Source: Halocafeteria seosinensis (Eukaryota > Sar > Bigyra > Bicosoecida). From it: a stretch of 64,000 nt of DNA. Of the stretch, positions 1 to 64,000 are shown piece after piece. The stretch lies in the NCBI GenBank assembly GCA_001687465.1, contig LVLI01000066.1, positions 1 to 64,000 of the forward strand, given 5' to 3'. The notes beneath the pieces were generated by a model, which saw nothing but the letters and a program-made list of their open reading frames with translations, was not told where the DNA came from and did not search any database. A program made the position numbers and the translations under genes. The number at the start of each line of letters is the position of its first letter. The first letter of the stretch is position 1.

Positions 1-1567
1 CTCTTTGGGTCAGAATCCGGAAACGAAAATACGGAAATGCCTCCGAAGATTTCGCCGAGAATTATGCGGACGAACCCGAGGAGAGGGGTCGACTCTTTTC
101 TAACAGAGGATTTGGCAGTAATTCTGCAAAACATCCGACTCGAGGAGTGGAGGAGTCTAATCCAGGAGTGACCAAAGTAATGCCGACCCCAGAGGAGTTT
201 TGTGATCTCCCAGATCAAGCGCGTTGAAGATCCACATGGCGCCGCGCGTCCTGATACTTATCGAGAAAGGTGTTCTCTTTTGCCACAATCGCTGAACTTG
301 TTGTAGCATCTTTGCGTGATTGTTAACAAGCTGTGGCACACGCAATACACACATGTGACATGTCCCGTACCACGTGGCACCCGTATACCTCAACCTTCTC
401 ACAGTAACCTTCACAACGTGCTTCTCTGCAGGGATCTTCGATTGCGCCTAAGCTGTTCGGTGCAGCGGAGCAACTGCAGAATGCTGCGCAAGTGGTTGCA
501 TTTAGTAATGCCCAATACGGCGTATGATGGGAGGCGTAGCCTCGGCTAACGGGTACTTACTATAGTTGAAGTTGAATACACACACACGGTGACACAGTGT
601 CACACAAACCAGGGCTGTGGCGCAGCTCGGCCCGCGGGGTATCGGGCGGGCATGGCTTTTCGCTCGGCCCGAAAGGTCCCGGGCGCCGGGCGACGGAACG
701 GGCGCCGAACTTCACAAACAGTTTCTTCCAACTTCACAAAGGTACTTCTAACATGATTTGACGCATTTCATTCCCCATTCTATTGTTAGTAACTTACTCT
801 ATTTCTATCGCTGAAGGATATTGATCCTTCTCTCCGGGTTGTTGTCTATATCATCTTCACTGAGGCAAGTAGGGGCGTTTGCAGAGGGCCCATCGGCGTT
901 CACGAAGTGGAGTCAAGGCGGCCTAGCTAAGCATGGTCGCTTAAATTAAGCCAATTGCAGCTAGCACTACCCAGTCTCCCGTGTTCCTGGTGTGAATGGG
1001 TTCCAACGAAGCCAATGTTTCTGGGAATACAGTTGTGGAATCACATATAGACCCAATACAACTGTAATAGATGGATCCCTCGAGCCTCGGGCGGACCGGA
1101 GCCCGGCCCGAGAGACCTCGGGCGGACGACATAGTCATTGCGCCACAGGCCTGGCTGTGGTACGCCAAATATCAATATTGAGGTTACATACAGTGTATGT
1201 CATATTATACCGGTATTGGTACATAATAGACAGTAGCGTTAATATATCTGATACGTTCTCGTCTATCAATGAGTATCTAGCCTCGCAGCCAACTTTACAA
1301 ACGCCCCTCCTCTACTCAATGTAATGTATCATCCGATGTGTTGAAGAATACAAAGTGAACTTTTGGAAAGAAGTTTTAAAAGTCAAACTGAAAACTTCTC
1401 TTTTTTACTTGTTATTATATCCGTACTCACCAACAATAATACTATTCGATGCCATTGACTCGAAGAGGAATGTATGCATAGACTACTAAGAACGTGGGCA
1501 AAACATCTGATGGCATCATTAGGTCTATCTGCAGCCATGGCTGCAGTACCATCTTCGTGGGGATCTT
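1..1567. other. Gene-poor region with two GC-rich patches
   Basis: I see no supportable gene here. Two GC-rich patches stand out, at about 610-715 and 1075-1165, in an otherwise AT-balanced background. Read on opposite strands they begin alike (CCAGGGCTGTGGCGCA at about 610; CCAGGCCTGTGGCGCA on the minus strand near 1160), which suggests two inverted copies of one small dispersed element. A perfect 18-bp palindrome (CTGCAGCCATGGCTGCAG) lies at 1529-1546, just before the LRR relic. Confidence 0.4.
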
Positions 1568-2580
1568 TTGAACATTGGGGAAGAATATTGGTGCACAGTA
1601 GCTACAGAAACTATTTCTATCCCTAAGAATAATAGTTATAGAACACGAAATCGACGCCGACTAGATGTCTTCGTCCGTGATACTGGAAGACGGAAGATAA
1701 ACAATGATGTAGAAAGATGGATCCACTCACTATCATGGCCAAAGTGTTACCTAGAGCTTTCTCCGAAAGCTTGTCAAGTAACGAATTTCTTTCTGTTTCC
1801 AAAAAGTTTCCGGGCGTATCGAGCTAGTTGACGGTGATAGTTGGCACAAAACTCTGGGACGAGCCTATAGCTTTGCTTCCCGTCGGTGGAGTCATTGGGC
1901 ATGGACCACGTTAAAGACAACCTCACGGATTCTGCCTTTCTCCATCTGCCCAACCTGGTATCTCTTGACTTGAGCTGGCGCAAGGAAACTACAATTACGG
2001 ATTTTACGTTTCGACATACGTCAAAGTTAACGTCACTAAAGATGAATTTAACGATTACATATGCGTCCTTCAACAGGTCACTGTAAATGCTCTGTCGCCA
2101 AGAGCACAAGATACCCGATTTTGCTTTTGTACACTTGTCTAATTTAACATTCTTGGCGATGGACGTTTGCACGTATTCACCGATTACGGATGTGGCGTTT
2201 CAACATTTGTCCAACTTGGTGTCCCTATCTATAACCGACTGCAATCCGTACACGATTACGGATTCTGCATTTGAGTCCTCCGATTAGTCAACAATTACAG
2301 ATTCTGCGTTTAAGCACTTGTCCAATTTGACGTCGCTCGATATGAGTCCATGTAATCAACCAACAATTACGGACTCTGGCTTTCGTCATATACCGAATTT
2401 GGTGTCACTAGAGATCACGAACTCTGCATTTGAACACCTGCCGAGTTTGATGTGACTCGACATGCGTACTGCAATCAACCAACAATTACAGAGTCTGCCT
2501 TTCAACACATACCACATTAAGGAGATTAATTATCATTGGTTGCGATCAACTAACTATTGCTGATTCTGCCATTCGTCCTG
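1568..2580 (+). pseudogene. Decayed LRR gene (TITDxAF family)
   Basis: This is a broken relative of the LRR gene at 29923-31743. The N-terminal part keeps the shared motif WIHSLSWPKC (about 1719-1750), and around 1886 it keeps VESLGM followed by LTDSAF, as in the intact gene. LRR units with Thr-Ile-Thr-Asp, Ala-Phe and Leu spacing follow to about 2580 but fall in different frames with stops between them (for example 1828, 2084, 2285 and 2455). The unit length is about 24 residues where readable. No single open frame spans it, so I call it a pseudogene; a spliced gene is less likely because the breaks fall inside repeat units. Confidence 0.7.
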
Positions 2581-3178
2581 GCGTCACAATCATTCCGCAC
2601 TTGCCTTTCGGACAGCTGGATAGATGGTCGTCGTTTCTGGCGAGTCCCTGCACGTCACGTTATGCCATACCGCGCACTTACTGATGCGCCTTCAGCATCT
2701 GTCAGAAATTCGGTCTACCCAGAATGAAGCTGTTGCAAATGACTTACGATAATGGATTCTCTAGTTTAATTTGGCGTTATTACGTTTTGATCAATCAACC
2801 GTCTTAATGTCTGCCCAGATGCATGCAACAAGTGGTATTCCGCGAGTGGACATTTTACAAACTTGGTAAGATGGCTGGGGAGATAAGTCCAGCATGTAAA
2901 CCGTAACACGGGAATGCAATCAACGAATCCCCAAATGTAGGTAAGTCCACTGTACACGTGTGTATCTAGGGTACGTGCTACGCTAGAGGGCGAGAATAAT
3001 CGCTTTCCGTCTATGTCTGTGTCGAATCCGTAAGTTCTATGTCCCTTTCCTGACGCATAGGCTTATATCGTATCATATGTTATATGTATTCGAGGCTGAA
3101 CCAACAAACCAGTAACAATGTGGCTTGTCAACAGTTATCGCTGTTCAACGGTAGACTCCAGACAGGGCAGTTGCTAGG
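2581..3178. other. Intergenic, no gene seen
   Basis: I find no conserved coding pattern here. The first 200 bases may hold a few more eroded LRR units, but none is readable with confidence. The right end is the 3' flank of the minus-strand PRMT gene. Confidence 0.3.
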
Positions 3179-4963
3179 CTACTCGAGTACCCAGCTATAG
3201 ACGTTTTGTGCGTATGTGTGTGCCTCAGCATTGGTTCCGGGCAAAAACAGACGGATGTAATACGACCTGTGATTGGCGGGACTGCGATGCATGATCAAAG
3301 TCCCCGAGAGACTGCGCTGTTTGGAAGTATCCAATGGTTGGGGAAAAAACAAAGCAGTCTGTTTCCAATGTGTCACTGGGGTCTGGCAGGCAGTCGAAAG
3401 AATGTTCGGACCTTCACCGGTATCCTCCTCCAGAGAAGTCCCTCTAGCGGCAGATTGTAAAACCGCGTGAATATTTGTAAGTGTTGTCAGTTCTGTGATC
3501 GTTTCTCGAGCATACGCATCTATAACATTATTCGAAAAGCAGCAGTCGAAAGATAGTACCAGTCCATGCAGAATATCGACAGACTCACAGTTGAGCTCTA
3601 TTCGGCGAGAGACGTCGAGGTCGAGATCTTTGACAGTTCGGACATCGAATGCGAATGCTAGCTGCCGCTCAGTGGAAACACTTGACGGGTCAACCTCCAT
3701 CACGTGAGCTTCTCGTACTGCCTTCTGTTCCATGGTTGGCATCTGGAATCCATATACGTTCTGCCAGCAAGATATCTTGTCATGGTAAAGTTTCGAATCC
3801 GTTATGCCTTCCTGCTAAGTACAATCAGTAACACAGACACAAGAAAAGGGAGAATATTAGTAAACTCTAAGACCAAGGATCATAATAGGTTACCACAAAC
3901 TTACCAAATACACACCACAAACATCAGGCAAAATATAGCCTCCAGCATTCAGCCATCTATCGCGGCAGTACAGAATGGTCGGCAGCATATTTTCGAATAA
4001 CAATCCATACCCCATCCATTCCGATACAATAACATCTACACCTTCCACAGGAAGGTTTACAGTTTCAGCTTTGCTTTTAATGATCGTAATTCTGTCTGTC
4101 ATATTGTTGGCGGCCACGGATTGGCGAGCATCTTCTGCCACCTCTGTTGCCTCGATAGCGTAAACATGTTTCGCTCCCGCTTTGGCACAAAACATGGCAA
4201 GAATCCCTGTTCCCGATCCTACATCTAACACAGTTTTATCGTGTAGAACGGGGCCCAACCTGTCGATAGCTTTCTTGTATGAAAGAGTTCTAGTTTTGTC
4301 CCAGAGCATTTCAGCATGTATGTCAGTATTGCCGTAAGACCCGAAATAGTTGCTGTCCGTGCTGGTATCATCGATTGCTTCCGTCTGGAATTGACCAGGG
4401 TCCACCGAATTCCCAGAAGTTAAGCTGTTCACGTCCGGTTCATTCTTACTCAGTAAGGCTTTCATGTGCTCAGACATCGTCATTTCGGTCCCTTGTTCAT
4501 CTTCCTCCTCCTCCTGTTCACTGTCGATTTCTTCTTGAAAGCGTTGGATCAGGGGATCTCCCGGAATAACCGGGGTCAGAAATTGGTCGTCCTTCCAAAA
4601 TGAAGCCGAAGGCTGAATTTGGGCCACTAATTTCTCCCGGTCCTCTCGAGTTTGACATGATGGTGCATTCTGTCGCAAAAAGTTCACCAAGCGGATAAAG
4701 TCGTACTCGTTGACCTCATGGTTCTCTCGATACGCATGCCAGTCAAACCCACTGTCCGCCTTGCATTGGTCCCAAATTTCAGCTAAACTCTTTGAGTCAC
4801 CGGAAAATACACCTGGAATCACTTCTTCCGACACTTCCGAGTTCCAGTCGCCCCAGGAAGCGCGCTCCTCTTCCTCCTCCTGTAATGTCTGATCCATCCC
4901 AGAGGTCGCCGCTTCGCCTGCAGCTGCGCACGCAGCTGCCGCACCTTCACCACTGGACGCCAT
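3179..4963 (-). CDS. PRMT3: Protein arginine N-methyltransferase, PRMT3-like
   Basis: Transfers methyl groups from S-adenosylmethionine to arginines of protein substrates; PRMT3 relatives act in the cytosol on ribosomal proteins. I read two exons, 4963-3905 and 3814-3179, with a 90-bp phase-0 intron (donor GTAAGT, acceptor TTAG), giving about 564 residues. The join restores the family strip CGVYL to NVYGF. SAM motif I (VLDVGSGTGILAMF) lies near residue 250, the double-E loop (SEWMGYGLLFEN) near 314 and the THW loop (VTHWKQ) near 496. The N-terminal half matches PRMT3 around DQCKADSGFDWHAY and EYDFIRLVNFLRQN, but the first Cys pair of the PRMT3 C2H2 zinc finger is absent. An acidic Glu-rich linker follows. 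ATG at 4963 is the first in frame. Human PRMT3 is 531 residues, so the length fits. Confidence 0.92.
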
Positions 4964-5165
4964 GGATTTATAGTTACTGGAAACTCGATAATGCGGCTAA
5001 CAATCCCTGAGCTTCACAAAATATGCCTCTGACACCGTTAACAGCAGCTGCGGAATCAGGAGGAATTAAACTTATGGGGCCATTCATCTGCGTCAGATAA
5101 TCGAGGGGCACCAAAGTGACGAACGACATATGACGGAACGTAAGGTGGATAAAGTGGTAAGAAAT

Positions 5166-5173
5166 GCGCGAAA
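5166..5173 (-). promoter_or_regulatory. Possible E2F site upstream of the PRMT gene
   Basis: GCGCGAAA, the reverse of TTTCGCGC, fits the E2F consensus TTTSSCGC. It lies about 200 bp upstream of the PRMT ATG, in the 352-bp gap that also carries the 3' flank of the coiled-coil gene. A match of this length is expected by chance every several kilobases, so this is only a candidate. I see nothing else in the gap. Confidence 0.2.
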
Positions 5174-5315
5174 ATTTAAGGATACCGTGGATTGTTTAGG
5201 GTTCCCTGCTACTCCACTTAAGGGTATCACACTGCTACACTTCCACCCGAATCAGCCATTCTGGTTAAGGCCAGTGTTTTCCGTTTCACTCTGCTACTAC
5301 ATACTTATGGTACTG

Positions 5316-8300
5316 TTACCTCATAGTTAACATTCTCTGTAACTGAGCAATCTGCATCTCTCCAGCATGCACTTGACCCCGGAGGGCTTTCACTTCTTCT
5401 TTAAGATGGTTTACTTGAGTAACTAGCTTTTCCTTGGTTTTCGAGGCAGATTCGGCCTCCGAGCGAGCCTTGGAAGCTTCAGCCTCTTTGTTTTTAAGCG
5501 TACGCCGCAAACTATTCACTACTCGTTGCTTTTCCTGCTCAATGTTTGCTATGATTTTCTTGTCCGTCTCCGTCAGTTCCTCTATCGAGACTTCGCCATT
5601 TCCATCTGCTTCGTCTTCGTCTTCTTGAGGTTGAGAGCTAGTATCACTGGCGGAAGAACCGTTCTTGGCGACTTGGACATTTTCGTAAGCACTCATGGAT
5701 TCTTGCAATGCACGTAACCTTCGCAGGAGTTCAGCGCGTTCTTCACTCCAAGCATTTGAATCAGTTTCATATCGCTCGCGAAGTTGTCGCAGTTCAGATT
5801 CTTTCTCATTACACTGTTTCAACGCGCTTTGTGCCTCGTCTTGCATGGAATCCATTTGCTTCTGCATTTCCCGCGTCTTCTGTTTGTGTTCAGCAGTTTG
5901 CTGTTGCAATTTGCCCTCGAGGCTTGATACTTTGACAGCGTCCGAGTTCTTTCCATCCTTATCTGATTTCTGGCGGTTCTTTACTGCTTTTAGTTCTGAT
6001 TGCAATTTCCTATAATCGTTGTTCAATTCTTGGCGTTCATTTTCCAAGCTACTAACAACTGCTTCATAACTCTCTTTTTCCTCGTTTGCTGCTTTCACCT
6101 GTCGTTGTATTTCCTTTATTTGCCGAGGGATCTCTGTGAAAAAATTAGCTCCTGACAAACGGCTTTCTACTTGGGAAGTATCCTCCGAATTCAGTTTTAG
6201 CAGCTGCTTGCATATATCGCTAACGAAAGAAGAATATTTATCATTGCTATGCTCCAGCTCCTCGTACTTGTGCCTTAGTTCATTTAGCTGTTGAGATTTA
6301 TTGTTGAGTTCATTCTCTGCGACAGTCACCTTACGCCTCAAGGAAGTAGTGTCAGTTTGTGATTGACTTGCTGTCGACAATTCCTTCTCCAGATTTGATA
6401 TCTTGTCATTCTTACTCGAAATAATTTGTCTCAACTCTGCCAACTTGCTCGATACTCGTCTTATTGTCCCATGAGCAGCATCCACACTTTGGCTGACGTT
6501 ACCAATACCATCGTCGATTTCATCCACACCAATATTCAGTTGCTTGTCGAATGTTGAAAGCGAGTTGATCAAAGATTTAAATGCATGAGAAACGATAGAC
6601 GCAGCTTCACTATAAGCTTCTCCAGTGTTTAGGTGGCAGTTTTGCGGCCCTATGTTAATAGCCAGACACTGTCGTTGTCCCAGTGCATTCCACGCACTCT
6701 CCCATACCTGCTTCTTGTACGATAGAGTCGCTTCGCGTTCCACGTTTGAAACAGATTCTTGAATTGCTTTATTTTTTTCCACCTCGAACTCTTGCCGTAG
6801 CCGCTCTTCTAGTTGATGTTCTGCTTGTCTTATCGCCTCTTGGCTGCTGGTGCTCATTTGGCTCTTTGCTTCTGTCGCAGCGTTCTCCTTCTCACGCTTT
6901 ATAGCGTGTGCATGTTGGTTTTCGGCAGCTTCCAACGCCTGTCGTTTCTCTTCTTCTAGCTTTCTCTTAGTCTCGTTAAGCTGGCGATCAATTTCTTCCT
7001 CTTTTTGACGAGTTACTTGCTTCCGGACTTCTTCCTTTTCCTTTTCCAGTTTTTCCTCGAATTCCTTTCGAACTTCGTCCAGAGCATTGTCTCTTTCCTT
7101 TCGCATATTATCTTTCACTTCATTTATTCGACTCTCCATCTCCTCTTCCTTCTGCTTCGTTATCTTTTGTTTCTCTTCCTCGATTTGCTGCTGTAACCGT
7201 GTCAGCTCTTTAGCATATTCGCTCTCAACCTTCTCGCGTGTTTTTTGTTCAATATCCTCAACTAGTTTCTCTCGCTCTTCTTCCTTTGCACCCATTTCAG
7301 CCCGCGTATCCGCTATTGCCTTTTGCTGCGCGTTTTCCAACTTATTTTGCATTTCCTCACGAACCGCGTTTTCGCGTTCTTTTATTTCCTCCTCTTTTTC
7401 CGCCTTGAGTTTGGCCTCAAGCTCGCTCTTTACTTGTGATTCATGATCTAGTATGGCGTTGTACTTTTCGGCTTCATAATATTCGTCCATTTGAAGCTTT
7501 GTTTCTTCCGTAGCATTGTGTATTTCTTCCTTCATTTTCTTTTTCATTTCTTCGCGTGTTTCGGAAACGGCAGCATCTACGGCGTTTTGTTTTTCTTGCT
7601 CAAATTCCTGCTGTAACTCTGCTCTCACACGTTCTTCAGCAGCAGAAACTGCACTCTCTCTCTCTTTACTACACTCTTGGTGGGCATTTTCTCGCACACG
7701 TTCTATTTCGTTACTCATTTCTGTTCGTATTCGCTGCTCAGTCTCCGCAATTATTGACTCTTTTTCTTCCTCAAACTTCCTTGTCAACTCTTTTTCGACA
7801 TCTTCTCTAGTTCTTGCCACCGTTTCATCCTTTTCTTGCTCAAACTCCTTTCTCAGTTCCTCGCGGGTTTCCTGTAATGCCTTTTCTTTGTCCTGCTCCA
7901 TTTCACGTTCCTTCTCTTCAATGGCTTCTTTCTTGCGCAGCTCAAATTTCTCACGGAGTTGCTGTATATTCGATTTTTGCGAGTCTTCTGCAGCAGATGC
8001 ATCTCCCTGTTCTTCTAAGAGTTCTTCACGCAGCCTGGTTTCTGTTTCCTCTTCTACTCGCTTTTTTTCTGCGGCCAGCTTTTGTTCCATCTCTTCGCGA
8101 ACCTGAGCTTCCACTTCTTGTATAGCAATCCGCTTCTCCTGCTCCGCCTCCTTTCGGGCATGTTCGGTTGTTTCAGTCACTATGCGCTGCTTCTCCGATT
8201 CAAATGACTTTTCCATTTCCTTCCTTACTCTATCTTCCGTCTCCTTGATAGCCTTGTCTTTCTCATGTTGCAGCGATTGCCGAAGCTTCTCCATAGCATC

Positions 8301-10535
8301 ATCCTTGTCTTTGCTATACGATGCTTTACACTCGTCTAGTTGTTTCTGCATCTCGTTCTTTAATCTTTCTTCTTGCTCCGTAAGTGCGCTTTCGTTTTCT
8401 TGCTCCATCTTTTGGCGGACTTTCTCTTCGGCGCTATGCATAGCTTCTTGCAACTCTGTCTCATGCTTGCCTTGGAGCTCCTTTGTAGTTTGCTGCCTCA
8501 ATTCCTCCGCTAATTTCTGCTTCTCATTTTCGAACTCTTGGCGCTGGCTCTGTTTTGCTCGTTCCTCAGCCTGCTCGACCGCTTTTTGCTTTTCCTTGTG
8601 GAGACTTTCACGCAGTTCGCTGAGTTCATCATCTTTTTCCTTCCGTAGCGAGCTCTCGTTTTGTTCCAATTGTTGCTGTAGCTCCGCCTCTCTTCTCTCC
8701 ATCTGAGCCTGCTTATCTTGTAATTCCTCTTCTTTTTCTCGGAAGCTAGATGATTTGTCGGCTTCGAGCTCTTCCCTCGTCTTTTCACGCACGTTCGCGG
8801 TCGTTTTCTGAATAAGTTCTTGCTTCTCCTTCTCAAATTGTCCTTTTAACTCCTGGCGTAATTGTTCTAATCTCTCATTCATTTCTTCTTCCTTCTTTCT
8901 GTTGAACTCATCTTCCAATTGCTGACGTTGTCTGGACAGCTCTTGTTCCTTGTCGGACATATACTCATTTACCTGCTCCTCCGCCTTCCTTGTCTCAGCT
9001 TCAAATTTCTCTTTCCATTCTTGTTCTTTGGATTCTAACCGAGATTGCATCTCTTCCAGCCTCTTGTCCTTTTCATCGATATCTTTGGAATGCTGCGCCC
9101 AAACCTCATCCTTCACTCGCTGTTCCGTCTGCTCTATCGCTTGCTGTTTCTCACGCTCCAACATCTCTTGCAGTTCCTTCTTTTCACGTTCCAAATCATC
9201 TACAGTTTTATCTCTGCTAGGATCTGGGTCGGTAGCATTTGTAGCCGTTGGTCCTGAAGACACAGTGGCAGACACCGACTCGTGTTCGGTCTGAGCTGTA
9301 GTCGTCGTCACAGCAGAGCCTCTATTTGCCCGATCACGTTCAAGTGCCCCTTCCAGCTCAGAGCGGAATAAATCGATTAATAAAGGTATTGCTCGGTCTT
9401 TGTCAATACTCACAACGTTCTCAGTGACTGCTGGGTCGATAGGATGAAGGATGTTTCGCAATGATTTCGAAAGATCATCTCGCTGAAGAGCCGGGCGAGA
9501 AGTATCGGCCTTGAAGACTCCCCCTTCTTCTAATTGTTTCTTTTGTTCTTTAAATTGCTGTCTTAAGGTTTTGTATTTTGATAACATATCGGTAAGGCGT
9601 GTTTTCAACTGTTTGTTGTCATCCTCCAATTTGGAGTTCCGCTTTTTTAGCTCATCTACGTCCTGTGACGCTGATGACTCGTTCTGCCTTTTCAGTGCTG
9701 CTATCTCAGAGTTTAATTTCTCGTTTTCGTTCCTAAGGTTCTCATTTTCTTCCTTGACTTCTCTGTAACGTCCCAATAACTCTTCTGTGCGTTCCAAGAG
9801 CGAATCTCGTTCTTTGGCCAACTCTTGAATTTCTTTATCCAAATCGGACGGATCTTTCTGAGGCGGACTACCAGTTGCAGAATCGTACACTTCCTTGTTA
9901 TCGTCATCCTTCTTTGGAGTGTCTCCTCCTAGCACAGTCTGCATATGATATCTCCAACGTCTGCGTAGCATATCGGTGGTGAATTCCTCCACGGCGTCAT
10001 CATCGTATGCGCCCTCTTCATCGACCCGTTCGAATTGTTGCCCAGGGGAAACGGCAGACGTCGGAGACCCTGTTGCACCCTTCGTATCGTCATTATCTCT
10101 TGGAGGAGGAGGTAATGCTGCTGAAATAAAGGACCTTAAAGTACGGCGTTCTCGATCACTTGCCTCCAATTTTTGCTTCTGTGTCTTCATGTGACCCCTC
10201 ATCTTTTTGACCAACCCCTGGAGCTCATTCTGAGACAGCTCCTCCAACTTGCGCTGACCATGGAGAGCATGCGAAGAGGAAGATGAAGCCGATAATGGGG
10301 TTTGACTGGCAGCCGATCCTCCTCCGGTTTTCTCCGGCGTTTTCATTGCTTCCAAATGCGTCTCAGAAGGCGCCCCTGTTCTACCGCCTGTGGAAGAAGA
10401 CTGCCCATGCGAGGAACCTCCTGAATGACCTGTATGGGACCCTGAATCGGCATTATTAGCCTCTGAATCACCCTCGGAGGACAGGTCCTGAAGGAAGCCT
10501 TTGAAGCTGGTTCCCACTTTTCTGAAGCGGTCCAT
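5316..10535 (-). CDS. Very long coiled-coil protein, golgin- or centrosome-like
   Basis: A single open frame of 1739 residues. The first 170 residues are Ser/Gly-rich with a basic start (MDRFRKVGTSFKGFL) and a short helix (ELSQNELQGLVKKM). From about residue 235 almost everything is Glu/Lys/Arg/Gln-rich heptad sequence, with imperfect 22-24-residue units of the type EKxxAIxETExRxRxEM between about 450 and 1150. A less charged, globular-looking island with a Cys (GQRQCLAINIGPQNC) lies near residue 1240, followed by more coiled coil to the C-terminus (AQLQRMLTMR). No GRIP, GRAB or motor domain is visible. The plan fits a Golgi tether or centrosomal/basal-body scaffold, but the sequence does not decide. 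Its promoter faces that of the karyopherin gene. Confidence 0.75.
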   Translation of the reverse strand: MDRFRKVGTSFKGFLQDLSSEGDSEANNADSGSHTGHSGGSSHGQSSSTGGRTGAPSETHLEAMKTPEKTGGGSAASQTPLSASSSSSHALHGQRKLEELSQNELQGLVKKMRGHMKTQKQKLEASDRERRTLRSFISAALPPPPRDNDDTKGATGSPTSAVSPGQQFERVDEEGAYDDDAVEEFTTDMLRRRWRYHMQTVLGGDTPKKDDDNKEVYDSATGSPPQKDPSDLDKEIQELAKERDSLLERTEELLGRYREVKEENENLRNENEKLNSEIAALKRQNESSASQDVDELKKRNSKLEDDNKQLKTRLTDMLSKYKTLRQQFKEQKKQLEEGGVFKADTSRPALQRDDLSKSLRNILHPIDPAVTENVVSIDKDRAIPLLIDLFRSELEGALERDRANRGSAVTTTTAQTEHESVSATVSSGPTATNATDPDPSRDKTVDDLEREKKELQEMLEREKQQAIEQTEQRVKDEVWAQHSKDIDEKDKRLEEMQSRLESKEQEWKEKFEAETRKAEEQVNEYMSDKEQELSRQRQQLEDEFNRKKEEEMNERLEQLRQELKGQFEKEKQELIQKTTANVREKTREELEADKSSSFREKEEELQDKQAQMERREAELQQQLEQNESSLRKEKDDELSELRESLHKEKQKAVEQAEERAKQSQRQEFENEKQKLAEELRQQTTKELQGKHETELQEAMHSAEEKVRQKMEQENESALTEQEERLKNEMQKQLDECKASYSKDKDDAMEKLRQSLQHEKDKAIKETEDRVRKEMEKSFESEKQRIVTETTEHARKEAEQEKRIAIQEVEAQVREEMEQKLAAEKKRVEEETETRLREELLEEQGDASAAEDSQKSNIQQLREKFELRKKEAIEEKEREMEQDKEKALQETREELRKEFEQEKDETVARTREDVEKELTRKFEEEKESIIAETEQRIRTEMSNEIERVRENAHQECSKERESAVSAAEERVRAELQQEFEQEKQNAVDAAVSETREEMKKKMKEEIHNATEETKLQMDEYYEAEKYNAILDHESQVKSELEAKLKAEKEEEIKERENAVREEMQNKLENAQQKAIADTRAEMGAKEEEREKLVEDIEQKTREKVESEYAKELTRLQQQIEEEKQKITKQKEEEMESRINEVKDNMRKERDNALDEVRKEFEEKLEKEKEEVRKQVTRQKEEEIDRQLNETKRKLEEEKRQALEAAENQHAHAIKREKENAATEAKSQMSTSSQEAIRQAEHQLEERLRQEFEVEKNKAIQESVSNVEREATLSYKKQVWESAWNALGQRQCLAINIGPQNCHLNTGEAYSEAASIVSHAFKSLINSLSTFDKQLNIGVDEIDDGIGNVSQSVDAAHGTIRRVSSKLAELRQIISSKNDKISNLEKELSTASQSQTDTTSLRRKVTVAENELNNKSQQLNELRHKYEELEHSNDKYSSFVSDICKQLLKLNSEDTSQVESRLSGANFFTEIPRQIKEIQRQVKAANEEKESYEAVVSSLENERQELNNDYRKLQSELKAVKNRQKSDKDGKNSDAVKVSSLEGKLQQQTAEHKQKTREMQKQMDSMQDEAQSALKQCNEKESELRQLRERYETDSNAWSEERAELLRRLRALQESMSAYENVQVAKNGSSASDTSSQPQEDEDEADGNGEVSIEELTETDKKIIANIEQEKQRVVNSLRRTLKNKEAEASKARSEAESASKTKEKLVTQVNHLKEEVKALRGQVHAGEMQIAQLQRMLTMR

Positions 10536-10763
10536 GACGGCACCGTTTTTACCATGAAATATACAAAAGACAGTTTAACGTGCCTATCATATCAATGTTG
10601 ACTGCGCAATGGACTAAAGCGGCGAGAAAGGAACCTCAATAAGTAAACGACAATCATTTCGTCTACGTGGAGCAGTCCTATTCAGCGTTTCCTACAGCCT
10701 CGGTATTGGGTATGAATTTTTTTTTTTGGCGTAAATAGGATATTAGAGACTACGCAAACAGCT
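10536..10763. promoter_or_regulatory. Shared divergent promoter region (228 bp)
   Basis: The coiled-coil gene starts leftward at 10535 and the karyopherin gene rightward at 10764, so both promoters must sit in or beside this 228-bp gap. It contains a run of eleven or so T at about 10719, close to the karyopherin start. I see no clear TATA box or named factor site. Confidence 0.5.
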
Positions 10764-13700
10764 ATGGAGACTCTGGATCAGCTCAAATATGCCGTAAAAT
10801 GCATCTATGGCCTCGATCCTGTACGTGAAGGTGGTTCGCCTCACCTCATTTTTGGTCCATTTTACCACTTTAATGAGCTCATTTTACTCCAAATCGTGTT
10901 CTGCGGGTGTCCCATATGTATGCAGGATGTCACGCCGGCGCAGCAGCAGGAGATGGTGCAGAAATTGGTGGCATTTGGCCAGACCAAAGAGGCCTGGAGC
11001 CTCCTGCCACAGCTCTTATTCGCCCATAACTTGGACCATAATGGGCCCCAAGACGCTTCTCAGGCGCAGTTAATACGCTCTACGATCCAGATGTATGCTG
11101 CCAATGCCGTGTACGATAAGGTGCGCCGGGAGTGGCAGACACTGGAACCGAGCCACAAGGACCAAATCCACTTGACGCTCTGGCAAGCGCTGGAAGCTAT
11201 ATGTAATGGTGCAGGCGCTACTTCGGGTCATTCGACCGTCCATAACAACTATCCTGTCCCGGGAAATGGACCTGGAGAAGTTCACGTTGGCGTCGTTCGG
11301 CGAATCGCTCAGGCTCTGGCGGCCTCCTCGGTGCAGTCGGAATCGTTACACCTGAAACAATTGACAAATGATTCTGTTACACAGTTGATACAAACTTTGC
11401 AGCACCCTAGTTCTACCTTGGAGATGCGATACAAAAGCATGGCTGCTTTAAGGGAGGCCATTGTCAACTGGAAAGGAACTTCTGAGGGGACCTGGTCAGA
11501 CGTGGTTTCCACCTTAATGAAGATAACAGAACACATGGCCTCAGCTGTGCCAAGCTTGTGGGCTGTGACGCCTTGTCAGAGCATAAATGGGTTGAAGATA
11601 CAAAAGCGGACTCAAAATGGGTCAATCATAAAGAACGATACTGATGCAGTCTTTGAGTTATTGAGAAATTTGGGGCTTCCTGTTACGATGGTCGGACAAG
11701 ATGAAGGGCAACTTGTCACATCATCCCTTGGACATGCTTTTCTCGTGTACTCGTGCTTGCAAGTGTTAAAGGGTATACCAGAAGAGCTTAAGAGTGTAGA
11801 CATCGCTCGATCTCGAAGGGATGAAATGCAAAATGCTCTGAAACTCTGCTTACCCTATACATATTCTGTTATAACGGGTGTTACTGTCTGTCCAGATAGC
11901 ATCTCTACCCCTGCGAACGTAGCCGCTTTTCGAAAAGAGACCGGAGATCTTATGCTGCCTAATATTGGGAGCAAAGTCCCACTGGAGGTTTATGATGAAA
12001 CGGTATATCTCCATACGCTAACCGCCTTATCAACCGAAGGGCTGGCGACAGCCCTGGGAGCAATGTCATCTTGGGCGACTATGGGAGAAGCTATTGGGTT
12101 CTTAAAAAACCATTATCCGTCTCTCTTTACCTCCTTATGTGCTTCTCTGTGCTTACCATCTTCAGATCTATTGGACTCTGTGTCAAGTACTATCGATGTT
12201 GTGCTACAAATTAGAGGGTACCCTTTGGAACAAGGGCATAATGATAGCCTCGCTTGCCTGTCCATGTCTATAGGAGAGAGCCGAAACAACTGGCACTCTT
12301 TATTGAATGCTTGCTCTCGTACGTCAGCCTTCCCTCAGGACCAGAAAGATGTATGCCAACGTTTTCTACACGGGATTGCAAATACATGTAATATTCTGTG
12401 TGAAAACGAACCAGAATGGGTGGCAACGGATGATAGTGCGATGACGGCGCACCCAATGACAACGCTTAGAGAATGCCTTCTGCAATTAAGTAGCTTCCCC
12501 CTACGACGAGTCGGTATAGTAGCCAATAATGCTGTCAACTCATTGCAAATGGTGAATGATGGTTCGTATGTAAGCAACTTGGTACCGTTCTTCAAAAAGT
12601 GGTTTCTAATCTCACTACCGTATCTTTCATATCCTTGTTCGTTTGGCAAACCATATGGATGGGAGGCCGTCGAGTCAGAAGTGTACTCGACTTTAAACTT
12701 TGGCGAAATGGAAGCACCTTTAGACGAAGAAGATTTCCATATGTATCGTTATGAAACCGCTATGGTCTTGGAGGATGTATTCGCTGCTCTTGGGACCAAC
12801 ACATTTGTGACGCTTGTGTCACACTGGGTGTTTGAGGAAAACAACGCGTGCGTTCATCACCGAGGGGCTCGTCAACACTTATCGTGGCAACGCTTGGAAG
12901 CTGCTATGTTCGTACTAAAGTCTGTGGCGGAGCCCCTTCTTGAAAGCCTGAAGACGAGTGTGACATCTTCCGAGGCTCTTTCTGCCATACAGAAACTTGC
13001 TCGTACTTGTTTGGACTTGCGCAGCACTCTGGCGCATGTTCCTGCCCCGCTTTTGCGCACCTGCTGCAGATGGATCAAATCGTTCTCGTCTTTTTTACAT
13101 CTGCCCGCCAGCCAAGCGAATGACCAGCCAGACCTGTTTGGAAAGAGTCTTGATTTTTGCTTGGACGCCATGGTTACGCCAGTAGAGGACGACGAGGATG
13201 AAGAGCTTGCCGACTCAGATAGTTCCAGTGGCAAAAACACTATAGATGAGGATGCCCTACACGATGGCAGTATGGCGTGCTTGGCGGCTGCAAACGCTAT
13301 TCGGACGCTGTGCCATAAGAGTGGAAACAACCTCCAGTTTTTGCAGTCTGGGATTATGGGGAGCATGATGACGAAGTTAACGAAGGCGCTGGAAACATCA
13401 TCTTCGCTAGGGGCACCGGGCTCTGTTAGAATCAAACTTGTCGAAGGACTAGTATTTCTTGTCATATCGGGTTATAAGGGGGAAATGTTGGGTATCCAGG
13501 AGACAACCGAGCAACTATACAAAGTATGCCAACCAGGTGTTCAACGCCTGCAAAATCTGTGTGATCAGCACACTAATGGCGAGGTAGAGGATGCTGTCAG
13601 CGAAGAAGTAGACGCACAGCTCAGAGTCATCTACGCTGTGTTCAAGTTTTCTCGAGTAGATGTAGCAACTGATGGAGAACACACTGGTCAGCCTCATTTG

Positions 13701-14720
13701 CACGGGCTGGTTGAGACATGTATTCCCACTATAGTGCGAGTACTTCAGTGCTTGGGGAAAGGTGCCGAAATATCGAATGCTTGCTTGGGTGCTCTTGAGC
13801 AGATCATCTCAGCCACCGAGAGTCTGTGCCGACCGTATCTGAAACAAATTTTTTCACTACTCCTAGGACATTTGGAACAGACAGGCCACTTTAGTGTTCT
13901 AGAGACTATGGCAGTGGCAGCTGAAAGTTTTGCTACAGATTCTTATGGGGAAGCCCGTACGGATACCACCACGGCGGATGAATTTGCCCGCATGACTTCC
14001 CAGCTACAGACTATTGCGGCACAAGAGAACAGTGTAATATTCCAGGACAGTGACGCAGCATCCTCTTACTTGACTTACCTACAGCGCATTGCGCAGTACT
14101 TCCCTGATATCGTACTGAAATCGCAGCAGCAGGTTGAGCTATGTCTAGACCATGCTCTCCGTGGTGTGCTACTAGGAAGCCAAGAATGTAGCCGCCGATC
14201 TTGTAAGTTACTAAGTACCGTACTTAGTCTACCTGATAAGCGCTGGGTATCGCAGGAAATGATATCCAATTATCAGGTGGCGATACAGAATACAGGTAAA
14301 GGGTTAGTAGATACTATCGTATTTGTCTTAGTCGATGAGCAAGCACGCGCAACCTTGAGTACTGGGAAGAGCTCACTACCCGACATATTATTTCGCATCA
14401 TCTCTCAAGTTGGCGCGGGAGCAGGTCAGTGGCTGTTTTCATCGCTGAAGTCTCAGCTAGAAACAGAGCGGCAGCGTGTTTTCAATGCATCCGGAAACAC
14501 GAGTGCCGCCGGCAATGCAATGGGTGGTCTGACGGTCGAGGATATCGATATGATAGTGACGTACTTACTGGGCGCTGCCAAAGTAACGGAGCCAAATACG
14601 GAGGTCGCCCAGTGTGGTAGGAAGGGAGGATTCGGTCGCTTTAGGATGATGGTACACGATTTGAGTGATATTGCGAGAGGCAAGAATGACAGAGAAGCTT
14701 TGCTAAGTTATTTGGTCTAA
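10764..14720 (+). CDS. Karyopherin-beta, transportin-3/importin-13 type
   Basis: A nuclear transport receptor expected to carry cargo through pores under Ran-GTP control; TNPO3 relatives import SR splicing factors. The frame is open for 1318 codons, but residues 20-54 look like a retained 105-bp intron: donor GTACGT at 10821, acceptor TATGCAG ending at 10925, length divisible by three. Removing it gives about 1283 residues and joins YGLDP to DVTPAQQQEMVQKLV, followed by FGQTKEAWSLLPQLL, which matches the family start (alternating helices, then TxEAW and a leucine pair). The rest is helical HEAT-like repeat, with an acidic patch (EDDEDEELADSDSS) near residue 810. TNPO3 and IPO13 are shorter (roughly 920-960), so this copy is long. 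It converges on the dynein gene, 4 bp away. Confidence 0.8.
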   Translation: METLDQLKYAVKCIYGLDPVREGGSPHLIFGPFYHFNELILLQIVFCGCPICMQDVTPAQQQEMVQKLVAFGQTKEAWSLLPQLLFAHNLDHNGPQDASQAQLIRSTIQMYAANAVYDKVRREWQTLEPSHKDQIHLTLWQALEAICNGAGATSGHSTVHNNYPVPGNGPGEVHVGVVRRIAQALAASSVQSESLHLKQLTNDSVTQLIQTLQHPSSTLEMRYKSMAALREAIVNWKGTSEGTWSDVVSTLMKITEHMASAVPSLWAVTPCQSINGLKIQKRTQNGSIIKNDTDAVFELLRNLGLPVTMVGQDEGQLVTSSLGHAFLVYSCLQVLKGIPEELKSVDIARSRRDEMQNALKLCLPYTYSVITGVTVCPDSISTPANVAAFRKETGDLMLPNIGSKVPLEVYDETVYLHTLTALSTEGLATALGAMSSWATMGEAIGFLKNHYPSLFTSLCASLCLPSSDLLDSVSSTIDVVLQIRGYPLEQGHNDSLACLSMSIGESRNNWHSLLNACSRTSAFPQDQKDVCQRFLHGIANTCNILCENEPEWVATDDSAMTAHPMTTLRECLLQLSSFPLRRVGIVANNAVNSLQMVNDGSYVSNLVPFFKKWFLISLPYLSYPCSFGKPYGWEAVESEVYSTLNFGEMEAPLDEEDFHMYRYETAMVLEDVFAALGTNTFVTLVSHWVFEENNACVHHRGARQHLSWQRLEAAMFVLKSVAEPLLESLKTSVTSSEALSAIQKLARTCLDLRSTLAHVPAPLLRTCCRWIKSFSSFLHLPASQANDQPDLFGKSLDFCLDAMVTPVEDDEDEELADSDSSSGKNTIDEDALHDGSMACLAAANAIRTLCHKSGNNLQFLQSGIMGSMMTKLTKALETSSSLGAPGSVRIKLVEGLVFLVISGYKGEMLGIQETTEQLYKVCQPGVQRLQNLCDQHTNGEVEDAVSEEVDAQLRVIYAVFKFSRVDVATDGEHTGQPHLHGLVETCIPTIVRVLQCLGKGAEISNACLGALEQIISATESLCRPYLKQIFSLLLGHLEQTGHFSVLETMAVAAESFATDSYGEARTDTTTADEFARMTSQLQTIAAQENSVIFQDSDAASSYLTYLQRIAQYFPDIVLKSQQQVELCLDHALRGVLLGSQECSRRSCKLLSTVLSLPDKRWVSQEMISNYQVAIQNTGKGLVDTIVFVLVDEQARATLSTGKSSLPDILFRIISQVGAGAGQWLFSSLKSQLETERQRVFNASGNTSAAGNAMGGLTVEDIDMIVTYLLGAAKVTEPNTEVAQCGRKGGFGRFRMMVHDLSDIARGKNDREALLSYLV

Positions 14721-14724
14721 GCTT

Positions 14725-17700
14725 CTATGAGTTTTGCAGAATCAAAGCTGTTCCTGCTAGGACGAATTTAGTGTGAGCGTTTTTTGGAATGGGGAGTGAA
14801 AATCTCGTCAGTAGCTGCTCGCGGTTGATGCTCACATAGAGTGGCGTTGCACTTGCCTCTTTGGCATCATAGGGTTCTTCCTCCTGTGTTGGAGCCCATT
14901 TTACGTGCAACGCGGGAAGCGGTTGAACCTCGGGAGCATCCGCGCGCACCTCTTGCAGAACCTCGTTCGTTTCATCGAGGGCAGCGCCCTGCAGCAGCAA
15001 CCCTCGCAAACTGATTATAGGAGATTTGGAGCTAACTTCCAATCTAGATTTGTCAAACGCGGCTAAAAGCTTTAGCTCGTCGGTGCTCACTCTTGCCACG
15101 CGTGCAGTCGTCTGTCTTAAAGCATTAAGGAACGCCTGAGGGCGATAGAGGGTGCCAAGATCTAACTCCTTGTTCAACACAGTGCGCTCAATACTCGACG
15201 GAATCCACTCCGTACCAAGTGCCTGTTGCCGCATCATGAAGGCCCGCAACCAAGCTCGTGGGGCTTCTGGTCCCTCAAACTCCTTGACCCACTTTTGGGG
15301 TACCGTATCTGTTAGCAGCGCTTTACCAAGCGCTTGCAAATCGGATGTCAGAGGAGCAGTCCCGTAAAGCAATTGTTTAAGCGCCTCCATGTCGCGCTTT
15401 ACGATATTGCGGATTCGAAGACTAAGTTCCGATTCAAGTCTTATGAAATCAGTCACCGGGGCCATAGAAGCAGCCTCCTGTTCTTTTAAGCGCTTGGAAT
15501 TGCGAACTTCTCTAACATCCACCACACCAGCTAGCTGCTCCCACAGATCAATTATGGGACCTAGCTTTTCGCTCCAAGCTTTCTTATCAAAACCTTCTTC
15601 CACTTGAGCGGCAACATGCATGGATTGCAGGCCAGAAAGTATAGATAGAGAATTAGCTCTCTGAACTGACTTTTCAATATTTGGTGGCAAGAAGAAAACT
15701 GAAGGATGATCCGTCTCCGACAGGTTTTCTATCAACGGCAGGAAGTCTTGTACTTTGTTCGAATGAGGCAGTTCAATCCCACGTGCAAGCTGGTTGCCAC
15801 CACCACCGCAACGCTGAGAAAGCACACCATTCTGGAACCAATACTTCAGATAACATCTCAGTACTCTTGCATCATATCCATTGTCAATCCGCCCACCGTA
15901 AATCGCGTTTTCAATAAGGCCTTGTAGGAATGTCCAAGGTACATCTGTAGCTTCTTGTGGATCCTTCCTCTTCGAGAACATGTGGAGCATAGCATCAAGG
16001 GTTTGAACCGCCGCACGCAGGTCAGCAAACGAGAACTCGTACGGCTTGGTCCATCCTTGTGGAACGTAAGTTCTTCGCTCCTGTACAATGCCATGGAACC
16101 ATGCTAAGAGGAACAAGAGCTGAGCGCGTACTTCAGAGCCTTTTTCGATTAAACCGGCTGGCCAGGCATCATATGTTCGTTTGATATTCTTCTTTAACCC
16201 TGGCGGAGCTTCATACGTTACTTTCAGACTATCCTGTAAGAGTGTTGAGGGGAACGAGTCGTGGGCTTCCGTTGTCAGCCATAGGCGGAAGCGAGAATCC
16301 GTGCTCGCGTTCTTGTACAAGATGGCAACTTCTTTGGTTAAAGTTGACAACCAGTCCATAACTAAGTGTAAATTTTTCAAGCAGACCCAGTGTCCATTTG
16401 CTGCCCCATCTCTCAAAGCCTGTAGGGCAATGTCTTGTTGTCCTCCTCCCATAGCAACTTCGGAGTAGTTGCTCTCGCCAATTTCGGCACAAGCAAATTC
16501 TTTCAGATCAGCACTCGGATCGGCACCTGGCGTCGTAATCATCAAAACCGGCTTGTTGGCGGATTCATCGCGCAAACTTCTGAACGATGAAGGAGGCGGA
16601 TCCACGGTGTCCAACTCTAATGCTTCACATACAAAGTTAGCCATTGCGGAGACGAGTCTATCGGGCCGTAGTACTTGCACGATAAGGACTTTTTCAAATT
16701 TCGTTAAGCCATTAGCGTGGGATGGGAAATCTATCTCCGGTTGGGGAGAGTGGGACCATCGCTCCCACGAGCCATCATGGAGCTGGAGTTGGGAATACAT
16801 TTGTGGGAATGTCTGGACAAAAAGACCAAACAGGGAGTGACGATCCGGTGGACCCCATGAGGGAAACTCTGGGTGTTGTTTTTCACTAACGTCTGGAACC
16901 AGTTCGCCGACGAAAAATTCCCATTCGTTGGGCGCAAACATGTCCTTGCGCATGCCATGGACTACATGAAGTGCAAATATCAGTCGATCAGCTTTGAACA
17001 ATGACCTGCCTACAGTAGTTACGACGCGTTTCTCTAAGGCAGGAATGAGGTCCTGAACTCGCTTAGACACATCCTCCTCGTCAGAGCTTTCGTCTAAAGT
17101 TTGCTGAAACCATTCAGTGTACGTCTCCAGGGAAAATTGATACATGTGATTGTGAGTACGAACAGAGGTAATCAAAAAGTACAACTCTCCACCTGCTGTT
17201 GCAAACGGTTGATAAACATTTCGTTGTCGATCAAGCTCAGCAGACGCTTTAGCCGATCCCTCCAAAGCAGATTCGATCTCCGCGGACTTTGTCTTCGTTG
17301 CAGTGAGGCTCTGTATAAGCGCATCATTCTCAAGAATATTTCCTTGAGACGTCGCTAAAAGTTCGATCAGCTGTCTCTCTAGTTGAGATAGTTGCATCTT
17401 GTAAGCTTCTTCCTGAGCAAGCAGTTGTGTTTTCTGCTTTTCTAACTCTGGCTTTTCATGTGCAATAGTGACACCGAGTAGTTGTCCTTGAAGGCCGCTA
17501 CGGGTCACCGTAAAATTTGCCTCGGTTACTAAAGCGGCGGCATTCGGAGGCAACATGGGATTCGGATTCTTGGTAGCGATGTAAACTTCGAAACCTTCAT
17601 TGAAGTCGAGAATCTTGTCTCCTACAGGAATCATGGTTCTCGATCCTTGGTTATACAGATCCCTACGTAGAATCGGATAAAGAGCTGGTTCAATGGAATC

Positions 17701-20700
17701 CATCCCAGTGATCAAAATTGTCTTACCAAATCGAACAGCCAGCTCAATTTGCGTTTGCAGCTTGTTGTCGCCAGCGCTTACTACCTCCATTGAGTTACCT
17801 TTCATCATAGTCCATTCGCTGCTTAAGCTCTTCGCTCCAGCTTGAGTGTCTCCTTCTTTGCTCTCCCCTTCTCCGGAATCCTCCACGGTAAACATTCGCT
17901 GGAGCCATCGAACTGCTGTACCAGCAGGATCTATGATGTAAGGTGTTCTCTTTGTCATGCTATTCGACGCTAAAATGATCAATGCGTTTTCCACCGACAG
18001 CGCGTCAGCAGGGAGGCCTTTGCTCTTCCATTCAAGTACCTCGCTTTCATTAACCAGCATACTTCGGAAGTCTGAATCCGACTTAAGCGGGCATACCTCT
18101 TTCCACGCAGAGAAGGCCTCCTCACGCAACTGCTCATCGCAGCCGCCGAGATAAGTCATGAACGCAGCGGCAAGCAGCATTTGTGGGGACAGTTGTTCAA
18201 TCGAATGTTCCAACTGACTCACTGTTGATCGCCATCTTTCCCTCTCCCCACTTAGCTTGTCTAATAGATTTTGGGCTTTGTCCAGTGTCTTCTCCGTCTT
18301 TTCGAGGTCACTTCGGACCTTTTCAGCTTCTGACGTTCTCACCTTAAACTGTTCCTTGAGATCAGCAACCTTTTCATCGATTTCCGAAATTTCCCTTTCA
18401 CTCTCTTCTATTTTGTTCCGGCTACTGGTCAATTCTTCTTCCGCCTGCTGCCTCTTGTTTTCCAATGGAGCCACCTTTTCAAGTTGTGCACTATACTGTA
18501 GGTTAGCTTTTACCCAAGAGGCGAGAGGAGCTGCAGCACGAGAGGTTCGTTGGATATTGGACGGATCAAAACTACTTGACTTTTCATTTACGATCTTTTC
18601 TACTTCCGTACGAACAGAAGGTGTCATAGAGCGCGCGTCGTATTGTAGCACCTGGTCTTTTACGCCTCTTTGACCCAAGAATTTCTTCATGCTCAACCAT
18701 GACGTGTCTCTAATACCAAGAAGCTTTAGCACAGCGGAAAGCACATCCACAATGGCGGGTGGTGGAGTTTTGAAGGAGCGTATTTCATTGAGATTGTCGC
18801 TCTGAATTTGACCCACAGCTGCTTTGGCAGCATCTAGCACGGGTTGCACGTCAGCTAATTCTTCATCGATCTTCTCTTTATCTTTGAGAATATCCTCCTC
18901 TGCTTTTGATAGTTTTGCCTGCAACTCTTTCATTTCATGTCGGCGGGATGATGCAGTTTCCAAAGCCTCAGTAATCTGCGTCATAGCGTTATCCGCTTCC
19001 GCTTGCTTTTGGGAGACCGTTTCCTTATATTCTGCTGCTTCTTGTGCCAGCTCATCAACATGAGACTCCGCCTCTTGCAATTTCTCGAGACCTGCTGATA
19101 AATGATCAAGTTCCTCTTGAACTCCTTTAACTTTTTTCTGATATAAACCTTGGTACGCATGCAAGAAACTAATGAAATCGAGCGGAGTAGCTCCTGAGGA
19201 CTTGGTTATGTATCGTTCGGCCGACGTGTGAATATTGACCATCTGTCGTAGAAGTTCATCCACCTCCGATAATTTATCTGCACTGAACATATCTGGTATC
19301 AACTTTGGTGGGATTTTCGAAAGAGAGTCGTGACGCCACGATCCCATCCATAGGATGCTCGTACGACTGAAAAAGGCTGGGTTGCTCTCCCCAAGTCGCC
19401 TAAAATGAGGGTGAGCGGGATCCAGAGATATTACAATTCGAAGATGCTGCTTAACTCTTCGAACGAATGCGGCGTACAGCGATGCTTGTCCTGTAGCCTC
19501 TGACTCCAACTCATCCTTCAACGGAGATAAAACGGTCTCCAGTTCATCGTGTGCATACAGTCCAGGTACCTCACCGGAAGATAGCAGTGAATTGATGGCT
19601 TCAGCCACTGATGGCAACTGCTCAATAATGTGGTCTTCGACGAATACGCAGACATCATACCCGTCCACCCCTGCACGGGCCAGTATGGATTTCAAGTCAC
19701 TTTGAAATTGCTTCCGCCCGTACGTGCGCGAAACAGAAAAGGTCTTGAATTCGATCCCAAGCATAAATGATACCAAGGAAGCCGCTGAACGACGGCCGAC
19801 GCCAGACCTACCCACAAGCGCCAAAGATCCTCCTTCACACGACAAAGCCCTGTCCACAGCCGCAATGTTTTCCAACACCTCTGGAAACAAGACCAGTCGT
19901 AATTCTCGCTCTTCTCTCTCATAAAGTGTTATCCCTCGTTCTACAATACCCTGCAAGTCACTGCGTCTAATCCGCTGAAGTACACGTTCGCGCGATGATC
20001 CTTCACTTAAACAACTGAACAGTTCACGATCCTGAGACGAATCCTCCCGCGGAAATCCAAACCCTTGGTCTAGGGGGACACGCCATGTTGACTTTAGCAT
20101 GGATACTAACAGTGTATCGAACCCTGAAACGTCTTTGGTCGAGACTAAACGATCGCGAAACACACGTTGGCACTCATACGCCAATAACTCCGCAGCAGGT
20201 TCAGTTTTCAAGTCGTAGCGACACAAAGCAGAGATCCAGGTTGTTACCTCCCGAGGAGTAAACGCGTAGTGCTGGTTTGTCGTCGTGGCAAATTTACTAC
20301 GAATCTGATCCCAAATAGAGACAGTAACCTTGGCAAGCTCTTCTCGAGTCTTCGGGTCATCGAGCGTGCTCCCTGAACCACCGATAGTCTCGCGCACTGA
20401 GTACAAGTACGTCGCTGCGACAGACCTCAGTTCGTCCAGCGAAGGATAGTCCATGTACGCAATCCTGATGCTGCTTGTAAAACGCGAAGACATACGATAA
20501 CGCCCCACAGTGCTTGAGGGATTCATAGAAGCAACAATCTGCACTTTCTCCAGTCTCAAAAACTGAAGACTTTCGTCATAAAAGCCATTGAAAGCAACTA
20601 GTTGATGCAGGAATGCAACGAGGGGACACGTATCATACTTGTCAGGCTTGGGCAAGTTGATGTTCCGGAGGAAGAGAACAAGCCTATCGCCCTCCCGAGG

Positions 20701-23700
20701 TCGGAAAACCTTCCCGCGACTCGAAGTATACAGACCACAAGATTGTCGCAAACGGTCAACAACATGTGCTGGGTGTGTCTCGGAATTACAATCCAGAACT
20801 GTAAGAGAAACGCCAGCTTTCTCTTCAACCAGACTCTTGATGAGCATAGCTTTGCCGGAACCCTCAGGCCCAACGAGGACGAAAGGCTGAAGAGTGTCTA
20901 TCCAGGGAGAGACCATATCTTTAGTACGCTGGACAGTCACCGTGTCGACAAGGGGAACCACATCATCTTCTGACTCTTGAGAAATATCCAGCGGGGCATC
21001 AGGGATTTTCGTTTGATATTGTTGTAAGCTACCATGTTCATCACAGAAATAATCCAGGGGCTTTTTCGGGTCTGGAATGCGGTCCCCGACGCGTTCAAAA
21101 ACAAATTTTGCGAATTCGCATCTCTTTTCAGTCTCTAGATTTCCTCCAAGTCCCCGAATTAAGCCAAGCGCAAAGCCAGCAGGAGTCGTAGCTGATTCAA
21201 TATGGCTGAGTACGTTCTTCACCATACCGACAAGAGTTGTTTCTACCACAAAATCGACACTCGCTTCCGCCTTACCCTTATCCCCTTTATTCCGAACGTC
21301 GTAGCCAAAAATCCATTGTAGTGCGGGATAAAACGCCGAAATCATCCACGTCTGCAACGCCTCGCGGACTCCTTCAGACTTGGACTCTAGCCACTTGCCC
21401 ACTAACCGCTGAATGTCAATATCGTCCTCAGAAAGAAATATCATACCCATACGAGATATGGTAGCAGGACTCGCATATGTAAGATCATGAGTTTCAAACA
21501 AAAAGTTGATGTTATCACCGAACGAAATTCTCTCGCCATTAGGCAATGTTAGCAAATGGTTGTCGTCAAGAACCGAATTTAGCGACTCAATCCACTCAGG
21601 ATCGATGTCCCCATCACAGACAATCCAACATCGGGTAGTTTGCGGTTCTCTGACAACAGCCCTTGCCGCAGCCGTCAAAGCCCCATCATGCCACTCCCGG
21701 GTATCTGGATCCATCCAGCCAAGCAGTCTCTCTCGAGGCATAGATTTCGGATTCATCACATGAGTAACGATTTTGATACCCTGCAAGGAAAGTGCCTTTT
21801 CTAAGACTCTCCACAAAGTAGTCTTCCCACACCCAGAAGGTCCCACCAGAACACAACCCATTCTCTGGTCCAACGCTTCTTTCAGTTGCTGCATCTTGTT
21901 GACTTGGCTCTCATCTACCTGAAGATGCAAACTTGGATCTTGCATAGAACGCCGCAGCGCATTTGCCAAGTCTTCATACTCGATATCTTCATTTATAGCC
22001 CCCGGGAAAACATCGGAGAGAAGGGAAGAAAATTTCATGGAATCGTCATAAGTTAACTTACTCATAGTATTGACTCTAATAGCCTTAACGAGCAAGTTCG
22101 TTTCCCGCATCCCTTCATTGGGATGCTCTTTCTCATTTCGCGATGAAGATCGTATCAATGCTCCACCAGTGTTCAGAACAGTTTTCATAGCACGCAAACC
22201 CCAATCATAATGTTGCTGAATGGATAACAACTGGGACGCCATCGCAAACAACGATGCCACCTTTCTACCTAGCTCCTCGGCATCCTTGAACCCCTCAGAG
22301 AAGAGTAAAGTTTCTGCTATTTGTTCATTGTCAGGGCGAGACATAGCTACCGGGCGGAACAACGCCTTTAAATTGTCTGGAAGTTTAGATCTTCCGCCAT
22401 AACCCTTACCAGCTGGGTTCATTGTTACAAATATTCCTGCGTGAGGATTGACATCGATGCTGTTTCCAAGCAGTTCCATTTCGCTCCTGCCCTCCTTTAT
22501 ACTTGCTTGGATAACCTGAATTTGTCCGCTAACAGCAGATAGTTGGTCCGCTTTCAGCCGATTAAACTCATCAAAACAGCCCCAAGCACCACACTTGACC
22601 AGACCAGTGAAAATCCTTCCCATGCTTTGGAAGTCAATCCCTTCATCACAATTGAATACAAGCACTTGCCGTCCCAAAGCATTACCCAATGCTTTCACGG
22701 ACTCGGTTTTTCCAGTACCCGCGGGCCCATATGGATTACCACCACAGCCAGAGGCTATACCTTGAGTCAGAGTCAAATAACACTTATCTGTCAGTGGAGT
22801 ATACACGAGTTTCGGAGCATTTCCCTGATACTCATAAGTGTAGTTCAGTGTAGCATCACACATGTTGATGACACAAAGGGAGGACTCTATGGAGGGATGG
22901 CCGTTAGCAGGTTGAGGAAGACCCTCATGAGGAACGCTTGAGGGTTTGCACAGGTAATACCGTAACTGTTTCTGCCAGTTCCAGTCAAATCTATCACTGA
23001 CATTCGCTCTTTCCAGCTGCGAGCAAATATCTACCTGATGGATAAGGTCTAGAACCAAACTCTTCACTTTAAGACGAAGTAGCTCGGAACCCTCCATAGC
23101 GGAGAAGTCAATGGAAGTATACTCATCCATCTGGTTTTGTACCTGAGCTTTGACCGCGGGAATGTCTCCCTTCTTTAGTGCGGTTTCAATTGCAGAAGTA
23201 AATCGGATGGACTCGGCTACAGACAAAATCTGCGACGGGTATTTCTCAAGATAGTCAGGTTCATCTCGACCGTGGCGCACACAATCGTCTAGGAGTTTCC
23301 GGAGAGTAAATACCATCTCTCTAGAGAGATTCTCAAGCCATGAGGTGACGTTGGAGTCGACAGTCACAGGGTTGCACAAACTTACTACCTCATCGGCTGA
23401 GCTGATGATCTGGGTTATGCACTGCGTTCCCTTTCGAGTTTCAATTTTGACCCGGTTTATACCTTGGAAGAGTTTCTTGAGATGACTTTGAATTACTTCA
23501 GGATCTTCAGCCCGGCCCAGAATCTCCAAGAGGTCGTCGTCTCCGAGGAAATAAAAGCGAGGCATCTTATTTCTTTTCTCTTCAAGGAATGAGCTCAATG
23601 CTTTCATGCATCGATCTAATTGATCGCTCATAGAGGTTAAGGTGCTTTGCAAATTTGGAAACAGTGCATCATCGGCTAAGTTAATGACCTTCGGGTCTGA

Positions 23701-26700
23701 CTCGAGTTTGCCCATTATATTCTTAAACTCTTTGTCAACCCGATTAAATCGGGGAGCTTCTGATGGCAATGATCCGCGACCAAAAATAGGTTCAAGATAC
23801 ACCCACCTTCTCTGTATCGAATTCAAAGAATCCATACATCCATCAAGAGTGTAAAAACGCGACTCGTAATATGCAGCCTGATCGGCAAACGGTTTGAAGT
23901 AGGGACTATCGCGCAAACTTCCAACTAGACTTTGGTTGTCTCCCACTTCCGCGAAAACATCTCCCCAGTCTCGAATGATGGGCGTTTTCTCACCGTTCAC
24001 GCTGGATTCATGGTATGTAATGTTAAACTCAGATGTCTCGCACCATGCCTGGAGTTCTTGAAGCGCTTCTCTAATTGCAACTTCCCCTTGAGCCCGGCTA
24101 TTCAAGTCCTTCAACCACTTGACAATATCAGCGTTTGTAAGTTTCTCCAAAACGGATCTCTCAAGAAAATGTGAAACATACAGATTTTCCAATCTCATTC
24201 CTTTAGGCATCCCTAATTTCCGGAACACAGTCGACCAGTGTTCTTCCTTGAAGGCATCTCCTCGGGCAAATTTCAAGCCAGGGACAGCCCTCCTGATTAA
24301 GTCAGCATCCCCACTTATCAAGCGTAAAACTTTTTCAGCAATACTTCCACTCTCTTGCTTCTCTCGCTTCTCCTTAACTGTGTCTAACCATTTCGAGGTA
24401 AAATCCTGCAAATCAAACACATGCGCCCGAAAAGAGATCCAATCTTGTCGTAGTAATTGGTCTTTGTCATCGGAATACTGCTTGTAGATGCTCGACTGGT
24501 TTATCAGCTCATTGATCTGATTCTTAACTGACTCTAAATCGTCGAAGGTTGGTTCCTGCAACCCAAAACTTTGGCTGTGTTTGCTCAATGTTTGAGCTTC
24601 TTCATCAAAACTTTCGACTTCTTTCTTCCAATCCTCTAAGGATTCAAATATCTCGAGGACTTTGTCCTTAGACACATTCTCTTCACTTAGTTTACTTGCA
24701 GGATTCAGTTCCTCCCACCGTGCCGCGAACCGTTTTACACGCCTATTAAACTCAACAATATCGCTGGATATCTTTTGCTTTAAATTCTCCCTTTGCTCGT
24801 CAATCATATCGTGGAACGCTTCCATGGCAATTTCTAAGTTTCTCCAATCTTCTGGTATACTCGACAGGCGTTGCGCTACATCAGACAAATCTATGCGCCC
24901 ACCACTGGCACTGCTCTCCGAAGACGTCAAACGGAATAGCATCTGCTTTTCGCTCTCACAGTGTTTATATACTTCCTGCATCTGAGGTTTCTCGTCAGCA
25001 ATTGCTTTCCAATTGCTCTGGGCCTCGGAAATTTCATCAATCGAATTTGGACGCTCGTTCAATTGTTCAATTGAGTTGTGCAAGAACCCCTCGAGCTTTT
25101 TGATGCGATCAACCAGTCGATGTCGGAGTCCCCAAAGAAGTGAGTTGCTCAAACGGTCCAAATGGTCCTCAATAGTAAGCTTCAACTTCGATAGAGATAC
25201 CGTCACGCAGTCTACTCGCTCATAGTCGGGAAGACGCTCAGCCTCTTTTCGAACTTGCTTCAGCGATTTAACGTTGCGTTCCCAATCTTCTGCTGAGATC
25301 ACATGATCCTCCACCAGGTTATCAATATCCCCTTTAATGCACCCTACAACCACCCATTTCTCATACTTTTCCTTTAACTTCGCTAGCCTTGCAAAAAGTA
25401 TTTCAGCCTTCCTATACACTTGTGATAAGCTGTTGGCGTTGAGAGCACGCATTCTTGCAAACAGCCTTGAACGTTCGGTGGACTCCTCTTGGCCGGCTTC
25501 ATCATCGTGCAGTACGCTTTGCAGCGGACGAATAGAGTCTGGAAGCGCTATGAACCGCCTCATTTCACTATAATATTGCGAACGCAATTCTTCTAGTGTC
25601 GGTTGGAATGCGATACTTTTTTCACCCGCTGCAAACACTAATTCGGCACGTAAAGAACCTTCTCCCTGTGAAGATCCTCCAAGATGTTCATTCAAGCTTT
25701 CCAGCCCGAACCTGTAACCTATTTCAACAGCCTTGTATAGTTGGGAGTCCCAATGCCGAAGCCACTGAATCACCTGCTCTTCGCGATAATTACCACTGTG
25801 TATTAGTCGTCGCAAATAATCCTTGATTCCGATTAGTTTTGTCTTCCACGTTGGTTTTTGACGCAGAATGTCAAGTTGCATGAGCGACACCACTTCCCTA
25901 CACAACGTTGCGTGTGTTTTCCGCAGTTTGCGATTGGTGCTCGATACCTTTTCGCTAGATTTTTGTAACTGCTCAACGAACTGAGCACATTTTTTCGGAT
26001 CATTCCATTTTACTGGCTCGCCCGATTGGGACGTTGCGCCAGCTACACGCTCCTCGAACTCCATTAAGGGCTCCAAGAGCATGGGCTTCTGTGAAGGTAT
26101 AATTTGTGTCCCCATGGTGTTGTAAAATTGCGCAACCTTCTGTAATTGCAGGCCATATCTAAAATAATTTTGCGCATTTTTCGTTTCGTCAGAAATTGTT
26201 TTCGGTAGCCGAAGTCCCAGCTCACTTAGCTGTCTTGCTTCCCGCAGCAGTTGTACGAGCCCCTCCGAGTAATTTACAACTAGGTTTCCTTGTTCATCAA
26301 ATTCGACTACTTTTTTATTTAAGTGCAAGTTTAGGCCGTCGCTACCTCTCCTACTTATCGCTTCCTCTGTTGCATTTCTCCATTCTTCAAAGACTTCATT
26401 TTGCCAAGCCGTACAACTAGCCTGAAGATCGTGAGCCACACTAACGAAGTCCTCCCATTCTGGAAGCTCTGCAAGGAACGGTTTCGCTGAGTCTACCATT
26501 TCACGGATCCGAGATCTAGTAGCCTGAGCCCAGACTACGTAGTCTACGACTCGTGATGAAAATTTTCCCGTAAATCCCGCTGATGCGCCACGAACACCAC
26601 TGCTGCCTCCCCCCGAAGATTCTCCGGGAGCTGCGATTTGTCCACGTGCGGACTGAGATTCGAATTCTCCCTCTAGGTTTCTCATAATGGTCGAGAGAAG

Positions 26701-28261
26701 CGCAAGGACCTGCTGCCGCTGGTCGGAGAGCGCCTGTCGAATGTTCTGGCGAGAAAAAACATAAGAGAACCTCGAAAACTCAGCCAGAACCTCACTTGGT
26801 TTATCGAGCATCGACTGATTTTGAGCATTGTCATCCTTCAGCTTTTTATCCTTGGACAATGCTTCTTTTAAGCGGTTTCTCAATGCGTCAATCGCCTCCG
26901 TCTCAAGTGGTTTCAACAAATTTTCAAACTGAGCGACGGCGTTTTCCCAAGAATTTTGAGTGTACACACTGGGCAGCAATGCGATGTTACTACATTTCTT
27001 CAGAGGTTCCATCACTCTCTCTGCCTGTAATTCTTTTATAGTACCGGCTGGAAGAAGCCTGACAAGCTCATTGTAAGTAGCTCGACACTCCAGGATGTTC
27101 CGAAGACGCTGAGCGAAGCGTTCCATAAGATTATCAACGTAGGGACCATGACTCCAGGAATGTTGTGGATGATCCTTCCATAGTTGAGAGGTTAATTCAG
27201 ATGACACTTTTTGCCACGTTTCGCACAGTTTTACACAATCGCGAACTTGCAAGCGGACATCTGTAAAGTCATCCTCCCAAAAGTTTAATGAGCCACAACC
27301 GCTGGGGCTTTGAATGACACGAACAAGGGCATTGGAAATGACCGAAAAGAGATGCCCCATTCTCCATTCTGAAAATCCAATTTCCACATTTTTAGAAGAA
27401 AATGGAATCTTCCATGCTTCGTCAAGGGCGTTCGAGGTCTCCTCCACTAGTTCGATAACTGCTGCTAGTGACTTCCTACCTGCTGTCGCATCCTCAAACG
27501 AGGACAGCACGGGCTCCAATTTTTGCCGCACTTCGGAAGCGTACTCGTAATTCTGTCCTCTAGCGGTCTCTTCCCACTGTTTCCAGTACTTCAGCTCATC
27601 GGCAGGCGTGACGACGCCGGCAATCTTACGAACACTAAACTGCTGAGACCCACCGCTACCAGTAGATCGCTGAACGGCGGTGTTCAAGTTGTCCTCCAAG
27701 TTCGTTAGCATTGTTTGGATTTTATCACCCATAGCGACACTATGATTAGGGTTTTGTAACAACTCTGGTGAAAATATTTCATGCAGAAAGCGGAACAGTG
27801 TATGCAGAGGACCCTCTGCACTTTCGGTAGAGATCAGAACGTTCGATTGCACATTCTCTTCGTCGAGTTCAACAGGTTCTGTTTTAACAAAGTTTATCTC
27901 CCTCACTAGTTGGGATGAGTCCGAATCCGTCTTTTGGGAGGCTTGGGACGCCGCGTTACTTAATGAAACACTTAACGTTGAATTCTGTTGGTCCATCAGG
28001 ATTCTAGCTTGAAGTAGCATGTCACTGCAGCCCATGAAAGCAAGCACCATCCATAGATACACGCAAGGGCATCTACGAAACAATGCCGCATGAACATGTT
28101 CCTCCTTACCTTGGAGTGGATAGGAATTTCGTTAAACAAGTTTCTGAAGCCTCATTCCAGAGCTCCTGACTGTCCCAGGGCCCTATCGCCACAAGTACAT
28201 GTCGTATCCACTGGCGGGCACCCTTGCTCCCCCCTTGGACACCATTCTGATCTGTGCTCAT
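14725..28261 (-). CDS. DYNC2H1: Cytoplasmic dynein-2 heavy chain (IFT retrograde motor)
   Basis: The motor that returns intraflagellar-transport trains from the ciliary tip. I read exon 1 at 28261-28110 and exon 2 at 28024-14725, with an 85-bp intron (GTAAGG ... CTGCAG), giving about 4483 residues, normal for the family. Exon 1 supplies QELWNEASETCLTKFL, matching the DYNC2H1 start. AAA1 has GPAGTGKTESVKALG (near residue 1820) and, decisively, NPAGKGYGGR, which replaces the shorter NPGYAGR of dynein-1 and axonemal chains. AAA2 has GPSGCGKTTLW (about 2115), with DGDIDPEWIESLNSVLDD following. AAA3 has GPEGSGKAML and AAA4 has GRSGVGRRS; these weak P-loops are usual for this subfamily. Coiled-coil stalk segments flank the microtubule-binding region at about 3000-3300. 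The stop codon is TAG. Confidence 0.95.
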
Positions 28262-29284
28262 CCTGTGGGAAAGAAGGGAGAGGTGAATATGCAGGTATTA
28301 TCGAACTAAACGGGAGCCAAAGGCCTCCGTCTCTTTTTTGAAATATTTGTTTCGGCTAAAAAGCTTCCCACTCGCTCTTTCCGCCCAATTTTCCTTGTCT
28401 ACCCCTATGAGGCGTTAGTTAAGTAGTGGATACAAGTGCCAATGCAGGATTATACCCGCTGTATACTCGTGTATCAACTGTGTAGTCTGATTCGCAACCT
28501 GACGAAATGATTGTTGCCTCGGGAATCTCAGTTCGCGATTCGCGAGAGGCTGCAACAACGGCCATGACCAATCCCAGGAGATGGGAATCTACCTCTGACA
28601 GTTGTGCAAACAGGTTTTAGAAACGCAAAGTGAGCGGATGAAATTTAGCCTGGACTCCTTGGTGGAGGGATTTCATTGATGTTCCGCCGTGGGAGCACGT
28701 AGTTCCACACACATAAAAGGCCTACCGACTAAGTGGAAATGTAGTACACATATGTTCCACGCAGGCGACCTGCGGAATCAGACTACTGTACCACGTCTAC
28801 CATCATTATTGATCATGTATCATGTTGCTCGGGCTGAAGCAACGTAACTATCGTGGTGGGTGATAAATAGTACCGTATCCCTGTAAGAACGACATATACG
28901 CACCCATTTGCCGGACACCTGGCCTGGCGTTATAGCAAAACAATCCAATTGGGAAGACTGGAGAATTGAAGACAAGCTCGTAAATTGTCTCAAGCTTCAG
29001 CATGTACCGGCAGTACGTAGGTACTGACTGCATCAGGCTAGAATGGTGTCGATCAATATGTTTCTAAATGCATTGTATCCGACAGGGTAATGCGAAATGG
29101 AAAACTCTATCAGCTCGATCATTCATCTTGAGAAAACAGGAATCAAACTTGTTGTAAATATCCCGTATGTGAACAAAGGGCTCGCTACAACGAAAGGAAA
29201 TGAGCTCTCCTTTACCTTAGCCTCATTCATGAGCTATTCTCGGTCAACCGGTTTGACTCAACCTTGAATTCTCCGTGGCCAAGG
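28262..29284. other. Dynein upstream region, no gene seen
   Basis: About 1 kb upstream of the dynein ATG. A direct repeat of TTCGCGA lies at 28532-28545, and a single RFX-type half-site (GTTGCC) lies nearby at about 28513; ciliary genes often carry RFX sites, but only one half is present. No conserved coding sequence is visible. Confidence 0.35.
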
Positions 29285-29530
29285 ATTCATCTCTTGCCAG
29301 AACTTCCCTGGCAGCATATTTCCACTAGTAATCCACATACCAGCCATTCCGACGCAATATATGTAGCTTTAACATCGTCCACAAGAAGCAAGGCTTACAT
29401 TCTCTCATGATCGTAATTATATCCGGCCATATGATTGGCAAGCATTCCGGGGTTAAGTTCAGTCGCAGCAATTCTATAGCCGGGTACAACCAGAGGAGTA
29501 TAGCAACTGCTTCACGCGAAAACATCAGAA
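29285..29530 (-). pseudogene. Decayed arginine methyltransferase copy
   Basis: On the minus strand this stretch aligns by eye with the catalytic part of the PRMT gene at 3179-4963. Recognisable pieces, in order, are YPAIE for YAIE of motif post-I, DIITIM for DRITII, and ASEWLVCGLLVE for the double-E loop SEWMGYGLLFE. Nucleotide matches are also clear, such as GCAGCATATTT and CATTCCGA on the plus strand. Frame changes and stops (for example after GSSGKR) break it. The double-E glutamates persist, but Gly-Tyr is lost. It looks like an old duplicate or retrocopy fragment. Confidence 0.6.
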
Positions 29531-29922
29531 AATAAAAAACCATGTAGCAGCATTCTTTATTTTTTGCCTTTGACCCGGCGGACAAAGCCTCATCCTCAAA
29601 GCCTCTCTTCTCCTGAGGTGCAGAACGCGCAGGGCTACGAGGGAAAAGGTTGCTCTTTGCAGTACCGTCGAAAACGACGACACCATTGAAATTATCTTCA
29701 ATACCAACATTACCGGTAAAGACAGTATACCTGTTTTTGAATGGAGCTACACATAGTGCTGACGCATTGCTGAGTCGCCCACATGAACAAGTACTATACC
29801 GAGTACTATGATGCTAGCAGTTACAGTCGATTGTTTCCGCAATGTCACGACATTGACTCTTGGATCCTCAGAGACTGCCACGAAATGTGTTCCTCTACGA
29901 CAACGCAGATACACTGGTGGAA

Positions 29923-31743
29923 TCAGCAAATAATATCGTCCAAAGAGAAAATATCACTCATACCAGGTCGATGATGCGCGCTATATATATAGCCTCGGCA
30001 TCCCATGAACGTCTCCAAACTAGACAAATACCGAAAGCCAGAAGATGTAATTGTTGACTGACTGCATTGATGCATGAGGAGCCACGTCAACCTTGCCATG
30101 TGTTCAAAGGCAGAATCTGTAATTGTTGACTGGTTGCAGGATCCCATGTCGAGTGACTTCAAACTGGACAAGTGTTGAAAAGCAGCATCCGTTATTGTTT
30201 GTTGATTGCATTTACTCATATATAGTGACGTCAAATTGGACAAATATCGAAAAGCGGAATCCGTGATTTCAGGCTGGTTGCAACGCCCCATATCTAGTGA
30301 CTCCAAATTAGATAAATGTCCAAAAGCAGAATCCGTGATAGTTCTTTGATTGCATTGATTCATACCCAGCAATGTCAAAGTTGCGAAGTGCTCAAATGCA
30401 GAATCCGTAATAGTCGACTGGTTGCAGGATCCCATGTCGAGTGACTCCAAATTGGACAAATGTCGAAAAGCAGAGTCCGTGATAGTTCTTTGATTGCATT
30501 GATTCATGTCGAGCCACGTCAACCTTGCCATGTGTTCAAAGGCAGAATCTGTAATTGTTGACTGGTTGCAGGATTCCATGTCGAGTGACTCCAAATTGGA
30601 CAAGTGTTGAAAAGCAGCATCCGTTATTGTTTGTTGATTGCATTTACTCATATATAGTGACGTCAAATTGGACAAGTATCGAAAAGCGGAATCCGTGATT
30701 CCAGGCTGGTTACAACGCCCCATATCTAGTGACTCCAAATTAGATAAATGTCCAAAAGCAGAGTCCGTGATAGTTCTTTGATTGCATTGATTCATACCTA
30801 GCAATGTCAAAGTTGCGAAGTGCTCAAATGCAGAATCCGTAATAGTCGACTGGTTGCAGGATCCCATGTCGAGTGACTCCAAATTGGACAAATATCGAAA
30901 AGCAATATCTGTAATTGTTGACTGAGTACAGTCGTCTATGTTCAATGACGTTAAATTTGACAGGTATTGAAAGGAAGAATCTGTGATCGTCGACTGATCA
31001 CAGTAGCTCATCTCTAGTGATTTCAAACCGGACAGATGCTGAAAGGCCGCAGATGTAACCGTCGATTGATGACAACCAACCATCTTCAGTGTCGTCAAGT
31101 TGGACAAACGTTGAAACGCAAAATCCGTTATCGTAGACTGACGGCAGCGACTTATTTCCAGTGACTTTAAGTTCGGTAAGTATTGAAACGCCGCAGACGT
31201 AACCGTCGATTGATTGCAGTCTATCATGTTTAGTTTTGTCAAGTTAGACAAATGTTGAAACGCAAAATCCGTTATTGTGAATTGACGGCACCAGCTTATT
31301 TCCAGTGACCTTATGTTCTGCAGATGTTGAAAGGCAGAATTGGTCAGTACTCTAGTAAGACATCGCATGCCCACTGACTCCACCGCTGGAGGAAGACGGG
31401 CTATCACAGTGTCCCAGGTTTCCTCTGGACCAGCTACTTCTCTGTCGACTAGCTGGACATGACCGGAATAGTTTGGAAACAGTAAGGGACTAGTATGGCT
31501 ACGGAACTTCCAAGAACACTTTGGCCATGATAGTGAGTGTATCCACGCTTCCCCAGAATCACTTGCCTTCCCGGAGATGTCCAGGCGACCTCGTTTTCGC
31601 CTGTTGCAACGAGTATTGCCAGCGGTGCCAATTTTCCTTGAAGCTATTGTACGCCAGTAGTCTGCGACCGTTTTCTGAAGATCCCCGCCAACGTGGTGTT
31701 GCAACCATGTCTGCAGATAGACCTGGAGCACCAATGCCATCAT
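29923..31743 (-). CDS. Cysteine-type LRR protein (TITDxAF repeats)
   Basis: 606 residues in one frame, ATG at 31743. An N-terminal 130 residues without repeats (basic patch NRRKRGRLD; conserved WIHSLSWPKC) precedes about 18-19 LRRs of 24 residues. The unit runs roughly LxSLxMxxCNQSTITDSAF plus a HLSNL step, the layout of Cys-containing LRRs known from F-box/AMN1-type proteins. No F-box, signal peptide or membrane segment is obvious, and the function is unknown. The tail after the last repeat (GYIYSAHHRPGM) is unrelated. Six consecutive LRRs are duplicated almost perfectly in tandem. The same repeat type forms the C-terminal tail of the NACHT gene at 49205-50347. The stop codon is TGA. Confidence 0.8.
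   Translation of the reverse strand: MMALVLQVYLQTWLQHHVGGDLQKTVADYWRTIASRKIGTAGNTRCNRRKRGRLDISGKASDSGEAWIHSLSWPKCSWKFRSHTSPLLFPNYSGHVQLVDREVAGPEETWDTVIARLPPAVESVGMRCLTRVLTNSAFQHLQNIRSLEISWCRQFTITDFAFQHLSNLTKLNMIDCNQSTVTSAAFQYLPNLKSLEISRCRQSTITDFAFQRLSNLTTLKMVGCHQSTVTSAAFQHLSGLKSLEMSYCDQSTITDSSFQYLSNLTSLNIDDCTQSTITDIAFRYLSNLESLDMGSCNQSTITDSAFEHFATLTLLGMNQCNQRTITDSAFGHLSNLESLDMGRCNQPGITDSAFRYLSNLTSLYMSKCNQQTITDAAFQHLSNLESLDMESCNQSTITDSAFEHMARLTWLDMNQCNQRTITDSAFRHLSNLESLDMGSCNQSTITDSAFEHFATLTLLGMNQCNQRTITDSAFGHLSNLESLDMGRCNQPEITDSAFRYLSNLTSLYMSKCNQQTITDAAFQHLSSLKSLDMGSCNQSTITDSAFEHMARLTWLLMHQCSQSTITSSGFRYLSSLETFMGCRGYIYSAHHRPGMSDIFSLDDIIC
30081..30944 (-). repeat. 432-bp tandem duplication of six LRRs
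   Basis: Two adjacent 432-bp units, at about 30081-30512 and 30513-30944, are nearly identical; for example GCCACGTCAACCTTGCCATG recurs at 30081 and 30513, and CAATGTCAAAGTTGCGAAG recurs 432 bp apart. 432 bp equals six 24-residue LRRs, so the frame is kept. Confidence 0.9.
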
Positions 31744-33006
31744 GTACAGTAGTGTGTCTAGTCCATGCGTCTTGTACGCAGTACAGTAGTCTTCTTATGC
31801 ACTCCTGTACTGTTGAATCAATTTTTTGTTTACAACAATTTCGTTTACTACGTGCTTTAAGTATAGAAGTTTGCGGCTTGACTTCGAAAACTCTCTTTAG
31901 GGAAGTTCAATTGATATACTGAACTTCAAAATGCTGAGCCGTGCCTTGACCAGGTACTGTACTCTCCACATCAGCGACGTCTTATCAAGTTAAGTTCAAA
32001 GATCTACTGTGCAGTTGTACACGTGTACCGGTACAAATGCACAATATTCCGTATCTGTACAGATATAAATGAAAACGCGAGGCTGCGGCAGGCAGATCTG
32101 GCAGATCATCTGGGGTACCAGTGCACCAGCGTGGACCAGTGGCAGTGGTATCATCCATCACAACCTGCGGAAAGCCAGAGTACTGCAGCTTCAGGTACCA
32201 CATGCCACGTAAACTTCCATAACTTGCGTCCAGCTGCGATTCGCGAAGTGGGGTGGAAACTCCCTGAAACTGAAACATGGAACCATTATGAATCATGTAG
32301 AATCGACTGATTGCAGGAATGGCGAATTGGGCAGGCGATGAAAGTCTGCGAGCCCCTTCCAACAGACTGGGCGCATGGCGGATGCTGGTCAACTTTGTGC
32401 AACAACTGTTGTCAAGTACCACTGTAATTGACTTGAAGTACCAGAACTTTCAACTTCGTTTGAATTGGCGAGTTCGTTCAAGAAGAGTCATGACCGAAAA
32501 AGCCTCCTCCCCTTTTTGCAGCCATTCAATTTGAAGCTCTTTATGGCCATTTATACAAGATTTTGGCGGATTGCCGTGTCCTATTTTGGTTCTATACAAC
32601 ATACACAGTCATAGAGCTGTCTTTGTAGAAAGTTGAAATTTTACACCATCCTGAGTGTATAGCTCTTGAGGCTTTTCGGGATGAGACGACAGACGCTGAG
32701 TGCCATTGATGGCAACTCACGCCAGCCTCGCGGCTCCATTGGAGGCGCTGCGCGTCGCTCCATGGGTGCCCCAGCCTCCAGAGCCAGTATCCCCAAGAAG
32801 CGCTCTACGAGTCTGTCAAGGTGAGCTACCATATGGTTTACTCAGGGTGTCGTTGGAGCTGTCGTTTGAATCCCCCTTTGGCTCCCCCTTGGAATTGTCC
32901 CTCTGGCCGTTAACTTTCCCCGCGCGCGTCCCTTGCGTATTTATGCGTATACAGCACTTAACCGAGTGTATTTTTTTCATGATGCCCCTGCAGACGGTCG
33001 AGCGTC
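31744..33006. other. Intergenic region with possible NDC80 upstream exon
   Basis: No gene is supported in 31744-32640. Near the right end a pyrimidine-rich stretch followed by CTGCAG (ending at 32993) could be a splice acceptor for an upstream exon of the NDC80 gene. TTTCCCCGCGCG at 32915-32926 resembles an E2F site but has one extra C. Confidence 0.3.
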
Positions 33007-35052
33007 ATGGGAAAGGGGTCATCGAAGAACTCGGACCCGCGCCCGTTAAACAACAAGCAATACCAACAGGAAGAAATTCGAGCTCTCATTACTTTTCTCA
33101 TCAACAACGACTTCCAGGAACGCATTAGCACGAAAATTTTGACGCAACCCACCGCTCGAGATTTCCAACAAATTGTCAAATTTTTGTTCAAACTCATCGA
33201 CCCAAATTACGTCCCCGGCAAAGTGGAAGACGATGTACCGGCTGTCTTTAAAGCCCTCGGGTACGCTTCAGCTCATAATTAACATTTGAGTTCAGAAAAC
33301 CACGCAATTGGTCTGACCTCGATCTGCAGGTACCCATTTGGAATTTCCAAAACGAGTTTGACGGCCGTTGGCTCGCCTCATACATGGCCGTCTCTCCTGG
33401 GAAGCTTGTCGTGGATGGTCGAACTCCTGGAAGTACGCCCCGGAAATTGAATTTGCTGTGTACAGTCATGTATGATGTTTTCTTTTGTTTTGCAGTATGA
33501 CCGCGAGGTACAACAGGCGGAGGAAGAACGGAATGCGAATGGTGACGATGACCAGGCCTTCTTCTTTAATTATTTGCGTGATAGCTACCAAGCATTTCTG
33601 TCGGGAGATGACGATGCGTACGACGCGCTGGACCAACAAATTGCAGCCACTTTCGAGGAAAAATACACATCCATGGAAAATGAAATGAAAGAACTGGAAA
33701 GCCATAATGAGAAGCTTCGCAAGCAGATAGAGGAAATGAAGTCCGCAGAAGTATGTTGGTTTTATTAGTGAGGTTGCTCGTTTTGACATTGACTCACCGC
33801 ACCATCTTGTTTCCGTACTGCCGGTACAGTCTTCTCTGCCTTCATTGAAGCAACGAAAGGAGGACTATGAATCGGACCTGGAGAAACTGACGCAAGCTGT
33901 AAAGCAGAGAGAGAAGAATAAGACAGACATGCAGAACTATCGGGATTCCGTGCAGGCGAAGTACAACGACAAGGTCGAAAAGAAGAACTACCTGGTACAA
34001 CGAATTTCAGAAATCAAAGAAATAATAAGCACTCAGGAAATTTCCCCCGCTGGACTAGAGTCCCTACGTACTCGCAAACAGGAGTTATCAAACGAACACG
34101 AGAAGCTTCAAGAAGAACAAGAAGACTTCAGACGACAAATATCCGAAAATGAGACCCAGCTCTCTCAGAACATGGACAAGGCGGAGGAAAAAGTTGGGCA
34201 TTATAAGCATTATGCGAAAGAGCTTACTGATATTGACAGGCATAACCTTCAGATTGAAGGATCTGACGTGTCGGAGTGGCCTGATTTCCTACAGCAACAA
34301 CTGGTTCCTGCATTAAAGTCCATATTGACGAAGATAAAGAAGAAATCTTCCTCCACTTCGATGGAAATCATTGAAAGCAAAAATAACCTGGATGAGAAGA
34401 AGGAAGAACTTCAGAGTAAACAACAGGAGATCCAGGATATTGAAAGGAAGAGCTCGCAATTAGAGCATGACTATTCAAAAGAAAAAGCAACGTTTGACAA
34501 GCATCAGCATTCACACACCGATAACATGGACACCTTGGAAGAGCAAATTTCTGCAGCACGCGAGCGAAAACTTCGCAATGAAGAGCTGGCGAGAGAATAC
34601 GATGATGCCTATATCGATACGAAGGAAGCTGAGGCTGAGTCGGAGAAAGCCAAGTTAAAAGAGAGCGAAGAAGCAATGCAAAAGAAAATTGACGCTGCCT
34701 TTGGAAAATTAATCAAGCATCGCCAGCGGGTGGACAGCCGGCTAGAGTACGTGATCTCGACATACAAGCAGGAGGCAGAGAAAGTGAACGGAACGGATAA
34801 ACTGGCTTCCTCGTCGGCGTCGGTGTTTCGAAATTCCCAACAAGCTGCTCGACCTCCTCCAGTCCAAGAGTCTGAGACAAGCTTCAGATTTGATTTGGAC
34901 GCTTCCGGGGAAATGGATGACGAGGGACTTCTTTACGTTGATGAAGCACAGTAAGTCTACTAGGATGTAAAATATACACCCTGAAGCACGTGTTGCACTC
35001 ATCTCCACTATTTCGGTTGTAATTCTATTCTTTATACCATTTCAGGGAATAG
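33007..35052 (+). CDS. NDC80: Kinetochore protein NDC80/HEC1
   Basis: A subunit of the outer-kinetochore NDC80 complex that binds microtubules through a calponin-homology head and a long coiled coil. Five exons are read: 33007-33260, 33330-33432, 33496-33750, 33830-34950 and 35046-35052, about 579 residues; donors are GTACGC, GTACGC, GTATGT and GTAAGT. The family signature is clear: DPRPLNNKQYQQEEI, then after the first splice GYPFGISKTSL, SPHTWPSLLGSLSWMVELLE and YDREVQQAEEER. Coiled coil follows from about residue 200. If the last intron is retained, a TAA at 34952-34954 ends the protein one residue earlier. Only nine residues precede DPRPL, so the flexible basic N-terminal tail is either missing or encoded in an upstream exon. 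Confidence 0.9.
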
Positions 35053-35359
35053 CGCCCCCGAGTAAGCAGAACAAAGTGGCCTGCTGGTCACAAATGAGAA
35101 CGGACTGGAGATTTATGTCTGTCCTGACAGCACCAGCTACGAGATGAAGTTTCACATGATCCGTTGAAACCTGAAAAGTCCACATTCATGACGTATTCAA
35201 TCTTGGACCCACTGCACGATAGGCAATAAAGAAGAAATTCCGTGGCAGTCCTGAGGAGGAGGTGAATGGTGTTGGCTTCAATTGACGTCTCCGGATATGA
35301 GTAAGTGCGGGCATTTAACTATTACGCTTTCGACATCTGTGCAATTTGAAGGAGCGACG

Positions 35360-36090
35360 TATTTACAATTGCAACCAGTCCGGAATCACCGATTCCGCCT
35401 TGCAATACTTGTCAAATTTGACGTCATTGGATATTGATAGATGCTCCCGATTAGCAAGTACGGGGGCTGCCGTCCAATATATGTACCCTTGAAGTCGCTA
35501 CGCATCTGGAACTGCAACCAGTCCGGGATCACTAATTCCACCTTTTAATACTTAACTGATTCGACGTCACTGGAAACAGATGGATGCAAGCAATTAAAAA
35601 TTACTAGTGATGCCTTTCGGCACCTCTCCAACGTGGTTTTACTAAGCATGAGTAACTGCAACCAGTCAGAGATTACAGATTTTGCATTTCAACGCTTGGC
35701 AAATCTTAGATCGCTGGACATTTCTCAATGCAACCAGCGAACCATCACAGATTCTGCTTTCCGACATTTGTTTAATCTGAAGTTGCTAGCGATGCGGGAT
35801 TGCATCCAGTTGGAGATCACCGATTCTGCGTTCAAACACTTGTCAATTTTGATGTATCTGAGTATGAGTCGATGCAACCAACAAACAATTACAGCTTCTG
35901 GCTTTCGGCACTTGTCGAATTTGAGGTCACTGGAGATACGTGAATGCAATCAACGAACAATAACAGATTTCGTCTTTCTGCATTTGTCTAAGTTGGAACA
36001 GTTACGTATGCGATCTTGTAACCAGTCGGAGATCACGATATGCGTCGTTGCAATCAAGGAACTATAACAGATTCTGCCTTTCAACACTTG
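35360..36090 (+). pseudogene. LRR gene relic (TITDxAF family)
   Basis: A run of LRRs of the same kind as the gene at 29923-31743, on the opposite strand. The best open part is 35633-36067, about six units (for example NCNQSEITDFAFQRLANL, QCNQRTITDSAFRHL, RCNQQTITASGFRHLSNL). Units upstream, from about 35360 (NCNQSGITDSALQYLSNL), are separated by stops and frame changes, and downstream the repeat resumes out of frame at about 36040-36090. There is no N-terminal domain and no convincing start, so I take it as a fragment; expression of the 144-codon part cannot be excluded. Confidence 0.6.
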
Positions 36091-37065
36091 TAAAATCTGA
36101 TGGAACTACTTATTGTGGGTTGTGATCAACTATCTACGTGTATTTCTTTTCCCGCTGGCATTTCGATATACATATCGTTGTACCAGGTTAAAGGTGCCCT
36201 CGGCTCATTCCAATAGCAGAAGTGAGAGTGGAGTTTCCTGCACGACTTGCTCTTTAACACTTGTTTCAAAGGATTATAGGTCGGCAACAAGGAAAGAAGC
36301 GACCTGTGCAACGCTAACTTAATGTACCCATATATATCCTGTGTGTGTGTGTTAGCTCCAGCAACGGGGTGCATCTGTCGGGCTAGTTACTGGAAGGCTA
36401 CCGGTATTCGCTCCTCGGTGGCGTACGCCCCGTAACAGGCGCGTATGACGAATTTCTATCTTAAATTCGCACAACGTATTTGCTAGTCTACTCTAGTACG
36501 CTGGGTATTATACCCGGCCACAAAAATTCTGTGGCTGTAGATGTGCCGGACCACTGTACAACCTTGCGCTTCAGCTGTGAGTTGTTCCTGTCATGTGAGC
36601 TGAAACGTCCCATCATTGATCATTTGCTCTCTTACACCTGATAATGTGAAAAATTACCCTTACCGCACAACTCTGATGGGTTTTTGCTATCTACTGTTCG
36701 ACGGATTCTCGTCTTGTTCCACGCTAATCTGTGCTTGCGATAGGTACGTCGCACTTCGGAGTTGGGCTTCACACCGTGAGGCGCACAGTGAGGTCAGTCA
36801 CCGATTTACGGTGCGTGTTCGGTGTTACGTGGTTCACAGTAGACGTCTATAACAGGCGTTAATAGGTCATTTGTAGTACTAAGTCGGGTTTGCCAGGTGA
36901 CTGTAACTTTCCGCAGTACGTGTATTCTTCGTCAAGTGTAAAGTTTGAGACTTCGTGAATGGTGAGCTGCAACCTGAATACTGTACTTGGCGAACAACCC
37001 TCCACATCACCGCACCGCCTCTCACTTGCTATTGGTGAGGCGATAGCAGTAGCTTTTGTGGAAGA
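36091..37065. other. Intergenic, no gene seen
   Basis: I see no conserved coding sequence. A short GT run lies at about 36340-36351. The right end must carry the promoter of the secreted protein gene at 37066. Confidence 0.3.
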
Positions 37066-38424
37066 ATGAATATCAAGAGTCGTCCACCTTCAGTCTTCGC
37101 GAAACTGATACAGCTTATCGTTATTTTCATTGGGAAATGGAACACCTGTGCGTCGTCGAACCTGGTGGACTTCCGATACATCAAGTGGGACATCACAGGA
37201 ATCAGAGATGAAAGCGATCATGGCGATATTTGTGGGCTCTGTGGATTGTGTGTTCAGGCAAGCAAATTTCATCTGAAAAATGGAGACTCTCATCTGTCTA
37301 TGGGGAGTTTCGAGAACCCAGGTGGTTCCCAGTCCGAGTCGTTCGACGAAGATCCTAGCAATCTTGGTGGCTCCGGCAAATGGGTGGACCACAACTTCAT
37401 GGAGAACGAAAAAGGTTCTGTAATAATATCCGATGCTGGAGCGACGTCATCCTACGTCTTTGATCGATATGAATGGTTTACGGGAGGAGACTGCGAGGTA
37501 AGAGATCCTATCTCGTGGAAGCTCTACGGAAGCAACCACAAGGAAAGTTGGATTTTGCTCGATGAGAGAACCAATAAAGATGTAACTACTGCTAGGGAAG
37601 AGTCAGTTGGTGTATTCGATGTCAAACCACCGACTCCGACGCCTTCACCCACCCGTACACCGACTTCCACACGAACGGGGACCCCAAGCCACACGCCAAG
37701 TCACACTAGAACTCCGACCTCCAGTAACACGAGATCTCCAACTTCCAGTAGAAGCAGAACCCCTACTCCAAGCAGGACGGCTACTCCAAGCAACACGCCA
37801 AGCCGTACTCCGACCCACACGAGAACACCAACTTCCAGCAGGAGTGGAACTCCCACTCCGAGTAAGACGGCAAGTCCAAGCAATACGCCAAGTCGTACCT
37901 CGAGTAGCTCGACGACCCCGACAGCCAGTAGGAGTGGAACTCCCACCCCGAGCAAGACAGCAAGTCCAAGCAATACGCCAAGTCGTACCTCGAGTAGCTC
38001 GATGACCTCGACGGCCAGCAGGAGCGGTTCACGCACTCCGAGCACGACCATCACGCCAAGTACCACCCCAAGCCAAAGCCCGAGTAACACGAGGACTCCC
38101 ACTTCCAGCGGTAGCGCAACACCGACTTTGAGCGGGACCACAACTCCAGGTAGTACGCCGAGTCCGACGCCGAGCGGAACGAGAACGCCGACTAACAGTC
38201 GGAGCAGATCACCAACGAACACAGCAACAGTTAGTCCTACATCGAGTATTACTTCAAGTGTTACCCCTACTCACTCGGCAACCGTCAGCCATACTCCAAC
38301 TGGGACTCCATCGTCCAAAGAAACGGCCACGCATACTAGCACTCCTTCGCTTACACCTACATATGCGACATTGAAACGACTTGCCAAAGAGATTTCTGCT
38401 CAAAGAGCTAAAAGGAAGTACTAA
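37066..38424 (+). CDS. Secreted protein: discoidin-like domain plus Ser/Thr/Pro-rich tail
   Basis: 452 residues, single exon. A hydrophobic N-terminal stretch (AKLIQLIVIFIG, residues 12-23) followed by small residues suggests a signal peptide. Residues 32-187 look like a galactose-binding, F5/8C-like beta-sandwich: FRYIKWDITGIRD near the start, VQASKFHL, then RDPISWKLYGSN, SWILLDE and a closing GVFDV, the order seen in that fold. A CGLCGLC cluster lies near residue 60. From about 190 to 435 the chain is almost only Ser, Thr and Pro with scattered Arg, a mucin- or extensin-like segment likely O-glycosylated; it includes a 30-residue tandem duplication. The C-terminus is short and basic, with no membrane helix. 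An extracellular-matrix or cell-surface role is inferred, not shown. Confidence 0.7.
   Translation: MNIKSRPPSVFAKLIQLIVIFIGKWNTCASSNLVDFRYIKWDITGIRDESDHGDICGLCGLCVQASKFHLKNGDSHLSMGSFENPGGSQSESFDEDPSNLGGSGKWVDHNFMENEKGSVIISDAGATSSYVFDRYEWFTGGDCEVRDPISWKLYGSNHKESWILLDERTNKDVTTAREESVGVFDVKPPTPTPSPTRTPTSTRTGTPSHTPSHTRTPTSSNTRSPTSSRSRTPTPSRTATPSNTPSRTPTHTRTPTSSRSGTPTPSKTASPSNTPSRTSSSSTTPTASRSGTPTPSKTASPSNTPSRTSSSSMTSTASRSGSRTPSTTITPSTTPSQSPSNTRTPTSSGSATPTLSGTTTPGSTPSPTPSGTRTPTNSRSRSPTNTATVSPTSSITSSVTPTHSATVSHTPTGTPSSKETATHTSTPSLTPTYATLKRLAKEISAQRAKRKY
37832..38011 (+). repeat. 90-bp tandem repeat in the Ser/Thr/Pro tail
   Basis: Two consecutive 90-bp units (37832-37921, 37922-38011) are almost identical; GGAGTGGAACTCCCAC occurs at 37841 and again at 37931. 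The unit keeps the reading frame (30 residues). Shorter, more diverged versions lie on both sides. Confidence 0.8.
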
Positions 38425-38490
38425 ATGAGGCCCCACGTTACTAACACAGAACCATTAGCCAAAAATCACCCACACCACACCATGACAAAG

Positions 38491-38611
38491 TGTGTATTAG
38501 TATTGCTCCTACCGGAAGACGTGGGTATACTGTAGGCTACAGGCTACGTTACGCCGTGTAAGCTTCACGCTGTGGCGCATCAACGTGACTGACAGTTTGA
38601 CCGTCATCAAC
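38491..38611 (+). repeat. Dispersed repeat, copy near the secreted-protein gene
   Basis: TATTGCTCCTACCGGAAGAC and, further on, GCATCAACGTGACTGACAG recur in the same order and orientation at 59307-59433. The start (TGTGTATTAGTATTG) also matches 59450 onward. The intervening bases are diverged or partly deleted. I see no coding capacity or clear terminal repeats, so the element class is unknown. Confidence 0.7.
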
Positions 38612-38902
38612 ATGGGAAGTTCCGCTGCCCCAGCGGTAGTCCGGTACTTTCCTGGCAATTCTCTTGAGGAACTTAATTGCAGATGTCCGTATTTTGTCCG
38701 CTTCTGCCGCGATGGTGAGGGTTCTTCGGGCCATAAGTCACATTTCCGTCGTCGAATGAAGGAAGTTACCAGTACTGTCACATGCTGAACCACATAACGA
38801 CCAATGATAATGTCAGATTGTATGTGTGTGGACAGGCGAGCGCTGCAATAGTAGGAAAGAGACAACCGAATGTTGGTTTGAGTACAGTGTAGTGTCGAGA
38901 AG

Positions 38903-38963
38903 TTTGACGGTACCGCTTTCCTTGAGGCGACCTCCGAAAACTTTGGAAACAATTCTGCCGCAG
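38903..38963. repeat. Duplicated fragment of the E2F gene 3' end
   Basis: About 61 bp here match 39439-39499, inside the last coding exon of the E2F gene, with roughly nine mismatches; the shared core is GCGACCTCCGAAAACTT. In the gene this encodes KFSEVAARKAVPSN. The copy has no intact gene context and is probably a small duplication. Confidence 0.7.
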
Positions 38964-39281
38964 AGGGTCACATTGCTTACCTAGCTATAAACAATTGCAT
39001 TTATAAAATTTCAATGATATTCTGTCTGTGTTCACGTGTCGCACCACCACACCTCATAGTGCTTCGACTGATGTGGACTAACATCAGTGAGGTGTCTATA
39101 GTGACAAGAAAGATAATGGACGGAGCGATTCCCACCCACTGAACTACAGCAAGTGGAGTAAGTAGAGCCTTGGCGATGAAGACAGTTGTATTTATATTAG
39201 CACAGTCTACTTACGGTAAATATACACACGGGACTCTTCTATGTGTACATCTGTGTTTGCCAAAGCCGGCAATATTGCTCT

Positions 39282-42200
39282 TTATTCACTGTCACTACTC
39301 GTGCTCCGCCCAGAGAAGTTACTGGATCTGCTACCTGCACTTCGGCGAGCAATTACGAACCCCTGGGTGTCATACTTCTCAGAGGCAGCCGACGAATTGC
39401 AATCTCTCTGCATGTTTTTATCGTCAGCATTATTGCAATTTGACGGTACGGCTTTCCTAGCGGCGACCTCCGAAAACTTCGAAAACAAGTCTGCCGCAGG
39501 GCAGGGAGAACCCTTTGTTGAGGTTTGACTACTCGTCTGGTGGTTTAAAGACATACTTTGTTTCTTGTCGGCTTCACCGACGGTGCACTCTGTGTCCCCC
39601 TTCGACGTTGGACGCGAAGAGTTTTGATTGCCTCTAGCAGTTGGGTTTTCACTGACAGTATTCGTTGTCCAACCGGCTGTTTGAGACTGGGCAGTGGGTT
39701 CGTCTGTCGCCTTGGACAAGTGAGCCCCAGGGGCCGGCCTTTCTGAAGTGACCAATGATACGGGACGGAGGGCGCTAATCTTTTCATCTGCTGCTTGGGC
39801 TTCTCGCTTCTTAGTACTGCTCACAGAGGGAGTGTCCACACCGGTACACGGTGTATTGCCAAAGCGGAATTGGTATGGCGTTGCATCTGCTCCAGCAACA
39901 GGGGTATCTACTGCTTTTGACGCGGCAACATCTTGCGTAGGGCTAGTTACTTGAGGGATACTTGCTCCAACTGTGGCATACGCCGCAGAGACGGCTGAAG
40001 CATTAATTTCAACTTTTTGAGCACTTGTTTCTGCGTCCTCTTCATGAACTTTCTGGCGTTTGGCGTCGCCATTTGACACATTTAGCTGCTTTTCTGAGAA
40101 CAAGCCCCTAACCTGAGGAGAACAGAATGCAGCTCCGGCCTGAAACCTCATGGAGGTAAACTGCGACTTTATCGTAGCAGGAGGAGACTTTTGCCTCCCT
40201 CCTTTGTCCGTACTGAATGCGAATGAGGAGTCTCTGTCCCCAAATGGAGGTGTAAACACGTCATCATACGGATAGTCATCGTCCAAAAAGCTAGTGGCAA
40301 ACGGCCCACCATCATCCATGAGAGCAGTTACATCTGCATTTTCATACTCCATTTCCGGCATATTTGTGTTTGCAGCGGCAGGTTCAGAACCCTGGTCGAC
40401 ATCATTCTCTTTACCACTGCGGATGCTTGCTCGCACCACGGTTGCCTGCGGGTGATTATCGGAGGAGTCACTGTATCCAAAAACCTCGGCGTGGGATGGA
40501 AAGAAAGACAAAGTCGTCACTTCTCGTGCAGGGGCTTGAGGCTCGGGAACTGACAGACGCCGTCCATCCGTTCTACTCTGGTTCTCTGATATTTCGATAC
40601 GCCTCAATATGTCATCATATTGATCATGATAGGCGTTGCAAGTATTCCGGGGATCTTTGCCCTTCTTTTTCTTCTTTCTCGAGAGACGGGCTTCTCCTTC
40701 CACGGCTGCAGCTGCAGCTCTGCGGGAAACGCCATCCAACATTGGTACTTCCGCCATGCCACGCCATTGAAATGCTGGTTTTCTGGAATTGGGCACCGGT
40801 ATCTTGTCAATTATTCTTAAGATACACATGACATTAGCAATATCATAGAGCCTCCGAACTGTAGTCTTCAACTTGGCGTTACTTCCATTGTCAGGGGATG
40901 ATAACAGGGCAGCGGCATCTTCTAGTGACAATACTTGCCTACCCAGCAAGAAAATCTGAATAAATTTGCGGGCAAGCGATCCCATGCTATTTTCCTTTCG
41001 TTCCGAAAGCTTCGAGGTTTTACTAGAGCTAGTAGTATTTGGAATCCGAGGATGTTCATCGTCGTACTGACACAGCTCTAGACAATAATGTTCATCTTCA
41101 CTTGAAAAGGGATCGCTAGCTGCAACATGAAATGTCTCAGGAATCTGGTCAATGCTGCTGTGTTCGAATGGGTGTATAGTCACATGATCTTGTCGATCGG
41201 GAAGAAGATACGTGCGCTCAGCCATGGCTTCTTCCTGAAGCAGGAACAGAGGTGGCAGGAAGGGATTAAAGCAGCTAATGGAAAATTCAAGGGCACATTG
41301 ATACTCACCTTTAATTCAAGCAAAGTTAAGTGCAGATGACACGTTCCATGCCACCAGTAAGTGTTCTTTTCCTTCCTTGAAACGATGTCAAATGCTTCCA
41401 AAATGTTGATAACATCGTAAATTCTTCTCCGTTCTATACCTGTATATTGCCACCCACAGATCAAAAATACCATGAATATATATGAAATGTAGCAATGGCA
41501 TCTACATACCAAGTTTCGCAGCTGCGTCATCTAACGAAATGCCTCGGGGTTTGGTCGTCCGAAACATGATCATAAATCTGCCCCACAGAGCATGAGGATC
41601 CAAATGATTTTATTTAGTTAAGCATTCCATATAGCTTAGGAGACAGGCAAAATCTTACCTTTCACATAGACTTCCTAATGACTTATCGCTTGGGTCGGAT
41701 CTATCCGGGAACCCTTCCACCAAGAACGCTTGGTTTTGGGGATTATATTCATGTCCATGATTATGCTGGAACACAGTTTCTTCACCGTATCTCTCCTCTG
41801 TTGCCGTAGCCGTATGGAGCTTATGACCTTTACGGCTCCTCTTATGCGACTTCTTGGAAGACTTGCCCATATTTGCTGTAGAAGCCTCTAAACGTGCGTC
41901 AAACGATGTCTGCAAACCAGAGTATGATGACACCTGTGATACCCCTGAGACATTGAATCAAGACTATGGACAATGCTCTATGACATATTCAGTCCAGAAG
42001 AGGCTGATGAAGGACATAAACCTTCCAAAATGGGGTTGTTAAGCCCTCCCTCAAGAACAAATCCGTTAGTGCCTTGCTCTTCCCCTATGCCATACCCTTC
42101 CAAAATGATACAAGATGAGGACCAAGATACCACCCAGCCAGTGCATAGTCCATATAAGTCTCTCCCCTTCTATATGTGCCCCCTAAAGGCACTCCTGATG

Positions 42201-43343
42201 GACTGTAAAACTTGCTACAGGGACCAGAAAAGCCCCTTAACGGCTGCCTCAAGGCCCTTTCGGGGCCAGGAACCACTCTTTACTCACGCATAAGCACCCA
42301 AGCAGCAGCACTCTCCCCACACAATATTAACAATTAGGAGTGCCAGCATTCAAACTATACATATACATAGAGAGTGGGGAGAACGGAAATTCAACACAAA
42401 CACTTCTGTATACAACTTTGTGGAGCATGTCAATGAACCCATTTTCCGCACCCGTTAACACTTTGTCTCCTCGCTTGAAGAAGCATCTCCACAGATGACT
42501 TGGTTATTGTTAGCCAATTCGAGGAAAGGAAGAACAATAAACACGCACGTATGTATAAATGCAGGAGACTAAAAAAAAAAGAAGAAAAAAAAGCAATTAC
42601 TTACCGTCTGGGTACTACTGCTAGTGGTAGTAGTTGTACTGTGGGAGACTGCAGGATCCGCGTTTTCGTCTGCCGCTTGCCCAAAAGTGGCATTCAAGTC
42701 GTGAGGAGAGGCAAGCTGAGAAAAGGTTCGCCGCTCTTTTCCTGTGGAGGCGATTTCCATCATGGCATACGCCGCAAGACTTCTTGAGGGACTGCGCAGC
42801 ACGGATATTCCCGTCTGTGAGTAGGAGCATCATCACATGTGCGAGTCGGACTCGGACCTACCTTAAATGAAGTGACTGGGATCCGTACGTATCCTGCAAT
42901 CGATAGAAAAAGGTTATTAAATTCCGGGGTGCCTTCGACTATACTGGGGCCAGTATATTCAAAGCACTCACTTGTTCGGGGGTCCAGTTTTTTGTGGGCC
43001 GGGGAGGCGTAGTCGAAGTTTGCGGAGGTGTCTTCGGAGAACTGGACGTACTAGTGTTGCTCTTACTACTAGTAGTTGCAACATGGCTTTTGGTTCGATT
43101 GCTCTTTTTCATTGACTTGGGATCATCGCCTCGTTTTTGTCGCGAGCTCGGGGTATGAGTATGTGCTGACTTTGAATTTGAACCCGTCTTCCTGCTTTTC
43201 GTCGAGGCGGAAGATGACGATCTAGCCCGCTTCTTCTGTGTCGATTTCCTGGAGCTAGAGGGTGTAGGTTCCTCTTTTGCTTCCTGTTCATTCTCCTGCC
43301 TCCACGCTGGAAGTTTAATTTCTCGCGAAGTTCGTCGGACCAT
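39282..43343 (-). CDS. Atypical E2F transcription factor (E2F7/8/DEL type)
   Basis: A cell-cycle repressor type with two DNA-binding domains and no DP partner needed. I read seven exons: 43343-42972, 42893-42862, 42791-42605, 41933-41659, 41577-41510, 41439-41309 and 41234-39282, phases consistent, about 1005 residues. Domain 1 crosses three exons: KSLGSLCERFMIMF, ISLDDAAAKLG, GIERRRIYDVINILEAFDIV and KNTYWWHG. Domain 2 lies in the last exon: SLARKFIQIFLLG, LSLEDAAALL, VRRLYDIANV and RKPAFQWRG. The N-terminal exons encode a Ser/Thr/Lys-rich region with likely nuclear signals (KKRARSSS). The first three exons are the least certain; intron 3 is 671 bp, far longer than the others. The C-terminal 450 residues are low complexity with no recognised domain. 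Confidence 0.82.
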
Positions 43344-44585
43344 TGCTTCTACTTGTTTTTCTTCCTCTTTTTCACTCTCTACTGCCTCATTGACGACACT
43401 CCCCGTGCGATAAATACTCTATGGGATCCAATTGGCCAAAATATGCTTATACTGGGTCGAATCGAGTAGCTAAAGACCTTGTATAGAACACCCAAAATCC
43501 CAGCGCAACTTTTGAAAACCAAACCTCAGTGTCCTTAGCGTAATTTTCCCTCTCTCTAAATACCTACAACTACCCTACACCTATTGAGCGTGATCTGCAA
43601 CGTGAATGGAAAATGAAACAATCCTGTGAATGGAGCACTGAATGGGCCTTTACAAGGTCTTTGAGCTCGTCGCCGGCGAGCGCAATTTGAAAATTTGGCG
43701 CGCGCGCCCTGAACAAGTTTTCGCCGAAGGTGTGGGCTTCGCCCACACACATGGTATGTATGTTGCTGAATAATGGAAAGGTAAGGAGAAAGAGGTGCAG
43801 GGAAAGGAGAAATGGGATATAAAACAGAGGAAAAGCGCTTGTTTGAAGTCATCATGGGGACCTTTTTTGTAATTATGTTTCAGGGGGAGTTCAAGGGGAG
43901 CCAAGATTCCCACAAGTGGAAGTACCTTGGTCGAGGAATCCTGAATGAAGGATTCTGACTCAGGATGATCACAGGTGACCAACAACATCCGCTGTTGCAG
44001 CCTGTTGGCTAGCTTTATGGAGAAGATTGCCTTGGAGGGAAGTACTGTATATTCAACGTGCTACGAGTACCCGATAGTACGCTGTTATCTTGAACGATAC
44101 ATGCACATAAAAACCAATATGAATCCATCGAAGATCATCCAGGTTAAAGCCTCGTACAGCGAGACGAGGCTTCGTATCGCATACAATACAACAGCCTCCC
44201 TTTCACCGGGTAAAGTTCACCCCTTCCAAGTACGGGTTGGTCTTTCGGATTGACGGTGTTCGTCGAACGACCCGGAACGCTCTCCGTGGAGTGTAGGCCA
44301 TTACTGTTTGGGAACGGTCGTCTTAGTCCCTTTTCCTTTAACCAAAAGGGTTTACACTCATGCTCTGGCTGCACGTCTCACATCTCCTCAGAAGGCCGGT
44401 ATCGGTACCATCTCGTCCACAAGTGCTGTAGAGACATTCACATGGACATTGCCCGACCGCACATTACTACTATATGGGATTTGTATGGTGTTGTCCTATT
44501 CACCACATCGATGTATCTTGTCTTGCCACAGTAAAATACACGGCACTTGTTCTAACAACCTTTTTAGCTCGTATTTGCCTCGAAT
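43344..44585. other. Divergent upstream region of E2F and acyl-CoA synthetase genes
   Basis: About 1.2 kb between two genes that point away from each other. Apart from the E2F-like site I see no feature. No reading frame here shows a recognisable family or repeat. Confidence 0.35.
43694..43708 (+). promoter_or_regulatory. Candidate E2F site upstream of the E2F gene
   Basis: TTTGGCGCGCGCGCC contains TTTGGCGC, a full match to the E2F consensus TTTSSCGC, extended by a self-complementary GGCGCGCGCGCC block. It is about 350 bp upstream of the E2F ATG. Atypical E2F genes in animals are themselves E2F targets, so autoregulation is plausible but untested. Confidence 0.35.
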
Positions 44586-46671
44586 ATGGCTGCTGCCGGC
44601 GAATCCCAACCGTCGCACACCAAATCCGGTGTATTATCATGGATCCTCTCCAAGATGCCCATGGAGGATGTGCGGCATGATTTGAGCTTGGGGGTGAATG
44701 TCGCCTCGCTGCAGCTGCGTGTGTATCATCAAGTGCAGCATCAGATTTTGCTACCGGATATGCTGGAATGCGCAGCTGATAAGTGGCCTGAGAAGATCGC
44801 ATTAATTGGACTGAATGACGAGCCTTCGAGGAGCGATGCCTCCCAGGAGTATAGCATCAAAGAATTACTGTGGCCGAATACGTGGACGTATCGTCAATGG
44901 GATCAGTACGCAAACCAAGTGGTACGAGTTTGGCCGCTCTGTCGGGGATTCATCGCCCTCTTCACCGTGTTCATTTGATGCTTTGCAGGCACATTTTGCC
45001 ATGTCCAAGTTGCAACTACAAGCGGGGGATAATGTCGCTCTCTTCATGTCGAATGATGTGCAGTTCTTGGGCATATGGCATGGACTCAATAAAGCTGGTG
45101 TATCGGTGGCGCTTGTGAATTCGGGCCTAACGGGCAAGTCTCTGATACACAGCGTCCGTATCGCAGATGCCAGGGCTATTTTATTTTCAGACAAGTTAGA
45201 ATCAGTTGTAGCAGATGTGGAGGAATCACTTCGAGATGCTATGCGGCCGAGTTCACCCGTGGATCATCGGCCATGTGGAACGTTTGTACGAGTACTTACG
45301 AGACATTCGGTCTTGGAAGATACTGGACCACAAATACAAGGAGCGTCGATCCTGCAAAAAGAGATGAAGAACATGCCTTGGCAGAGACCCAATCCTCGCG
45401 TTCGAGAAACAATTGGAGCAAATGATTCTTCGGCATTCATCTATACCTCAGGAACTACCGGGTTACCGAAAGCGGCCCTCGTACCTCATGTAAAATTTCT
45501 CTTGGGTGGAGTTGGATTCTACCGCATTTACAACTTTCGCTCATCGGATAAGATGTATCAGGTGTTACCACTTTTCCACAGCGCGGCTGGTATAATTGGT
45601 CATGGTCTGTGCGTGCTGTGCGGTATCCCCATGGTGATTAGAGAGAAATTCTCCATTCGGAATTGGTGGTCGGATATAGTAGTTCATCAGTGCACAGTGG
45701 CGCAATATATCGGCGAGTTATGCAGATATTTGGTGTCTGCTCCTCCTCATCCTCTCGAATTGGACCAGCCTCCGCATCATAAACTTCGAATGGTGTTTGG
45801 AAACGGCCTTCGACCTGATGTATGGGCGCGATTTCAGAGTCGGTTTGGTATCCCACAAGTGGGAGAATTCTACGGAGCTACTGAAGCAAATACCATGCTA
45901 TTCAATCACTGCACTACAACCCGTGCTCAAGGAGCTGTTGGAACACTTGGACGACTCATTCGCTCCCTCAAAATCATTGAAATCATCAAGTTCGATGACG
46001 ATGAAGAGATGCCAGTACGAGACAAAAACGGCTGGTGTATTCCTTGCCAAACAGGTGAGCCAGGAGAGCTCGTTTCCAAGATTGGTGATGACTCAAGGAA
46101 CAGATTTCATGGCTATAAAGGAAATGAAGAAGCCACGAAGAAGAAAATCCTGTGGAACGTATTTAGGAAAGGGGATGCGTATTTCCGTAGCGGCGACTTG
46201 GTGCGGGTGGACGACTCTGGATATGTCTACTTTGTGGACCGCATTGGTGACACATTCCGATGGAAAGGTGAAAATGTAGCCACAACCGAAGTTGCGTCAG
46301 CAATGGGAGAATATCCTGCGATCGAAGAGGCTAATGTATACGGAGTTCCAGTTCCACATGCTGATGGAAAAGCAGGCATGGCAGCCATTGTGCTAAGTGA
46401 TGGATACCGCCTCGAAGACTTGGACACGAGTGACCTATTCTCCTTCTTAAGGGAACGCTTACCTGCTTATGCTATACCCGTATTTCTAAGGATTCTTCCG
46501 AAACAGCCAATCACTGGAACTTTCAAACAACAGAAAACGCAATTGCGAAAAGAAGGTGCCGATCCAACCACGGTCAAGGACGATCCTCTGTTTGTCCTAG
46601 AGGGCCGGCAATACACTCGATTGGATGAGAAAAAATGGAAGAAGATTTCTGCGGGAGAGGCCAAGTTATAG
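44586..46671 (+). CDS. Very-long-chain acyl-CoA synthetase / fatty acid transport protein (SLC27 type)
   Basis: Activates long or very long fatty acids to acyl-CoA using ATP; relatives sit on the ER, peroxisome or plasma membrane. Two exons, 44586-44921 and 44989-46671, with a 67-bp intron (donor GTACGA, acceptor TTTGCAG), join YANQV to AHFAMSKLQL, and about 672 residues result. The AMP-binding motif is FIYTSGTTGLPKAALVPH near residue 258; the family-specific block is YFRSGDLVRVDDSGY then DRIGDTFRWKGENVATTEVA near 535, diagnostic of the FATP/ACSVL branch rather than ordinary ACSL enzymes. The C-terminus has the usual GTFKQQKTQLRKEG. The first 60 residues are variable and have no clear membrane helix. 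The stop is TAG. Confidence 0.92.
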
Positions 46672-47049
46672 ATGGTAGATTTTTACTTCTCATGTCACAT
46701 GTATGTATGTGTCAGAGGATGACACTTGGAGATCCGTTGGCGGGTTCCACAGTGGAACTTCCACTCAGTCTTAGTAGATGAGAGAAGTGTCTAGGCACTT
46801 CCCACTCCCAAATTCTAATGTGAAACTATCCATTTCTTCTCTTTTTCCTTACCAGTACATCTGTGGACGCTTTTGTAAAAAGTCATGAAAAGTTGTTCGA
46901 CGAAGGAAAAGGTGGTACATCCTGGGATTCCGACCCGCCGCCGACCGGAAAAATTGACTCCTCCGCAGAAGAATTGGTTTCCAGAGGATTGTCCTTCCCA
47001 ATTTCATTCGCACGTCGTGTGGTAACTAGCAGAGCGAGACAAAAGCAAA
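46672..47049. other. Intergenic, no gene seen
   Basis: A 378-bp gap between two same-strand genes, holding the 3' flank of the acyl-CoA synthetase and the promoter of GLOD4. No motif is clear enough to name. Confidence 0.3.
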
Positions 47050-48291
47050 ATGGCGGAAGTGGTCCAAGGGGTAGCGAAAAGTGACGTCAGACGCTCCCTG
47101 CATTGGGTGTTCAAAATCGGCAATCTCGGCCGTGCGTTGCGATTTTACAATGAAGTGTTCCACATGAGGGTTCTCCGGAGCGAAGAATTCGCGGAGGGGT
47201 GTGCCGTACGTAGCCGCATAGTTTGTGTGGGGAAAATTCAGCTTACCCTTGTTCTACGCGATGTGGAAGTCTGCAGGCTACCTGTAATGGCCCGTACGCC
47301 GGGCGCTGGAGCAAGACCATGGTGGGGTACGGCCCCGAGAAGGACAATTTCGCGTTCGAGTTGACCTACAACTACGGAGTGGACCACTACGAGAAGGCGG
47401 ATGATTTCCGGTTCATCGCCATTCGTTCGGACGAAACGGAGCAAGAATTCGCCCCGTTCCGACGAGAGTACCAAATTCGGAAAGCCAAAGAACTGGGGTA
47501 CAACGTAATCGAAAATGAGGAAGGAACTTTTATTGAAGGCCCGGATCAGTATTGCTACAAACTAGTGAATACTGCCAAGAAACAGTCACCCGAGGATGAG
47601 CATCCGACTTCCACCAGTGTGCATGAGCCTTGCTTATTCGTCTCGATCTATGTGTCAGATTTGGATAAGAGTCTGAAGTTTTGGAGAGATCGTAAGTGTA
47701 TTCCTGTATGCATAGTCTTAAAAGATATGTGATATGGTTCTGAGTTGCTCTGGTACAGATCTTGGTCTGCGGCAGTTAGATGATGTTGCTGGCAAGACTC
47801 CGGCCACCAAGAAGCATGGCGAAGGTGTAATGCTTGGGTACGATAAATCGCAAACCTTATTAGAGCTTGTTCCCCTTTACGGGGAAGATGGGGAACCAGT
47901 CAGCAAAATCGAGCATGGGAGTGCTTACGGTCGTATCGCCTTTGCTACTCGAAATGGTCCTCAGCCTATTTATGACGAACTGAAGAAGCTGGATTTCGCG
48001 GGTGGTGGAGTCATGAATGATCCTATCACCCTTCAGACTCCAGGGAAAGCCGATGTAGTTGTTACCATACTACAAGACCCAGATGGTTATGAGATTTGCT
48101 ACGTCAATGAGGATGGGTTTTACGACCTCAGTGCAACAAAACCTGCGGACGATTTCATTGACTGGGATTCTCGTGCTTACTACGGCGCCGATGGCAATCC
48201 TCCTCCGAGTGTGAGGCGAAAACAAGAAATCAAAGCACGGAGAGAGAGAGAAGCTCGGGAAAAAGAAGCTGCTGAACAAGAACGTGCATAA
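47050..48291 (+). CDS. GLOD4: Glyoxalase domain-containing protein 4
   Basis: A two-domain member of the vicinal-oxygen-chelate fold; GLOD4 proteins resemble glyoxalase I, but their substrate is not settled. Three exons, 47050-47205, 47277-47691 and 47759-48291 (donors GTACGT and GTAAGT), about 367 residues. The splices restore the family text: HWVFKIGNLGRALRFYNEVF, EEFAEGCA then ATCNGPYAGRWSKTMVGYGP, FELTYNYGV, and in domain 2 SDLDKSLKFWRDHLGLRQ, ELVPLYG, GRIAFAT and ILQDPDGYEICYV. The C-terminus carries about 25 Lys/Arg/Glu-rich residues not typical of animal GLOD4. ATG at 47050 starts directly before the first domain. Confidence 0.9.
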
Positions 48292-48572
48292 TTTGACGAA
48301 GGTGGGGCGAATACCAGTTTAAGTGAACAATACACTGTTGAATCGTTTATGTGTATCAAGGAACGCGTCGTGTCGAATTTTTTACGCGTTTATCTTCACA
48401 CTTGCGAGAGGGATGAATGGAGATTGCACCTAATTTCCTTTATATTTTGTCCGTTTCTTCATTTCACTCTTCACGTTAACATGACTCTTCTGGCAACATT
48501 TACATTTCCAGCAATTGTGCATCTGTGCCAAATCAAAACCAATATGCGGTATATATGCGGTATGTGTTATGC

Positions 48573-49071
48573 TCACCAGCATATAGGTGGCAAAAGCACA
48601 AACTGTGCTTCGTGCCAACACTGTTCGACAGGACGAATGATTTCCTCGTCGTTGGGTTCCTTACACCGTCTCCGAAAACGTTTCCGATACTCGAAGTTTA
48701 CAATACCTCGGTCTTCCACTAAGATGCTGCAGTTGTCCCAACTGGCTCTCGCCAGCATTTTCCACAACATCCTTTCAGCAGAAAGAAATGACGTTGTTGT
48801 CTTGAGCATTTTCTAGCAATCCATTGGATGTTAGCCGCAAGCCAAGGTTTTCGTGTTTAAACATTGCTAATGTGAGACTACCGGGGCTCTCCGTAGAACG
48901 TTGGCAATCGGGTCGTCGGAGGCCCCTGGTGAATTCTAAAGGACTTCGGCCACCCAATTCATCGGCAGCATGGATAGACATCCCAATTCTTTGCGCTCCT
49001 ATGAGAACTGTCCAAAGCCATGAACCATTGTTCGCGCAATGTAGTGGTGTCATATTGTTATGGTTCATTTA
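48573..49071 (-). pseudogene. Relic of a NACHT-family gene
   Basis: On the minus strand, pieces of the region between membrane helix and NACHT of the neighbouring genes appear in order but in different frames: WTVLIGAQRIGMSIHA (compare WTVLLGDENIQISLYA at 59819-62230), SLTLAMFKHENLGLRLTS (compare HLNLATFKRESWGLRLTS), then after a frame change EYRKRFRRRCKEPNDEEI (compare QYRERFRRWCNDSSDEAI). The first piece can also be read as an ankyrin-like TPLHCA unit, but the order and strand favour a NACHT relic. No P-loop remains. It lies just downstream of, and in the same orientation as, the gene at 49205-56326. Confidence 0.65.
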
Positions 49072-49204
49072 AGACACAAGTGATGTTCATTTGATAGAAA
49101 TTACCTGTACGAATTAATGCGTAGTTAAATGCGGACGATACAACTTTAAAAACGTACTGTACTGACGCTCTTCTAACTGACAAGCATAAGGAACAAGTAA
49201 ACGT

Positions 49205-50347
49205 TCACCACTTCCCGGTTATAGCCCGCTCAAATCGGAAAGAATCATATGAAAATTGATCGCATCCAAGCATCTCTAATTTTCGCAATTGAGATAGCTC
49301 AGAAATATGTTGGACGGCATCATCTGTAATGGTGGACTGATTGCACCCTTGCATATCCAATTCGTGTAAGTGGGATAGCTGACCAATATATCGGAAAGCA
49401 AAATTACCAAACGTGGTTTGATTGCATCCTGAAAAATCCAACGTTTGCAACTGGTATAATTCCCCAATATATTCAAACGCATCATCTGTGATAGTGGATT
49501 GATGACACCTGGCCATCCTCAACTTTTTCAAATGGTATAGGCGACCAATATGCTGGAATGCATTGTCTGTAATTGTAGTTTGATTGCACCCTCCCATAAA
49601 CAGTGTTTGTAATTGGGATAGTTGAGCAATGTGTTCAAAAGCTTCATCTGTAATGGTGGATTGACAACACTCTTCCATACACAATTCTTGCAATTGTGAT
49701 AGTTCAGCAATATGTCGGAAAGCATCATCTGTAATACTGGACTGATTGCACTTTTCAAGGTTCAATTTCTGCAATCGGGATAATTGCCCGATATGCCGAA
49801 ACGCATCATCAGTAATGGTGGATTGAGTGCACCATCTCATATCCAATCTTTGCAGTTGGGTCAATTTACCAATATGCCGAAAAGCATCATCAGTAACGGT
49901 GGAGCGGTTGCATAAAGATATATCCAATATTTCAATCCTAACCCCCAGGTTATTGGCATTACCATTCTCTGGTATCGAGCTGGATGCATCCACGTTGTCG
50001 CTAGACTGATGGTGACGATGATGATCAGTCTCACCTTCCACTCTGGCTGCTTGGGAGATACTAGAGACTGTTGAGTATGAAGGCAGTGCTTTGAATAGAT
50101 TGTCTACAATAGTCTTCGCATTCACCTCAACCATATGGACTCTATTCTGGAGTTGTGGATGAACAATATGTTCAGTTAGCTCACAAGGAAGTGAAACGAG
50201 GTTATCCAGACGAGCTATCCACTTCGGTTGGATTCTTAGCATATGCTGCCCGTTTATGGTCGTTTTCGTAGGCATGACAAAGTTGATACATTCCGGAGAG
50301 TCCACTACACAAGCCGCATGAAGAGGTAAGAGTCCCGATAAAGAAGT
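49205..50347 (-). CDS. Ankyrin-LRR tail in frame with the NACHT gene after a TGA
   Basis: 380 codons that continue the frame of the NACHT gene directly after its TGA (50350-50348). The first residues, SGLLPLHAACVVDSPE, complete an ankyrin repeat begun before the stop. A linker follows (about 100 residues, with HHRHHQSS), then seven to eight LRRs of 23-24 residues, such as WCTQSTITDDAFRHIGQL and GCNQTTITDNAFQHIG. They are the same Cys-type unit as in the solitary LRR gene, with HIGQLSQLQ in place of HLSNLTSL. No ATG lies at the start; the first Met is at 50275. Read alone it could be an LRR protein. I think it is the C-terminus of the NACHT gene, cut off by a nonsense codon or reached by readthrough. 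The stop codon is TGA. Confidence 0.7.
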   Translation of the reverse strand, partial: TSLSGLLPLHAACVVDSPECINFVMPTKTTINGQHMLRIQPKWIARLDNLVSLPCELTEHIVHPQLQNRVHMVEVNAKTIVDNLFKALPSYSTVSSISQAARVEGETDHHRHHQSSDNVDASSSIPENGNANNLGVRIEILDISLCNRSTVTDDAFRHIGKLTQLQRLDMRWCTQSTITDDAFRHIGQLSRLQKLNLEKCNQSSITDDAFRHIAELSQLQELCMEECCQSTITDEAFEHIAQLSQLQTLFMGGCNQTTITDNAFQHIGRLYHLKKLRMARCHQSTITDDAFEYIGELYQLQTLDFSGCNQTTFGNFAFRYIGQLSHLHELDMQGCNQSTITDDAVQHISELSQLRKLEMLGCDQFSYDSFRFERAITGKW

Positions 50348-53300
50348 TCAAGAAACATCGTCTTCATCAGATGCTAGCTGCTTTAGGCAATTTACATTTC
50401 CGCTCAAGGCTGCTGCAAACACAACAGTCTCACCTTCGTCCGAGACTTCGCTCGCACTAGCTTCATAGTCTCTTAACAAAGATGCTACTAATTCGGCATG
50501 GCCATTCAAAGCCGCCAAAAACAATAAAGAATAATGTTCCTGTTGCGTGAACAATCGAAGGGGCTGCACATGCAGTTTGCCTACCAAGCTTTCAAGAACA
50601 TGCTGCGAGCCGTGCTTTGCAGCTAGGATTATGTGCTCTTCGCTCAATCCAACAAACTCGCGAGAAAAACTCTCCGAACAGCAGGACGCAATTGTTTCCA
50701 AGCAACGTGCTGCATTTGCTGTGACCGCATCATTGATAGTTAGGTTGGCCACGTAAGGCGTGGCAACGATTGCCTGCTTCAGTTCCGTCTCACTGAGTAA
50801 TGTTTTCACACAGCATCCACTGTCTTTTTCTAAACAAAACCGGAAGCAATGTAAAATAAACTCCTGCATATTCAATTCGTTCGCTTTACAAGTCATATCC
50901 TTCCATTGCTCTACATGGAGCAATTCGGCTAGACAGTTTCCACTGTCTTGCTCTAAACATTCTTGGAAACAGTAACTGACTAACCCTTCGAGAGAGTATC
51001 CCCTATGCTCACATAATAAACTCCTCCATTGAGTTGCACTCAACAATTCTAAGAGGCAGTTTCCGCTGTCTTTTCTTAAGCATAAGTGAGCGCAATAAGT
51101 GATGAACTCCTCAAGAGAACATCTCTCCTCTTCGCAGAGTAGACGTCTCCATTGAGTTATACTCAGTAATTCTACAAGGCACTTCCCGCCGTTTTTCTTT
51201 AAACATAGCTGAAAGCAGTGAGTAATGAACTCGTCTAGGGAATAACCCTGGTGTTCACACAGCAGGCATCTCCATTGAGTTGTGTTCAGCAGTTCAACGA
51301 AGCACTTCCCACGATCTTGCTCTAGGCATAGGTGGAAGCAGTAAGAAATGAGCCCTTCCTCAGATGCGTACCCTATGTTCCGACAAAGAAACGTTCTCCA
51401 TTTCTCTGTGCTCAACAAATGAGCGAATCCTTTGCCCTTATCTTCATCTATACACCACTGAAAGCAAATCTGAATGAACTCCGCTTCACTGGATTCCACC
51501 CGGTGACAAAGCCATTGTCTCCATTCGTCTACATTAAGCAATTCCTCAAGACACTTCGCCCTATCTACATCTATCGACAGCTGGAAGCAATGAAAGACGA
51601 AGTCGTCCATATTGCACCCCTCTCGTTGACACAACAGATTGGCCCATTGCTTTGTACTGAGTAAAGCCCCAAGACAATGCCCGCTATCACCCTCCAGGCA
51701 CATTTGGAAACAAAGGTTGACAAAATCCTCCCTGCTCAGCTGCCCATCCTGATAGAGCGGTTCTGTACATGGCGTCTGAGAAAGTAAATATTCGAAAATT
51801 GCACCTCGATCAAATCGAATGGATTCCTGGATTAACTCTGCATCTAAGTCCTCTTCGCTGCAAAGGCGTTTCACGCACTTTAGCTGGCCCGTTCGCACTG
51901 CTGCTCTCAGAGGCCCGAGAGTCAGGCATTTATCATCCCGGAGGGGCACCTTCGTTTGCTCCAGAGCGTCCACGCAGTCCATGTGCCCTAAACTGATGGC
52001 TAAAACATAAGGTGTGAGTTCCGTCTCTTCCTCAACGGACAGCTCCTGGTCCAGCCAGCATCCTATCTCGTATTCTTGTGCCGGACAGACTTCCTCGAAG
52101 ACTAACTTTATACATTGATAAGGTAGCACCTCATCGATAGCTGCATTGCACGTATACAATGGTAGTATTGTGTTTGGCCTGTTCAATGCAACAGCAGCCC
52201 ATACAGGGGAGTAACAGGTTTTTTCACCCTTCCTTGAAAACTGCAAGCTAACATCTTTTCCGCTATCGTTGAGCATATACAGGTGGTCCAAATTTTCGTC
52301 CTGCAGCGCTTGCAATAATTCTTCAAAGCAATTCAAATCGCATTTAGCGAAATTTACGCTCTCTCTTGGATCCAATGACACCCCCAGAAGCTGTGCTGTT
52401 GCTTCTCCAATATCGCCGTCACACCAAATCAAGAGGGACGACAGGGAGTAGCTGCAATTGTGTTGCCCGGCAACTTCCATGGATTGTCGCTTGATATGTG
52501 CACATGTTTCTGACGGTTTATCGAAAGCCAGTAACAACTGCAGACACGATGCACAACCATCTCGCGATGCAATGTATATAGCTGACCAGGCAAGGTCACG
52601 CATCAAATGAAAATTAGTTTCTAGGGTATTCAAAAGAGTTCGACAACAGTCAAAGCGTTTTCCTGTGACAGCTCCAGTAAGCGCAATTTGGTGCAGCGAC
52701 ACTTGGTTCACGGACCGTTCGGATTCATCTTTGCTCGTCTCTAAAATCCAGCGAATAAGACGGTAGCTACCGACTTCTCCCGCCGAGAAAAGCAGACGCT
52801 TAACTTCGGGTGTACTAGACGCGATTGCACTCAACGATAACTGTTTCAAACGGCTAGGCTCTACTTCCAATAGGACTTGAACAAACCTGATACGCCCATT
52901 CAGCTCCGTAACAAGTGAGCTGTATAAACAGATCAGAAGACGTGTGGTCTCCTCTACCGATTGCTCTTCACTGAAGGCGCTAACGAAGAACTCCAGAAAT
53001 CTGTCTCCAAAGCGTAAGCCCTCATTGATCACGTCTTCTATCTGGGAAGTACCAATAGTGTTAAATCGTCGACGAGCAAGGAAGTACTCCCAGTACGACC
53101 GGTGAATAAACTCGTAAGTTTGTTTCTCATCTCCTGTGGGAGAGACTACTTGCATTAATCCGACACCCTCGAAAAACTCACTCGCTTCGCGTATTGCTTT
53201 CAACGGTCCTCGAAAGTCTTTGCGATGATTCTCAAATGCTTGTCGTAACACCTTCAGCGGAACCTGTTTATCCGAACAGACGTCATCTCTCTCTAGGTGA

Positions 53301-56300
53301 GAAGCTACCTCCTCCAGGATCGTCAAAGCAACCTCATGGGGATCATTATCTGCACGGACTGTGTGTGACCTCCACCATTTCTCCAATAGATGGTCCACTG
53401 TTCGACTATAGATCGGAGTCACACGGACGTCTTCTGCCGTGGATTCAAAGAAGCTACCTCCGCTCTTCACATACGCAAAACAAATTCCTTCAAGAAGAGT
53501 TGGATTAGCGCTTAAAGCATTCAGTCGATCATTGAGTCGGAAAGACAATTGTAGAGTCCGACAGAGCCTCGAATAATCACTTCTATCAGAATAACATTCC
53601 AAAGCGTAGTGCTCAATGAAACTCTTGCGAGCCTCAGAAGTAAGCCCCTCCACCTCTACAAAATAGCCGATATACTTATTGACCAACGGAATCCCATTGC
53701 GATGACTTGCTGTATGACTTGAGAATCGCGATGATACGAAAACGAAGGCTTCCATCTGTCGAAGTACTGAGAAAATTCTCCCACCGGCAGCTCCAGGTTC
53801 GAATGGATTATTTCGTACTTCATCACATCCATCTAGGAGAAAAAGAACACTGGGTCGTTTGTCGCGCAAGTGTTGCACAATTCTTATGGCTTCATCCGTG
53901 GTGATATTTCGTGCGGCAACATTGTCATCGAAGGTTTCCTTAAGATTCACGAAGCTCTTGGAGAGGAGCATCCCCAAACAAGTCTCTCCGTCAGCGTCTG
54001 GGTAATGTTTTTCCACATGTACCAGATGATACAGTTGAAGATATATTACCCAACTGAAACTATCTTTCAACACGCGACCTATTTCGTTTTCCTCCGAATT
54101 CCCAAGAGACCACGACTGGGCAAAATGCTTGAAGAGTGTGGTTTTCCCAACGCCTGCTTGCCCTTCGAAGAGGATCCACTTCCTCCTGGAATTTGAGAGC
54201 GCAAATAAATCTCTCGCTTCCACCTCGCGCTTTCTTCCCGACGCTCCAGAGTGTTTGTCCCGCAGTGTCAATTTCTGATAGCACCTATTCAATTTTGGTC
54301 GCTTGGTTAGGTCCACAGCTTCATCTTCACGGTGTCGGAAAAGTCGATGGAGTCTCCAACTTCGATAAAGCATATACAAATTATCTCGCTTATACAATGG
54401 GGGCAATTTGTTCCAGTTAAATTTCACTGTCGAAGTTGTTCGCGAAAACGTAAGTAAACGATCGTGTATAATTCCCGCATGAACTCGTCTACTACACTCA
54501 ATTTGAAACTTGAACGGGACAGAAACGGTGTCGTCGGCGCTAGAGTAGAGAGAGGTTTCCGTGGGACGCAGACTGTGCTGTTCTGGGCGTCGAAGTAACT
54601 GTCCCATGGAAACTCGGTGGGCAGCGGTAGAACAGAATTTCACCGGACTGTCATCACACAATACAACAAAAATATCTAACATTGGGACAACATCCCTCCA
54701 AAATTGTTGTTCGTCTACCGACCATATTGGATTCCTGAAGAAATTGCTTTCTACAGATTCTATGACGGGGAAACTCAGCTTTCCCTCAGGAGCGAGAACT
54801 TCGCGAAGAATTTCTTCATCACTGGGATTGTTACACCACCGACGTAAGCGCTCGCGATATTCCGCCTGCTGGAAGACACGCTGGTCCTTCGAAGGAGCGG
54901 ACAGTTGGCAGTACTGCAAATTGTCGCTCAATTGTTTCATGTAGAATCGGTTTCGCAATCCAATAACAGCCTTCAAATAGAACTCAACAGTTCCACCCTC
55001 AAGACCATAGCCTTCCACTAACGCACTCGAAGTGAGCCGGAGACCGTAGTTTTCCCTTTTAAGTGTCTCTAAGTTGAGATGTCGTCGGCCGCGCAGGGCT
55101 CGCCGGCGATCAGGCTCCCCGTTTCGCTGGGCGGTAAATTCGACTGGGCAATCGTTTTCCGATTGACAGGCATGCAGAGAAATTTGAATACTCTCCTCGC
55201 CTATTAGTTCGGTCCACGGATTTACTAGTATATTTCCTGTAGAATACCATGGATTATTCGCAGGCTCATTTACTATATCACTCCAGTGCATGTCTACGGA
55301 AATAAAATCCGGGTCAATCTGAGCTTCAGCATAGTTCAGAGACAAAGACAAGGGAGGGTCTCTCAGTCTAACAGTATTTGCCGTATAAAATGGTGACGAG
55401 GCTATCTTCTTGCACCACTTGCGGAAAGTATCACGCTTTAAATTTAGGGATGCACTTGGCTCCAGCTCTTTCGGCGATATCACTTTACCCAAGCAAAACA
55501 CGCTTCGGCACCAGCCCTTCCTCTTAATCACAAACTGCTGCCGATCTTGCAGCCTTGTTTCGTGACCCACTTCATGTATTTCTGGTGGATCACCGCGGCC
55601 ATTCTCCAATGCCGAAGCGAACCAAAGTGCAAAGCGGCTTAGGTCAGCCGTTATACCCTCCTCTCTTAACCAAAGGCAAAGATGGCGGGCTTTATGCCCC
55701 CATTTACGAAAATAAGAAAAGACAGACACGTAAGAACATTCTTGTTCGGACCAGATAACTAGAAGTTGAGAATTGGCTTCAATATACTGACGCAGCAATT
55801 CTGGACGGTAATCACTGGGAGAGTGCAAAGAATTCGGGTCCGAATGAGCATACGCAGTGGAATCTAAGTCCAGTTTTCTCGCTACGCGATACGAGAAAGG
55901 GTCCTCTTTGCGAAACTGATAGGTTACACAGGTTTTCCATAACCAGCGTCCAAGAATTCCTAAGAAGCCGCTTCCTCCTATCATACCCAACACCCAGTTC
56001 GCCCAATTCGGCAAGGATGATGTTTCAATCAGATGCCTTCTATGCACTGAAGCAAATCCCTCTGGCACAGCCTTCTCCATAGGATGAGAAACAGAATGGC
56101 GTAGAAATTGCGACTGTGTCCTCCAGGAACCCGAGGACTGCTCTTCCAGTTGAGGGATATCCGGTGGTGTCGTATCCTCCGTCCCACCGGCCGCAACGGA
56201 TATGACCACCGCAACAAGCACGATAATAATTAATATCAACTCAGGTACTAATGCTTCGCTTCTCATCCTCTCTGCCGGCTTTGTTGTTATATATGCTGAC

Positions 56301-56326
56301 CGTGGGAAAACGATGGTTGTCCTCAT
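50348..56326 (-). CDS. Membrane-anchored NACHT-ankyrin protein, NLR-like
   Basis: A STAND-type NTPase of about 1992 residues from ATG 56326; ATG 56263 would give a cleaner signal anchor. Numbered from the open-frame start at 56341: hydrophobic LILIIIVLVAVVISVAA (35-51), an ectodomain of about 60 residues, a second membrane segment WVLGMIGGSGFLGILGRW (116-133), a conserved region of about 550 residues with no family I recognise, the P-loop EGQAGVGKTTLFKHFAQSW (about 725-740), Walker B VLFLLDGCDEV (about 835), a helical region, eight 42-residue Cys-rich repeats (about 1540-1855), then ankyrin repeats (HAELVASLL, AALSGNVNCLKQL). It ends at TGA 50350-50348, inside an ankyrin unit that continues after the stop. 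NACHT proteins oligomerise on ligand sensing in known immune and incompatibility systems; the role here is inferred only. A paralog starts divergently at 59819. Confidence 0.85.
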   Translation of the reverse strand: MRTTIVFPRSAYITTKPAERMRSEALVPELILIIIVLVAVVISVAAGGTEDTTPPDIPQLEEQSSGSWRTQSQFLRHSVSHPMEKAVPEGFASVHRRHLIETSSLPNWANWVLGMIGGSGFLGILGRWLWKTCVTYQFRKEDPFSYRVARKLDLDSTAYAHSDPNSLHSPSDYRPELLRQYIEANSQLLVIWSEQECSYVSVFSYFRKWGHKARHLCLWLREEGITADLSRFALWFASALENGRGDPPEIHEVGHETRLQDRQQFVIKRKGWCRSVFCLGKVISPKELEPSASLNLKRDTFRKWCKKIASSPFYTANTVRLRDPPLSLSLNYAEAQIDPDFISVDMHWSDIVNEPANNPWYSTGNILVNPWTELIGEESIQISLHACQSENDCPVEFTAQRNGEPDRRRALRGRRHLNLETLKRENYGLRLTSSALVEGYGLEGGTVEFYLKAVIGLRNRFYMKQLSDNLQYCQLSAPSKDQRVFQQAEYRERLRRWCNNPSDEEILREVLAPEGKLSFPVIESVESNFFRNPIWSVDEQQFWRDVVPMLDIFVVLCDDSPVKFCSTAAHRVSMGQLLRRPEQHSLRPTETSLYSSADDTVSVPFKFQIECSRRVHAGIIHDRLLTFSRTTSTVKFNWNKLPPLYKRDNLYMLYRSWRLHRLFRHREDEAVDLTKRPKLNRCYQKLTLRDKHSGASGRKREVEARDLFALSNSRRKWILFEGQAGVGKTTLFKHFAQSWSLGNSEENEIGRVLKDSFSWVIYLQLYHLVHVEKHYPDADGETCLGMLLSKSFVNLKETFDDNVAARNITTDEAIRIVQHLRDKRPSVLFLLDGCDEVRNNPFEPGAAGGRIFSVLRQMEAFVFVSSRFSSHTASHRNGIPLVNKYIGYFVEVEGLTSEARKSFIEHYALECYSDRSDYSRLCRTLQLSFRLNDRLNALSANPTLLEGICFAYVKSGGSFFESTAEDVRVTPIYSRTVDHLLEKWWRSHTVRADNDPHEVALTILEEVASHLERDDVCSDKQVPLKVLRQAFENHRKDFRGPLKAIREASEFFEGVGLMQVVSPTGDEKQTYEFIHRSYWEYFLARRRFNTIGTSQIEDVINEGLRFGDRFLEFFVSAFSEEQSVEETTRLLICLYSSLVTELNGRIRFVQVLLEVEPSRLKQLSLSAIASSTPEVKRLLFSAGEVGSYRLIRWILETSKDESERSVNQVSLHQIALTGAVTGKRFDCCRTLLNTLETNFHLMRDLAWSAIYIASRDGCASCLQLLLAFDKPSETCAHIKRQSMEVAGQHNCSYSLSSLLIWCDGDIGEATAQLLGVSLDPRESVNFAKCDLNCFEELLQALQDENLDHLYMLNDSGKDVSLQFSRKGEKTCYSPVWAAVALNRPNTILPLYTCNAAIDEVLPYQCIKLVFEEVCPAQEYEIGCWLDQELSVEEETELTPYVLAISLGHMDCVDALEQTKVPLRDDKCLTLGPLRAAVRTGQLKCVKRLCSEEDLDAELIQESIRFDRGAIFEYLLSQTPCTEPLYQDGQLSREDFVNLCFQMCLEGDSGHCLGALLSTKQWANLLCQREGCNMDDFVFHCFQLSIDVDRAKCLEELLNVDEWRQWLCHRVESSEAEFIQICFQWCIDEDKGKGFAHLLSTEKWRTFLCRNIGYASEEGLISYCFHLCLEQDRGKCFVELLNTTQWRCLLCEHQGYSLDEFITHCFQLCLKKNGGKCLVELLSITQWRRLLCEEERCSLEEFITYCAHLCLRKDSGNCLLELLSATQWRSLLCEHRGYSLEGLVSYCFQECLEQDSGNCLAELLHVEQWKDMTCKANELNMQEFILHCFRFCLEKDSGCCVKTLLSETELKQAIVATPYVANLTINDAVTANAARCLETIASCCSESFSREFVGLSEEHIILAAKHGSQHVLESLVGKLHVQPLRLFTQQEHYSLLFLAALNGHAELVASLLRDYEASASEVSDEGETVVFAAALSGNVNCLKQLASDEDDVS
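50775..51725 (-). repeat. Eight tandem 42-residue Cys-rich repeats
   Basis: Within the NACHT protein, units follow the pattern HCFQLCLEKDSGxCLxELLS then TQWRxLLCExxGYSLEEFI, each about 42 residues. Cys recur at fixed places (helix start, after Leu, before Leu and in LLC). The first half resembles an ankyrin helix pair (GxxxCLxxLL) without the TPLH turn, so these may be diverged ankyrin repeats. Units 4-6 are the most alike, which suggests recent expansion. Confidence 0.8.
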
Positions 56327-56341
56327 GATGCTCTCCCGCAC

Positions 56342-57305
56342 GTCCGGTGAACTGGCTTGCTTGGCGATCGCGTAGGAAGCGCAAGAGATGAACGTAGGAT
56401 TTGCTTATTCTCTCCTTCGAAATGATGATGTTTCTCCTTTCTTTGGTGTCTTCGAGACACAAAGATACTTTCTCGGCTTTCTGTCTGGAAGGACACGGTC
56501 GGCTCGGCTTCGTTCACGAAGAGAGAAATATATTACCGTATAGACTGCAGTCAACAAAGAAGCAAGAACATGACGATGATCCCGATACGAGACTTTTGCT
56601 GTAATGGATGGACCAACTAGTTCTAATACATGCAGACAGACAAGCCCGCTCCCTGTGAATCACTGCGAGTCTGCGACGCGCACTGCAGTCTGCGGAATCC
56701 CAGCAGCGCCGCGACGCGGCGACGCCCCACCGCGTCTATGGGTACGTCTACATTGCGCCTCGAGGCGAAGTGCTGTAAATATGAGCCCCGTCCGGTTTTC
56801 TGTACGGACTCGCTTTGACAAATAGCGCTGCGGTTTCTCAGGAATTCCGAGTAGAAACCATTCGCACGACTGAATAGGAGAGAGCTACCGCTGGATACTT
56901 TCCTTGATCGACCCAGTTGTAGAGAAACCTCCGTACAACTGCCAACGTATCTCTTACAGTCGCTTTGAGTCAACGATGGTCGGTAACTGTTAGCATCCTA
57001 CCTACATCTGGATAGAAGGCGAATGATTGCGTTGTGGTGGCTGCTCCGATGTGGTACAGCACCCTCCACTGATATGGCGGTAACCCCCAGGCTGCGGGGC
57101 CTTGGCAACGCATAACAGTAGTCAGCGTGGTAAATACAGTGAGTCTGGTATGCATCTGGAATGCTCCATTGTTCAGAAAGACTTCGATTGTATTTGTCTC
57201 TGAAGGAATGCCGATTTCTGGGCAATCTTCACAGTGGTGCAATGCGCTTGTTGCTCTTCTATATTTCGGGCAACCCCTTAAGTACAGTTTAGAGGTCGGA
57301 ACACC
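56342..57305. other. Upstream region of the NACHT gene, no gene seen
   Basis: About 960 bp to the right of the NACHT start, expected to hold its promoter. Several short frames occur on both strands, but none has a recognisable motif, start context or composition, so I report none. Confidence 0.3.
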
Positions 57306-57569
57306 TCAATAGTGGCATTGTCTGCTGCCTAGTTCTACGGATTTTGTGTTACCGCGGGTGACGTATGCTGTCAGGGGGTTATTCGTTGGATACGTGGTTT
57401 TTTCCTCATCCGTTTGGTTTCCGCTGACCCCACTGTCATCGTCATTGCTTGCCATTCTATTTCTGAGCACCATGGCAATTCCGATAGCAGCGGCGATTGC
57501 TAATGCCGCTGTAAGTCCGATACGACTTGACCCGATACTCTTTTCCTTATTGGATCGGTATATAGACAA
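57306..57569 (-). CDS. Possible small membrane protein (87 residues)
   Basis: A short frame with a single hydrophobic helix, IGLTAALAIAAAIGIAMVL (about 18-36), preceded by Lys/Arg and followed by an acidic, Asn/Thr-rich segment. This order (basic, helix, polar) fits a small type-III or signal-anchored protein. I do not recognise it. The opposite strand is also open here, so coding is not certain; it may instead be a chance frame between the two NACHT genes. Confidence 0.25.
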   Translation of the reverse strand: MSIYRSNKEKSIGSSRIGLTAALAIAAAIGIAMVLRNRMASNDDDSGVSGNQTDEEKTTYPTNNPLTAYVTRGNTKSVELGSRQCHY

Positions 57570-58342
57570 AAGTCCGTAGTACTCCGTACTACTACCGCTG
57601 AACCGGTAGAATCCTGAACGGACAAGGCATACCGACCTTCACTATCAGTTTCGAAGCCTCTGCCAGAGAAGGCGGAAATCCGTGCATGTTAATGGTGGCC
57701 GATTATGTCTCAGTGCATTATTTGTAGGACGTACGTTCCCACAAACTCTTCACATCCAGCAGGAAAGTTAGATAGCACATTCCCTTTCTGACAAATACTA
57801 ACGGGACCTCCATTTTCGTCCAGGGTCTCCAGATTTATCGGAATACATCTTTCTTCAGAGCTGCTCGACACACTCCATACTTACCTGTGTTTCGTCAGAT
57901 TTACTCGGGTATGGTTCCTTTGTCTTATCATCTCTCACGGGAGACTCATCTGACATCATGATGAGCGCCGGTATCACCATTACGACTGTCGTCGTCTTGA
58001 GTAGTTCTCTGTGGGACCTCTCGGCTGGATGGGACGGAAGCATATTCTAACAGATACAGAACAGCTTAGCTTTCGGCGACACGCATTGCGAACTTACGCT
58101 CCACATCGAACGTCGTGGACGGCACCTCGGCACCGCCATTTTGGCAAGAACCTTCTTCGATTTGGACCTTCTCTTGTTTGAACTTAGAAAGATACAAGAC
58201 GTTGCGCCAGATGACGTTGCGACTTCCACGGTGTACCACGTAATACCGTTGTACGTATACGACCCTTTAAATCTGCCTACTTGTTTCACAGCGACATAGA
58301 GTATATCTTGAACCGTGTTCGAACGCTTCCGTACCAGACTTT
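57570..58342. other. Intergenic, no gene seen
   Basis: No supported gene. A short minus-strand frame at 57855-58043 begins PAERSHRELLKTTTVVMVIP, faintly like the start of the NACHT protein (PAERMRSEALVPELILIII); this may be a trace of another copy, but the match is too weak to annotate. Confidence 0.25.
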
Positions 58343-58815
58343 GAATCAATTTATGGAAAGTGAATGAGTAAAGTAAAGTACATTTACCTTAGCAGTTACA
58401 TTTCAAATTGTGTCTCCTACGGTGAAATCTCAGTGCCAGATACTATATCGTAACGATCATTCAACTCTCCCGATCTAGTGTCGTATCCGACAGACAGAGA
58501 ATTTGTGTCCTAGAGGACATGCCAACGACGTGTGGCGTTGCGCAACCAAGCCTACAAGGCTGACTGAGTACCAGCGCTACCTGAATCAATTTATGGAAAG
58601 TGAATGAGCAATGTAGAGTACATTTACCTTAGCAGTTACTGTTCAAATTGTGTCTTATACGGTGCAATCTCAGTGCCATGCTATATCGTAACGATCATTC
58701 AACTCTCCCGATCTAGTGTCGTATCCGACAGACAGAGAATCTGTGACATAGAGGACATGCCAACGACCTGCGGCGTTGTGTAACCAAGCCTACCAGACTG
58801 AGCGCTACCTCGACC
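58343..58815. repeat. 240-bp tandem duplication
   Basis: Two adjacent copies with a 240-bp period: GAATCAATTTATGGAAAGTG occurs at 58343 and again at 58583, and CGTAACGATCATTCAACTCT and TCGTATCCGACAGACAGAGA also recur 240 bp or slightly less apart. The second copy has a few small deletions and ends near 58815. Each copy contains GACATGCCAACGACSTG, and neither is coding. The following 500 bp to 59306 show no gene. Confidence 0.9.
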
Positions 58816-59306
58816 AGATGGTAACTCTGAACGCACTGCACTGCAAGGATGACTTTCAACTTTGCTTACGGTAAAACGCACTTCATCAGCTTACGTCGCG
58901 TGGTCGACCAGTACGAAGGGTATGCACAAGTTTTGAAGAAGTACTGTAGTTAGATGGGTGCGGAATCTGCACTGCAGATTTAAATCTCGCCCAGGCCTGC
59001 GCAACCAGCAATCATTGACATCCACTAATCACGTTAAAACATTGCCCATATACATATAGTATGCCGACAGTGAATCGTGATCTGACCGGCAACGGCCACG
59101 ACCGGCGGGGCCAAGCTCAGTGACCAGTGGTCACCAGCGGCAGCGGCGGCAGTGGTTCACACAGTTTACCACGCCGGAAGATACTGTATTGTCCGTCCGA
59201 CTGAATGTGTTGGAACTGGTACATACGTACATACATACAGCCATTCCCTACAGTCTCATCCTCATCTTGTTCTTTTACCATTACTGTACACCGTCATCAT
59301 ATATAT

Positions 59307-59550
59307 ATTGCTCCTACCGGAAGACGTGTCTGCTGCAGGCTACGCTAAGCCGTGTGAGGGGTGAACCCTACCCGGAACCGGTCCAATATCACGTGGTGGC
59401 GCATCAACGTGACTGACAGTTTGGCCGTCATCAGCTTGCGGATCATCTGGTGTGTATTGGTATTGCTTCTACCGGAAGACGTGTCTGCTGCCGTGTGCGG
59501 GGTGAACCCTACCCGGAACCGGTCCAACATCTTCTGGTGGCATCGTACAA
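59307..59550. repeat. Two partial copies of a dispersed repeat
   Basis: Copy A (59307-59433) and copy B (59450-59550) share CTACCGGAAGACGTGTCTGC and GAACCCTACCCGGAACCGGT. Copy B lacks the CAGGCTACGCTAAG segment. Copy A also shares its second half (GCATCAACGTGACTGACAG) with 38491-38611. The copies sit just upstream of the second NACHT gene. They have no coding capacity that I can see. Confidence 0.8.
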
Positions 59551-59818
59551 GTACAAGCTGTACAAGTACAGTATAGTTCTCGCTCGCGTGGTGTATTTCT
59601 CCAGGGAAAGCTCTCCGAAGGCCACGCCAGGAGACAGTGGAACTGGGTCTCCCCCACAACACATACACTCAAGTCTTTTCATTCCACGCGAAGAAACCAA
59701 GGGGAAGGGGCCCCCATCCCGCTTCGTGGAGCCTGTATAGGCGACTGGAGCCACCAAACAAGAAGCTAAAGAATCAACATTCTCGAGAGGGAGAACAGTT
59801 ACGTTTCTAAGCATTGTA

Positions 59819-62230
59819 ATGGTCACTGATAGCACCGAGAGTCGATTAAGAATGGAGAAGAGAGTATCCTCGGTATACAAATCGATGCTGGTTTGCATCG
59901 TAGCTTTGCTTGTGGCAAGTGGTATCTCCTCAGCCATGGCCACGGCAGCAGAAGACGAGGATATCCAGGAAGAGCAGCTATTCATGAGTTCCTACTCCCG
60001 ACCACCAACTTATTTTCTTCGACATTCCATTCCTCCTCGAGAGGAGAAGAAGCAACAACATGCGCCAGTGCATAGACGAAATCTGATTGAAACGTCAGCT
60101 CTGCCAACTTGGGCGAACTGGCTGCTTGGCGCCCTCGGCGGAAGTGGCTCTGTCGGTTTGGTAATCTTGTGGATATGGAAATCCTGTTTAAAGTATCAGT
60201 TTCGGAAAGAAGATCCTTTCTCATATCGTGTGGCCACGGAACTGGATTTGGACTCGACCACTTATGCTCCTTCCAATCCGGATGCCCAGCGCTCTCCCAA
60301 TGAATACCGTCCAGATCTGTTAGTCCAATATCTTCGAGCCAATCTACAATTGTTGGTGATTTGGTCCAGAAAAGAGGGTTCAAGTATATCTTTGTTTGAT
60401 TATTTTCGTAAATATGGAGATGACGCGCGTCATCTTTGTCTCTGTTTCGGGAAGAAGGGCACAACGGCTGATCTAAGCCACTTCGCATCTGCGTTCGCGA
60501 CTGCATTGAAGAATGGTCAAGGTGACCCACTTGAGATGCATGAAGCAAGTACGGACACAAGGCTTCAAGGACGGCAGCAGTTTGTCCTGAAACGGAAAGG
60601 GTGCTGTCGAAGGATGTTTTGCTTGGGTAAACTCATTTCACCGGAAGAACTACAGCCGCGGGCATCTCCAACGTTGAAGCGTGACGTTTTCCTCCGATTT
60701 TGCAAACTGATAGCCACATCGCCCGATCACTCGGTAAGTACAGCTAAATTGAGGGATCCTCCTTTGTCAATATATCTAGACTGTACTGACACTGAAATGG
60801 ACCCGGATTTTATTCCTGTGGACATTGCGTGGAGGGGTATGAACGACCTCTCCAAGAATCCGTGGGAAAACATGGGAAGTCCCTTACTGATCAATCCGTG
60901 GACCGTCCTGCTAGGTGACGAAAACATTCAAATCTCTTTGTATGCCTACCATTCGGAGGAAAACTGCCCCATTGAATTTGCTACCAAGAGGAACGGGCAA
61001 CCTGATAGGCAACGTGTCACTTCCGGCCAAAGTCATCTTAACTTGGCGACATTTAAGAGAGAAAGCTGGGGTCTGCGGCTCACTTCGAGTGCACTAGTCG
61101 AGAGACATGGTATTGAGAATGGAAACATCGTCTTCCATCTGAAGGCCACAATTCAGAATCGCGAAGAATTCCAGCTTAAGCAACTAAGCGAAAATTTATC
61201 GTACTGCACACTACCGGCTCCGTCAATGGATCGACTTGTCTTCAAGCAGGCGCAATATCGTGAACGCTTTCGACGCTGGTGTAACGATTCCAGTGATGAA
61301 GCAATTCTTCAGGCAATCCACGCTCCTCGATTAAAGTTGAATATCCCTACCATCGAGTCTGTAAATAGCAATCTCTTAACGGATCCAATAGGGTGGGCAG
61401 ATAAGAATGAAAAGCTGTTCTGGACCGGTATCGTTCCATTGTCAGACATGTTTGTTCTGTTTTGTGACGATAGTCCAGTTGAATTCTGCGATGCAAGCAC
61501 CAATCGAGTTCCTATAGAGCGACTAGTTCAATGCCCGGAGGAGTACAGTTTGCGTCCTACCGAGTCCTCTTTATACACCGTCGACAGCGTATCTGCTCCG
61601 TTCAAGATTCAGCTTGAATGCAATGACCAAGTTCATTCCGAAATAAGACAACGGAAGTCATTCACGGTTGGTCAGAGCAGCGTTAACGTAATATTTGACT
61701 GGAGTAAGCTACCTCCTCTATATAAGTGGGATGAGCTTACTCTGCTCTATCGAAGTTGGAGACTTCACCGTCTCTTTGGGCAGCAGACAGATGAGGCTGC
61801 ACACCCAGTCAAGCGACCGAAATTGAATAAATGCTATCAAAAGTTGACACTACGAGACAAGTACTCTAACAAAACGTCAGGGGAAGGGATCCAGACGAAG
61901 AATTTATTTTCCCTGTCAAATCCCAACAGGAAGTGGATTCTCTTCGAAGGAGAAGCAGGAGTTGGGAAGACCACCTTATTCAAGCATTTTGCTCAGTCAT
62001 GGTCTCTCGAAGAGACCGAGGGTAATGAGATAGGTGAGGTGATGAAGGATAAGTTCACGTGGGTACTATATCTTCAAATGCATCATTTGATACATGTAGA
62101 AAATGAGTACGCGAAAGCTGATGGGGATACATGCTTGGGGATTCTTCTCTCCAAGAGCTTCATGAAGCTTAAGGAAACCTTTAGCGACGAGGTTGCTGCG
62201 TGCGATATTACCGCGCAGCAAGCAGCGTAA
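59819..62230 (+). CDS. NACHT paralog, 5' part up to a frameshift
   Basis: 803 codons from ATG 59819, closely related to the gene at 50348-56326. A signal-like helix SMLVCIVALLVASGISSAMA (22-41), an ectodomain ending in VHRRNLIETSALP, a membrane segment WLLGALGGSGSVGLVILWIW (101-120) and the shared YQFRKEDPFSYRVA follow in order. The conserved middle region is complete, and the P-loop EGEAGVGKTTLFKHFAQSW lies near residue 715. The frame then stops at TAA 62228-62230 after DITAQQAA, where the paralog continues to Walker B. The product as read would have Walker A but no Walker B, ankyrin or LRR part, so it is probably not an active NTPase. It is transcribed away from the other NACHT gene, with about 3.5 kb between their starts. 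Confidence 0.8.
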   Translation: MVTDSTESRLRMEKRVSSVYKSMLVCIVALLVASGISSAMATAAEDEDIQEEQLFMSSYSRPPTYFLRHSIPPREEKKQQHAPVHRRNLIETSALPTWANWLLGALGGSGSVGLVILWIWKSCLKYQFRKEDPFSYRVATELDLDSTTYAPSNPDAQRSPNEYRPDLLVQYLRANLQLLVIWSRKEGSSISLFDYFRKYGDDARHLCLCFGKKGTTADLSHFASAFATALKNGQGDPLEMHEASTDTRLQGRQQFVLKRKGCCRRMFCLGKLISPEELQPRASPTLKRDVFLRFCKLIATSPDHSVSTAKLRDPPLSIYLDCTDTEMDPDFIPVDIAWRGMNDLSKNPWENMGSPLLINPWTVLLGDENIQISLYAYHSEENCPIEFATKRNGQPDRQRVTSGQSHLNLATFKRESWGLRLTSSALVERHGIENGNIVFHLKATIQNREEFQLKQLSENLSYCTLPAPSMDRLVFKQAQYRERFRRWCNDSSDEAILQAIHAPRLKLNIPTIESVNSNLLTDPIGWADKNEKLFWTGIVPLSDMFVLFCDDSPVEFCDASTNRVPIERLVQCPEEYSLRPTESSLYTVDSVSAPFKIQLECNDQVHSEIRQRKSFTVGQSSVNVIFDWSKLPPLYKWDELTLLYRSWRLHRLFGQQTDEAAHPVKRPKLNKCYQKLTLRDKYSNKTSGEGIQTKNLFSLSNPNRKWILFEGEAGVGKTTLFKHFAQSWSLEETEGNEIGEVMKDKFTWVLYLQMHHLIHVENEYAKADGDTCLGILLSKSFMKLKETFSDEVAACDITAQQAA

Positions 62231-64000
62231 ACAGAGTGATATTCTTTTCCTCCTGGATGGGTGCGACGAAGTAAAAACTAATCCATTTGAACTTGGTTCA
62301 CTCGGTGGGAGAATGTTTTCCGTTCTTCGCCAAATGGGAGTGTTCGTTTTTGTATCGTCGCGATTCTCGAGTCATACGGCGAGTCGTCAGGATGGTATCC
62401 CCTTAGTTAACAGGTACTTTAGCTCTTTTGTAGTGGTGGAGGGACTCACACCGGAGGCTCGCAAACTTTTTGTGGAACAATATGCTCAAGAACGTTATCC
62501 AGACAGCAGAGGTAACCAACTGCATCTTTCCCAGACACTGCAGCTCTCCTTCCGGCTCAACGATCGGCTTGACTATCTCGGTGCTAATCCGACGCTCCTG
62601 GAAGCGATATGTTTTGTATATGTAGAGAGCTCAGGAAGCTTCTTTGAATCTACAAAGAAGGACATTCGCATCACGCCAATTTACGCTCGGACTGTGAAAC
62701 ATTTGGTGCACAAATGGTCGACGATATCATGCTCGTCTTCACCCGACGATGATCCCCTTGACGTGTCACTAAAAATGTTAGAGGATGTAGCCTTACGACT
62801 GGACGAAGATGGAGAAAATCTTCATGAGGAGAACGTTTCCACTGATAAAGACGTGTCTCTACATCGTTTGCAAAAGATCTTTGCAAAGTATCGCGAGGAA
62901 TTTCGGGGACCACTAAAGTCTGTAGAGCGGGTGACCGAGTTTTTCGAGCGTGTTGGTCTGTTGAGGATTGTGTGCCGCACGGGTGACGCAGATCAAACCT
63001 ATGAATTCATTCATCGTTCTTACTGGGAATATTTTGTGGCTCTAGGGGAATTTAGAAAGAGTAAGTCTCGCCCCGCCAGATACCTTATTCAATCTGAGTC
63101 TCGACTTTGGGATCGGGTTTTCGACTTCTACGTCAGCATATTTAGCGAACAGCAAAACATTAACACTATTACTGATTTGCTTCATAGCTTACATGGTTTG
63201 CTATGTGGGGAGCATGTATCCGGTTGTACACCAGATCAAGGCCCCCATCGGTTCACCGAACTTTTACTTGAAGTGCATCCAGATAAATTGGAAAAAGTAT
63301 CGCTTCACATGATAATGTCGGCTTCAGACGAAATACGATCGCTTTTGTTTTATGCAGGTGAAATAGGCAGTTTTCGTCTTGTTAGCTGGATCCTAGCTCA
63401 GACTGCTCAGCGTAACTATCAATGTGGCGAGAAGGAAACCTATAGCGAGCAAAGAGCACTTGTCCAAGTTGCACTCGCGGGATCTTCGAAAGGAGGACGA
63501 TCTGCTTGTTGCCGAAGGATACTGGATACCATGGATACTGATTTTTATCGGGTTGAGGAAACTTCGTGGTCAGCTATTTACATAGCATCGCGAGAAGCTA
63601 GTGCCCCGGGAGCTGCCGCATGTTTGCAGTTGCTACTGGCTGAAGCTAAGCTGTCCGAAACCCCGGAGTTTATTAAACAGGAATCTATGAAAATCGCAGG
63701 AGAACGGAGTCACGAACGTTGCGTCGCCCTGTTCTTAATCTGGTGTGACGGTGTTGTAGGTGAAGTCGCTGCACAAGTATTGGGTGACGCCTGGATGTCG
63801 ATGGCCCCACAAAAAAGAATAAATGCCGCAAAGAGTGAACTTAATTGTTTTGAAGAGTTAGTACAAGCGTTGCAACGGGATGATGTGGAACGACTTTACG
63901 CACTCAATGATGGCGGAAAGGATGTAAGCTTACAGTTCTCTCGAAAGGGACATGAGAATTGCTATTCTCCCGTATGGATTGCTGTGATATTAGACAGACC
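62226..64000 (+). pseudogene. NACHT paralog, continuation in the next frame, runs off the window
   Basis: From 62226 the +1 frame stays open to the window end (about 590 codons, no stop). It carries Walker B ILFLLDGCDEV, then SVLRQMGVFVFVSSRFSSHT, LQLSFRLNDRLDYLGANPT, TYEFIHRSYWEYFVA and NDGGKDVSLQFSRKG, all matching the other NACHT gene in order. Compared by eye with that gene, about 23 bp are missing at the junction (39 nt of paralog sequence against 16 here), enough to shift the frame. No intron with GT-AG ends of usable size fits. The long clean frame downstream means the lesion is recent, or the sequence has an error there. The ankyrin and LRR parts would lie beyond the window. Confidence 0.75.

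Follow-up and report, generated by a model that had tools for sequence, protein, structure and literature searches.

In animal NLRs such as NLRC4 and NLRP3, a NACHT NTPase is followed by C-terminal LRRs, and the N-terminal domain that defines them is a CARD, PYD, BIR or Death domain. Fungi possess NLR-like STAND proteins in which NACHT is followed by diversifying repeat units (NACHT-ANK, NACHT-WD and NACHT-TPR), and the relevant passages of PMC4986451 describe fungal NACHT proteins as carrying ankyrin, WD or TPR repeats and no LRR. According to a report cited in the same passages, several genomes, both holozoan and non-holozoan, encode NACHT proteins with repeats other than LRR. Outside animals, passages of PMC6040629 describe choanoflagellate proteins that combine NACHT and LRR with neither Death nor CARD domains.

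The locus compared here with these systems lies in a stretch of 64,000 nucleotides of Halocafeteria seosinensis (the window), which corresponds to positions 1-64000 of contig C38 (122,302 bases) in a genome of 30,592,128 bases and 605 contigs that was searched as a whole. The genome is eukaryotic, as the window encodes a cytoplasmic dynein-2 heavy chain (14725-28083) by one frame of 4452 codons. The window also holds a secreted-looking protein with a long Ser/Thr/Pro repeat (TPSNTPSRTPT...) and no Pfam family (37066-38424). In the genome, TIM was found as a lone, unfused frame of 259 codons. A thraustochytrid host was rejected, as PfaA-type matches were limited to two weak ones below the cut-off, and so was a photosynthetic one, as the light-harvesting family Chloroa_b-bind gave no match, while one control genome was matched. 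A search for elicitins came back empty here and in the controls alike.

On the minus strand of the window, a frame of 1992 codons runs without internal stop from an ATG at 56326 to a TGA at 50350-50348. This head (50351-56326) comprises one or more N-terminal membrane segments, an unrecognised N-terminal domain, NACHT, helical repeats and ankyrin repeats. It was confirmed, as the earlier note had stated, that a 380-codon frame in the same phase opens right after this TGA; this tail (50347-49208) is stop-free and is closed by a second TGA at 49207-49205. In the other two forward frames, the tail region is interrupted by 14 and 30 stops, so that its openness in this phase is no chance effect. 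Pfam recognised NACHT (2.9e-12) and Ank_2 (1.6e-19) in the head, the best Ank_2 stretch (50360-50629, residues 1905-1994) lying immediately upstream of the stop, and LRR_14 (5.7e-15) plus other LRR families in the tail.

A search of the genome with the head, in which all 11 of 11 candidates were scored, revealed four copies, designated A (the locus above) to D, and one relic. Copy B is placed on the plus strand at C38:59741-66485, the window containing its part from 59741 to 64000, and is followed on the same contig by copy C (C38:68390-76066), while copy D is found on another contig (C78:12885-19684). Copy C has an intact frame of 2558 codons, 2481 from the first ATG, in which membrane segments, NACHT, ankyrin and LRR are joined; in the strict sense of NACHT and LRR in one frame it is an NLR, and copy A is not because of its TGA. 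In copy B, a deletion of 23 nt near 62220-62235, upstream of Walker B, breaks the frame within NACHT and leaves both sides open; copy D has lost 19 nt elsewhere in NACHT and with them the Walker B core. From these breaks to the LRR end, B and D are open for 1439 and 1440 codons, respectively. An intron at either break was considered and rejected, as comparison with the other copies shows a small deletion in each case. The relic, located behind the tail of A (48615-49164, minus strand), is a decayed remnant of another family copy and corresponds to about residues 397-536 of the 2018-codon frame of A.

The comparison with these copies bears directly on the junction interrupted in A. The residues on either side of the TGA (50348-50350) form the two sides of one continuous ankyrin repeat: the beginning of the tail (TSLSGLLPLHAAC...) aligns with a repeat that runs stop-free in B, C and D, and the stretch SGLLPLHAACVVDSPE (50291-50338) is the remainder of the interrupted unit, a few residues beside the gap having been misplaced by the aligner in both rows of A. 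The suggestion that the first residues of the tail complete an ankyrin repeat begun before the stop was thus borne out. All three other copies read from ankyrin through the linker into LRR in an open frame, none of them has a stop at the junction, and Pfam also detected ankyrin and LRR in one frame in each of them; in copy D, Ank_2 (26.6 bits) fell just under its cut-off of 27.3 and Ank_4 (23.4 bits) exceeded its own of 22.7. As the junction is open in each of the three other copies, the family norm is the fused form and the TGA in A is derived. This also supports the proposal of the earlier note that A encodes, or until recently encoded, a single membrane-anchored NACHT-ankyrin-LRR protein with about 2370 residues. 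Copy A therefore shows an in-frame stop absent from its relatives, which is a mark of a pseudogene. Altogether, copy A belongs to a NACHT-ankyrin-LRR family of four copies, predicted to encode membrane-anchored NLR-like receptors, and the TGA that cuts off its LRR tail is probably a recent nonsense mutation.

The tail could alternatively be a separate gene that lies downstream in phase by chance, since this genome has many NACHT-less LRR stretches of that repeat class, such as the LRR-only frame at 29923-31743. However, the tail starts inside an ankyrin repeat, and among the listed matches to the tail (108 of 221 candidates scored) its linker is confined to the four copies of the family, where it always follows ankyrin. 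The earlier note had itself named an LRR part that is always an independent gene as what would speak against its reading, and in B, C and D the LRR part is fused. A chance neighbour is accordingly a barely credible explanation. The same tail search returned at least 159 matches in the genome, with 108 of 221 candidates scored, several of which contain stops. Within the window, this class of repeat was observed in LRR genes or gene fragments at 29923-31743, 35328-36135 and 1913-2503, and the LRR match at 35459-36073 holds two TAA codons.

It was also considered whether an unusual splice removes the TGA and joins head and tail in frame. Fifteen frame-keeping GT-AG pairs of 30-220 nt span the stop; a 129-nt candidate with a GTGAGA donor, for instance, would cost the protein about one ankyrin repeat. 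By the author's reading, the glyoxalase-like frames at 47050-48291 of the window also seem to contain short introns. However, every one of the 15 pairs would delete conserved sequence that is kept open in the three sister copies, and A has no extra length at the junction compared with B and C, so that such a splice is highly improbable.

A sequencing or assembly error, or a single allele, would leave the gene intact in the organism, and a one-base difference would suffice to create the TGA, the 7.2-kb frame being otherwise clean. Against this stand the 19- and 23-nt deletions in two other copies, which are untypical of base errors and make defects in this family plausible biology. Moreover, no second allele of the head or the tail was present among the assembly matches, so that nothing speaks for a mixed site at the TGA. 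An artefact or a single allele is therefore an unlikely, though not negligible, source of the stop.

The earlier note had left it undecided whether the LRR tail was lost to a nonsense codon or is made by stop-codon readthrough, in which case the TGA would set the amount of LRR-bearing receptor. The tail stays open and keeps the core residues of its repeats, a conservation partly built in by the repeat pattern, as readthrough would require; however, a recent mutation predicts the integrity of the tail equally. A CTA following the stop constitutes a strong readthrough context, and the stop of A is followed by ACT (TGA ACT). A recoded gene would be recognised by a SECIS element or by a stop conserved in relatives, and neither was found here. 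An Rfam scan of the window gave no match at gathering level, and in 48300-50500 the single match at E up to 5 was not a SECIS; selenocysteine recoding was rejected for want of a SECIS match. An alternative code was likewise rejected: TGA ends both the tail and the LRR gene at 29923-31743, and in the dynein-2 frame each of the 77 Trp codons is TGG and TGA does not occur in frame, which together identify TGA as an ordinary stop. Out-of-frame deletions, such as those of two other copies, would stay unmasked by stop readthrough. A nonsense mutation is favoured because B, C and D lack the stop, the tail itself terminates at a TGA, the search for a SECIS was negative and such deletions occur in two copies; nothing favours readthrough, which is very unlikely.

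If the TGA in copy A is a nonsense mutation, its age can be approached from the damage around it. Copies A, B and D each contain a single frame-breaking lesion in 6.8-7.2 kb, at different places, the count taking in frame-breaking damage only. A copy that had lost its function long ago should have gathered further stops and indels beyond the single lesion observed. Under assumptions of neutrality, transition bias and an indel rate chosen by the author, divergence after the lesion has a 95% upper bound of 0.02-0.04 in the tail of A when indels are counted and of 0.06 when only stops are; the corresponding bounds for B or D as a whole are 0.0035-0.007 and 0.010-0.011. For comparison, dS between copies ranges from about 0.9 to saturation in most comparisons, the exception being B and C, with 0.47 in the ankyrin end and 0.33 in the tail linker. 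The lesions in A, B and D are thus likely to be young, given the dS between most copy pairs. The absence of a further stop or frame break from the tail would be predicted likewise by readthrough or by continued selection. In contrast, the relic beside A accumulated a frame change and several in-frame stops in about 550 bases, which is indicative of old decay. Which two copies are most alike depends on the part of the gene: A and B are closest in the N-terminal domain, A and C after Walker B, by a small margin over the other two pairs, and B and C in the tail. This shift suggests that exchange between copies may have taken place.

The N-terminal part of the family shows features of a membrane protein. 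Hydrophobic stretches were sought by 19-residue hydropathy with a cut of 1.5, and one near the N-terminus exceeds the cut in all four copies; in A (56195-56251, minus strand) it reaches a maximum of 3.09, with a comparable stretch in B, C and D, and is predicted to be signal-peptide-like or membrane-spanning. A second stretch, a possible membrane anchor, lies 65-110 residues further and is above the cut in B, C and D and below it in A (55937-55993, minus strand), and copy A has one more borderline stretch (1.51) within its ankyrin part. Membrane anchoring of the family proteins is therefore a prediction from hydropathy. Between the two stretches, all four copies share an FLR motif (SQFLRHS, TYFLRHS, SQFLRHT and TLFLRQS) and an RR-type motif (HRRHL, HRRNL, RRRNL and TRRQL).

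These segments are followed by an N-terminal domain of about 530-560 residues, conserved among copies A to D and 556 residues long in A (54257-55924, minus strand), without Pfam or convincing PDB relatives. At E up to 0.1, the head of A matched only ankyrin and P-loop NTPase models in Pfam, with no CARD, PYD, BIR or Death domain; the domains of C and D had no Pfam family at 0.01; and a PDB sequence search returned no convincing relative, with one match at E 0.69. The predicted structure of the N-terminal half had a mean pLDDT of 31.3 and was left out of the analysis. The NACHT domain of A (53606-54175, minus strand) scored 47.2 bits against a Pfam cut-off of 26.7 and includes both Walker A (GQAGVGKTT, 54163-54137) and Walker B (VLFLLDGCDE, 53848-53819), which places copy A among STAND NTPases of the NACHT class. 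In copy C, NACHT scored 47.9 bits in one frame with its neighbouring domains, while in B and D, both lesioned around Walker B, it fell below the cut-off.

The LRR array of A (49208-49939, minus strand) is formed by 27-residue repeats with a conserved Cys and variable exposed strand positions, as found by Pfam, the repeat pattern and a structural model, and the same spacing occurs in B, in C and mostly in D. The author's repeat pattern gave strict matches for seven repeats in A, five each in B and C, and at least 14 in D. The seven to eight repeats counted in the earlier note agree with the strict pattern in A at the lower figure, and the AlphaFold model of the tail contains nine beta strands spaced by about 27 residues. 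This model has a mean pLDDT of 59.8, with residues 1-139 below 50 and most of the LRR part between 60 and 95. The best LRR match of the tail was FBXL2, both by sequence and by fold.

Over 31 repeats of A to D, the most variable positions were 8, 6, 9 and 4, and positions 4-8 constitute the beta strand of the model, with strand limits read by the author. The summed entropy of positions 4, 6 and 8 was reached by two of 2024 three-position sets, their own included. The conservation of the repeat core is partly built in because the pattern itself demands certain core residues. At positions 4, 6, 8 and 9, which are less bound by the pattern and were chosen as exposed after a first look at the repeat data, pairwise pN and pS within arrays were 0.61 and 0.54 in A, 0.57 and 0.37 in B, 0.58 and 0.35 in C, and 0.55 and 0.84 in D, so that pN exceeds pS in A, B and C and not in D. 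In LRR-only arrays, the values were 0.65 and 0.65 on contig C57 and 0.57 and 0.50 at 29923-31743. We infer that such a pattern of variable strand residues is what a ligand-reading surface would look like.

A possible mode of action of the intact protein would involve the NACHT NTPase as a STAND nucleotide switch under the membrane and the ankyrin-LRR solenoid as the part that reads a ligand through its variable LRR-strand residues. If the LRR tail is missing, the product of copy A would no longer sense this ligand, or would be inactive, or reduced to an LRR-less NACHT-ankyrin layout. A precedent for such a shortened protein is provided by a NACHT-ankyrin protein of the same genome (C136:117618-120992), which likewise carries NACHT (5.2e-12), Ank_2 (1e-18) and, by eye, a hydrophobic N-terminal stretch, but differs from the family in having no LRR family in the Pfam scan and in being absent from the matches to the head. 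A second NACHT frame was noted on that contig (109796-110317), and a frame on another (C324:51501-60000) joins a NACHT-like NTPase to WD-like repeats by the author's reading, which is another architecture. At the population level, birth and death of tandem receptor genes, accompanied by exchange, would often give rise to null or truncated alleles. It is a tentative and rather doubtful extension that the LRR-less form (A) and the NACHT-broken forms (B and D) of these receptors with hypervariable LRR strands would represent a standing on/off repertoire of fresh loss alleles in the population, as in allorecognition or costly immune receptors, rather than plain decay.

Set against the described systems, the family resembles animal NLRs in the order of NACHT and C-terminal LRR, and NLRC4 and NLRP3 chains were among the Foldseek matches of the tail model, with modest TM-scores of 0.33-0.44 by the query. 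It differs from them in an N-terminal domain that is not CARD, PYD or Death by Pfam, in its predicted membrane anchor, and in the ankyrin and helical repeat region between NACHT and LRR. With the fungal proteins it shares a NACHT domain followed by ankyrin, but here an LRR array follows the ankyrin repeats in the same frame, whereas the passages of PMC4986451 describe the fungal set without LRR. The choanoflagellate proteins, likened to the family by their description and not by sequence, also pair NACHT with LRR outside animals, whereas the passages of PMC6040629 mention neither ankyrin repeats nor a membrane anchor. No relatives of the family were found in the collections of viral and prokaryotic contigs (viral_contigs and genome_contigs). 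Among titles and abstract beginnings in the literature, none described a protist protein that is membrane-anchored and combines NACHT, ankyrin and LRR, although this is only weakly indicative of absence. On the fungal and choanoflagellate precedents, the family is placed among NLR-like STAND proteins, its membrane topology and NLR-like function being predicted from sequence. A putative role as immune or allorecognition receptor would entail ligand-triggered oligomerisation and signalling.

The TGA of copy A is probably an ordinary nonsense event in an NLR-like STAND family, and more notable than the stop is the NACHT-ankyrin-LRR architecture with its unrecognised N-terminal domain. The family unites NACHT, ankyrin and LRR in one frame beneath a predicted membrane anchor, where the precedents, as described in the passages cited above, pair NACHT with ankyrin, TPR or WD repeats or with LRR. 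Loss of the tail in A would remove the part predicted to read a ligand in what is likely a receptor of immune type. Because it comprises an intact copy, others with a single fresh-looking defect and an old relic, the family makes the birth and death of NLR-like receptors traceable in a small eukaryotic genome.
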